Below are positions 1 to 64,000 of a stretch of DNA of 64,000 bases, one piece after another. The translations under genes were made by a program, and so were the position numbers. The stretch is taken from NCBI GenBank assembly GCA_038049695.1, contig CP142451.1:126763501-126827500 (forward strand), written 5' to 3'. This DNA is from Cinnamomum chago. Taxonomy: Eukaryota; Streptophyta; Magnoliopsida; Laurales; Lauraceae. Position 1 is the first letter of the stretch, and each line of letters opens with the position of its first letter. A model generated the notes under the pieces. It had not been told where the DNA came from and did not search any database. It worked only from the letters and a program-made list of their open reading frames with translations.

Positions 1-2333
1 CAGTTTGCAAATTAGGAAAAATTTGAGTGTTTTTTCGAAAAATCCATAGCGCCGTGATTTTGGGTTTGTTTGAAAGGTCTCGTCGCGTTAATCAATTTTG
101 TCTTCTGGCTCGTTGCGATCCGACGACCAAAAACCCTTCTAATAATTCATTCTTTCACCGAACCCACGTAAGGGTAAATTAGTCTTCTTCCTTTCCCTCT
201 CCTCTTAATCAGGGATTAGCCCTAATCTCTTAATCATTCTCTGCAACGAACGAAGCTACAGCAACCTTTCTTCTTCCTCATTCTTCCAAGGCTCCAGAAC
301 TCTTTCCCTGAAGGATCACTTCCACGATCCGAGCCGCTCATCTTCTTCCTCGCGATCTCCTCTTTCCATTGACATCAGTTTGGTAAGATTTCCCTCTCTT
401 TCATTTTCTCAATCAATTCTCTTTGGTTTAGATTTAGGTTAGATCTTAACATTTTCCTCTCTTTTCTTCTCCTTTGCGTGTTAGATTGCGTTTGGTCGGG
501 GTAGATCGAGGTTTCCGCAGTAGTAGGGCTTCTCCTCAGATTTCCCCAATTCCAATCTTCTTCTTGGTTAAGGTAAGTAGATCTGCATTTTATAATTAAG
601 CATGTATGTATGTCTTCTATTGATTGGATATGTTTTCTTGTTAGGTTTCCCTAATTCCAAGCCTGTTCTGTTATTAATTTGGGTTTATTTAATTTAATTG
701 TTAATTTTAGTGTTAATGTTGCACTTAGGCTCTGATCCACGATCACGGTCCGTATTGGATGAAATGTCGGGACATGGCACTTGAAGTCCTGACCTGTAAT
801 AATGGGAACTTAACGGTAGATATTGATGAATGGACCGTATAATGAGATAATACTAATTAAGCGTATAGAGAAGCGGGGTTTATAAGGGTATGTATTATTA
901 GCTGTTGAGAATCACAAGGATGGATTAACTATCCTTGAACTCCGTGCCTCGTACCCTTGACTACTATCATCTCCTAATAAGGCTATCCAGTTCGGAGTAC
1001 TCCCCACCTAGTGATTCGTAGGATACATGGATGTACGATTGGTCTGTCGAGGGTTATGATGCCGGCATGGACATGGATATTGAATGTTGAGAGATTAAGT
1101 ACAGTAGGTACCGATGAGTGATCGGGTACCGAGACCGCCGGCATTCGGACCGGGTACATGTGGATGGATGTTGAGAGATTGAGTACAGTAGGTACCGATG
1201 AGTGATCGGGTACCGAGACCGCCGGCATTCAGACCGGGTACATGCGGATGAGTGTTGATGTTGATCTAGCACATAAGACCAATGGCTGGGACTTGGCAGT
1301 GGCTATAGATGAGTGTTGAGGTAGATCTAGCACGTAAGACCAATGGTTAGGACTTGGCTGTGGCTGTGGCTATGGATATTGATGGACTCTTGTACGCTCC
1401 TATCCGATGTGACGGTAGCGATGGGTGGCTATGACCCCCATGGATAATGTCCATCGACAGTTGTTGGGACAACGACGATGAGCTGGTTCTGACCCCTCAC
1501 GTCCTTTGTACTTCAACTGTGGACGTACCTTTATATGCTCTTGTGTATGTATACTAGATGTATTATTATTATGTGTTATGGTTGCCATTGTTTATTTCTT
1601 TAACTGTCAACATTGTTACGATTGGATCTGGATACGATGGTTATGTATATGGTAAGTTTACTTTCCCAGGTTATCTATGTTATTAGTGACTTTGATGTGC
1701 TTATATGATTTATATGATGTCTTGATGATGATGGCTTCTCTTATCTACCTGATTTGCTGTATCAAACATTTGTTATATAAATATCTTGATTATAGTTTAT
1801 ACACTACACTCCACACTGTTTTCTATTGCACTATGATATTCTATATTTCTTTTGATATACTAATCACGCAGGTACAGCTGGGATCAGGTATGGTCTTCCT
1901 CTCTATTTATTAATATAATGTGTTGCCATCTAAACATGCCTATTTGCCTGGCTCATCGAGCCTGACCCAATCCTTGGTGTTTTCAGGTATCTTCTCTTCC
2001 GCTTCCTTTGATTTAGTCGAATTGCTTGGCGGCTGATCCGTTGCCGCGGGGTTCAGAGAATGATGCAGTTGGTGCATCGAGAGGCGTCTGACACTTAGAT
2101 TTCTATTCTCTCCTTTTCTTGTAGTTGGCCGTGTCGGCCTAGGATTGAATAGTTAATTTAATTACGGAAAGTACTTTGTAATCCCTTAAAGTGAACTAAA
2201 ATTTTTAGGGCTTTGTCCAATTACTCGCTCATATGAGATTCACACTTGATTATATTGCTGGATTTTCCGCATCTCTTAGGTACTTTCTTGTAGCACCCCG
2301 AGATTCGAGGCGCCCGGATCTTGGGGCGTTACA
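1..2333 (+). mobile_element. Ty3-like LTR, 3' portion (cut by window edge)
   Basis: The segment ends in TTGGGGCGTTACA at 2333. The same kind of terminus (GGCGTTACA) closes both LTRs of the Ty3 chromovirus at 28-39 kb, and the general layout is similar: a pyrimidine-rich leader-like start, a tandem repeat, then a GC-rich end. No tRNA primer-binding site follows 2333, so this is a 3' LTR or a solo LTR rather than a 5' LTR. The left end lies outside the window, so no target duplication can be checked. No coding capacity is seen. Confidence 0.6.
1085..1252 (+). repeat. Two tandem 84-bp units inside the LTR
   Basis: Two head-to-tail copies (1085-1168, 1169-1252) start with TGTTGAGAGATT and differ at only a few positions. 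Each contains the inverted pair GGTACCGATGAGTGATCGGGTACC. Two related, more diverged motifs (TGTTGA..TAGATCTAGCAC) follow to about 1340. Confidence 0.85.
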
Positions 2334-3695
2334 CCAACTGTGTCCGGAAAGATTCTGTGTGAACTCTATTGTCTCGGTTTATGCAAAAGGTTGAACAGTT
2401 CAAGACATCATGTTCACTGTTCAACCAGTAAATCCGATAGTACTTCACAAAGGAAGATTCAAGGCCACAAGCTACCTCTCTCTATACAGAAGATTTCCAA
2501 TTGTACTCTCTTTGTGTGTCTACATATCATTCCATTGCTTTCGGTCAATTTCATTCATGTGGGGGATTGTTGGAAAAATGGCTAAGAGCAACACTAGTTT
2601 TTTGTCAACTTTGAGCCAAAAACTAAGTGAGACCTACTTATCCTTTTGGGTGAGAATATATGGGAATGTAATCTACTCCATAAGTAGATTATGGATATGT
2701 ATTGAGTTGCTCTAATCCATTAAGGAGTGAATGAGAAATTGCCTCCTAAACACCACTACTTGAACATGTTAAATATGGAAACAAAAGGAAGTGGTGAACT
2801 TGCTTCCCACATTGCTTGGGAGCAAAACATTCATTGGATATAAATATGCTTACCTTGATAGTATAAGATGAGCCTCAAGGGGCATCTCACTTTTGTAGAT
2901 GAGAGAGGACCTAAATCAAGGTGTGATCACCACCACACACGCGGGCGCACCCCGCCCCACATCGAACCGGGCTGGGGCTTGGGCTTCAAGTGCGAGTTGG
3001 GCCTGACTCGGCCCACTACCCAATTTTTTGGAGAAATTTTATTTAATAAAATTTTCCTTTTTTCAAATGGGGTGTGTCTATGAGGTGTGTGCCCATTCGT
3101 TGTGTCCCAAGTCCCAAGAGGTATGTCCAAAGAAGGTGCATCTGTTCATCTGAACAGTCATTATTCTTAACAGATGCAAACCCCCCCCCCCCCCCATGAA
3201 GAGACCTGATACAAGCTATTTATATGCATCTTGTTCATGACTTTTCATCATCACAATCACTGCTACTGCATTGCATTTTCGAGTCATCATTTGTGTCTGG
3301 AGAGAGCTTTGTTGTACTGTTGGTTCGCTTGTCACACAGTTTGTAATGCTGTAACTGTTGTGAGACCGATCATTGTATCATAGGAGACAAACGTTATTGA
3401 AGCTCATAAGCACCATTGCGGGGGCGAAATTTGTCTTAAGGACATAGTGTGTAACACTAGCCTTAATCAACCTTCTTCTTCGAGTTCAAATTACTTAACA
3501 ACTTCAACGACAACACTCTGTTTCTGCCTTCAAACTGTGAGTGAATTTACCTTTCTAGATTACATTCTGTAATCATGTTTTATTGTTGTTGTACTTCATT
3601 GTTGTGAGGGTCTATTTCCGAAATTCTGAACTATTTATGTATATACTCGGAACAATAGCGCACGGGGGGGGGGGGGGATGTTCTATTGAACAACA
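2334..3695 (+). mobile_element. Ty1-copia-like fragment: end of internal region plus LTR
   Basis: A purine tract (ATGTGGGGGATTG, about 2556-2568) sits directly before TGTTGGAAAAATGG at about 2567, the usual polypurine-tract/3' LTR junction of copia elements. The LTR-like stretch runs to about 3695 (ends AACAACA). It carries homopolymer tracts of C (3181-3196) and G (3665-3677). The left part is cut off by the LTR ending at 2333. It is an old fragment with no intact coding region; the right border is approximate. Confidence 0.5.
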
Positions 3696-4385
3696 TCAAA
3701 ATCATTGCCAACTACCAATCATCAACACTAGTGATGAATAATCTCCACTAATTGCATGGCTAAAACACAAGATTTTTTTTTCTTTTCTTTTTTTTGACAA
3801 ATTAAGTATAAAGAACTCAATTCCTATGAAAGCTTTTTTAACTACAACAACCAATTCCTCAAAAAATTACTTTGTTTTTCAATTATATCATAGTAAAATA
3901 GATGTATAGCCTATAAATGAGGGTTACAAATATTCTTAGCAATTTGTCATTACATTCTAGAGGCCTAGGTGTGGTATGCGGTATTATTAGCGTAGGAATT
4001 TTATAAATGGCATATCTCTAAATAGGAAGTCCTAACATGAAAATAAGAAATTTTAGACGTGTCATCCATTAAAGATTGAAGACGTCGAAAGCCGCAGCGT
4101 GATCCGACCTGGGGAGACTGCCCCATGTACTTATAAGGTAGGTCCGTCACTGAATTTATTTATTTATTCTGGTTCACCGCTTCCTTTCTTCTTCTTCTAT
4201 TTTGTACCATTAATCAGTCAAGGTCTAATGACTGATTTCTTCATTCTTCAATCACAAAATGACTGGCAAGAACTCTCGTTGTTTATATGTTAATCTTCTT
4301 CAAATTTCAATTTTATCTTTGCTTATTCATAATCTTCCGCTTGTTTCATGGTATTTTGTAACTTGAAGTATCTGACTATCGAACA
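3696..4385. other. Gene-free stretch
   Basis: AT-rich sequence with a T-rich run near 3773-3797. I see no convincing reading frame, RNA gene or bounded repeat. Confidence 0.5.
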
Positions 4386-5550
4386 TTGGTGTTGGTATTG
4401 TACGCGTCGCAGACAGGAAATGCGATGGATGCTGTTAGAACTAAGAACCCCACACCATCTCTTCTTGGATTGATTGTTCGAGAGATTCAAAAAGGGCACA
4501 GATACTATTATGGGTTAGGTATTGTTTCAGCAAAGCTTTTGTATTTCCATAACTCGTAGGCAAATATTGGTTGTGTGATTGCTGAATGTTGAATTTTGAT
4601 TGGGTGTGTGTCATAATGAATGACCCCGGGGGAGTAAAAAAAAAAACAGAATGAAGTTAAACATGCTGTCCCAGATGTTCAATCTGTAACTTAATGTAGT
4701 AAACCTGCATAAAATTCTGTTTTGAATCAAATGTTGTAGAAAACAAACTTCTTTTGGGAACAACGATGCTTTAAAGTGGTGAAATTCCATGAAAACAATA
4801 AACCTATCTTTGAAACAGAAGAAGAGATTTGGTATTCTACTTTCATTTAATGATTCTATGACAAGGAACTTACAGAACCCATCTTAGCTTTATGCCATTC
4901 ATCATAGTAGGCTTGAAGAATACCACTATAACGTGAAAGTCCGAAACCTGTCTGTGTATCTGGAATTCTCAACTCTCTACAACTGCTGATAAAGGCCACT
5001 TTCGTCTATTCTTTAACAAAATTAACCCAACAAACCATCCTGTCATCTCTTCATGTGGCACTTCTTAGTTTAAGCACTTTTTTTTTTTAATCATATGCAT
5101 CTAAATAAAGCGTGTTTGTTGAAATCTGCTCTACGTAGAAATAATTTCTTCAAAGTTTCCTATGGCATATAAACCCAAAAACAAGTTGAAGCGTTTTATC
5201 GTTGTCTATCTAATAATAGAACATACTTTTTCTTGCAGAGCTTCTTACCACATGAGGGCACTGTAATTTTTATCGTTTCTAATACAGGGGAGAGGGATAC
5301 ACCAGATTCCATGAAGGTTGATTTCTTCAACCAAAAAAAAAAATCTCGACTGTTTTTTTCTTATTTGTGCAATGCGAGTTTTTCTTTTCATGCATCCTGT
5401 TGAGTGTTGTGCATGGCTTCTCATTTTCATTCTGTACTTCTCTAGGTATTTTGGAGGTCCCTTTTGCAAAGAAATCTAAGTCGCCAGTGGTTGGAAGGAG
5501 TTCGCTATGCTGTGTTTGGTCTGGGTGATTCTAGTTACCAAAAATATAAT
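4386..5550 (+). pseudogene. NADPH-dependent diflavin reductase fragment (ATR3/Tah18 type)
   Basis: Three pieces match the N-terminal flavodoxin (FMN-binding) domain of the diflavin reductase that supplies electrons to the cytosolic Fe-S assembly factor Dre2/anamorsin. Piece 1 (4386-4438) encodes LVLVLYASQTGNAMDA, the phosphate-binding loop; beyond it the reading departs from the family. Piece 2 (5239-5316) follows a TTGCAG acceptor and encodes the LPHEGTVIF...TPDSMK part. Piece 3 (5446-5550) follows CTCTAG and encodes VFWRSLLQR...YAVFGLGDSSYQKYN, followed by a GT donor. Pieces 2 and 3 are in phase (26 and 35 codons). There is no in-frame ATG before piece 1: an in-frame TAA lies just upstream. 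I found no FAD/NADPH-binding exons downstream. It is most likely a truncated gene copy; a gene with very distant further exons is less likely. Confidence 0.75.
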
Positions 5551-7893
5551 GTAACTGTTGTCATATTTTTACATGTTACAGTTTATTATTTTTCTCTTTT
5601 TACATGGACTTTGTGAAAATCAGCAAAGTTCACTCTCTCTCTCTCTCTTTTATGTGCTTTATTTTAGCTGAAATTCATGTATCTTCTATTTTTTCTTATC
5701 TTTGAGTAGTCATTTTAGAAGATGATCTCATGTAGGTGTGTGTGGGTGGGTTCATGGGGGCTAGTGAATGATGGGGTTTGGGGCATGTGAATTCATTGAA
5801 TATATTGGTGAAACTTGGTGTTAGAAGAGGGGCTTTGTATTTTGTAATTTTTGTCCACCTTTTCTACTTCAAAATGGGAAAAAAAAATGAAGAGCTAAGG
5901 TCCAACTTGATGAAGAGGAGAGGGGAAGAAGAAGAATGGGAAAGCCCTAAGTAGATCCACTGGCTTGGAATGAAGGGATCTGATCTGGTTTCTATAGTGA
6001 AAAGGATATCTGATTTGGCCATCATCATGAGGGGAAGAATCTGGGTGGAGCAGGGATGTGCACGGACTTCAATAAAGATGATGGTTATAAGGTGATTGTA
6101 GCTTGAGATCTAAAAAATTTTAGATTGAATAATCCACAGCAGGGGATCAATCTGTGCAATTGCCATTTGAATGGTTGGTCTCAATCTCCTCTTCACCTTC
6201 AGCTCATCCAAATCAGGTGCACTTGACAGTGAGTGTGGTTACATGGATGACTCCTTTCAAGAGAAAGCGATTTGGTCTCTGCTCAACATGGTTGGCTGGG
6301 CTTGATCCTCACAGAAGTAAGGAGACTAATCAAAGACAATCTTGCATACACCGAAGAATTAGCAGCTCCTGAGCCTATGCCACCAGTTTGCAGAGGACTC
6401 CGCGCAATCTATATACCATGATTTAGACGGTTGATTTGATGGGCCTTACACCATGGATAGAGCATTGCTTGAAAATTTCAGATTGGAAGATGCCCCCTAC
6501 TCAACCATTGGCATTCAAGTAGACAGCGAGTAAAATTACACTGATCATCCAAATGGTGGGAAGAAAATAATACACTGAACGTACAATCGATGAAGAAAGA
6601 AGTTTTAGTATTAGGATCTTCCAATCTGGGGTGTTTTGTCACATCCCCATCTGCATGGACCAAATCCCACCCAAAGGGTCCAACTAGCCATGGGCCCAAC
6701 ATGGATGAAATTCTTCAACTCGGCACATCTGTGCATTAGATTCTAGAACCATCCCAACCCCACACCCCCACCCCAAAAAAATTAAAAAATTCTGTACAGG
6801 GATTTTTGGTCATCTCATATAGATGGCAAAGGGTACTGTCTGAAGAAAAGAGTGGGGGCTTCTTTGTTGCATTCTTGAGGGATCTGCCACTAAAATGCCA
6901 GATGATGTTCATTCGTGCCTTGAGGAAATTGTCTCAAGAGAGGGTTGTGTTGTGTGCCTAGGGAATCAGCTGCTAGGTGGTTCAGAGTACTAGAAAGGGA
7001 AGGTAGATACATCATCGAAACATGGTCGTGAAACTTGGAGGGTATGAAGCTTGATTTAAGAAGTTCCAAAATAAATTGGACACAATTGGGCATTCGTGGT
7101 GTTGTGATATAGAACATTTCCTATCTTCAGTGTATTTCCCTTGCAAATGATGTTAACCCTATATGTTGGGAAAAGAGGACTCTGAAGTCTGAACCCATAT
7201 GATGTTGTCTTCCATGTGCATGAGGAGCTTCAATTGAGATTCATGTGGCTTAGTGGGAAGACCACACTGATTTTATTAAAGATGTATGTGCTTATGCACT
7301 GCTGGGTGCCTTTAGCGGATTAATCTAAAGTTGGGTATTCTTGCGCGCGCGCACAATATATGCTTGAAAAAAGAAAATGCAGTTTTATGGGTCCACATGG
7401 CAATGGATGTGGTTTTCTTAATCAGGTGGCAGCCCCACTGATGGTGTTGGATCATCCATGAGGTTGCTAATCTTGTAATTTATATAGAACAAAGACATGG
7501 ATTTAGTCTATATATTCAAGCTATGGGCAAAATGGTTGGGTCCTTTGCCAAAATCTTGCAATCAACAAGACTCAATGAAAAATCATCTCTTCTAACCTCA
7601 AGCATTAAAAATGGCAGTACTCTCAAACATTAAAAAGTCGCCCATTTAACTATAATCCATCCATTTATTCGTTTCCATTAGGTTAGGTTTGCACCCAGTT
7701 CCATGAGTGCCAACTACATGCAGATGACACGGCCAGTGCCATCAGGGTAAACACGAATGTGGATTTTGTTTGAATGTCGCTCACCTTATTTACAATTTTA
7801 TGTACACCGAGCTCAATGGAAACCCACAGCTTCAACAAATCCAACAAATTCATCTCATGTCATCAAGCAACCCAAGCTATCATTCGGAAAACC
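5551..7893. other. Intergenic stretch without recognisable gene
   Basis: I see only short frames without family resemblance. A CT run occurs at about 5632-5648 and a (GC)n-like run at 7344-7352. The continuation of the diflavin reductase was looked for here and not found. Confidence 0.5.
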
Positions 7894-8262
7894 TCAAGCA
7901 CCTGCTAAGTCCGGTCCAAAACCCAAGCCTCTCCAATCCTGGTTCACTGACAGACTCCTTAAAATTGGCCACTTCACTTAGCTCTTCTAATGAATCAACA
8001 ACATTTTGAAGCCTAGCAACAAATTCAATCAAAAGTGACGCGAACGTCGCCAAAGACAAGGCACTTACACTTTCTTAAGTTTGTGACTCAACTTCACTAA
8101 GGGCTCCATCTGAATAGAACAATTGCCGTGGGGACCACAAGGGATGTTTCTGAAACAAAGTTTCAGGGGACCCAGCCAGCTGTGTATAGGAATTCGAGAT
8201 CGTGTTAGAGGGGTTGTTAACACCCCAATTCTTGGAAAGTGCAGGTGGAGGTGGTCCAAGAT

Positions 8263-9242
8263 TAGAGATGTCAAACGGGCCCGGGCCCGGGCCCGGCCCG
8301 CCAGGGAAATACCCTGGCACGGCCCGCCATGGGGCGGGCTGGAGCGGGCCTGTTTTTTTTTTCACTTTTTTAAAAATAACACTAATACCCAACACAGCCG
8401 GCAAGCCTTTCAAAATTATAATGATATAAAAAGACCAATGACTAGTAAGAGGTGTTTAGAAAGGGAGAAGATACTAAAATGTATCTTTTATCTTTTCTGT
8501 AAAGGGCCAATTGTAGTAATAGTATTAAATATTTCTGCATCTTCAATGATAGAAAATTAGAAATCAAGAGTAAAAAACTCCAATAGTGTATCTAATTTTG
8601 TCTGATAGACTCCTACACCTAGATTAGATCTGCTTCCATGGTCAAAGGACACCACCACTGGGCATCAAGAAATAAAATTCAACAAGGTCATCATGATGAA
8701 GGTTGAGTCCACTAGTCCTATCACTTGAGGATCGGGGTTTTACCCGGCTTCTCTTTAGGTCTGAAGGGATTAGTCAAGCCCGGAGAGTTTCTTAGAAAAA
8801 AAAAACACCAAGATCACGAAAAATGTGTGTGCTCAAGCTTGAGCATAGCCTTTTAGGCAATTTGTCACGATATACACTTCTTACGTAGAAATATTCGAGG
8901 ATTAGAGACTCAGAGTAGTATAAATAACACTAATAAATTTAGAAAAAGAATAGAAAGGTTAGAGTATTATAGACTTTATAAAATTGAAAATGACACAAAA
9001 TACCCCTTATATGACCGTTTTATAGCTGTTTGGGGGGGTAAAATGGATAAAAAAAATTTTAAAAAGTCACTTTTGGGAGGGTCAGACGGGCCGTGCGTAG
9101 CGGGCCGTGCCTGACGGGCCATGGAGGGCAGCCCACGTGCCTGGCGGGCCCAGGCCAACGGGCCCAACCTCCTTGGCACAGGCCGTGCCGGGCCACGGCC
9201 CGTTGACTGGTTCAGCCCGGCCCAGCCCATTTGACATCTCTA
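8263..9242. mobile_element. 980-bp non-autonomous hAT element in the ALMT last exon
   Basis: The perfect 13-bp terminal inverted repeats read TAGAGATGTCAAA at 8263-8275 and its reverse complement at 9230-9242. Flanking 8-bp direct repeats TCCAAGAT lie at 8255-8262 and 9243-9250, the size hAT transposases make. Both subterminal regions are rich in GGGCC/GGCCC words (8277-8352 and 9090-9225). It encodes no transposase and carries an internal SINE piece. With its target duplication it adds 988 bp, not a multiple of three, to the exon. Confidence 0.93.
8695..8805 (+). mobile_element. SINE 3' portion nested in the hAT element
   Basis: The words GGTTGAGTCCACTAGT, GGTTTTACCCGGCTTCTCT and GGGATTAGTCA, followed by an A-run (8795-8805), match the tRNA-derived SINE at 52558-52732. 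The A-box end is not clearly recognisable, so this copy is 5'-truncated or more diverged. Confidence 0.7.
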
Positions 9243-10687
9243 TCCAAGATCAAGCACTTCTTCACTAGTGGACTTTGCAGCAAGTGGTTTCCCATCATCT
9301 CGCAAAGCGTTAAGATCAGCTTTAGCATCTTTAATTATCACAGTTCGGTTACCAATCTCCCAGCAATCTGAATTGACAAGGTATGATTGTCCGTCTATCT
9401 TCTTTTGCAGCTCTTCTGCGGCCTCGTGCACTACTAGGAGGATGTCTCCAGGATTCAATTTCACCATTGCCTTAACTTTGTTGCCAAGCTCATGCAGCAC
9501 TTTGGCACCTTCAATGCCAACTCTCAGCAGCTCAGCACTAAAAACCTGTCTTCTTTCTGGTGGAGCCTACAAAAACAGTTTCCAATATATATAAGACAAT
9601 TCGACTATGGTGCCTGGTTTATTAACTGTACATGCTCTCTGCATGCATATATCAACATTATGCAATACCAACACTGTCACTGGGCACTTGCAGGATTCTT
9701 GTAAAATATGATCCAGGCAGATCATGCAAAACTATGATTATGAAATACAAACTTCTGGAACTTGTTACTTATATTCTTAGTCATTAGGAAAAATGTAAAA
9801 GAAATGTTAATAGATTTGTTGAAAATTAGCATGTTAGACATACTAACACAGACTTCCATGGAAAAAGTTATCTACATCAGTTTCGTTGAAAATTTGCAGA
9901 TAGTTTATCTACATCAGAATGGCTTGCCTGCATTGCTCTTGAAGAGACTTCCATGGAAACAGGTCACTTGCTGCAATTAGTCATTTCACTATCCTTTTAG
10001 CATTTGACCTATGGAGTAGCTTCTTGACACGGGAAAAGGAGCCTTCTGCAGCCGACAAAGAAGAGTCCCCCCCCCCCCCCCCCCCCCACCACATCATGCA
10101 TTAAACCTCCAGTGAAGACTTCTATTTATTCTGTTTCTATAGTAATAAACATAGAGCAAGAGGAAAATAGTGCATTCACAAAATATTTGAGGCAGGCAGC
10201 AGTTAGCTGGATCAAATGCGCCTCAAGATAGTATGTGCAGACAAGGTCAGGTAACTTAGCCTCGCATGGGAAAAAATAAGTCCAGAGACAATTGAAATAC
10301 CATTACCACATTGGTTTGTATCATGTTTCCCTAGTGTGAATCTTATGTATAATTCTTTATGAAGCAACCTTAACATAAGAAAAGTCATTCACGGTCATTC
10401 AGTAGAGCACAGCCTCATGGAAGGAGACAAATTACATCTAGTGTCCAATCTGACTGCCTTTTGTTTTGGATAAGCTCAAAACTTGCAACCTCGTGGTTGC
10501 ACCAGTGAGCTCCTTCCAACTGCTTTCGACAGAAGGGAATAAGTATTTTTCAGAAAAGAAAAAAGAAGCAGGGTGGCAAATATATGATGGTGTAGAGTGA
10601 GGTAAGGGATCTTACATTTGTGGTAAAGAAATCCTGAGTTTAGTCCTGAGTTTAGGACTTCTTCAAACCAAGTAGACCTTGAGATTA

Positions 10688-10800
10688 TGAAAGAAAGATT
10701 CCTTGTCGGGGATAGCAAATGGATCCGTTTTTGGAAGGATTGATGGCAGAACTCATCCTAGCTACTCAATCTGAAAGATTATTCTGCCTCTCAAATTACT
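10688..10800 (+). mobile_element. L1-type LINE remnant (region after reverse transcriptase)
   Basis: One frame gives VGDSKWIRFWKD followed by a stop and further related residues. This resembles the VGDGxxxxFWxDxW segment found between reverse transcriptase and the zf-RVT region of plant L1 LINEs. It is a short fragment in the long ALMT intron; the borders are not visible. Confidence 0.5.
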
Positions 10801-11392
10801 AAATGAAGTAATTGGCAAGCTAGATAGAGTCCAAAGATCTGTAGCAATTCAACCGCAAGGTAAATTGATTCTCATTTATGCTTTAGGTTGCAAGGTAGAT
10901 TGATTCTCATTTACGCTTTAGGTTGTTTTATCTTTCCTTGGCTTTTTCATTGTCTAGACGCTCTGCTCAACTCGTCTTGTCCTAATGTTTCTTGTGCTGG
11001 GCAGGGGGCTTCTCTTAGTTTTGTGCCTGATCTGTGAGCTTTATGTTCTTCTTGGAGGCCCTGCTATATCTCCACAGCTTCCAAGTGTGCTGCTCAAAGA
11101 CACTTGACTGCACCTGATCCTAGTTCTCACTCCATTGTCAATCTATTAGATCATCAGCCCTTGTATATTTCAGTCATTTCCCCTTTTGGTAGTTCAAAGT
11201 ATAACTAAAATAAAAAGACGCAATCTGAAATTGAATTGAATGACTGGGGAAAAATGGGTGTGAAATCCCACTTCCAAAAGGGACCAAATGGATACCAGAA
11301 TTGATTTTTTGGGATCAATCTTCAATTTAGTTAAAAAGTTGTTCATCCCTCAATGGGTTTTAATATTGAGCCAGGGCAATGGGTGTTTCTGT

Positions 11393-11662
11393 TGTTAAGT
11401 AGTTTGTTTGCCGCACCTTTAACGCCTAGGCATTTTGAGTGTATTGGTTAGTAATTTGAGATGGTATCAGAGCCAACACATGTCTTGTGTGTGGCCGCAT
11501 GTAAGCAAGGCAAAAAGGCCCCATGCCACATCTTGTGCAGGCGTGTGCTTCGAATCCGCGCAGTCTCCCGCTCGACACCCGCCCTAAGGGTGGTGTTAAG
11601 TAGTTAGTTCGCCACACCTTTAATGCCTTGGCATTTTGGGTGTATTGCTTAGCAACTTGAGA
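11393..11662 (+). mobile_element. TRIM (miniature LTR retroelement), 270 bp
   Basis: Two direct terminal repeats of about 69 bp (11393-11461 and 11594-11662) begin TGTTAAGTAGTT and end TTGAGA. The first is followed immediately by TGGTATCAGAGC, the initiator-Met tRNA primer-binding site. The interior is only about 130 bp and non-coding. The flanks TCTGT and TCTCT agree at four of five bases, fitting an old target duplication. It lies in the ALMT pseudogene intron. Confidence 0.8.
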
Positions 11663-14152
11663 TCTCTTAGTAAAGGCCAGAATTTCTTTTTCTGATTTAG
11701 AAATGGAATGATTAACATGCATCAATGGACTTTCAGTAGTGCTCGTCTCCCTTGTAAAGCCAAGTCCTCATGTTGATGGCCAGTGGAAGCCAATTAAACA
11801 TGAGAGCTCATTGACCATCTAGGCTACGCTGGACCATATAATAGAGATAATAGAGAAATGGAAATCTGATCATTGCATAAACTAAAACTTGCTTTCAGAG
11901 CCGTGCTAAGATTGAATTGCTCAAGCCTGATGAGGAATATGGGGGATATTCCACTACAATCATCTCATTAAAATCAAGTCAATAGTATGAGACATGGACA
12001 CCTCATTTGTTCACGTTCTAAGAAAGGCAAATGCAGGAGCAGATTTTCAAAGTATACCGAATGAAAGCAGAGTATTTATTGTCAGCAACACCACTAGTTA
12101 ACTAAATGAAAGAGTAATACCTGTATCTCTGATAGTAAGCGTCCATGCAGTGCCATCACCATCAATGCACTATGCCTGAGTGCTCCACTGACTTTAATGT
12201 AGTTCTTCCAAGGATATCTCATCATCTTATAAGGGCCATGGGGTGGCTCCCAGGTGGAAAAACCCCCCTGAACATGAGATTTTCAAATGAATGGTACATT
12301 AACAAATTGCCATAAGTGGACAGTTGTTTGTGAGACGATAAACATACCAAATTCTCTTCTCAGCTAGCTGATTCCACTGATGTCCTGTAGTCTTTGTAAA
12401 GAGGATCATCCGAAGCTTGGTATGTAAGAAATTAAGAATCTTCAAAGGAACCCTCTCATATTCGACACATTGAAGATAACCCATTAACACAACCTAAGAA
12501 AATTTACAAGTATCAGCTAAGGATGTCCAAGAAACAAATATGGCATAAACATAACAAGATAAGGTCATTCATTCACTACCTTCCAGTGAGTTGGCGACAA
12601 CCATGAAAATTTTCACCACCAGATTATGCAGTTCCTCACCTGACCAGATGGGTAAATGCATATATTTACAACCAAAGAAACACTAGCACCAAGTGCTATG
12701 AGCAAGGATCGAGCCACTGCCATATGGATAAATTCCCTTATCTCATAACAAGAGACCATTATGATGGAGTAGTCAGCATGAAAATCTGGAATCCATATTC
12801 ATATGGCTTCAGTGTCGGGTAAAATTTCATGAACGTTGCACAAAAACCTGATAACACAATATGAAGAAAGAAAAGGCCTTTCCCTTCAGAAATCCTTACA
12901 AAAAATGTGAATCTTAGACTGCATTTAATGGGTAAAAAGAGTTCCCTTTCCACCAAAAAAACTATCATTACATTCTCTGCTGCAGCTGCTGCTTCTTTTT
13001 TTGGATTCAGATGCATTAGTAAGGTGCCAAATTTCATGATTTTCAGGGCAAACTGACTTCTGTCAAAACACTCCATGAATGTTTTTGAAATGGTAAAAAG
13101 ACCTTTTTTGTGAACAAAACACTCCATGAATTAAAAAAGAAGACATTACCTGCGATGAAGATGCTGAGAAGAATAGAAAGTTCCTCATAGTGTCCTGTCA
13201 GTATTGATATTTCTGCAATGCCAAGAGCAAGCCAACCTCCAATCATCATCCCCAAAGCTCGATTAAGTCCTCTATTAAGCGTCTCTCCTACAGATAGTGG
13301 GGGAGGGGGGAAAAGGTTTACTCAGAAAGAACCAAATTCTTGAATACTTCCACTCTGTTTGGATGCATTACATTTGGTTGCCTTATAGAATATAGATGAT
13401 TATGATTATATTAATCTTGTGTGTTTAGATCATAGGTAGGATGCTGTTCCTCTACTTTCGTTGGCCCAAATCATTACCATCAAAATCACCATTTGCAGAG
13501 AAAAGAAAATGACCCAATGTAGTTGTTTCCAGCATCCCCACATATATTAACTGAACTATTCAGACATGATTTCCCTGATGCTAGTGGTGTGAAATGGCAT
13601 TTCTAAACCTCATGAGTTGTCCAAATTCTGGAGTTCCATAATCCACTTCGTACATAAGCATTGTGGGGAAATTATGAGGGAGACAGTACAGAGAACTTGG
13701 AAGGAGAATCTGGAATTCCCCCGACAAGAATTCCCATAATTCTCCTAATCCATGATCTGGGTGCATCCAAATTCACCTAAAAAAGGCCGACATTATCACC
13801 AGAATCCAGATAAAAAAAAACCTGGAAAGTAGAGATCTTTTAGTAGTGTTCTTACCAATGCTAAATTCGAAGACGAGGGGGACGGTGATGATGGCCCAGA
13901 CGGAGTAACGGCTGGTATCCATGTCAGAATCTTTCCAAAAGATGAGAAGAAAGATGACAGTGAGAGACAAACCCATCTTGGCAGAGAAGATGACCATCCT
14001 AGGATCTGAACATCCAAATTCCTAACATATAGTGATGAGATTGCGCAGCTGCTTCCACAGCTTTGAAATCTAATCTCTGAAGCTCGAGAAACAGACGAAC
14101 TTGGATCTGATGCCTTGTTCTGAATGGTACCCAAGGACGACATCTCTCTCAA

Positions 14153-14765
14153 GGAGCCTTTCCTTCATATATTCTTCGATTTATGTCCAAAGGTGCCACT
14201 TTCTTCTTCTTCTTCTTTTCTTTTTTCTTCTCCTTCTCTTAGAAACTGCAACTTGAATAGAAGATGGTAATCAAAAGGAGAGAAGGCAATTTCTTGGAAT
14301 TTGGTAGGAAAACCCAATCAGGAATCCTGTTTCTCCAAGAGTTTTCTGACTGTGCGAGAGAGAACAAGTCGTTGAAGGTAGTTAGTTAGGAATCCGCTGA
14401 CCCTCCTTACGGTTGATCATTGGTAAAATCTAAGATACACGGCACCACCCACTAGCATTGCGTATCAAGTAAGGCCCCCAACCGGTTCGGACGGGAGACC
14501 TCCGGCTCATCCAATCATGCCACACAAATCTCCCTCATATGAGATCAGCCATCACCATCTGATCAGTAAAATAGAGGGTAAATTTTTCCTGTTAAATTAA
14601 TCAGAAAATAAATGATAGAAATCCAAATTACAGCTACCTTTGTATCGTTAAGAAGTTCATATAATGGACCTACCAATATCAATTTAAACCTTCACACACA
14701 GCTACCCATGTGAATTATGGTTCATCCCAGTCTGGCATCGATCCATCCAACCATTTATCCATCAT

Positions 14766-14862
<97 letters not shown>

Positions 14863-16246
14863 TTGGCCATGACCATTATTTTGGCTAATGATAGATAATG
14901 GCTAGATTGAAAGTGCTGTTGACAAGCTTATAATGGAAACAATGGAGTTAATCACCAGAATGACTAATGAAAAATCCGGCCATAGGTTCCATTCTCAAGG
15001 TGGGAAAACTCTCCGGGTTGACCCTTGACTCTCCCAAGTCTTCAGCTTCTGATGAAGGACCAAGTCAAATATAAGGGTGACTTGGCCGACTCCACTTGTT
15101 TTAGTAAGCTGTTTGCATCCAAATTATTTGATAGGTAAATCTGATTTTAAACAATTAATGCTTATTTTTAAGTAAGTATGCACAAGGTTTGGATTCAACA
15201 ATTTACAAATAATGATTGGAATTTAAATTGACACTTATATTTGATCTTGCATTCAATATTTGGACTAACAATTTATGTAATATGCAATATGTTTTTCTTT
15301 TATTTTCCTTATTACAATATTTTTCTTCCATATATAAATTTATTATTTTGAATTGAATATCATGAATGCATTTAAATAAATGTATATTTATATTTTATAA
15401 GTATTTGATCTATTTTAAAATATTTTTTTAAAATGACATGACTCTCGAGTCACCGCGTTCACTCCACCCGAGTCAAATTTCTTGCATTAGACGAGTCGAG
15501 TCCTAGTAACGAGTTTTCCTAGGTGATTTTTGGGACAACGTAAATTATTTTCATAGGACAATCACAACAGAACAAGAATCCCAACAAAGAGTTGTTTCTT
15601 TTGCATCCAGATTTGATGACCAAAACCCCCGTCATGATGGGTCAGAAAAACAATAGCGCCCCAAAAGAAAAATGATAAACACAATCATAGAATTAGGTTC
15701 ATGCCAGTTTTGGACAGTAATGATGTGACCAATTGAGGGGTTTGGTTCAGACCAGACTCGGTTACTCATTTGTCCAACCAGAGATGATCATCATCATCAA
15801 AACTGTAGTCTTAGCCTTAGGCCGTGACAGTTCCCACCTGATTGCCCCCACATCAATCTCTGCCATGTCCTTTACTGTGATAAATATTTTTTTCCTGGTA
15901 CTGTGACGAATATTTAGAAAAAACAAAATAAAAAAGAAGTTGCCATTATATAGTAACTCAAAAGGCTTCTCTTTATTTCTTTTCATATGTGTACACATAT
16001 AATACATGAATATACCCAGGGAGCAAAACCTTAATAGCCTCCCATGGCAATGCAGATTTATATTTGAACATGGAGAAAAGAGATATATAGAACAGAAACA
16101 AAAAGGATTTCACATAGATTACAGTAACTTCAAAAGCCAAGGTAGCCTAAACAGCTCCTGAAACTTTCTTTCTGGGACCGATGGCCATTGATGATGCAAA
16201 GAAGTTGCCCTTTTCATCTGAAACTGGGATCCATCTATAGCTCTCT
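14153..16246. other. Gene-free stretch between ALMT remnant and EamA 3' end
   Basis: It contains a long CT/CA microsatellite at 14769-14862 and otherwise AT-rich unique-looking sequence. The part next to 16247 presumably includes the 3' UTR of the transporter gene on the minus strand. No further gene is supported. Confidence 0.5.
14769..14862. repeat. Compound microsatellite (CT)n(CA)n
   Basis: About 36 CT units (14769-14840) run directly into about 11 CA units (14841-14862). Confidence 0.97.
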
Positions 16247-19200
16247 TTATCTCTTCCGGGTTTTAATGGGAATGGACCCCGTAACCGAGCGGTTCTTCTT
16301 TAACAGTTGTGGAACATTCTTTTTGGAGCTAGCAACCACTGTAGATACAGAGTATTCTTTCTGTTCATCTGAAACCTGTATCTCCCTACAGCTTCCCTCA
16401 TCTGTTTCAGATTTTTCTGGGGATGAACCCCATATCTGAACGGTCAAACTTCCACCTGAATAATAAGAGAAGGATTAATTGTATATGACACTTTTGCAGG
16501 GGAAAGATGCTGGACATGTTTGGATGTCCAGTTGTCAGCTCAACACTGAAAATGGATACTAGCACCTAAAACCCAAAATGTGTAGACTGGTAGCAGCCCT
16601 CCATCATAGCATTTTCCTGTTTCTCCATTTCTCAAGAGGAAGTTTACACGGGTATGAATGCTTCTCAATATGTGGAGCAGAAAACAGTAAAAGCAAGTAA
16701 GCAACAATTTGCTCAATGCCCACCGGGGTGATGGTTCACTGGCATAAGGTGTGGGTTCACTTCCCACATCTTATGTTTGAGTCCCACGCAAGACTTACCT
16801 AGTGCATGTGTTGCGGGGTCAAACATGTGCCCAGGGGAATAGTCCTGTCGGGTATAAAATACCAGGGGGATATCATTAAAAAAAAAAAAACATTTTTTTT
16901 TCAATTAAACAATGTCATGAGTAGAGCAAACTATCGACCACTTTAACCGAGATGACTTATCCGAAGAAACTCTCCTTTCAAACATCAAACAAGTCCTAAA
17001 CTTCTATGGAAATAGTAAATCTTGATGCTGACCCCAAGAAAGAACTGCAGGACTTCAAAATGAATAAAAGAGGCGGCAAGATACTATGAATCATGTGCCA
17101 TTTACAAAACAGTACTGAAGACATCTAGTATTGGCCAATGAGTCAATTTGTCAAGACTAACAGGAACCTTCGAGATAAGGACAAGGGTAAAAGAGTTCAT
17201 AGATTTGATTTGTCTCAAAGCAAATGATCTATTCATATCTTTTTTTTTATGGACTTGTTCTTATGATCTTTCTTAATTGTCCAAAACATGTAAAGCCTTT
17301 CACTAGTTATAGAATGCCAATCAGCTGTGACTCATCTAAGTGGTCCATTAACACTAACGGACAGTCATCGTGGATAAATGAACTCCATAAATCATAATTC
17401 ATCTTTTTCTCTTCTTTTCTTTTTTTCACTGATGAGGGTATCCCCATGGAGGTATTTGACCCAACTGGACTAATCCCTCGGGCGCACACACAACTTTAAC
17501 TTTTAATTTTTCATGTTAAATGAAAGGATTGCTAATATTGCATGCTGCACTTTCAGAGTGCCAGGTCAGGTGTTCATTGTCCTAATCACGAGGTTGTGGG
17601 TTCAAAACATGTTGCCAATAGATAAGAAAACGCACATCAGAGCAATCCCTTATTAGACAGCCCTACTTGTACAGATGCTGAAGTTTTTTCAAGTTTGTCA
17701 TCTCATCCACAATGACCCACCTTACAAGTAGAAATTGCCTGTTTTTCTTCAAGATGGCAAAGCATGTCTGAGTATGGCAGATGGTCAAGAGTATCTGGAA
17801 ATGGCATGTTTCTTAAAGGTATGCCACCTGGCACATGCATCCACATAAAACCAACCCAATTTTCAAACAAATAGAAGACTAGTAGATTGGATCAAAAGTC
17901 AAAACCATAGAAATGATATATAAGAGAAAGGGCCTCAACATGTCTAAGAAACAATCTAAACAAGGTCAGTTATCCCTAACCATTTGAAAGACTAGAAAGT
18001 TTCATAAATACAAACAGCCTACATCCTACATACCAACTAATATTATTTTATAAAAATTAGGAATGCTAAGAAGCCATTTAATTTTCTAAGCGTCGTAAAT
18101 GAAAAGGAATCTTAGAAGTCATCTTACCTAGTACAAGGGCCGCCCCGACCCAGCCAGTGGTGCCCCACCTTTCACCAAGGAGGAACCATGCAAAAGCAGC
18201 ACCCCAGACAGGCTCCAACCCATAGATTATTGCAGTTTCCGTTGCTGATACATCACACATTGCACCCATCTGCACAATCACAAATCGCTGTTGGTCAACA
18301 ATTGCATAAATCATTTGTCAAAATCAAGTTCATCAACACTTAAAAAACATTGTTTTCCAACAAAAAGAAAGTATAATATCCTTGGCCCTTGCTTCTGTCA
18401 TATGGACTCATTAGGTAATCCATACATTTAATATGATGGGGACCCTGGATAGACCATGGACAAAGCACCCCAGATGGGAAAAGACACTAAGCATGGAATA
18501 TCTGGTGTTTTTTTCCGTGGATGTAGACAATGGCAGTAAATTGTTCCTATCCATTTATGTGAATGCAGTGGATCAAAGTATCTCAAATGGGGGGATTTTG
18601 GAGGCATAATAATATGCAGTGTTACACAATCATATACACTTTCCAGTCACTATAATGTGGACACTAGTACATATAAAATCCCTGGGGACACCATGCATTC
18701 TTGCAGACTCATATCGAGGATCATCTGATTCTCTTCCATGTACACATATAAACAGACATTAAAATGTGACTAAAAAGACAATTATAGCAATAATGAAACT
18801 TAAAAACTCTATGAAACCAACCTCTAGCCACAAACATAATCCAGTTGAAAATACACCGGTGTAGAGGGCAGGTATCCATGGAAATGAAGCCACCCAATCC
18901 CACATCACACTCCATCGCCATGGTGCTGAGATCAATCCATGCACATCATCAAACCCACCCATACAGAAATACCAAATAGTTGAAAATAAAGCCACAATGC
19001 AGACCTGAAATCACAAGATATATTCCAAGTTAAACCATGGTACTACCGTGGTAAGAAATAGTTTGTCTACAAGTGAAACATCATGTAAAGACATGAAAAA
19101 CAAGGAACAAAGAGTAATAGTTATCGGGTCTGCACTTCCATGACCCACTCACATGGCACATTAGATGGACATGCAAGCCATTAATCAAGTGGGGCCTTTG

Positions 19201-22200
19201 TGGATGCCCAGACCCAAAATCATGCTGATGAGCTATGGTGTATGAAACAGGATTGTCAGTTGAAAGGGAGTAGCCTTTTTCTTTGAATGGTATCAATTTT
19301 GTATTAATATAGTATTTTTTTTATCGGTAAAGAGCAGAAAGATCCTATCTGCTGCTTTGTCAAAACTCAATATAGAAAAACTTGCAGACAGCCATAGAAT
19401 GATAGACACAAAACAAGGCTGAGACACATGAGTTAGAGGGGTAGTGGCACTACATCTCAATAACTCAAAAACAGATGCCATACAAACTTTTGTCGGAATG
19501 TATGGCTTCATATTAGACCTCCTGAGAATATGACAGAATGTAACTTGCAATTTCTTAATAAAATCATGTATCACCTCTGCCACATCAACCAGTCCCCACT
19601 ACATGGAGCCAAGCTATTCCCACTAGCCCAGAAGATGACTCTGGAAATCACCTTCAATGATGAGGCAGTAATACCTGGACAAACAGCCTCCACAAGATCC
19701 GCATTAAGGGCCATCCAACTGGCCTAGAATAGCCCTTGATAACAGTAGATGCTTGTCTCTTAAGTAATCCTACTACCCACAGGCCCTGGGTTACCATCAA
19801 TGTTAAGATTAGTAGAACACGTTAGAGGTAAGGTGTCACGACCCGGACCCGGACCCGAGATCAGAGTCATTAGGGTTAACCCCCGGGTCGCGATGATTAT
19901 CATACTTACTCCCGTAAACCCCGATTAACCGAAGTCTACAAGGGATCTTGCATACATACATGTCAATGTATAGTTGCGGAATATAATAATATACATTGAC
20001 AACCATTTAACAAAACGAATCATATACTTTACTTTGAATCGTAAAGTTCACCTACTATCAACCACTGCATATTTAAAATACAATGCAGGGAATATCATTT
20101 CGAATACTTACAATACCATAATGAATATACAATTAATTCCTAAAAAGTTTTCCCAAAATATTCCATGTTATTCGCTCTCCAATCATGTCCATTCGGTTAG
20201 ACCTCCTGGAGGTATCGAATGGGCCTCCTCTGCTGGCGGGACGGTCTCGGAGGGACCGGCACGGGCAACTAAGCCTGTAATATCATCAGTAATACCATGA
20301 ACACGATGGTTCAACAAGATATATACATATGATGATAGCATGTTTGACAATTCCTAACAATTCATTGAATTGAATGAGAATGAAGCTCAAATGAGCAAAT
20401 TGAGGATTTGTGTATAAATACGGATTTATACGTATTTTTTCGAATTCGGAAAATCTTGATACTAGCATGTGTATCTCGACGAGTACGATGATTTTCGTAA
20501 AAGACTTGAATTGATTCGACGAATATCGGATCAAATGGACCTTTAATTGACTCAAAATGTAAATGAATGAATGAAAGGGGGGTTAAATGCAAAATGGACT
20601 TGTATAAGATAAGATGAACTCCTTTTGAGTTCATTCATCTCCTGTAACCTAAGCTACAGCCGTTTCTTTCTTCCTTATTCAATTTCTTCTTCTTTCTTCA
20701 TTATCAAGAGTGGATTTGAGGTGACTCAAGTGAAAGGAATTCATCCTTTGCATCTTCTTTACCATATTCTTGAGTTTTCTTGGAATTCAAGCTTGAAAGG
20801 AGAGAAATCCAACTCAAACCAAGCTAAACAAGGAGTTGAAGCTCCACTTAAGGCAAGCCTATGCATGTGTTTATGTTTATGAATGTATTGTCATTGATTT
20901 TGATGCAAAAGAGATGATGATTCACAAGTTAATGTGTTTTAGGGGTTTAAAACCCTCATTAAGCTATGCATTTAATGGAATGGATTAAGATAAGTAGGGT
21001 TAGATTAGTTAGATTATAGTCTTGGATTACCTTTGTGAAGTTCATGAAATTATTGTCAATCAGGTTCAAAAGAGAGAAAGAAAGGAAAGGGAGAAAAAAA
21101 ATCCCTTCACTGCACTGCAGGAACAGAACTTATGTTCTGTTGCTGCAGTGTGGCCGGTCGACCGGCCAGCAGGGCCCGGTCGACCGGGCACACTGGGTCA
21201 AGCTCGAAAGAGCCTGACCAAAATACATTCATAAATATAAACACATGCATAGGCTTGCCTTGAGTGAAGCTTCAACTCCTTGTTTAGCTTGGTTTGAGTT
21301 GGATTTCTCTCCTTTCAAGCTTGAATTCCAAGAAAACTCAAGAATATGGTGAAGAAGATGCAAAGGATGAATTCCTTTCACTTGAGTCGCCTCAAATCCA
21401 CTCTTGATAATGAAGAAAGAATAAGAAATTGAAGAAGGAAGAAAGAAGAAAGAAACGGCTGTAGCTTAGGTTACAGGAGATGAATGAACTCAAAAGGAGT
21501 TCATCTTATCTTATATAAGTCCATTTTGCATTTAACCCCCCTTTCATTCATTCATTCATTTACATTTTGAGTCAATTAAAGGTCCATTTGATCCGATATT
21601 CGTCGAATCAATTCAAGTCTTTTACGAAAATCATCGTACTCGTCGAGATACACATGCTAGTATCAAGAGTTTCCGAATTCGACAAAATACGTATAAATCC
21701 GTATTTATACACAAATCCTCAATTTGCTCATTTGAGCTTCATTCTCATTCAATTCATTTCCTAATCATAGTTACTATTTCATTACGCCTAAATTACTCAT
21801 GGTTAGGCTAATTAAATTCCATTTGGTGATAAATCACCATTAGTTCATTTAAACCGGCTTAATTAGTCATAATCTCAATTAATTAGAGTTAATTGTGATT
21901 AACTCGGGACGGAGCCTAACATAAGGTCCATAGATGGATAATGCTTGATACCCTCCTATAGAGCTGCCACTGACCTCCAACCAACAACACTTAATGGAAG
22001 AGGAAACAACACCCTCAGAGCACTTTAGGTGAACAGTGCTGGAAGCCACAGAGTGCCTAAGCCTGCACACAAGCCTTCCTGTCCCAAGATTTACTGCTGA
22101 AACAACACAGTGCTCTTTTTACAGAGAAGCCAAAGCACAACGACAAACAAAAAGAACCAGAGCCCTATGTCACTCCAATATACATTTATACTTCCAAGCC

Positions 22201-25187
22201 TCAAACAGCTTGAGGAAGCTATTAGGAAGACTGGATGTACCAAGCTGTAACTGAACCAAGATAGAACTGCGACTGGCTATATGTTTTCAACCCCGACCAA
22301 TTGTTTAGTAAATGGTGCCTTACAAGTCACCAATGATAAACGCAGCCTACTTTTAGGCCAGGACATAAATACAGAGCACACACAGTGACAATGTCACACG
22401 TCCCACATGTATCGAACTGGCACTAGAGCACACAATGAGACAATTTATATACATGTGAGGAATAAGAAAAGCACAATGTTTGTATTGGGAGAGCCAACCT
22501 GATACCCGAGGAGAGCTAAATATTTTTCTTTCTTTGTAACTCTAGAAATATGCTCTGTTCTAAGCATATGGATACCAAAAAACACCACGCTCAAGATGTT
22601 CAAAATATCTCCAACCTGAAATAGATTAATGCAAGGCTGTTATTGCATAAAATGTTTTCCTGGAAGGAACCTTTGAGGCTGTGAAAATTGCATGTGCATA
22701 AAATTCAGCAACAACGAGTCAACAAATGCTTACACTTGGAGGAGATCCACTGGATTCCAACAAAGCAACCCCTACAAGAGTCAGGATAGCTCCACACCAG
22801 GTAAGGACAGGCACTTTTGCTCCCAACATGCCATCAATCAAGGGTACCGAAATTACCTGCTCAAGTTAAAAACTCTTTACTAAACTACTGCTAACAGTTT
22901 CCTTGTTTCTCTCCTTAAATGATATTGAGATATTGTATAATGCTCCAACTGTTGGCATCTAGCTGATCTGGTTGAATCCCTAAATGGGCCATGCCTTAAT
23001 ATCCCCATATTAGATGACCATAGATATTCAATCGCTAACTTGAAAATAGACGATTTCAGACAATGGCACATTTAACTAGTATGGAGGAAGAAAGGATAGC
23101 TATTCCAGGTTTGTCCTATCCACAATAGAGTTCTCAGATGAACATTTTGAATAACCAAAAGATCGCCCACACGTAGATGAAAGAAGATTTTGGTTGGGTA
23201 TTGTACATCCATTCATGCAAGCAAATGCCAGGATTTGACTGAAGAACTCACTGTGAAGGCAGAAATGAATGAGGCACGCCCAGCATCAGATGTAAGCAGT
23301 CCAAGGGCCTGAGCAAGGTAGCCCAAACTGACCCAGAAGCCTAACTCTATTCCTGCAGCACGTGTCTGACCATCTTCACGTGCCTGAAATATGAATGGTA
23401 GAAATGGAATTGCAGAAACAGCAAATCGCACACAAGTAAAGAGTGCTGGATCCATAATATCTTCAACTTCTTTAATGATTGGAATGTCACTCGCTGAAAT
23501 GTCATTTCATCAGCAAATTAGAACGATCTAAATAACTGCTAATGCAAGGACTACATGATGGAAAAAAAGAAGTGCACAAGTTTAGATAGTACTTTAGCTA
23601 ACGAAACACATTCATATTAAATTTGCATCAATTTTCATTTAAGGAAACTAGAACAAAAGCATAAGGTAGTTGGAGTTTCTTTTTTTAAATGGTTATGCAG
23701 AATCAAACTCCAACAAGAACACCAATAAAAGACATATCATTTCTCCACCCTAAAAGAATAAACACCATCATCATCATCAACGCCTTGTCCCAACTATGTT
23801 GGGGACAGCTACACGAATTATGTTTCTCCATTCCGATCTATCTTGAACTAATTCCTCAGATAAGTTACAGTTCTTCATATCTATTTTTACTACCTCCATC
23901 CACATCCCCGTTGGCCTACTCCTTCCCCTTGTTGGGCCGTCAACCTTCGTAGCCAAACTTTTCTTTACTGGCACCGGCCTACATTGGACATGTCCAAACC
24001 ATCTCAAACGGATTTCTCTAATTTTATCCCCTATTGTTGCTACCCCTAAATGCTCTAAAAGAATAAACATATTAGAAGGAGAATTCTATTCAAAATGCCA
24101 AATAAAGATCAGGCACTTTGTGATCCAAAAAAACAAGTGTCCTACAACTACAAGCAATGGCAGTCATTATGTGGATAGTCCACTTACCAAACAATTAATC
24201 TCGTAACCATATCTCGAGTCTTGGCAAGTTCATGCAAATAGAAGCTTAAATAGGTCATTTGAATCTTCTTTTCATATGATCAGTTCCTCATTGGTTGTTT
24301 CTGAATGCTTCTTCATCACCCCATCTTATAGGGTTGTTCAACCATTCCTTAAAAGTATACACTATACAGTATCAACACAGTTGGGTATTATTACGCTATT
24401 CATATGAGCATCCTATACATGGCAAGCTAGCCTCAATTTGAGGATAACCCAACAACCAATTTGATCATGAGGATAAGAGGATGATTACAAGTGCCTCTGG
24501 ATCAATAGAATTTAACAATGGCCCAATTTGATGAATCCCGGTCCCAAAGTAATCCCACAATGGAAGATCATAACATTTTTTTTACCCCAGTTACACATCC
24601 AAAGAGCCAATATAGAAATCAACTAACCAGAAGACAAAAGGAAAGAAAGAAATAAAGAAAGAAAAAAGAAGGAGGGGGGGGGGGGGGGGGGGGGGGGCGC
24701 GGCGGGCAAAGACAAAATTACCATAAATGACGGTGATGACATTGAGTAAGATGATACTCCTGACCTTCTTGGATGCAAAGAAAACCCTCTTCCACAAAGG
24801 TCGCTTCCCAAACATCTTCAAACCTACCCTTCTCCACAGCTTCCATTGCAGCATCGAGCGAACAGCATCCGATTCCGTCCCTTCATTGCGCACAGGAACC
24901 AAGCTCCTGTCACCCAATCGACCCATTTGGGTCGAACAATTATCCAATCGGTTTCCAGTGGGAGAACATGAAGTGGGTTTCGTCACAGGAATGGAACTGA
25001 TTCCATTGCTACAATTGTCCGAAGAAGAAGAAGAATCTAAAGAAAAAATGGTGAGTTGGGTTCTTCGGTTTTTGTGTTGTAAGGTGTGAGAAGAAGAGGG
25101 GTTGCAGAAAAGGGAGAGTCTCGAAGATGGTTCGGTGGTCGTGTTCCATGACCATGACCATGCCCATGTCGAAGGAGATGAAGCCAT
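16247..25187 (-). CDS. Plastid-type EamA/DMT family transporter, 7 exons, 493 aa
   Basis: Exons on the minus strand are 25187-24722, 23493-23252, 22856-22734, 22615-22499, 19004-18822, 18269-18128 and 16455-16247. All introns have GT/AG borders and the exons sum to 1,482 bp in one frame. The first ~150 residues are Ser/Thr-rich with basic residues, like a plastid transit peptide (inference). Hydrophobic EamA segments follow: SIILLNVITVIYA, ALFTCVRFAVSAIPFLPFIF, GFWVSLGYLAQALGLLTSD, FISAFTVISVPLIDGMLGA, TWCGAILTLVGVALLESSG, VCIVALFSTIWYF and ALYTGVFSTGLCLWLEMGA. The signature CDVSATETAIIYGLEPVWGA and LLGERWGTTGWVGAALVLGG close the second EamA repeat. The Lys/Arg-rich tail ends KTRKR. Members are ten-helix metabolite exporters; the substrate is unknown here. 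Intron 4 (3.5 kb) holds a solo LTR, intron 1 a LINE, intron 6 a SINE. A GA/CT microsatellite sits directly upstream of the start codon, probably in the 5' UTR. Confidence 0.92.
16715..16890 (+). mobile_element. tRNA-derived SINE in EamA intron 6
   Basis: An A-box-like stretch (GGTTCACTGGCATAAGG, near 16732) is followed by a B-box-like GTTTGAGTCCCA (near 16769) and a terminal A-run at 16878-16890. Its length, about 176 bp, is usual for plant SINEs. No clear target duplication was identified. Confidence 0.65.
19834..21921 (-). mobile_element. Solo LTR, Ty3-like, 2,088 bp, in EamA intron 4
   Basis: Read on the minus strand it starts TGTTAGGCTCCG and ends GGGTCGTGACA, with TG...CA termini. Perfect 5-bp direct repeats TAAGG flank it at 19829-19833 and 21922-21926. 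There is no internal domain or second LTR, so it is a solo LTR. Its 3' half is clearly related to the 3' part of the LTR ending at 51175: GTTGAACCAT.GTGTTCA, GATGA.ATTACA, a GGAGTAAGTATG word and a GTCGTGACA end. It contains a large internal fold-back (separate entry). Confidence 0.9.
20360..21762. repeat. Internal fold-back in the solo LTR (two ~535-bp arms)
   Basis: The left arm (about 20360-20889) and right arm (about 21222-21762) are reverse complements over their whole length with a few substitutions and small length differences. The spacer of about 332 bp holds the module CAGTGTG, CGGTCGACCGG, CGGTCGACCGGG, CACACTG (about 21146-21195). Transcripts across this region, including the EamA intron, could form a long hairpin. 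Confidence 0.9.
23765..24054 (-). mobile_element. 5'-truncated RTE-clade LINE in EamA intron 1
   Basis: The minus strand encodes an RTE-type C-terminus: IREIRLRWFGHVQCRP, then GRSRPTGMWMEVVKIDM, then DRSEWRNIIRVA and VGTRR. The 3' end is a short GATGAT repeat, as RTE elements have in place of poly(A). A 15-bp perfect target duplication, CTAAAAGAATAAACA, flanks it at 23750-23764 and 24055-24069. It is 290 bp long and non-functional. Confidence 0.93.
24674..24697 (+). repeat. Poly-G tract of 24 bases
   Basis: An uninterrupted G run lies about 25 bp inside intron 1 of the EamA gene, close to the exon 1 donor site at 24721. On the transcribed strand it reads as poly-C. Confidence 0.95.
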
Positions 25188-25189
25188 GA

Positions 25190-25192
<3 letters not shown>

Positions 25193-25236
<44 letters not shown>
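25193..25236. repeat. (GA)22 microsatellite before the EamA start codon
   Basis: A perfect GA run begins five bases upstream of the ATG (minus strand), so the transcript would carry a CT-rich leader. CT-rich leaders are common in plant genes; a regulatory role here is only a possibility. Confidence 0.95.
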
Positions 25237-25239
<3 letters not shown>

Positions 25240-25525
25240 CTTGATTTTCTTCTCTTGATTTTCTTCTCTCTCTAACTCGACCGCAGCCGGAGAGGAGAGA
25301 CTTAATGAGGAATGGAATGTGGCCAAGCAGGCAGATAACTGAATTGATCGGATGATATCAACCGTTGATCATGGGTCACCAAACGGACGAGTATATATAC
25401 TAAAGAAACACAATTAGATTAGATTTTTTTGCCCTTTTCTCAGCCTGAGGTATCATAATCTTTTAGTGGGCCTGGAAAACAGCAACGGTTATGATTGCAT
25501 GACAAAAGCATGGCATGATTCTAAA

Positions 25526-26307
25526 CAGGGCGGCTCAAGATAATTTGAGTCTGAATCAAAAATCCTAAAGGAGGCCATTTTTTATTTTTTATTATTATTA
25601 TAAATATTTTATTTAAAATCTATTTTTCTTGCTTTTTGTCATGCAAAATTATAAATTAAGGAGTTGTTTTTTTTTTTTTTTTGGAATTTGAATAGATTGC
25701 CGTTGCTATTATAGGGCCTTATGTTTTGCTATTATTATATATTAAGGTGAAAGAATTTGGATCTAATTTTGAACATGCTTTCTAATTTTGACCAAAAGTT
25801 ATTTTCCACTCACACTCCACGTTTCAATGATATACTTTCCTCACTTATGGACTTCATCTTCCTATTTCTAACGTACATAGAACCCTACCTCTTTATGTAT
25901 ACCCAAGATTAGCACGGGTCTTGTACTATTTAGTAATTAAGTCACAACTCTCTCGGAAGCTAAAGCTTTAAACATTGGTCAAGCCTTTTTAAAGTGGACG
26001 GGGAGAGGCAAAAAAAATATTTATAGAGAGAGAGGGCCTTGAAGACAAGAAATAGATAGATATTTCTGCGTGGGTCATATGGAGAATTGGTTAGGGAAGA
26101 GGAAATGGAGATCTTAATTGTATCTTCTCAAAAGAAATTTATTATGGGGTTTATTTTTTGGGAGAAATAAAAGAATGTCAGTTGTTGTTTTAGAATTTGA
26201 AAAAATTCCAGTTGCTATTATGGAGACTTATATTCTGCATTTCTGGGGCCATATTTTTTTGAGCCTAAAGTAAAGGCTTTCGTTGCTTCACAATAAAGCC
26301 GGCCCTG
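25526..26307. mobile_element. 782-bp non-autonomous hAT element upstream of EamA
   Basis: Termini CAGGGCGGCTC (25526) and GCCGGCCCTG (ending 26307) are imperfect inverted repeats of the hAT CAGGGGCGG type. Perfect 8-bp direct repeats ATTCTAAA flank it at 25518-25525 and 26308-26315. The interior is AT-rich and non-coding, with two related segments (TTGAATAGATTGCCGTTGCTATTAT and a diverged partner near 26196). It ends about 340 bp upstream of the EamA start codon. Confidence 0.92.
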
Positions 26308-27302
26308 ATTCTAAATATTGTGGTCTGTTGTCACATAGGTGGGTGCAGATATTTTATATTTTTTTTTTATTACATTACTATCCTGACTAAGGACAAATCT
26401 TGTTTGGCTGCGGAAGCTGAACAGGAATAATCAAGATGTACTTCTTTTAAGCCCAACCTGCTTGAAGTTGGGCTTCAATGGATTTTAAGGCCCATGGACC
26501 TACACTGAGACTAAAAAATAAGCTCATTTTAATTAATGTAAGGGTTAGGACTAGGACAAATTCTAAACACACCCACAACACTTGCTGAGCCAACCCACAT
26601 TCTGAGCTGACCACACGAAAAATATAAACTTGACTTTTTGCTGAACCCACCCATGAATAATTACCAAGTTGTCCCCTCTTCTTCTCCTTCCCCTTCTTCC
26701 TCATTTTTGTCCACTCACTGAGAAATTCTCTATCATTTCCATTCGTTCGAGCATCTCTTCTGAACTTCGTCGTCAGCTCATCTTCTTCTCTTCTTCGTCG
26801 TCAGCTCTTCTTCAGCATATAAATCAAAGTTTGTCATCTCCTCCAGAGGTACGTCTTCATCTTCACTTCTTCCATTTTATTTTTCTCTTTGTTATTTTTT
26901 TTTTCCAACTAAATAAACATGTGATATATGCAAATGGATTAAGTGCATGCAAATGGAATGGAGTGTAGGTTGCAATTGGGAGGGAAATATAGTTGAATGA
27001 AGGGGATGGGAGAGAGGAGGCGGCTTACGGATTGCAACCCAGAAAAAAAAAAAAAAAAAAAAAAAGCATGGTTCGCGTTATATACAGAAACGTAGATCCG
27101 TGCACATTAAAATGTGCATAGTGATTTGATGAAGTGTAACAAATTTTTGCACACTGATTCAAACCCATGCATTTTGCATATGCACGGTGCTTCACAACCG
27201 TGCAGGTTGCATATGCACGGAGTTTCACAACCATGCAGCAGAGTCTGTACCGATATCATCAGCTCTCATCGACTCATTTAACACTACATCAAAAGCATTC
27301 CT

Positions 27303-28056
27303 TTAAGGAAATCCTCTCAACTCCCAAAATAGGGCTAGTCTGAACTTATGTTGCACGATGTTCAAACTCTTCTCAAAAGAAGCATTTATCTCCGTAAAGA
27401 GCAACTCAAGCAAGACATGGATAGTCATCGAAGACGAACCCAAGTTGCAGCTCGATGACCCTAAATGTCTCTTCAGCTTTGTATATGCACTCTCAATCCT
27501 GTTCGTAGTGACATTCTCAAAGTACATATGTACGTCTGTCCATGCAGTCACGAATTGTTCATTATGCTTAATCAACCAGGATTTCTTCACATAATCAAGA
27601 ATATGTGGATACCCGCAGAAATTCCTATTATATGCACTTAGAATTTGCATGTAGTCATCTTCAGTAGGAGATGTTATTAACATGTTCCAGCTAGTAATAA
27701 ATGCATCACATCTGTCTTTTGTTTCAAAAAACTTCTTACAATTAGCCAAGATGTTCCTTGAAATATGCCACCTGTATAGCAAGTTTGTAGCATTCGAGAA
27801 AATATTATTAATTGCATGCATCAGCGCCAGCTCTCTTTCTGTGACAATCACACGTGGCAACAGGTATCCATCCATTAATGACTTCAACCTCTCAAAGCCC
27901 ATGTATAGTTTTGCACCTTCTCCTACTCAAGGTACAAAAAAGCAACCAAAAATGTCAACTGAGTCGAGGCAACATTAATAATTTCAAGCAAGGGCAGCCG
28001 ATATCTATTTGTCTTATATGTGGAATACATTATCAACACCTGGGGAAATACTCATA
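27303..28056 (-). pseudogene. MULE transposase, catalytic part
   Basis: The minus-strand frame 27902-27303 encodes GYLLPRVIVTERELALMHAI, the segment around the second catalytic Asp/Glu, then a zinc-coordination-like C/H stretch (LLYRWHISRNI) and NRIESAYTKLKRHLG. Upstream, to 28056, related residues continue (VLIMYSTYKTNRYRLPLLEI), but YST replaces the usual DCTYKTN-type Asp, and a stop follows FLYLE. The element can therefore not encode a working transposase. Confidence 0.85.
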
Positions 28057-28061
28057 ATAAC

Positions 28062-31000
28062 TGTGAGGCCCCACCCCTTGTGAGCCCTCTATCTGAATTT
28101 TGAATACTATTTAATATTATTTATTAGCTAATTATATTAATTATGGGTTAGTATGGGTAGTTTTATATTTTCCTAAGTTGAGTTAGATTAGCCTGGTTGT
28201 AATAGTCATAGGGTTAATTGGAGTCTTTTGCTATTTTTAGGGTTAATGGTGAGTAGAGGCCCTAGCTAGGAATTAGAGTTAACTATAGGGGTGTATTCCT
28301 AAAAGGCACTCATCTAGAACCTTCCCCACTTAAAGACCTAAAAGCCCACAACCCTAACCCTAATCCTATACAAACCTAAAGGGCATTTCAGTCCTTAGCC
28401 AATCCCCAAATCCTATAAATCTAGCTCATTTCCCAAGAAAGCCCTAGCTACTATTCCCCATCATTTCCCCTCTTCTTCCTCTCTCTCATTTCTCTTCTTG
28501 AGCTGGTTCTTGTGCTGGGAAAGACCTAGGAGCTGCAACTTCTTCTTCTTGCATTGGATTGGGTTTTCTCTTCTTCTCTCTCTACAATCTTTCAATTCAC
28601 AAAGGCAAGTACAATATACTGATTTAGCATAGAATATATGTGGTTTTATTTCCTTGATTCTGCATTTTCAATTCAGTTAATGTTTATATACTAGAAGTAC
28701 CTATGAGCTTAGAGTAGATGGATTTTGGCATTGATGGATGGATTTTTACCCATTTGGAAGATCAATGGCCCTTTTGTGTTGGATGGAGGTACATTGTAGT
28801 ATTTTCATTGTTTTTGTTGATTTGGTGGAGTTTGGGAGAGATTAGAGGTGATTTGATGGAAAATGGGTTAAAAAGGATGAAACCCTGAAAACTGGGTTTT
28901 CCCCAGTTCTGCGTGTGCCCAGTCGACCGGCCTGCAGCTCGGTCGACCGAGCACACTGAAACTGGGAAAAACCTAGGTCTCAGTTAGTTCCTGCAGAACT
29001 GTCTGTTCAGTGTGCCAGGTCGACCGAGCCATGCTCCAGGTCCACCGAGCACACTAATTTTTGCAGAAAACAGCTGAGAATGAAATTTTCACTCAGGCCA
29101 GAAATCCAGTGTGCCAGGTCGACCGAGCCATGCTCCGGGTCGACCGAGCACACAGGATTTGCAGGGAAAATGTTTGAGAGCTGGGACATCACTTTCCAGG
29201 ATTCTCTGTGTATGCGGTCGACCTCCCAGGCCAGCAGGTCGACCGGACACCCAGGAATTTCCCTGAGATGGGATCAAGCCTTCCAGGTGCCTGACCAAAT
29301 TTCCCAGTGCACTCGATTGACCGACCTACAGCCAGGTCGACCGAGCACACTGCACACCAGGTCGACCTAGGGGTCAACCCCCAGTGTGCCAGGTCGACCG
29401 AGCCTGTGCCAGGTTGACCGAGCACACTGAGTTCAGTGATTTTCCATGTTTTCACATTTTTGAAGTTGTGATCATTTGTGGGGCCAATTGACCATCCAAA
29501 TGGACATTTATCAAGATGTCAAGCCCGAGTCAACGGTGTGGCTCAACCTTGACTCGTGGGGACCACCAAGTAGGGTTTTGGTTGTTTAATCTAAGATGAT
29601 TCGATCCTTAAATGTTGTCAACGATGCTCGTAACCACAGGAGCATCAAACACAGTATCCTTTGGCATCTGAGACTTTATTTAGAGATCTAATTACCGGAG
29701 ATGGACCTGAAGCTGAATGTGGTCCATTACCTAGGTTGGACTATTGTATTTCCCTATTGATTCTCATATTGAAGTTCACACTTCACCTCGTTTATTATTG
29801 TCACTCTTAAATCCTTAAGTATAGTTAATAACTGTTAAATAAATGGAAATGGAGGACCTGAACCTAGGATATCTTAGAGGTGACCCGATGATGTGAATGA
29901 GAGTACACTGACCCGTGTCTGTGGCTAGGCGGGCCCTTTTTGGGCCTAAGTATGGATATGTGTACCCTTAGATTGGATATGCAATTTATATTGGGATTAT
30001 AACTCATGATGGTTGAGGATGAGTTGTTTATCAGTAGAAATGGATATGTTGCCTCGTTTGGACTGTTTTAGACTAGGTCATGTGTTGATGGGCCTTGGTA
30101 TGGATCAAACGAGTAGGCTTGGACTTGGATTGTAATCCATGAACTGATTTGTTACATGAACCTCTTAGAGACTTGGTTAGGACCTTGTTCACGCAAGGCA
30201 AGGTCTAGACAGACACAGACCTTTAGAGTTTCCTCGAATCGGCATAGACATTCATTCGGTTGATTTAAGCTCAGCCTGTGGACTGATCATCCCCGGTAGG
30301 AGCTATTATGATGAGCTATAGTTTAAACAGACGGTGTGATGTCGGGTCCGGTCTTTGAGTGATGAGTGTATGAGATTATTGAGTGATTTGCGGGGTTAGT
30401 AATTTCCAGCACTGGTGAGATTCCCCGCCGCAACTGTGTACAGTATGGGAGGGTCGCGGCATAATATCCCGCGGTATCCAGCTCGTGTGAATGTGTCACA
30501 TTGTGTTAGACTAGATGCTTTATATTATCCTGATTCCTTATGTTCATCTTGTTCAACTGCCTAGATCGTATATCTTGTTATTCCTTAATTTATATACATG
30601 TCTCTACTCTTTTGATGCATATTGTCTTATGTTACTTGTATACTGTGACTTGCCAGATCTTTAGATCTGACCCATCTTTGGTGCTTAGGCCTTGACCCCG
30701 AGTTTGAGGAGGACGCGCTCGGGCTCGTAGAGGTGCCTGTCGTTGGAGATTACGTTTGAGGCCCGACAGACCCGGAAGTCGACCCGGAGGGTGGGGAGCC
30801 GTTACCAGGGCTTTGAGTGTTATTTTGTTTGGGCTTTTGAGTGAATTTTGTAGTGAGCCGGGTAGCAGTTAAAATGTAATTAACTTTTGTTGTTCTTAAC
30901 AACTGATACCTTTAAAACTAGACTACAGTTCAACTCACATTTGATATATATATATATATATATTGATACCTATTGCTTCCGCTTTACTTCTTATGCTTCC

Positions 31001-31154
31001 GCAATTTAACCATTGATAGTATATTGTTCAAAAGTTTTAAATTGGACCTCACTGCGGACCTACGATCTTGGAAGTTCTCGGATTTTTCGGGAAGTAGCAC
31101 GCCAACTTCGGGTATTCCAACGACTTTCTCAGTATCCGGAATTAGGGCGTTACA
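28062..31154 (+). repeat. 5' LTR (3,093 bp) of the Ty3 chromovirus
   Basis: Begins TGTGAGGCCCCACC and ends GGGCGTTACA. Contains the GTCGACC-module array at 28921-29425 and a short (TA)n run near 30947-30962. Confidence 0.95.
28921..29425. repeat. GTCGACC module array in the 5' LTR
   Basis: About fourteen copies of GGTCGACC or one-base variants occur in 500 bp, mostly in pairs. Several pairs are enclosed by CAGTGTGCCAGG on one side and GAGCACACTG on the other, making imperfect palindromic units of about 45-60 bp (for example 29108-29153). The core GTCGAC is itself self-complementary. Confidence 0.9.
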
Positions 31155-34100
31155 TTTTTATGATATCAGAGCTGAGCTGGTCTCTAAGAAATAAAACACA
31201 CTAGAAACCTTAGGACGTAGTGAGGATTTGAGTGATGGGACGCGTGTAAGGACGATGATTGGGTAGAATCAGTTTAGACCTTAGTGTTGGGCTTGACCTA
31301 ACCCATTTACGTTCTCTTGACAGATGCCTGGAGGAGATACACCACCACCTACGACACCCGCAGTCGGTGGCCAGCCTGATTTCGAGCGCCGTTTCGAGAG
31401 ATTTCTTCAGGCCTTTCTCGTTTCTCAGGAGGCCCAGGTTGCAGTGCATCAGCAGCAGACAGAGGATTTTGCGCAATTTCAGGCGCAGGTCCTAGACGTG
31501 ATCGATAGGGTGGCTCAGCCCGGTTTCGTAGCAGCACCTGTTCGGGATGCAAACTCGAACGTCATCTTCGAGAGGTTCCTCAAGAGGGGACCACCAGAGT
31601 TCACGGGCGCAGATGATCCATTAGTGGCTGACGACTGGATTGTACGGATGGAGAAGATTTTTAGAGTCTTCAAGTGCACTGGCCAGCAGAGGGTGCAGCT
31701 AGCTGCCTATATGTTTAGAAGAGTCACTGAGGATTGTTGGAGGACTATTCAGCGTCAGTACGAGGTCATCGGGGATGAGATTGCGTGGATAGCCTTCCGA
31801 GCTGACTTCCTCCGGAAGTTCATCCCATCGCATGTCAGAGACCGCAAGCTGCGGGAGTTCCAGGCACTGGTGCAGGGCAGTATGACTGTCTACCAGTACG
31901 AGGTCCGCTTCACTCAGCTTTCTCGCTTCGCAGAGGCTCTAGTCACGCCTGAGTCGGAGAGGATCCGGCGGTTCGTTGAGGGACTGAGAGATGATATCCA
32001 GCTGAACATGTCCTGTATCGAGATTCATACCTATGAGGAGGCTTTGAGGAGAGCCTACTGGGCAGAGGAACACCTGCAGCGGATAGAGACTGGACAGCAG
32101 CAGAGACGGATCTGAACCGCTCTGACTAGACCACAGCCCGTGCCCCTACAGCAGCAGCAGCCATTCCAGAGGCAGAGGCCGGCAGGTCAGGCAGGGCAGT
32201 ATCAGCATCAGCAGCAGCGTGGGCCCAGAGTGTGCTATGATTGCGGAGAGGCAGGGCACATCTCCAGATTTTGCCCACTCTGAGGAGGGCAGCCTCAGAT
32301 GCTTCAGCTTCCAGCACGTCCTAGAGTTCCAGTTCCCGCTCCACCTGTCCAGCGGATTGCTTCAGCACCCTAGCCACCTTAGCAGCAATACCGTGCTCAG
32401 CAGCAGCAGGTACGTGGACTCCAGCAGCCTAGAGGGCAGCATTACCAGCGAGGGCGACATCAGAGGCGCCATGGCCAGCAGCACCAGCATCAGAGACCCC
32501 AGGCTATGGGTCGAGCTTTTGCGCTCACACATAAGGAAGCCGAAGCTGCAGAGAACGTCGTCGAAGGTACTCTTTCTATTTGTGATCAGATTGCTAGAGT
32601 GTTGTTTGATCCAGGAGCGACACATTCATATATGTCGTCAGCTTTTGCTTTAGTCCTTGGTGGGATAGGCGAAGCTACGCCTTGTACGTTAGTTGTGTCC
32701 ACCCTTATGGGTAAGAGTGTGGTGTGTCAGACTTAGCACGCCAGATGCCGAGTGCAGATTGGGGAGTACATTTTGCTTGCAGATCTGATCGTGCTACCCA
32801 TGCATGACTTCGACTTCATTTTGGGGATGGATTGGTTGGCCAGATATCGAACGGTGATGGATTGCTTCGAGAAGACAGTCCGACTAACTATCGACGGTTC
32901 ATATGACACGATCGAGTTCGTAGGCGAGAGGAAGCGGCCCAACAGCAGAGTGATTTCGGCACTAAAGGCCGAGAGACTGATGAAATCAAGTTGTGAAGGC
33001 TACATCGCGTTCATCTCAGAGGATAAACCGACCAAGAGAGTAGAGGAGATCCCAGTGGTTTGCGAGTTCCCCGATGTGTTTCTCGACGAGATCCCGGGAT
33101 TACCACCTGTCAGAAAGATCGACTTCACCATTGAGCTTGCACCAGGCACAGCACTGATTTCCAGAGCTCCTTATCGCATGGCTCTGGCAGAGCTGCGAGA
33201 ATTGAAGACCCAGTTGGAGGAGTTGCTAGACAAAAGCTTCATCAGGCCCAGCGTGTCGCCATGGGGCGCACCGGTACTCTTTGTGAAGAAGAATGATGGA
33301 TCGATGAGGATATGCATCGACTTTCGACAGCTGAACCAAGCAACAGTGAAGAACAAATATCCTCTTCCTTAGATCGACGAGCTCTTCGATCAGCTTCAGG
33401 GTGCGCAATACTTTTCGAAGATAGACTTGAGATCGGGATATCGCCAGCTGCGAGTCAGAGAGCAGGATGTGTAGAAGACAGTGTTTCGACCACGCTATGG
33501 CCACTACGAGTTCCTTGTGATGCCGTTCGGGTTGACGAATGCACCAGCAGTGTTCATGTCCCTGATGAACAAGATCTTCACTCCGTACCTCGACAACTTC
33601 ACAGTGGTGTTCATCGACGATGTGTTGGTCTACTCCAAGTCCAGAGAGGAGCACGAGCAGCATTTGAGGACGTCTCTATAGTTGTTACGCGACAATCAGT
33701 TGTACGCTAAGCTTAGCAAGTGCGAGTTCTGACTAGAACAAGTAGTTTTCCTCGGACACATCATCTCTAAGGACGAACTAGCGGTGAACTCAGCGAAGAT
33801 AGAAGCAGTGATGAATTGGGCGAGACCGAAGAATGCCACAGAAATTTGGAGTTTTCTCAGCTTAGCAGGCTACTATCGCAGATTCGTCAAGAGCTTCTCC
33901 ACGATTTCAGCCCCGCTGACCAAGCTGACGAGGAAAGGATGTACCGTTCGTTTGGACTGATGCTTGCGAGAACAACTTCCAGGAACTGAAGGAGAGACTG
34001 ACGACAGCACCGATCTTGTCTTTGCCTACCGGTAACGGTGGATTCGTAGTCTTCACCGACGCTTCAGGGACCGGTCTTGGTTGTGTCTTGATGCAGGAGG

Positions 34101-35990
34101 GGAAAGTCATTGTCTATGGATCGCGCTAGTTGAAAGAGCACGAGAAGAAGTATGTTACGCACGATTTGGAGCTAGCAGCGGTCGTTTTTGCATTGAAGTT
34201 GTGGCGACACTATCTCTATGGAGAGAGATTCGAAGTGCATTCAGATCATCGCAGCTTGCAGTACCTCTTCACTCAAAACGACCTCAACAACCGGCAGAGG
34301 AGATGGATGGAGTACATCAAAGATTACGACTTCCCTATCAAATACCATCCGGGTAAGGCAAATGTCATAACAGATGCTTTGAGCAGGAAGACCGCCCTCG
34401 TCAGTTTTCTAGCAACAGAGGGTGTGTGGACCGACGTCTTCAGCAACTTAGATGTTCAGTTTCAACCGCTCAGTGAGAGAGTTTTGCTTGCTGCCATGTC
34501 CGCATGGGAACCAGAGTTACTAGGAAAGGTCAAGGACAGTCAACGCAGCGACCCAAAGCTTGTTAGAGTGATCGAGCAGATTGACCAGAGGCCAGAGTTC
34601 AGATTGATTGGCGGAGTGCTCTACTATCATTACCGATTGTGCGTGCCGGATATTCAGGAGCTGAAGGACAAGATCTTAGCAAATGCACACCATAGCAGAT
34701 ACTCGATTCACCTCGGCAACACCAAGATGTACCAGAACCTGAGGAGCTACTACTGGTGGAACAACATAAAGAAAGAGATAGCACGCTATGTCTCCAGGTG
34801 TTTGACATGTCAGCAGATCAAGGTCGAACACCAGAAGCCGCCAGGGCTACTTCATCAGCTCGACATACCCCAATGGAAGTGGGAGTATATCATCATGGAC
34901 TTCATCGCGGGACTTCCAGCTACCAGGAGACGCCACGATGGCATTTGGGTGATTGTGGATCGGCTGACTAAGTCGGCTCACTTCTTGCCAGTTTCGATGA
35001 AGGCAGGACTTGATGTCCTTACTAAGTTGTATGTAGACAGGATTGTCACATTGCACGGAGTTCCAGCATCGATTGTTTTGGACAGAGACCCGCGTTTCAC
35101 TTCCCATTTTTTGGAGAGTCTGTAGCAGGCCTTGGGCACCAAGTTGAGTTTCAGCACCGCTTATCATCCTCAGACGACGGGTAGACCGAGCGTACCAACC
35201 AAACACTGGAGGACATGTTGAGAGCTTGTGTCTTAGACTTCAAGGAGAACTGGGAAGATTCCTTGCCACTTTGCGAGTTTGCCTACAACAACAGCTACCA
35301 TGCGAGCATCAAGATGGCACCGTTCGAGGCTCTGTACGGGAGGAGATGCAAGACCCTAGTCTGTTGGGAAGAAGTTGGTGTCAAGAGCTTCCATAGACCC
35401 TCCATAGTCAGCGACACCAACAAGAAGGTTCGACAGATAGTCGAGAACCTGAAGATCAGCCGCAGCCGACAGAAGAGCTATGCAGATAACAGGTGCAGAC
35501 CTCTCGAGTTTCAGAAGGGAGACAGAGTTTTCTTGAAGGTTTCTCCAGCCAGAGGTACCCTTAGGTTTGGCGAGAAGGGTAAGCTAGCTCGGAGATACGT
35601 CGGACCGTTCGAGATCAAGTCAAGGATCGGAGACGTTGCTTACAGGCTTCAGCTACAGCCAGAGCTTTCAGGAGTGCATGATGTGTTTCACGTCTCTATG
35701 CTGAAGAAGTACATGGAGGACCCTACACACATTCTTCATCATCAGCCACTCAACATCCAGCCAGACGCTTCGTACCTTGCCAGGCCAATTGCGATCATCG
35801 ACACCAAGGAGCAGGCGCTCTGGAACCGAACCATTCATTGGGTGAAGGTTCAGTAGGAGCATCACACGCCAAAAGAGGCAACTGGGAGCTACGCGACCAG
35901 GTGAAGAAGGACTATCCACATCTTCTACCTCAGGTATGTTCTAACTTTATTTTTACATTTGGAGACCAAATGTCCTAAATGAGGGAATGA
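31155..35990 (+). mobile_element. Gag-pol interior of the Ty3 chromovirus (fossil)
   Basis: Recognisable landmarks are the gag core (FLKRGPPEFTGADDPLVAD), zinc knuckle (CYDCGEAGHISRFCP), protease (LFDPGATHSYM), reverse transcriptase ([24 protein letters not shown]), RNase H (FTDASG, VHSDHRSLQYLFTQ), integrase (HHCC finger with CLTCQQIK; WEYIIMDFIAGLP) and the tail VHDVFHVSMLKKYM. No uninterrupted gag-pol frame exists. Confidence 0.95.
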
Positions 35991-38900
35991 TGTGAGGCCC
36001 CACCCCTTGTGGGCCCTCTATCTGAATTTTGAATACTATTTAATATTATTTATTAGCTAATTATATTAATTATGGGTTAGTATGGGTAGTTTTATATTTT
36101 CCTAAGTTGAGTTAGATTAGCCTGGTTGTAATAGTCATAGGGTTAATTGGAGTCTTTTGCTATTTTTAGGGTTAATGGTGAGTGAAGGCCCTAACTAGGA
36201 ATTAGAGTTAACTATAAGGGGATATTCCTAAAAAGCACTCATCTAGAACCTTCCCCACCTAAAGACCTAAAAGCCCACAACCCTAACCCTAATCATATAC
36301 AAACCTAAAGGGCATTTCAGTCCTTAGCCAATCCCCAAATCCTATAAATCTAGCTCATTTCCCAAGAAAGCCCTAGCTACTATTCCCCTTCATTTCCCCT
36401 CTTCTTCCTCTTTCTCATTTCTCTTCTAGAGCTGAGATTGAGCTGGTTCTTGTGCTGGGAAAGACCTAGGAGCTGCAACTTCTTCTTCTTGCATTGGATT
36501 GGGTTTTCTCTTCTTCTCTCTCTACAATCTCTCAATTCACAAAGGCAAGTACAATATACTGATTTAGCATAGAATATATGTGGTTTTATTTCCTTGATTC
36601 TGTATTTTCAATTCAGTTAATGTTTATATGCTAGAAGTACCTATGAGCTTAGAGTAGATGGATTTTAGCATTGATGGATGGGTTTTTACCCATTTGGAAG
36701 ATCAATGGCCCTTTTATTGTTGGATGGAGGTACATTGTAGTATTTTCATGTTTTATGTTGATTTGGTGGAGTTTGGGAGAGATTGAAGGTGATTTGATGG
36801 AAAAACGGGTTAAAAAGGGTGAAACCCTGAAAACTGGGTTTTCCCCAGTTCTGCGTGTGAAAGGTCGACCGGCCTGCAGCTCGGTCGACCGAGCACACTG
36901 AAACTGGGAAAAACCCAAGTCTCAGTTATTTCCTGCAGAACTGTCTGTTCAGTGTACCAAGTCAACCGAGCACACTAATTTTTGCAGAAAACAGCTGAGA
37001 ATGAAATTTTCACTCAGGCCAGAAATCCAGTGTGCCAGGTCGACCGAGCCCTACTCCGGGTCGACCGAGCGAACAGGATTTGCAGGGAAAATGTTTGAGA
37101 GCTGGGACATCACTTTCCAGGATTCTCTGTGTATGCGGTCGACCTCCCAGGCCAGCAGGTCGACCGGACACCTAGGAATTTCCCTGAGATGGGATCAAGC
37201 CTTCCAGGTGCCTGACCAAATTTCCCAGTGCACTTGGTCGACCGACTTGCAGCCAGGTCGACTAAGCACACTGCACACCAGGTCAACCTGGGGGTCAACC
37301 CCCAGTGTGCCAGGTTGACCGAGCACACTGAGTTCAGTGATTTTCCCGTTTTCACATTTCTGAAGTTGTGATCATTTGTGGGGCCCATTGACCATCCAAA
37401 TGGACATTTATCAAGGTGTCAAGCCCGAGTCAACGGTGTGGCTCAACCTTGACTCGTGGGGACCACCAAGTAGGGTTTTGGTTGCTTAATCTAAGATGAT
37501 TCGATCCTTAAATGTTGTCAACGATACACGTAACCTCAGGAGCACCAAACACAGTATCCTTTGGCATCAGACTTCATTTAGAGATCTAATTACCGGAGAT
37601 GGACCTGAACCTGAATGTGGTCCATTACCTAGGTTAGACTATTGTATTTTCCTATTGATTATCATATTGAAGTTCACACTTCACCTCGTTTATTATTGTC
37701 ACTCTTAAATCCTTAAGTATAGTTAATAATTGTTAATTAAATGGAAATGGAGGACCTGAACCTAGGATATCTTAGAGGTGACCCGATGATGTGAATGAGA
37801 GTACACTGACCCGTGTCTGTGGCTAGGCGGGCCCTTTTTGGGCCTAAATATGGATATGTGTACCCTTAGATTGGAGAGGCAGTTTATATTGGGATTATAA
37901 CTCATGATTGTTGAGGATGAGTTGTTTATCAGTAGAAATGGATATGTTGCCTCGTTTGGACGGTTTTAGACTAGGCCATGTGTTGATGGGCCTTGGTATG
38001 GATCAAACGAGTAGGCTTGGACTTGGATTGTAATCCATGAACTGATTTGTTACATGAACCTCTTAGAGACTTGGTTAGGACCTTGTTCACGCAAGGCAAG
38101 GCCTAGACAAACACAGACCTTTAGAGTTTCCTCGAGTCGGCATAGACATTCACTCGGTTGATTTAAGCTCAGCCTGTGGACTGATCATCCCCGGTAGGAG
38201 CTATTATGAGTATTTAGGAGCTATCATGATGAGCTATGGTTTAGACGGACGGTGTGATGCCGGGTCCGGTCTTTGAGTGATGAGTGTATGAGATTTTTGA
38301 GTGATTTGCGGGGTTAGTAATTTCCAGCACTGGTGAGATTCCCCGCCGCAACTGTGTACAGTATGGGAGGGTCGCGGCATAATATCCCGCGGTATCCAGC
38401 TCGTGTGAATGTGCCACATTGTGTTAGACTAGATGCTTTATATTATCCTGATTCCTTATGTTCATCTTGCTCAACTGCCTAGATCGTATATCTTGTTATT
38501 CCTTAATTTATATATCTGTCTCTATTCTTTTGATGCATATTGTCCTATGTTACTTGTATATTGTGACTTGCCAGATCTTTAGATTGACCCATCTTTGGTG
38601 CTTATGCTTTGATCCCGAGTTTGCGGAGGACGCGCTCGGGCTCGTAGAGGCGCTTGTCGTTGGAGATTACGTTTGAGGCCCGACAGACCCGGAAGTCGAG
38701 CCGGAGGGTGGGGAGCCGTTACCAGGGCTTTGAGCGTTATTTTGTTTGGGCTTTTGAGTGAATTTTGTAGTGAGCCGGGTAGCAGTTAAAATGTAATTAA
38801 CTTTTGTTGTTCTTAACAACTAGACTACAGTTCAACTCACATTTGATATATATATTGATATCTATTGCTTCCGCTTTACTTCTTATGCTTCCGCAATTTA

Positions 38901-39046
38901 ACCATTGATAGTATATTGTTCAAAAGTTTTAAATTGGACCTCACTGCGGACCTACGATCTTGGTAGTTCTCGGATTTTCCGGGAAGTAGCGTGCCAACTT
39001 CGGGTATTCCGACGACTTTCTCGGTATCCGGAATCAGGGCGTTACA
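35991..39046 (+). repeat. 3' LTR (3,056 bp) of the Ty3 chromovirus
   Basis: Same termini and content as the 5' LTR. The GTCGACC array is at 36862-37325 and slightly shorter; the (TA)n run is also shorter. Confidence 0.95.
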
Positions 39047-39051
39047 ATAAC

Positions 39052-39642
39052 TCAACGGATGAGGGATGTGCCCAAAATAAGTTAGTAACACAGTCTGTTG
39101 CATTATTGCTAGCGTGCCATTCAATATATCTATTTTCTAAATTCATCATGAGTTGATGCATCTGTGATCTTCCGACCATCTCTGCCACTCTGTACTTGTG
39201 ACGAGTATTGTAAATACTCTTCCTTGTACCGGTATTGTTCACATCCCTCTACTTTAATATGTGAAGAATGTTCTTCGGCTTCACTAAACTCTCCAACATA
39301 TCAATCAAAACAGTTAATTCTTCTTCGGAAAGCCTCCCAGCATATAAGTACCTCTCAAGATGTTGTGCATTCGGATGATTGTGCACCCTACAAATCACTA
39401 TTACCATCCAATTGCCATCAGTTGCCAACTTTCGGCCTTTCAAAGCAAAAATGGCAACTACACTTCTTCATTTCCGTCGCGTTATTCAGATCTTTCTTCT
39501 CAAAGACCTTCAAAGAACCCCTGTAAGTACCACTTCTCTCACAAGAAAATACAATTCTCGATTTCCTATCATCTACACCAGCATCTGACGTGTTGATTAC
39601 AATTACTAAGCCATGTTTTTTTTTCTGACATCTCGTGTCCAT
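39052..39642 (-). pseudogene. MULE transposase, N-terminal part
   Basis: Minus-strand frames give HGLVIVINTSDAG, FSCERSGTYRG, then GNWMVIVICRVHNHPNAQHL, RYLYAGRLSEEEL, VKPKNILHILK, YNTRHKYRVAEMVGRSQM and DCVTNLFWAHPSSVELL. This is the order of the FAR1-like DNA-binding domain and linker in plant MULE transposases. Several frame changes separate the pieces. Confidence 0.85.
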
Positions 39643-41811
39643 TGGATAAGGGCTTCTCGGCTTTTGAATATAGTGTCAATGGTGAAGATGTTAGTAAAAT
39701 CCAACAAGCACTCCCTGGCACCTGTAGAATCAACATCTTGAAAAAAATAAAAAAAAATCAGTGCCGGACAGCCCTGCTAAACCGCCCAACATCACACTGT
39801 TCGGCCAACATTTGCCTAGCCATGTAGTATTGCACTGAAATACATAGCCGTGCAATGCATTGATTCACGACTTAATTTTGTCGAGCATTACATGTGATAC
39901 GGAAAATCCGTGCAGGACGCGAATAGAAAAAAAAAACTGTATCAAAAAAACGATACATTCTCTTCATATATGGTCATTTGCTTATTCATATTGGAAATGT
40001 GTTACACCTCGACTCAAACTAATCATGATTAAGGCTAATTAATTAGAATTAATACTAGTTAAGCATGAGTAATTGGGTTAATGAAGATTAATGACTAAAG
40101 AGAGACAAATTAGTCTCAAATGATGCATTAAGCATAATGAAATGAAATTGAGTTGGTTAAAGTGAGTTATGATAGACGTAATTCCATTTGACCTCAAATT
40201 GACCAAATGATGCTTCATTTGACTCAAAATGTAATTGATTTATTAAGAGGGGGTTTTTGTGTAAAAGGGCCTTATATTAGAATGAGATGAGGGAAATGAG
40301 CTGATTCCACTCCAAGCAAACCCTAGGCTCATCTTCTCCCTTTCTCTTCCATTTTCTTCATCGAGTGAGATTAGGAGAGATTTATGTGGTTTTGAGTGAG
40401 AGGCCTCACCTTCATCTTCTTCCTCAAGTCTTTTCCTCCATTCTTGAAGTGTTGAAACTTGGAAGAAAACTCAAGACCCCTTTGCTTGGAGCTACAAGTA
40501 AGTAGTTGGTCTTCTCTTAGGATTTCCAAGTTTTATTCGTTGTTTTATAGTGATTTCTAGCACAAATGGCTCATAGGAGTTCATTTGCATGTTTTATGGA
40601 TCAGGGTTTGAGTTTTGAGGAAGATTTGTGTCAAACCAAGTTAGGAAAAGAGAGCTTATGCCACTAAGCTTCAAGAGAGGCAAGTATAAACATTTACTTG
40701 TGATTAGTGTTAATCATTGTAGAAGTTTATAGAACTTCCATAATTTTGTGCATTTTCCATTGAGTTTGGGATTATTTGTGGATTGTATGAAATGTTTAAT
40801 GAATGATTAGAAGTGTTGTTTTGTGAATGGATGATGTGTGAGGAGGGAACAGGAGGTTCCAATGCTATTGCAGGTTGTGGATGAGTAATGGAGATTGAAA
40901 TGGGAGTGAAAGAGTGAATCATCAGAATTCAGAGTTGGAATTTTGGACCCTGCCTGCTATATGCGAAAATGACAGTATTATAGGAAATCAGATCAGGCTT
41001 TAGACCTTTCTCCTGAATTTCCCTAAGGATTACTTCTGATTGCTCAAAATTTGCCGAACGACTAAACATATACATCAAGCTGTTGTATGTTGTTAAACTT
41101 GGTGTGAATCTTCTTTCCTTCATGAAATTTAAGATCTCATTTGCCTTCGTGACCATCTGCCTCCTGCCATAGATGGAGACCATGGCATTGAGAGTAGTTA
41201 TGTCAAGGGAACCATCCCTTCTTCTCAACTCCAAGAAAGCACGTTCCGTCTCAACCAGAAGGTCACTTTTGCTATTAACCAAAACAAGTGTCTTAAAAAG
41301 CACATTATGTGGTTGAATAGCCCCTGAATATATATCATTTGCAAGAGCACGCATTCGCTCAATCTCTTTCCCATTTGCATAAGAATGCAGCAAGGAGCAG
41401 TAGGAAAGCTCATTGGGTTTACACTAACCATCCTTCATTTCTGCAAGTATAGTCTCTACATGTTTCCAAAGGCCCCCACGAGCCAATGCAATCAATACAA
41501 CATTATAAGTGGAAAGATCAGGACCTATGCCTGCTGTCAGCATCCTCCTATTGAAAGTCCTTGGATCCTAACCCTAGAGGGGGGGGGGGGGGTGAATAGG
41601 GTGAGCTTCTTCTATGACCAATTTTAACCAATTTTAACTTCTTTAAAACAAACTAGTCACATGTGATGATTTATCATACAAGATGCGGAAGCTAACAAAA
41701 TAATCACCACAAAGCAATCACCATCACACAAGTATTTATAGTGGTTCGGCCTCAATGCCTACATCCACTACCGGCTTGTGAACCAACACCCCACCGGATT
41801 TCCACTATTTA

Positions 41812-41948
41812 TGCTTTTCAATAGGCTAAGCAATAACCTTTACAATATGCTTTCCAAGGCTAAGCAATAACCTTACAATGATGTTTTTCAAGGCTTAACA
41901 TCAACCTATACACTATGCTTTTATAGGCTAAGCAATAACCTCTTCAAC
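41812..41948 (+). repeat. Four degenerate ~34-bp tandem units in the copia solo LTR
   Basis: The unit GCTTTTCAAGGCTAAGCAATAACC plus a variable ACAATAT tail is repeated four times with substitutions. Confidence 0.8.
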
Positions 41949-42439
41949 CACAAGGTTGGTTATCTCTCTAAATTAGTGTCTAACATACACTTGATGGAGA
42001 TTCTATTTAGCTCATTACAATGCCTCTTAAATAGGCGGATATGGAAGTGAATAACAAATACACACTCACACTATGAATGCAAAGATGAAAGTATATGAAG
42101 TGTGTGTGTGTGGTCCTCAATCATTTTGAAAATGAAAGCTCATAAATGTATGCCTAAGGCTTTTGAAAGTTTTGGCTCATAAAACATTTATGATTGAGGA
42201 TGTAATGCAATCACATGTTAAAAGTAACAACTTGTTAATGATATCAAAGTTACACAAGTTGTATGAAATGGATTAGCTCTAAACATGTGATGCATAGGGA
42301 TGTCAATCAAATCACCAATGAAGCTCAAAACATAAAAATAGATTTGATTGGAATTAGGGGACAAATCATATGTAATTATAAATACAACTTGAAAAAGATT
42401 TACCAATCAAAGTAAGGCAAGTTGTGAAACATTAAAACA

Positions 42440-43050
42440 ATAATACACATATGATTTGTAATGATGTTGAATCCAAAACATAAGATACATTTGAAAGAGA
42501 TTTTCTTATGATGGAAAACAACAACCAAAGATTCAACAAAGTATATGAATCATGTTACATATTTCATTAACATGATCTACTTAGATTTACCAAAGATAAA
42601 GTACTACTTTGATGAATCAATGGTGATGTATCCAAAACAATAGATCTATTCAAAATATAACACATGCTAAGGATACAACAAATCATAGATTAACATGTTA
42701 CAAAGATTTACCAATGATAAAACAAAACATGAAAACATATGATTTGTAAAGAAGTTGAATCCAAAACATAAGTTAGTTTTGAGAGAGATGTTCTTATGAT
42801 GGAAAACAACAATCAAAGATTCAACCAAGTATATGGATCATGTTACATATGATTTCAAAGATTTTTCCATTAACATGATCTACTTAGATTTACCAAAGTT
42901 AAGTACTACTTGGATTGAATCATATGGTGTTGTATCCAAAACAATAAATCAACTCAAAACATAACACATGTTAAGGACACAACACAAACATAGTTTAACA
43001 TGCTAGAAATGATTTACCAATAATAAAACAAAAGCATGAAAACATATGAT
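42440..43050 (+). repeat. Two ~300-bp tandem units in the copia solo LTR
   Basis: The block starting near CATATGATTTGTAATGATGTTGAATCC (42447) recurs near 42738 (CATATGATTTGTAAAGAAGTTGAATCC). Matching order follows in both: TTCTTATGATGGAAAACAACA, ATCATGTTACATAT, TAACATGATCTACTTAG and AACACATG.TAAGGA. Confidence 0.8.
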
Positions 43051-44957
43051 TAAGGAAGGAAGAGCCTACTTGGTGGTTTAACTTCATTAATCCAAGCTTT
43101 AGCTTTCCTAATCATCCCCTTCATCCCTTGGTTCTTTTCCCTTTTGATATGCCTCAATACCTCTCAAGGAGGGGCTTAAAATTCCCAACATATGGCAAGG
43201 GAAAGAACTCATATTTATAGCAAAAAGTTCCCAACGGCTAGTCCTCGGTCGACTGGCAAAGAGGTCTCGGTCGACCGGGAAGGCACAACGGTCAGATTTC
43301 TGACCGTTGGAGGTTTCAGTTCAGAACTGCAGATTTTACCTCCAGTTGTCTCGGTCGACCGAGACCTGTATCTCGGTTGACCGGCGACACTGCCGGGACA
43401 GCCTCCCTTTGACAAAAAATGCAACTTTTGCATATTTGAAGGTTTAGCTTTGGGGGACCTTTTGGCCACTAAATCAAGCTTGGAAAACATGTTTTAAAGA
43501 TTCTAATGGTTTTTAAAACATGACATAAAAAGCCTAAAAAGATTCAAAACTTTTAAAACAAAGGCTTGCTTGATTTCTAGAAAACTCTTTTCTAAAACAA
43601 ATGCATCCAAGATAAAAAGACAAATCATGCATAAATCAATACTTTTACAAATCTTAAAAGCAATGCATGAATAAAACAAGATTTCAAGTTTATTTAAAAC
43701 CAATGCAAGTGTGTAAATCAAATGATGCTTGAATGATTAATGCATCCATCAAATTGCAATCTACAAAAACCCTAACACCTATAAATCTCCATAGCTTGGT
43801 CAAACAATCCACACCGGCTATAGGCGCTGATCAAGGAATTAAATGTGTTTCTCTCAGGCACAAACCCTGCCTTCTTCATTTCCTTGAATACCCGACACTT
43901 CCGACTCCATTCCATTCTGCCCAAACACTGCCAACAGCGTATTCCATGTTACAATATCTGGGGCACACCCACTCGACCTTAGCTCCTCAAAAACATCCAT
44001 CATCTCTGGAAATCTTCCCCTGTTCCCATGCATATTGATCAGTGCATTGTAAGTGCAGAGGTTTGGCTTGCAACCCACACTCTTCATCTCCTCAAAAACC
44101 ATCACAGTAGATTCATCTTTCCCAGCCTTCTTGAATCCGGACAACAATGTTGTATAAGTGAAAACATCAGGGCTAATACCCTTTTCGACCATCTGGGTCT
44201 TGAGTTCCACTGCTTCATGCAAGAGTCCAACTCTGTCATAAGCCGAAATCAACGAATTATAAGTCACAACAGTAGGAGCAAACCCATCCCTTTCCATTTC
44301 CTGCAAAACACCCATTGCTTCCTTATGCCTCCGAGACTTACCATACACATCCAACAAAGCATTGTGGGTAACCTTATCCGGAATGAAACCGACCAACTTT
44401 ATCTCTTCAAAGATCCTCGCAGCTTCTTCATACAAATTCCCACATCGACAGCAGCTTATAAGAGTGTTGTAAGTATATGAATCAGGCAATATTCCATCAC
44501 TCTTCATCATTTCAACAATCGAATTTATCTTATTCCATGGCATACCCATCTTCCCATAAACATTGAGAATTACATTGTAAGTGATGAGGGTGGGTTTGCA
44601 ACCTTCTTCCACCATCTTTCTGAAAATAGACACAGCTTCCCGGTACCGCCCATTTCTCGAACAGGCGGTGATCAGAGAAGTATAAGCATAGACATCAATT
44701 GGGCAACCATCCTTTTGAAGTTCATAAAGCAGCGCAGCTGCATCCGAAACACGCCCCTGGCCGCTTAGAATACTAACAATAATAGCAATTGCAGGGCCAT
44801 TCAAGATCGACCCAAATGGTGAATCTTCACGACTACGCATCCATTGGAAGACTCTGAGAGTAGTTTCGCATTTCTTATGAAATCCTAATCCTTTAATTAT
44901 GCCTAAAAGATCAGAAGACAGAGTTTGAACATCACCTTGTTGGGATAAAGAGAGGAG

Positions 44958-47900
44958 CAACTTGATGAGTCCTAAAAGGCACATATTTTCATACACATTT
45001 TGGACCATTTTAAGGGCTTATTGATATTAAAGAGCTTTATTTAGTGACAAATCATGTTTTTATGCATTTAGGGTCCATTGTAGTGCATTCATGCATAATT
45101 TGCTCAAAAATCACACTTTTTGCATAAATTCATGAAATCTGCCATTTTTGGAGATTTATTTTTGGAAAGCCAATTATTTTCGGTGCATCAAGTAGGGTCT
45201 CATGCATTGTCCATTTAAATTCCTTACATAAAATTATTCTTAAATCCATTTGTTTTAATTTATGTAGGAGAAATCAAGAATGGGACCTACACTGGTGAAA
45301 TTTGAGAGAGATCAAGGGTAGGACATCTTTCAAGGTGGACCCACATATCTTGGTATTTTTGGAGAGTTTGAAAAGTCAACAATGAAAAACTAGATTTGTG
45401 ATTTCAAATTCAAGAAAGGAAAGTGTGCTAAAAGAGATTGACTAGTCAATCAAAGAAGCTTGGAAGCAAACCAAAGAGGGAAGGAGAGTCAAGAAACAAG
45501 GAAAGAAATATCCCAAGATGCCTTTGGATGTCCACATGGGTCCCACACACACCCCATTGCACAACTACCATTCCATATGTGCACAATTATTTTCGGATTC
45601 TTCAGAGGCAGCAAGATTAAATTGGCCATAACTCTTAATCCAGTCATCGGATTGGTGCAATCGATATACCGTTGGAAAGATCTTTTCGAGTAGATATCTT
45701 TAGAACCCAAGATTGTGTCAATCGGAGCTAAAACGAGAAAGATATAGCCTCTGAAAGTTGGTGCTATAATTTCTACTCGGGATTTCAATTTTGCACATGA
45801 AAAGCATAAAAAATCTCTCACTCACCTTGCTATTTCTTTGAAGACTTGTTGGCCAAGGAAGGGACTTGCCATACAAAGAAGATTGCATGCTACAAACTTG
45901 GAGCAAAGAAGGAAAGAAAGAAAACAAAAAATTATAAATTGAAGGCATAAGCCTCCCTCTCCTCTCATGGGAAGATAGACCAACTCTCTCTAGAATTACT
46001 ACTACACTTCATTTTCTTCCTCTCTCTTTCTCTCCATTTGAGTCCTCAAGGAGATTTTGGCCGGAAATCACACTACACCCTTGGGTTTTTCATCTAGAAG
46101 AGGCTTCTCATCCTAGTATGTAATTGTCATTGTTTTTTTATATATCTTATGTAAGACTTTGCATATATTAGTAAAATTGTTTCTTACTTTTTCAATTTTT
46201 CTTTCTTGTCCTTGGGTGATTGGTGCTTGTTTTATGTTTCTTTTCTTGTTGGTGTTTGGACTGACGACCCAAGGGCCCTAAGAGAATGATTCAAATTATG
46301 ACCTCGCTTAGAAAAGAATTTTGAAAGAGGAGAATACACTTCCACACATTTAAATTTATGTTCTTCCACACATTTAAGTTTTTGTTAAAACCACACATTT
46401 ACTTTTCTTGTTTTTACCACACATTTAAATTCTTGAACTTTTTTTTATTATCTTTATTTTTATGATCAATTCAATTTTATGTTTATTTTATGCATAGTTT
46501 ATGGTTGGAACTAATTAGCATTGCATGCACATTCATATTGGTGGAGTTTAGACATGTTTAAATTGCTGGAATCGGAGTTTTAAATTGAATAAGCAAGAAC
46601 AATAAGAGATTTGAGTAAATGATCTTGGCCAAATAATTTTTGGAAATTCGGATCCCAATATAAAGGACATCATTCTGCACATTGTTGCAGGAATTTCTGG
46701 ACAGATTTTGTGTAAAAAGTTTGTGATTAGAAACCTGATCAAAACACATTATTTTTCGATGAAACTTGGAGAAATTAAAGTTTGATCAGTGTATTTTCAA
46801 ACTCCAGAATTTCAAGCAAAAATAACTTTGGAAAGATGGTGAACCAGTGGCTCAAACATGGTTGGTCGGACCCACCTGTGTGCAGAATTTCTGCACAGTT
46901 TTTTTTTAGGTCATGTTCATACACTCATATCTCATTCGTTTTAAATTGTTTTTAACTTTCGTTTTTTTTATTTGATTCATGCATCATTGTAGTTCAAAAC
47001 CCAGTCCTGATCTAATGCAACCTAAAACTGAGTTTAATAGCTGGGTTTTGAACTACAATGATGCATGAATCAAATAAAAAAAACGAAAGTTAAAAACAAT
47101 TTAAAACGAATGAGATATGAGTGTATGAACATGACCTAAAAAAAAACTGTGCAGAAATTCTGCACACAGGTGGGTCCGACCAACCATGTTTGAGCCACTG
47201 GTTCACCATCTTTCCAAAGTTATTTTTGCTTGAAATTCTGGAGTTTGAAAATACACTGATCAAACTTTAATTTCTCCAAGTTTCATCGAAAAATAATGTG
47301 TTTTGATCAGGTTTCTAATCACAAACTTTTTACACAAAATCTGTCCAGAAATTCCTGCAACAATGTGCAGAATGATGTCCTTTATATTGGGATCCGAATT
47401 TCCAAAAATTATTTGGCCAAGATCATTTACTCAAATCTCTTATTGTTCTTGCTTATTCAATTTAAAACTCCGATTCCAGCAATTTAAACATGTCTAAACT
47501 CCACCAATATGAATGTGCATGCAATGCTAATTAGTTCCAACCATAAACTATGCATAAAATAAACATAAAATTGAATTGATCATAAAAATAAAGATAATAA
47601 AAAAAAGTTCAAGAATTTAAATGTGTGGTAAAAACAAGAAAAGTAAATGTGTGGTTTTAACAAAAACTTAAATGTGTGGAAGAACATAAATTTAAATGTG
47701 TGGAAGTGTATTCTCCTCTTTCAAAATTCTTTTCTAAGCGAGGTCATAATTTGAATCATTCTCTTAGGGCCTTTGGGTCGTCAGTCCAAACACCAACAAG
47801 AAAAGAAACATAAAACAAGCACCAATCACCCAAGGACAAGAAAGAAAAATTGAAAAAGTAAGAAACAATTTTACTAATATATGCAAAGTCTTACATAAGA

Positions 47901-49087
47901 TATATAAAAAAACAATGACAATTACATACTAGGATGAGAAGCCTCTTCTAGATGAAAAACCCAAGGGTGTAGTGTGATTTCCGGCCAAAATCTCCTTGAG
48001 GACTCAAATGGAGAGAAAGAGAGAGGAAGAAAATGAAGTGTAGTAGTAATTCTAGAGAGAGTTGGTCTATCTTCCCATGAGAGGAGAGGGAGGCTTATGC
48101 CTTCAATTTATAATTTTTTGTTTTCTTTCTTTCCTTCTTTGCTCCAAGTTTGTAGCATGCAATCTTCTTTGTATGGCAAGTCCCTTCCTTGGCCAACAAG
48201 TCTTCAAAGAAATAGCAAGGTGAGTGAGAGATTTTTTATGCTTTTCATGTGCAAAATTGAAATCCCGAGTAGAAATTATAGCACCAACTTTCAGAGGCTA
48301 TATCTTTCTCGTTTTAGCTCCGATTGACACAATCTTGGGTTCTAAAGATATCTACTCGAAAAGATCTTTCCAACGGTATATCGATTGCACCAATCCGATG
48401 ACTGGATTAAGAGTTATGGCCAATTTAATCTTGCTGCCTCTGAAGAATCCGAAAATAATTGTGCACATATGGAATGGTAGTTGTGCAATGGGGTGTGTGT
48501 GGGACCCATGTGGACATCCAAAGGCATCTTGGGATATTTCTTTCCTTGTTTCTTGACTCTCCTTCCTTCTTTGGTTTGCTTCCAAGCTTCTTTGATTGAC
48601 TAGTCAATCTCTTTTAGCACACTTTCCTTTCTTGAATTTGAAATCACAAATCTAGCTTTTCATTGTTGACTTTTCAAACTCTCCAAAAATACCAAGATAT
48701 GTGGGTCCACCTTGAAAGATCTCCTATCCTTGATCTCTCTCAAATTTCACCAGTGTAGGTCCCATTCTTGATTTCTCCTACATAAATTAAAACAAATGGA
48801 TTCAAGAATAATTTTATGTAAGGAATTTAAATGGACAATGCATGAGACCCTACTTGATGCACCAAAAATAATTGGCTTTCCAAAAATAAATCTCCAAAAA
48901 TGGCAGGTTTCATGAATTTATGCAAAAAGTGTGATTTTTGAGCAAATTATGCATGAATGCACTATAATGGACCCTAAATGCATAAAAATATGATTTGTCA
49001 CTAAATAAAGCTCTTTAATATCAATAAGCCCTTAAAATGGTCCAAAATGTGTATGAGAATATGCGCCTTTTAGGACTCATCACAACT
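44958..49087. repeat. 5-bp target duplication CAACT around the palindrome
   Basis: CAACT lies at 44958-44962 and 49083-49087. The undisturbed site is preserved at 49719-49735 in the neighbouring duplicate of the PPR 5' end, which reads GAGCAACTCATCAACG, confirming the exact insertion point. Confidence 0.95.
44963..49082. mobile_element. 4,120-bp near-perfect palindromic element, LTR-like
   Basis: The left arm 44963-47004 and right arm 47041-49082 are both 2,042 bp and reverse complements of each other, with a 36-bp spacer (47005-47040). The ends read TGATGAGTCC...GGACTCATCA and are flanked by CAACT. TG...CA ends, a 5-bp duplication and features typical of long Tat/Athila-like LTRs (for example CCGTTGGAAAGATCTTTTCGA) suggest it derives from an LTR. 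No primer-binding site, polypurine tract or coding domain separates the arms. I see about a dozen differences between the arms, nearly all in the outer 520 bp. Confidence 0.9.
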
Positions 49088-50076
49088 CATCAACGTCGGC
49101 TTGGGGATTGAGGAGGGCTTGCAGGCATTGCTGTCCTTGAGGGGAGACACCATTGGAAGACCAGGGTTTTCCACGGTTGTGGTCTTGGGATTTTTCGAGG
49201 CGGGATTTGCGGGAGGTGAGGGGGGTCTTCTTTGGGGGAAAGGGGGGGGGGGTGTTTGGTGGGTTGGGAGGAATTGGGGTTGTGATTTTTGGTGGTGGGT
49301 GGGTTTTGAATGAGAAGTTCTTGGAGGAGAGGGGCAAGAGGAGAGGGCGGAGGAGAAGGGTTTTGAGGTTGCTGGCCTTGGAAAAGGGGTTTTGGGGGAA
49401 GAGGGCCAGGTAACAGGAGAGGAAGAGCCAGTTTATCTGCCATGAATGAAAGAAAGAGAGAGAGAGAGGGAGAGAGAGAGAAAGAGGGTGAAGGCAGCTG
49501 CATCCGAAACACGCCCCTGGCCGCCCAGAATACTAACAATAATAGCAATTGCAGGGCCATTCAAGATCGACCCAGATGGTGAATCTTCGCGATTACGCAT
49601 CCATTGGAAGACTCTGAGAGCAGTTTCGCATTTCTTATGAAATCCTAATCCTTTAATTATGCCTAAAAGATCAGAAGACAGAGTTTGAACATCACCTTGT
49701 TGGGATAGAGAGAGGAGCAACTCATCAACGTCGGCTTGGGGATTGAGGAGGGCTTGCAGGCATTACTGTCCTTGAGGGGAGACACCATTGGAAGGCCAGG
49801 GTTTTCCACAGTTGTGGTCTTGGGATTTTCCGAGGCGGGATTTGCGGGAGGTGGGGGGTCTTCTTTGGGGGGAAAGAGGGGGTTTTGGTCGGTTGGGAGG
49901 AATTGGGGTTGTGATTTTTGGTGGTGCGTGGGTTTTGAATGAGAAGTTCTTGGAGGAGAGGGGCAAGAGGAGAGGGAGGAGGAGAAGGGTTTTGAGGTTG
50001 TTGGCCTTGGAAGAGGGGTTTTGGGGGAGGAGGGCCAAGTAACAGGAGATGAAGAGCCAGTTTATCTGCCATGAAT

Positions 50077-50110
<34 letters not shown>
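49088..50110 (-). repeat. Tandem duplication of the PPR gene 5' end (~610 bp unit)
   Basis: One copy runs from about 50110 to 49495, the second from about 49494 to 49088 and continues beyond the palindrome at 44962-44730. Each copy has a CT-rich leader, MADKLAL, the proline-rich N-terminus, SLSQQGDVQTLSSDLLG and IIKGLGFHKKCE up to the VSDAAA motif. The junction at about 49494 joins AGGGTGAAG to GCAGCTGCATCC; the same GTGAAGCAG word occurs at 50123-50133, suggesting a microhomology-driven event. Confidence 0.88.
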
Positions 50111-50126
<16 letters not shown>

Positions 50127-50469
50127 GAAGCAGGGACAGAGAGAAAGAGAGGAAGGAGGAGAAAGGGGGGGGGGGAGATGAAGGAGAGAGGGGAGATGGA
50201 GTGGGCGGACTGGAGAGGGAGATGGCAGAAAGGGTGAGCGAGAGGGAGATGGCAAAGAGGGAGATGGGGAATGAAGCAGAGATGCAACGGAGAGAGACGG
50301 TGAAGCAGGGAGAGATCATTCCCAATTCCCAGATCTCAGTGGACTCTCCTCTCTCACGTGAAAACAGTTGATCCTTCCTTCTTTCTCTCTTTTTTTTCTT
50401 GGGTATTTCTCTGAAAGAGGAGAATTTTTAGGGCTAAGGTGGCGCCCTCCACAGCACACCTCCCCTATT

Positions 50470-51175
50470 GCTTTAATATATATAATGTAATGAAATGAAT
50501 GTTATGGTAATGACCATCTTGTACATGTCTATTAATTAACTCTTAAGTTTACCTATTGTCATTGTAGGAATTATCTAGACTTGTCTAGAATTACAATTGT
50601 TACTATATATGTTTAATGAATTCAGTATATGTATTAACATGTGCTATTACAAGATTTGTTTATACATTGTTGAACCATTGTGTTCACTAGTGTTATTGAT
50701 GACATTACATGCCCGATTGCCTTTGCCGGTTCGGCAGCGACCCCAGCGGCAGCGGAGGAGACCGCTCCGGTTCCTCTAGGAGGATTAAACGAATAGAACG
50801 GACGGGCTACCATTTGATATAGTTATCCGAGTGCGAGAAGGAGTTAGAACATTTTGAGAAAATGTTTTGAAAAGTTATTTTGTACATTCATTTTTGGAAT
50901 GTAATTAACTGTCATCTGCATTGTGTTTTGGATATGCAGTGTTTGACAAACAAATGATGGAAATGGTACATGTATAAGGACTTTATTTTGTATACATGTA
51001 AATCGTAAATCAATATTGTCAATTATAAATGTTTCCACAAATTGTGTATTTGTTAGGTATATTGAGAGTGTTATCCCTTGTGGATTCCGTTTTAACTTTG
51101 GTTAATTCGGAATTTACGGGAGTAAGTATGTGTTCACGGCTCGGAGTTATCGTAATTCGGGCCCGAGTCGTGACA
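50470..51175 (+). mobile_element. 3' part of the PPR-containing LTR
   Basis: Words in order shared with the reverse complement of 19834-20345: GTTGAACCATTGTGTTCA, GATGACATTACA, CGGTTC..C, CCTCTAGGAGGATTAAACGAAT, GGGAGTAAGTATG and a GTCGTGACA terminus. The left border with PPR leader sequence is not sharp by eye. Confidence 0.7.
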
Positions 51176-51559
51176 AAATTGCTTCTCTTAAACACAATGT
51201 GGTGTCTAAGATTGGAGGTGTGGTAGCTTTTATGGGGAAATGGAGAGATTGGTTGATAGATGAGTTCTTCTAAAGTGAAGCCTTATGATGATGAGAAGAA
51301 GTAAAAAAAGAAATATATAATGTTGAAGGGAAACAAGTGCAGAAGAGTGGAGTGAAGATGAAATCCTGAAGAGAGGAAGATGAAGTGAAGAATAAGAAAA
51401 AATCAGCCAAGGAAGAAGAAGATGGAGCCTGAAGAGGAAGATGAAGCCAAGGGTACCTTCGGAAATTCACATATGGGTATTATTGGAATAAAAAATAAAT
51501 TTAAAATGTGGGCGTGCTCAGTGAAACCTACGGTGTGTTTAGAATTTCTCTAGGACTAG

Positions 51560-53592
51560 GCTTCATGTCAAATATCATTTATGGCCTCAAAATTATATGA
51601 CATGTGACGGTGGGGAAAAAGTGTTACAAATATGAAAGTAATAAAAATAGATATGATAGGAAGAAAGGCAACCTATTAAAGAATTTAGCCCATGACAACC
51701 TCTGGAATAGCGGAACAGAATTCATATTGTTAACCCAACATAATTAATGATGATGATGTATGTAGCATTATAACCCAACATAATTCAATACAAGGAGGGA
51801 TAATTGAATTTGAACAGTTTGGATCCATGTTAAGTGGACCCCCCACATATATAAAGATTAACTTCATTATAAAATTGTGATTATTATGCAATCTAAACAA
51901 ATTTTATTTTGATAAAAAAAAAACCCATCAAACATTAACTATTTGATGCAGCGAGCGTTAGTGGATGATTCCAGATTCACAAACCTCCAAGAAACATGTC
52001 TCATTCTCAAGGAATAATACCAGGAATGATGGGCATCTATTGTTTTGTTGATTCCTACGAATACAAAAACAATAGAAAAAGAGAAAACTCTCCAAAGAAA
52101 ACCGTCAATATTATTCAAAAATTGTCTTGCATTCTGGCTTTCAATCAAATATATAGGGAATTACCCCTATATATCACAAAATATGAAATCTAAACTTGCC
52201 AAAATGACAGAATCCTACTAAACATAGAAACTACTAATAATGAGATTCTAAAACTAGAATTATTCCAAAACAAGAAATTGCCAGAAATGGAAAATGCCTT
52301 TTTTAGGGGCCTAAACGATGGAATTCGGCCTAAAAACAAGGAGACCATTGTATGAATCTTGAAGATCTCGCCGTCTCCTTTCCATAATTGGGTTTCGTTC
52401 GCAATTCTGACTCCTGGACCCTAATTTCGCCTTTTGAGCCCTGCACAGTAGGCCTTATTTTGGTCCAATGCGTCTATGTATTCATCTGCTTCGATTTGCA
52501 CTACATCATTATTGCAGTGACTCACCCGTCACCCTCTTTGTACAAATCAGTTCAAAAGGGTTGGCCGAGTGGTCAGATCCCAAGTTCCCTCTTCTTTAGG
52601 AACCAAAGGTTGAGTCCACTAGTGCTACCACCTGCGGGGCCACGAGGATTTTACCCGGCTTCTCTCTGGGCCGGAGGGATTAGTCATGTCCAAAGGGCTA
52701 GAAACCCTCATTAGCAAAAAAAAAAAAAAAAATCATTTCATTCAGACTATCAAACCATCAGCAAGCAATATGATCCGTATTCTGTGCAAAATACCATCCT
52801 TAATTCAGCCATACCAGTTAAAAAATCCTAACCTAAACCTCAAATTAACTGTCGGAAACTCCCAACAAAAGCAGAGTCCACATGTCTCAGACCTTAAGCT
52901 GGTCGGAAACATCAAAGTCTCTAGAGAGGCATGGCAGATGATTCGAGCCCTGAAAGGAACCTACAAGATGATAGTACTAGGCTACTAGCATCTTACAAAA
53001 ATAGGTTAGATTCATAACATAGACTAGGAGGGTAATTAGATAAAAAAACAGACAACCCACACACACAGGCTACATGAATCAAAAGCCTTCAAACCAACGA
53101 GGTAACCAACCATATGCAGCAGCCAACCATAGACTAATAAAACCAACTAAGCAACCAATCATATGCAGCAGACAATACCCATTGACAGGATGGTTAGGCA
53201 AGAGTGCATTTAATGTCGTCAATCCCTTGTAGCACCCATCAGATGTATGTACCATGAACACCACCAATAAGAAACAGGTCCCACCAGTAAAAAACAACGT
53301 TTCCCTGGATAAAGAAAGCTATGAATCGAAGGGGGGCATGATTACACGATACCTAAGAAAAATAAGCAATTTTCTCACTGAAATCGTGAAGCCGGATGAT
53401 CATCATCAAACCAATCACCACAAATAGAAGAAACTTTCATTAAATGGCACCCATGTGCCGTATTGTCCATCTTTGATTTACTTGGATGAACATAATGGCC
53501 TCATACAGATATAGACATTTTTGCGTTATGTACAAATAAGACTCCTAATACTTAAAAAGTCGACGAGTACACAACTTTCACAGAATCTGTAT
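51560..53592. other. Gene-free stretch left of ClpS1
   Basis: Unique-looking AT-rich DNA with one SINE (52558-52732). The part adjoining 53593 likely includes the ClpS1 3' UTR. No other gene is supported. Confidence 0.5.
52558..52732 (+). mobile_element. tRNA-derived SINE
   Basis: A clear A box (TGGCCGAGTGGTCAG at 52562) and B box (GGTTGAGTCCACT at 52608), GGATTTTACCCGGCTTCTCT in the body and a terminal A-run (52716-52732). Possible flanks TCAGTTCAAAA / TCATTTCATTC are an imperfect target duplication. Same family as the piece at 8695-8805. Confidence 0.88.
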
Positions 53593-54648
53593 TCAGCACC
53601 CACCACTTGCAGGCTCAATCGAACTTAAAAGGCCATTACTTCTCAGCTGCATACAATGTTCTTCAGCATCTGCTTGTGCGCAAATAATAACCACTGACAG
53701 GCCATTATGGTGTGCCTCTTGCATGATATTGACTGCATTGTCAAGAGTCATCCCAGGGATAACCTTCATCAGCACTTGAACAACATACTCCCGTTTGTTG
53801 TAGTTATCATTGTGCAACAACACACGGTAGGGGGGAGACATTTTCCTTGATTTCCTGGAAAAGTAAGAACAAATCATTAACAGATCTGCAAAAATAATTC
53901 TGTTTACTTCTGAGGAATATATGCTTGTTTGGTCAAACATTTGATTGGGTAAACAAGCAGTTACACACGGGACTGACTCGGGGGAATTGAAGTCCAATCC
54001 TAAAACTTGTTCCAGCCAGGTCCCTCCAAAAACCATGTTCACTTCACTTCTCATTTAGATCATATAACCACTGGCCAGGTCCCTCCAAAAACCATGTTTA
54101 CTTCACTTCTCATGATTATATAACTATAACTATGTATTAGAGAATCGTCAAATTCTGTTTGAAAATCTGGAGTATCCAATATGTGTCAGATCGAGACGTG
54201 TTGACATAGTTGTATCTTTGGCACAATAAAGTTATTATTAACTCACAATTAAGTAGACATGGTCAGTTCTGCATGGTGACCGAAATGTGCAGCACCAAGT
54301 TACTTCCATACTGAAATTACGGAGTGGGAAGTTTTTTGGAATGATAAGAGCACATATGAGCAACAAATCAAGCAAAGACTTTCACGGACCTCACTTGAGG
54401 GTTGGAAATGTCATGCCATTACCTCTTTAGGGCCTGGCATTTGCCTAGCTTCGATTTTGTTCCATCCCATGTTTCATGTGTAATGGGGTGGTTGCAGCTT
54501 CTTGGGTATAATTTAGCAGGATCTGCCGTGGGCGATGCACGGTTTTTTCCCGTAAGCATTACTGCTGTCAAAAACTGTGTGGGCCTACAGTTGCCGTTTC
54601 ACAAGTTTCTTACAGTATTTCCACTCATAATTGCATGCCATATAGAAC

Positions 54649-54684
<36 letters not shown>

Positions 54685-57600
54685 GGCTATTCTGTTCGTT
54701 TTTTGCTTTTTAATGATATTCAGATCCTTGTCACTGTTCAAGAAAAAAAAGGGAATGAAAAATAATGAAAACTAATTTTTTTCAAGAAATTACACAAACT
54801 TTTCCTTGTTTAAGGAAAAGGCCCCGAGCAAAGACTGCAGGTTTTTTGGAAAATTCCATCAAATCAGTAAGCAAAATCTGGCCTTGTTGTTGGACATTTT
54901 AAATAATAGTTCTGTGTAAAAAGAAAAAAGAAAATAAAACCCCACTCATTTTCTCCTTTCTGAAAACAAGAACTACAGTATCACAAAGGTCAAGTCAACA
55001 TGTTTAATGTCATTTGGATGGATGATTACAAGGAAATTATCATAGCATGAGGACAAGCTGCAAGAAAACCACCCCAGTAGAGGGCTATAGGAATGGAGTA
55101 CCGGGAAAAAAAATTCTTTCTTCCATTAGGTCACTGGTTAATTTGATTAACTAGCCACAAAAACAATATCATATCTGGTGTGGTCGTCCAAAAATGGTAG
55201 AAAAGATATCAATCCATTCTGCCAAAATATTCAAACGACTTGAATTTTTGGGTATTATCCAAAGAAATCTTTATCTTAGGTTCACATAATTTGGCACTCG
55301 ACCGCATAATTGCATAGCTTTTTCTGCATGGGGAAAATTTCATCGCTAATTCATTCACAACAGCCAACCTATAGTTTCTAGGTATGTACCTCAAGTCAAA
55401 CTCTGATTCACGCCCAGGGGTAGTTTTCTCTATCGTTGGCCTTTCCAACAGCCCACCACCTTTCCCAGGTCCAGTGGCTGATATCACCAAGAGAGCTCCT
55501 GGATTTACACATGGCCCCTTATAAAGAGGAAGCTTATCCCCTGCAATACATTTAATCAGTCAATGAGAATTACATAATCAAATATTCCAACTTATATAAG
55601 AAAAGCACAGCCAAAGAAGATCACACGAAGTAATAAAGTTAACGTCACATATTTGTTAGTTGATAATCGAACAGAACCACTTCCAGTCATGAAACTAGAT
55701 AAAAAGTAGCAAAAGATCGCACAGCTCTAAATGGAGCCATACCCCATTGTTTCACCATAGGAGAAAGAACCTATCATCAAGTACATGTAGTAAAGCCTAT
55801 TCAGAATTAATCCATAATCATTTCTTTGAACCATAAAAGAGGAAGTTTCCAACTCTGGTAAATATTCAAATATCAATAGGAATCACACTAGCAAGCCAAT
55901 CTAATTCAATGGATGAACACCATTAAATGTCTCATGTAAAGACATGTTCAATAGTTACCTCTTGTTTAAATAATATCCTTTCCGGACCAAACTCCAAAAC
56001 CGGAGTGAACATAACTAAGTTTGAGTAATTAAAAACCTATCCATAAATTTTGTTCAGCTTCCACAAAACTAAGAAATGATCATGTAAATGTAATGCGCAT
56101 TTAGATAAATGGTCATGATAAAGTAGTGAAGCATGGTCATGCATTAGGTACAATCTTTATGATAATGGCTGTGATTACCAAGTATCAGGCATTTCAAAAT
56201 CCCCATTGAGGGTAAAGGATGAGTTCACTCTTGGGTGCAGTACAGAGTGCACCTCGGTTGTCAATATAGATTCTAACTGTTCTATGGTGTGGCCCAGAAT
56301 ATCACAATTTCTGGTTTCCAATGATATGCCTCTTTGGCATCTAACAAGGATTCCATGTCCATGGAGAAGTATGAAATTCTAAGGGTGTTTTGATGAGAGA
56401 AAATATAAAGGAAGGAATTTTTGGAATACTTCTGTATAATGGCGTGAACCTTTGTTCATTTTCAGACCCAGTAACTATCAGACTCAAATGCGGTTGATGT
56501 TCAAGCTATGCTCGTAGGCTGTCATGTGCTCTGAAAAATGTAGATGCCGAATGCTATAAATGAAGGTGATTCTGTTTCAGCTATTCTGTGGGATCAGTTG
56601 TCACTAAAGTATCCCTGGCAATCTAGCTGACTTCTCAAATGCTATTTCATGACAAAAGTTGAACAGTTTGCCAATTAAGATTGGCATACCATGTGGAACG
56701 AGTTCAGGATTTGATTCATGAGTCCCAACTGCAAACTTGTCTCCATAGTCCCAAGGTAAGAAATCAGAGAAAAAACTTGGTAGCTAAGAATAAGTGTACC
56801 AATACTCTATGGAGTTTTCTTCCATGTTCCCTTTGTTGTTGTAGTTTTGGTGGTGCTGGCTTATAACCATTCCATACTGATTGAAAAGAAATCATCACAG
56901 AGATATTTTGTTTCATAAATTACAAGAGAAGTTGGAAAATTTTACTGAAACCCTCCATACTTTAGAAACAAAAAAACTTAAGGCAATAATGCTAGAAGCA
57001 TGCAACATAGAGCACCTAAGACTAAGATATATTATCCCGGTAAAAAAAGACTAGAAATATTAGGCACAAGGCTTGGGCTGGTACTTCAATAATTGGCATA
57101 GTCCACATCAATGCAAAACTGGATGTAGAATTATGCAAAGCAAAAATAGAAAGGTGATTATTTACATACCCAGGTTTATGCATCGCTAGTCTCTACGAAC
57201 CAATAAGGCCCGGATACTTGTATATATTATACACACTGTGTTGGACTGATATGATACTTGTACCAGTACTTGACGCATTAATACTTCTAGGGTATTAGTT
57301 TAGAGAATCCTACTGCACTGAGCGTCTGAGTCCATTATTTCATATAGTTTTATTAGTTTTCTTACTTTCAGACATAAAAAAAAATGTTAAAAAAGGAATG
57401 TAAAAAGTAATGAGTTTATTGATTTAGAAATGCTCTAAAAAAATTAATAAAATGTAAATATTTGGACATAAATATGAAATATCATGTTATAGATTGGATA
57501 GTCATATCAGACTATCAACATGTGCCCAAAATTTCTAAAAGTGTAGAGTTGTGTCCTTGATCCCCCATATCCAAGTTTGTATCCGTATCTATATCTGGAC

Positions 57601-58713
57601 ATTATAGCTGGGAGCACTAATTCAAAAATATGAAATTTCAGGTTATGGATAGGACAGTCGTATCAGAGTATCAACATGTGCCCAAAATTACTATAAGAGC
57701 AGATCCGCGTCCTTGATCTCCCCATATCCAGGTTTGTATCTGCATCTATAACTGGATGTTATAGCTGAGAGAACTTATTCATCCATGATTCACTATTATA
57801 CAAAGCATATGCAATATCCTAAATAAAGGACGCACGCACACGAACGGCTAGATTCTTTTCCGTGATCCCAGTAGCCATGTTTTGTATCCACATCTATATT
57901 TGAGCATCACAGCTGTGGACACTTAATCATTCATGACCTACTATTTTACAAAGCACTTTATGCAATATCCTAAATGAAGGCATTTCTGTGCAAGAGGTAG
58001 ATCTTATCTTGTATGCTTGATAGTTGGCAACTTACTAATTTTCAATTAAGCTGTTGTTGATACTAATTTGGAGAACACACAGACAGACAGAATTGTATTT
58101 TGTATATAGCAGCAATATTTGTAAGCATTGTGACAGGGCAAGCAACATCTTAGAACAAAACCTTTCTAGATCTAAACAAAAATGTGAGAAATATTTCATC
58201 TACCCACATCAACTTGTGGGTAGATTTATTTCAAGAGTTGTCTACTTTCAGACAAGAGCCAGTGGCATATTTCATCAACTGCAAAAGAAATGTCCCCTGC
58301 CATGAGAAAGTAACTATCTTTTGAAGAATTATTCATAAAAAAAGAAGAAGAAGAAGAAGAATCAGTGAAGCATGGAACAAAACAGTCCCTGGTTGGTTTT
58401 GATTTTAGATTGAATTTGCCAAACATGTATCAAAACCTTTCTTCTCACTCTAATTTACTCTCTCTCACACACGCAATTACAAACTATTCCTAGCGATTCA
58501 GAATTCAGTGAGACCAAATCCGAACAATTTCAGTCCTGATTCAACCAAACAAACAGAAATACTACTTCCAACAAAACCGATGAATCTATTCCGAAATGTA
58601 AAGATGGAGAATGATATGAAGATCGAGATAGAAGAAGAAGAAGAAGAACCTGGTTTAGGGTTGAAGACGTGACTGGGCGAAAGAGCGAGTCTTCCGCAGA
58701 CAGTACTCTCCAT
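53593..58713 (-). CDS. CLPS1: ClpS1, plastid ATP-dependent Clp protease adaptor, 158 aa
   Basis: Exons on the minus strand are 58713-58650, 55540-55390 and 53854-53593, all with GT/AG introns, giving 477 bp in one frame. The start METAICGRLAL-like MESTVCGRLALSPSHVF and the transit-like N-terminus match plant ClpS1. Then come KGGGLLERPTIEKTTPGRES and the core: PPYRVLLHNDNYNKREYVVQ, VLMKVIPGMTLDNAVNIMQE, AHHNGLSVVII and the end SSIEPASGGC. The HNDN and EAHxNG residues form the pocket that holds destabilising N-terminal residues. Family role: delivers N-degron substrates in the chloroplast stroma to the ClpC chaperone of the Clp protease. Length equals Arabidopsis ClpS1 within a residue. An in-frame upstream ATG at 58869 lies in a CT-rich leader and was not chosen because homology begins at MESTV. 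Confidence 0.96.
57472..57980 (+). repeat. Three degenerate tandem units of ~150-200 bp in ClpS1 intron 1
   Basis: Units starting near 57472, 57629 and 57831 share CATATCCA.GTTTGTATC.G, ATCTATA.CTGGA..TTATAGCTG and CAACATGTGCCCAAAATT (first two). The last two share ACAAAGCA.TATGCAATATCCTAAAT. Similarity falls from unit 1/2 to unit 3. Confidence 0.8.
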
Positions 58714-60575
58714 TTCCACCCTCCCAAAGCTCACAAATCTCAATCTCTCTCGCACAACGACGACCAGACGAATAGAGAGAGAGAGATGTGGCTGCCAAAA
58801 TAGCCGGGGGAAGAGCTGCTTTCTGTTCCACGGACTGGTTTTTTTGGTTTTGGTAGTCCGTGGGACCACCTGTTTTGCGTACTCCGCGGGCGGTTGAGTC
58901 CGCCTTTCTAGATGATCACTGCCGTTGGCTGTCCTGTCAGAAGCTTACGTGGATGGCCATTTTGGAATTTGCGCGAAACTTTCAAAATCGATGCCCTCTG
59001 ATGTTTTTATGTCCCTCGCGTATGAGTTGAAAGTAAACTACCTGTAACCTGGGATTGATTATGTGCAAAATATCTTAATTTTTATTTTTTTAATAAATGT
59101 ATATTTTAAATATATAATACATGGACAATGTAATGTTATGGGCCCCTTTCTGCTCGGGACGGGTCCTTGTGGGCTCCATCTTAGAATATGGCATAAAATT
59201 GATAAATTCCTTGATATCATGGTACTGTCCCATAATATCGTGTTTTTATGTAGTATCATAGAGAAAGATTTTTCAAATGATATAGCCTAAAAAATGTTGG
59301 TCTCGAGTATTTGCTCCACGTAAAATCTCAAATAAATTTATTTATTTGTTGCAAAAGCTATATGATTCATAAATAGAACCAATCAATCCAGTTGTATCAT
59401 ATGATATGGTTCAAAAGGATTTTTAAAAGAATGTTGACCATAGTTGTATGAATTTCAGTGATAAAATTGAAAATCTCAAATTTAAAGATGACTAATATGT
59501 CAAATACCTCAAAAAAAAAAAAAACTAAAAAGAAGAAAAAAAGACTGGTGTCCATATAATGAGTAATGATACGTTAAATTAACTTACGTTTTTTTTTTTT
59601 GTTAAACCTTTAGACAATCAACTAATTCACTCATGGTTGGGTGATACTAATACCTAGTATCACACACATGTTCAGAGATTTATCCACAGATCTTTAAATT
59701 TAAAGTATAACTCTAAATCGAATGCAATGTTTTGTTAAGAGAAGAATGCATACTTTACATGTGCAATTCAGCTCATGGGGCGCCTCAAATGCCTACTCAT
59801 TTTGTGGAGGTGAGATACATAGAAAGATTTATTTATAGAAAGAAACGGCCGATACAAAAAAAAATAAAAAAATAATCTAATGGGACCCTCTAGCCCTTAA
59901 TTTTAGTAGCCATAAAATTTCATAATCATTAATAGATTTCTCTGCATTTCAATCTATCAACGGTGGATAAAGATTTGATCACTGTGAAATTGGGCCGGTC
60001 CTAGCTCAGACGGGTATCACAGTGCGAAAGGTCTGCATTTATCAAAGGTCAGGTGGGCCCCGCGCCCGTTGCAGGGCGGACTCCTCACAATATACAAGCA
60101 ACCTTCGAGAATGCGTATTTAACGACGAAATCGCGTTTTTTCAACACTCTTCAGTTTTCTGCAAAAACAAATCGAAAGAGCTGTTGCTTCTCTTTCGATT
60201 CTTCTTCTCTTCTCAAGTTCTCAGGTTGTTGTTCTAATAATAGCACAACAGCGTTCTTTGGATTTCTTCGTCAGGTACTCTAAATCATCACTCAAAAACC
60301 CAATCCATTTCAATTATAGTCGTTAAGATTCTTCGAGTTCTCTTTTCAGGTACTCAAGATTCAATTTTGATTATTAGGTTTCCTATCCAATTCGACTTTC
60401 TAATCATTAGATTGTTATCAGATAGGGTTTTTCAAATCCTTGAAGATGAAACAAAATTCTGAAAGTTCAAACCTTTCTGCAAATTCTTTTAACACCATTT
60501 TTGGGGTTTTGATTTGATTGGCATTTCTTATAGAGAAACCCTAGTTGATCCCATTCTTGGTGAGTAATCGCTGTC
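58714..60575. other. Divergent intergenic region between ClpS1 and the PUX2-like gene
   Basis: About 1.9 kb between two oppositely oriented start codons. It contains a CT-rich ClpS1 leader, an AT-rich middle (59040-59990) and a pyrimidine-rich leader before 60576 that may include a small 5' UTR intron (CAGGTACTC words at 60273 and 60348). No TATA box can be assigned with confidence. Confidence 0.5.
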
Positions 60576-61484
60576 ATGGAGGATGTAAAGGACAAGTTCA
60601 AAGGTTTCATCAAGAAGGTGTCGACGTCTTCTTCTTCATCATCAGGGAAATTTAAGGGACAAGGAAGAGTTTTGGGTTCTTCTTCTTCCGGCCCAGCTAG
60701 TCCCAGCCTCTCCCGTCCATCTCAAACCAACGCTCCTAAACAAGAATTCAATCCCAACACCGCTCGGGCGGCTCTAACCAATCCTCCAAAACAAACCAAC
60801 ACTTCAAAGCAGGAATCAAAGCAAGAATTACCACCAAGATCTCCACCACCTACTACTCATCCTATCTCTGCATCCTCTGATCATAGGTCGGACGGGTTCG
60901 ATCCTTTCGGTAGTTATATTTCATCTGGAAATCGCGCCCCTAATGGTGTTTCTGTTTCTGTTTTCGAGTGCCCTGTATGTGGAAGTTCGTATAGGACAGA
61001 AGAGGAGGTGTCTGAACACATTGAGATTTGTTTGAGTAATGGGGTTGAAAAGGCCGGGGTTGAAACAAGATCAATGGATAAGCAGGCTGATAGGGAAGGT
61101 AGAAATGAATTGGTTGGCCATGTCACTGTTTTTAAGTCAAGTGAGCCATCGGATGGGTCGGTGGAGATTGTGGTAAAGCTTTTAAAGAATATTGCTAAAG
61201 AACCAAACAATGAGAAATTTCGGAGGATTCGGATGAGCAATCCAAAAATAAAAGAGGCCATAGGTGGAACACCAGGAGGTGTGGAGTTACTGGAGTGTGT
61301 TGGATTTAGACTGCTAGAGGATGGTGGGGAGATGTGGGCTCAGATGGAAGCTCCTTCAAATGAGCAAATCTTGTTGATCAAAGAAGCTGTCACATTATTG
61401 GAGCCTCCGAAAGTGGAAGAGTCATCTACTGTGGCTTCAAGTACAAACAAGGGTCCAGTTGAGCCAAAGAAGATCGACAGACAG
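60576..61484 (+). CDS. PUX2: PUX2-like UBX-domain protein, first exon (303 codons); gene continues beyond window
   Basis: The start MEDVKDKFKGFIKKV and the Ser-rich GKFKGQGRVLGSSSS match plant UBX-domain protein 2. A C2HC zinc finger lies at residues 132-152 (CPVC, then H148 and C152). A PUB/PUG domain follows at about 180-275 (VEIVVKLLKNIAKEPNNEKF, RRIRMSNPKIKEAIGG, GGVELLECVGFRLLEDG). Family role: a cofactor of the Cdc48/p97 ATPase; the C-terminal UBX domain that binds Cdc48 is missing here and should lie in later exons. The exon ends at CAG|GTAATG in phase 0. I found no second exon up to 62395, where an LTR element begins that runs past the window, so the intron is at least 2.5 kb. Read-through beyond the donor gives only a few codons before a stop. 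Confidence 0.9.
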
Positions 61485-61970
61485 GTAATGTGTTTTAATG
61501 CATTTGCTTCAAATGGTTTTTGATGGTTTTTCTTATGATTTACTGATTGCTTTGATATTTTATTTATCAAGTATTGAAACCCATGTTTATTTAAGTTAAA
61601 TTTTCATAATGCATTTTCTGATCCAAAAAGAGCCCTTAGCCCAGTTGGAAGGTGTTGAATGAATGTCACAACCATGAGTTTGAGTAGTTTCGCCAATATA
61701 ATAAAAAAGGCATTTGGGATCTATGGTTTAGTGATACATACCATTTATGTGTTTAGGTTGGCAGTTTGATTGCTCTAGTGAACTTTCTTTGCTCTCTGAT
61801 TGGTAGTTTGATTACTCAAGTGAACTTGCTTTCTCTATATGATTATTTGGTGTCCTTATTCTTAGTGTGCTGAAGGATTTTATTTTACTATTCTTGTTGA
61901 TGTTATTTTGTGATATGTGGACCTTTTTAGTGTATAGATCATCTACTAGTTTGTTTTTGTTTGTAGCTAT

Positions 61971-62247
61971 TGTTGGGAAGTCCCACATCCCACATTGCCT
62001 AAGTAATAGGCTTTATATTTCTTAATATACCCAGCTTAAGCTTTTGGGCTGGTATATGGTTTCTTACATAGTATCAGAGCGAGTTTTGATACCGTTGTTC
62101 TTGTGTAGCCCACGTGACAGGCCCGTCCATGAAATCTGTTGGGAAGTCCTACATCGCCTAAGTAATAGGCTTGACATGTCTTAATATACGTGTATGAGCC
62201 TTCCACCTATCAGCTTAAGCTTTTGGGTTGGTATATGGTTTCTTACA
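61971..62247 (+). mobile_element. TRIM (miniature LTR retroelement), 277 bp, in PUX2-like intron
   Basis: Direct repeats 61971-62068 and 62137-62247 both start TGTTGGGAAGTCC and end GGTTTCTTACA. TAGTATCAGAGC, close to the initiator-Met primer-binding site, follows the first. The interior is only 68 bp. Perfect 5-bp flanks GCTAT lie at 61966-61970 and 62248-62252. The second repeat has a short additional segment around 62190-62205. Confidence 0.93.
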
Positions 62248-62395
62248 GCTATTACTCTTATATTATTATTACCATAATTGTTACCACTATTATTATTATT
62301 ATTCTTATTTCTGGTAGGACTTCATTTTTCCATTGAATTGGGTTTTTTCAAGTATATTTTTTTGTTGGTGTCCTTTTTAGATGCTTCTGCCATCT

Positions 62396-64000
62396 GTTGA
62401 ACACCCCCAAGTGCAAGGGTAGGCAGCAGTATATCCCGGTGAGCAAAGGGACGAATCCACAGGGAGCTAGTAGAAAGCCACTTCAACTTGTCCAATTGAA
62501 CCCTAAATCTACCCTAATTAAAAAACTAACAAATACAGAAAGTATCCAAATAACTAAAACTAAAAATTAATTACAACTTTTCCAACAATTAAAATAAACC
62601 TAGACTATGCAACCCTAATTAGACTAGAATCTGCAAAAACAACAAACGAATCAAAACAACCAATTTATGGAGTAAAAAATCAGAATTAAAAAAAGTAAGA
62701 AAATTCAGAAATAATGATGAGAATTTGCAACCCAAGGATGAGAATTAGTTGCTTTTCTAAGCACTAAAAATACGAATGGCTTAGATCAAGCCCTCCCATC
62801 TGGATGAGCAAGATGAAATTTCAAAATTGTTGATTGTATGAGATGTCACACTCATCCAGGCTCCAATATTCGTATTTTCACTATTTAGAGGTTCTTAAGA
62901 TTCAATATATCCAAAAAAATAAAGAATCAAAAGAACTTAATTAATGAAAATAAAACCAACACTAAAGAAAACTTCACCTTTTTATTGATCATATCCATGC
63001 ATAGAATTAGTCAAATAAATAGACAACTTCTTCCTTCTCCTTGGATTACAAAGGATTTTTTACCCCTCCATCTTCTCCTTCTTCTTCACAAAAATTACAA
63101 AATTATTTGCTTGAAAAAGCAAGGGAAACGAGGAGAATGGGGGAGAGAGAATGAGATTGAGGAAAGAGTGAGGGAGTGGAGGACGTGTGTGGAGTGGAGA
63201 GGAGATGGTATGATATGTTCCAGCCCTTGTGGCTTATTTATAATACTTGTTTGCTTGGCTTGGGTGGTAAGTTGTTGGGTTTTGGAAAGCTTTCTAGCTT
63301 AGGTTCCAAGTTATGATAGGTTTTAGAAAGTTTTGAGTGATATCTTGGTCTTTTGGAATTGGTTCGCCACTTGGTTTGCTTGCTCCCCAAACTTTCCAAT
63401 TTTGTGTTTCTCCTTGCTTCTTTCCAATTCCTTCACTTGTGCCCACTTTGGTTTTGAAAATTTTCCAAATCTGAATTCTCAGATTTTTGCTTCAATTTTG
63501 GATAAATAGTGGACCCCACTTGGACATGTTAATCTTGGAATGACCCTTGCTCGGATGTCCATCATGGCTGGATTTTTTTTCCTTCCTTCTTTCTTCTTTC
63601 TTTAATTGATTTCTTGGCTTCTTAGCTTGCAACTTCCCTTACTTAGACTCCAAATCTGAAATTCAAATTTCTCTTTTGAATTTGGAACCATGATGGGCCC
63701 ACCATGGGGCATGCTTCCCTAGAATTCAGTCATGCTTGGACGTGCAACCCATCTTGCAATCTTTATTTGAATTTTTCTTTTTTCCTTTCCTTTCTTTCTT
63801 CAATTCTTGAATTTCTCCTCTTTTTCTTCATCATGTGGGCCCATAAAATATGAATTCTCCTACAAAAAAATAATGAAAATAATATCAGCAATTTTTATTT
63901 GTTTTGTAGAAATCAATAATGCAATGCATGAGGCCCAATTCACACAAAATATATGCATGATTATCTGCTTTTCCTTAATCAAACCAATGGTGAAAAGAAA
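62396..64000. mobile_element. LTR element, start only (cut by window edge)
   Basis: From TGTTGAACACCCCCAAGTGC onward the sequence has the AAGTGCAAGGGT...CGAATCCACAGGGA phrase common to large plant Ty3 LTRs, then long AT-rich and CT-rich stretches without coding potential. No second end or target duplication is visible. It lies in the first intron of the PUX2-like gene. Confidence 0.6.

Follow-up and report, generated by a model that had tools for sequence, protein, structure and literature searches.

How did two long and almost identical pieces of LTR sequence come to face each other inside one insertion in the genome of Cinnamomum chago? The insertion (44963-49082) lies in a window of 64,000 nucleotides, the whole stretch of DNA that was analysed, within contig C1. 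An earlier note, made from the letters alone, had described a near-perfect palindrome with TG...CA ends, a clean 5-bp target duplication and no primer site between the arms, and this description stands in every part (Table 1). The 4,120-bp palindrome consists of two arms of 2,042 bp each around a 36-bp spacer, and the alignment of arm with arm that the note had called for gave 12 mismatches (11 transitions and 1 transversion) over 2,042 bp and no indels, an identity of 99.4%. The termini are TG...CA, and CAACT is found in exact copy on either side. Two 5-mers drawn at random from the window agree with a probability of 0.0015 (200,000 draws). The bases neighbouring CAACT differ, so the duplication cannot slide and its length is exactly 5 bp. 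The spacer is ordinary LTR sequence; the insertion has no primer-binding site (PBS), no internal DNA, no polypurine tract (PPT) and neither U5 end. The results presented here indicate that the insertion is very probably a U3-outward inverted LTR dimer, integrated through its two U3 ends.

Table 1. Features of the insertion, its target and the neighbouring paralogue, in coordinates of the window
Feature	Position	Strand	Remark
Interrupted PPR gene fragment, pseudogene as it stands	43854..44962	-	
Target duplication, left copy CAACT	44958..44962	.	
Left arm, LTR positions 1-2042, U3 end outward	44963..47004	+	Orientation from complete elements
Candidate TATA box (TATAAA) of left arm, centre-facing	45933..45938	+	Promoter function inferred
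Spacer, 36 bp, LTR positions 2043-2078, continues right arm	47005..47040	-	
Right arm, LTR positions 1-2042, U3 end outward	47041..49082	-	Orientation from complete elements
TATAAA mirror in right arm, centre-facing	48107..48112	-	Promoter function inferred
Target duplication, right copy CAACT	49083..49087	.	
Far side of interrupted PPR copy	49083..49486	-	
Uninterrupted tandem paralogue of target, CAACT once at 49718-49722 (empty site)	49494..50115	-	

The earlier note had proposed a search of the host genome for other copies and for a normal LTR matching one arm. The search of 1.06 Gb in 14 contigs revealed a multicopy family of ordinary elements with LTRs of about 2.57 kb. The arm gave 67 matching stretches (40 candidates scored from 2,080 first-look candidates), and the 13 other near-full-length matches listed are 91-96% identical to it. 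Three complete elements (L039, L040 and L041) were read. They have direct LTRs of 2,572-2,584 bp beginning TGATGAGTCC, a PBS-like tggcgccgttgccgggg that starts six bases after the LTR and a PPT-like agttggggggtg that precedes the 3' LTR. Their target duplications are ATACC and CCTAT, both exact, and GACAT/GACAC, with one mismatch. The PBS is reminiscent of tRNA-Asp-primed Athila-like elements, a tentative label. The internal regions of 3.3-3.8 kb contain one stop-free stretch of 577-589 amino acids and no other of at least 160 amino acids in any of the three elements; the long stretch of L040, the one of the three that was tested, had no Pfam match at E 0.1. On this basis the parent family looks non-autonomous.

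Relatives were looked for outside the host and none were found. One IMG/VR pattern returned 30 contigs, in which the arm matches listed were only 17-19 bases long, and a second IMG/VR pattern, one GTDB pattern and a blastn comparison with plasmids gave no relatives. Rfam had no match at the gathering threshold in 44700-50300. A Ty3/gypsy element in the window itself (28062-39046) was considered as the parent and rejected, having only short weak similarities to the arm. This element encodes gag, protease, RNase H and integrase-related domains between 3.1-kb LTRs of 93.5% identity with an exact ATAAC duplication, and is unrelated to the palindrome. A MULE transposase fragment, under the Pfam cut-off, lies at 27303-27902.

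The target of the insertion is the remnant of a PPR gene on the minus strand, whose reading shifts frame near 43870 and stops shortly afterwards; this copy is thus a pseudogene now. The adjoining tandem paralogue aligns with both flanks (222/229 and 379/404 identities) and crosses the insertion site uninterrupted, with a single CAACT. The paralogue is, as judged from this alignment, a record of the target in its pre-insertion state. Relative to it, the junctions gained 4,120 bp plus the 5-bp duplication and nothing else, which is the clean empty site of an LTR-retrotransposon integration product, here in a tandem paralogue and not in an allele. Within 44955-45000 and 49040-49100, an 8-base word, ACTCATCA, is common to the end of the element and the target flank. 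A homology-driven junction at this word was discounted, as such a junction is expected to keep the word once, and the sharing was set aside as coincidence or target preference.

The complete elements also give the orientation of the arms. The U3 ends point outward because TGATGAGTCC starts the LTR in complete elements and the PBS follows its other end. The right partner, on the minus strand, comprises LTR positions 1-2078 and the left partner positions 1-2042, and the two meet tail-to-tail inside the LTR, at 47004/47005, without microhomology. Six ordinary LTR copies continue with the reverse complement of the spacer, with few differences, and further copies do likewise. About 440-470 bp of each U5 end are absent, an estimate based on the 2,573-bp LTR of a subfamily that carries some 59 additional bases around position 460. 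With U3 at both outer ends, the insertion is neither a complete LTR retrotransposon nor an ordinary solo LTR. It has the TG...CA termini on LTR sequence and the exact 5-bp duplication, of the length usual in the family, that belong to an LTR-retrotransposon integration product, and is filed as an aberrant product of this kind.

The insertion shares LTR sequence, TG/CA ends and a 5-bp duplication with L039, L040 and L041, but its LTR parts face each other and the remainder of the element is missing. Two-LTR circle junctions and autointegration products of retroviral or retrotransposon cDNA likewise arise from cDNA ends joined off the chromosome; however, the circles join U5 to U3 and autointegrants integrate into themselves, whereas in the window LTR interior meets LTR interior at a new site with a target duplication. 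Described pairs of inverted mobile elements also consist of two inverted copies, but the available parts of those accounts tell of the loss of one copy by recombination and hold no LTR-only palindrome within one shared duplication. VANDAL21 is described, in the portion available, as head-to-head DNA transposons and not LTRs (PMC12312487). DIRS-1 has an inverted LTR arrangement like that of the insertion; as presented in the accessible text, it carries three ORFs and a tyrosine recombinase between the LTRs (PMC5633606), whereas the insertion has only 36 bp there, without tyrosine recombinase ORFs, and an integrase-type duplication. Among the listed matches in the open-licence literature, as distinct from subscription papers, no U3-U3 inverted LTR insertion with a duplication was noticed.

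The palindrome is not the only inverted LTR insertion in this genome; four further U3-outward cases were found on C2, C3, C5 and C10. A 31-base pattern of the U3 end has 187 exact matches (79 forward and 108 reverse; reversed control 0). Seventeen adjacent pairs lie within 12 kb of each other, where about 0.4 would be expected by chance, whatever the orientation; 14 are direct, 3 are U3-outward (the window, C2 and C10) and none is U5-outward. A pattern for a U5-U5 junction matched four distinct places (C2, C10, C3 and C5), all four between inverted LTR sequences. This pattern is partly palindromic, with a reversed control of 0 forward and 2 reverse, and its four matches carry weight only through the inverted LTRs subsequently seen on both sides of each. 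A second junction pattern gave no such place. The survey was small, pattern-based and limited to exact matches, and its counts are lower bounds.

The five loci vary in their ends and joints. Perfect 5-bp duplications flank three of them (CAACT in the window, CCCAC at C2 and CCTGC at C5), and two have none (TCTTC/CATCA at C10 and CCTAA/CACCC at C3, where the ends were placed by hand). At C2, C3, C5 and C10 the partners are joined at, or at most 24 bases from, their U5 ends, and U5 thus faces U5, unlike in 2-LTR circle junctions. The C2 joint sets an LTR plus AGTTTTTG against CAAAAACT plus the other LTR; the inner U5 ends retain the PBS spacer AGTTTT and two PBS bases (TG). Both outer U3 ends of this dimer are exact. 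Its partners are a 2,558-bp LTR and an element that combines LTRs of about 850 bp with a PBS, a shortened internal region and a PPT. C2 therefore joins two different molecules, its partners differing in structure. At C10 the 3' ends of the LTRs differ between partners and the arms are 92.8% identical, suggesting that it, too, may have been joined from two molecules. About 24 bases lie between the LTR ends at C3. C5 has patchy arms of 1,885 and 2,123 bp and, at its centre, AGTTTTTGGCGCCAAAACT, which contains the self-complementary GGCGCC of the PBS. The likeness of C3 and C5 to the parent family is mainly limited to the last 80 bp of the LTR (81-84%), placing them in related families. Self-pairing of the PBS was considered as a general mechanism of joining and rejected. 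A genome search for TTTTGGCGCCAAAA gave five sites (reversed control 3). Inverted LTRs flank just one of these, C5, and are absent around the four others in the 1.1 kb read at each; PBS self-pairing may thus account for one case at most.

Two further arrangements were observed. A second inverted repeat in the window (20366-21756) has TG...CA ends, arms of about 530 bp with 96% identity and a spacer of about 330 bp; it lacks a matching 5-bp target duplication. At L087 (C10:48403800-48410500, positions 516-5650), two LTRs stand in direct tandem after an internal region; the first is without its last 9 or so bases and the junction has GTG, as at the PPT end. The arrangement is reminiscent of a 2-LTR circle junction that has come to lie in a chromosome.

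The differences between the arms of the palindrome bear on its birth and later history. At 10 of the 12 differing sites, one arm carries a private base that is absent from all of 24 near-full-length copies; at the two others, sites 19 and 280, the left arm shares its state with 6 and 2 of these copies, respectively. All 12 had appeared private against six copies. By majority state, five changes fall on the left arm and seven on the right. It follows that the arms started out identical or almost so, although the 13 other near-full-length matches listed reach only 91-96%; both would come from a single molecule or from two copies of one source. Their divergence (12/2042) is near that of the LTRs of L039 (12/2573), indicating that the insertion is young in family terms; the LTRs of L041 and L040 differ at 6/2584 and 1/2573 sites.

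Eleven of the 12 mismatches lie in the outermost 516 bp of the arms (KS p about 1e-5), and none of 3,000 shuffles, scanned only at every fifth position, reached as extreme a change-point. Given this distribution, the simplest reading is gene conversion from the centre, and perhaps arm-to-arm conversion after insertion kept the inner arms identical. Conversion is expected to leave an inner excess of variants private to both arms, and no clear excess was found in an alignment of 39 rows (24 near-full-length copies and 15 shorter ones, 14 of them parts of counted copies): the outer 516 bp contain 3 such variants and the inner 1,526 bp contain 12 (densities 0.0058 vs 0.0079). Conversion is thus suggested by the mismatch gradient, with biased repair and chance as alternatives. 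CpG is nearly absent from the outer quarter of the LTR (44963-45478; observed/expected 0.07 vs 0.37 in the inner part).

With regard to origin, the earlier note had offered an inverted LTR dimer or the inversion-duplication of a solo LTR. The dimer is supported by the LTR family in the genome, the 5-bp duplication, the absent PBS and the clean empty site. For self-integration, named as an example of how a dimer might form, no specific support was found. It seems likely that LTR DNA existed as extrachromosomal cDNA, became joined tail-to-tail, and was then inserted by an LTR-retrotransposon integrase that used a U3 end on each side in place of the usual U3-U5 pair; both the agent and the joining before integration are inferred. 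The att sites of U3 and U5, with TG/CA at their termini, are described in a review as necessary and sufficient for integration (PMC12789967). Exact outer U3 ends and raw inner U5 ends, as at C2, would be expected if integrase used the U3 ends. With a 5' end formed by the U3 terminus, plus-strand strong-stop (LTR-only) DNA would be the likeliest substrate. Such DNA may have folded back within the LTR, leaving a 36-nt loop, which would explain the U3 outer ends, the missing PBS and internal DNA and the identical arms at once. Alternatively, two copies from the same source may have been joined after about 440-470 bp were lost from each U5 end, or a larger dimer may have lost its centre. Joining of two molecules is also likely, given the lack of microhomology and the U5-U5 joints at the other loci, which may have been made by end joining or misdirected priming; the same lack of microhomology gives fold-back priming no direct backing. 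The observations fit fold-back, ligation of two cDNAs and later central deletion alike. Two observations stand against the dimer reading. The window junction lies inside the LTR, unlike those at C2, C3, C5 and C10, and for this reason fold-back, trimming or later deletion is needed; C10 and C3 lack a target duplication. In addition, LTR-only DNA cannot be the sole substrate, one C2 partner being a whole shortened element, and solo-LTR formation after insertion of a full dimer could mimic LTR-only partners.

Among the alternatives, the one closest to the dimer reading is a sub-route of it with another order of events, and its probability overlaps with that of the main reading: two complete cDNAs would have been joined U5-to-U5 and integrated via their U3 ends, after which the unstable centre was deleted by hairpin bypass or repair of a central break, with loss of the internal regions and about 440-470 bp per inner end and survival of the spacer. 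C2, where raw U5 ends connect an LTR with a complete though shortened element inside a CCCAC duplication, gives this order of events some standing, and the near-symmetric endpoints without microhomology would fit repair at the centre of a palindrome. However, large extra losses are required in both partners, the window insertion holds no remnant of PBS or internal DNA, and at C5, C10 and C3 the LTR ends meet without internal DNA, although solo-LTR formation could have removed it. A later central deletion is possible but less likely than not. Inversion-duplication of a resident solo LTR through an error of replication or repair would have a precedent in yeast, in which rearrangements of the foldback inverted-duplication type are known, according to the portion of the report available (PMC7467729). 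Target DNA should then have been drawn into the palindrome or the second duplication lost, whereas both ends stop exactly at the U3 terminus and abut CAACT, with the junctions otherwise unchanged from the paralogue. This origin is very unlikely.

An artefact of assembly or of chimeric reads is likewise very unlikely. Foldback reads are a known sequencing artefact, but here each flank is distinct and corresponds to its own side of the paralogue, the palindrome ends right at the LTR terminus and at a duplication, each arm has its own private mutations, and related structures occur at other loci. Inverted ends and a target duplication would also suit a DNA transposon with 2-kb terminal inverted repeats. 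The arms, however, are the LTR of elements with a PBS, a PPT and direct LTRs, and the common plant superfamilies with terminal inverted repeats are not known to leave duplications of 5 bp. A Pfam scan of arm plus spacer, covering 6 of 16 open stretches of at least 50 amino acids, gave two weak matches under the cut-off (E 0.05 and 0.19), neither credible, and a transposon of this class can be discounted almost entirely. Integration of an inverted LTR dimer through two U3 ends best accommodates these observations.

The insertion may also affect its family. TATAAA occurs at LTR position 971, facing the centre in both arms, but its role as a promoter is a guess because the plus strand of the left arm has a second TATAAA, at 46659, making two in all. 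Transcripts from inward promoters that cross the centre could form a hairpin as long as about 1 kb, and silencing RNA from this locus is plausible from its structure. Mu killer of maize is, like the insertion, an inverted duplication of transposon DNA with a proposed long hairpin RNA; in the part of the report available, it is a partial duplication of a DNA transposon, not of an LTR, that can silence its family, with read-through from a flanking gene proposed (PMC3440606). The accessible account of Physcomitrella places the most active 22-24 nt locus between convergent LTRs; the inverted repeat within that locus was considered not strong enough for folding (PMC2600652). In work on EVD silencing in Arabidopsis, the available text raises the possibility, not tested there, that hairpins of inverted LTRs act as a trigger, and gives one candidate nested insertion with LTR-hairpin potential; that insertion is antisense and nested, whereas in the window one integration event seems to have delivered both arms. 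The same text weighs against the hairpin route, in that hairpins usually yield several siRNA sizes and the LTR siRNAs were mainly 24 nt (PMC11624286).

Finally, the window provides a genomic case of an insertion that has two U3 ends, with an integrase-type duplication and an adjoining empty-site paralogue, and inverted LTR insertions recur at several loci of this one genome. They likely form a structural class that is missed by LTR annotation tools built on direct repeats, and such loci make the idea of an LTR-hairpin trigger directly testable with small-RNA data. It is a speculative and rather unlikely extension that retrotransposition recurrently yields U3-outward inverted LTR dimers, which have been overlooked and which seed hairpins whose double-stranded RNA, made from inward promoters, silences the parent family in trans. 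If this is true, LTR DNA would be joined U5-to-U5 or folded back, then integrated via two U3 ends, and the element's own copying error would supply the trigger for its silencing.
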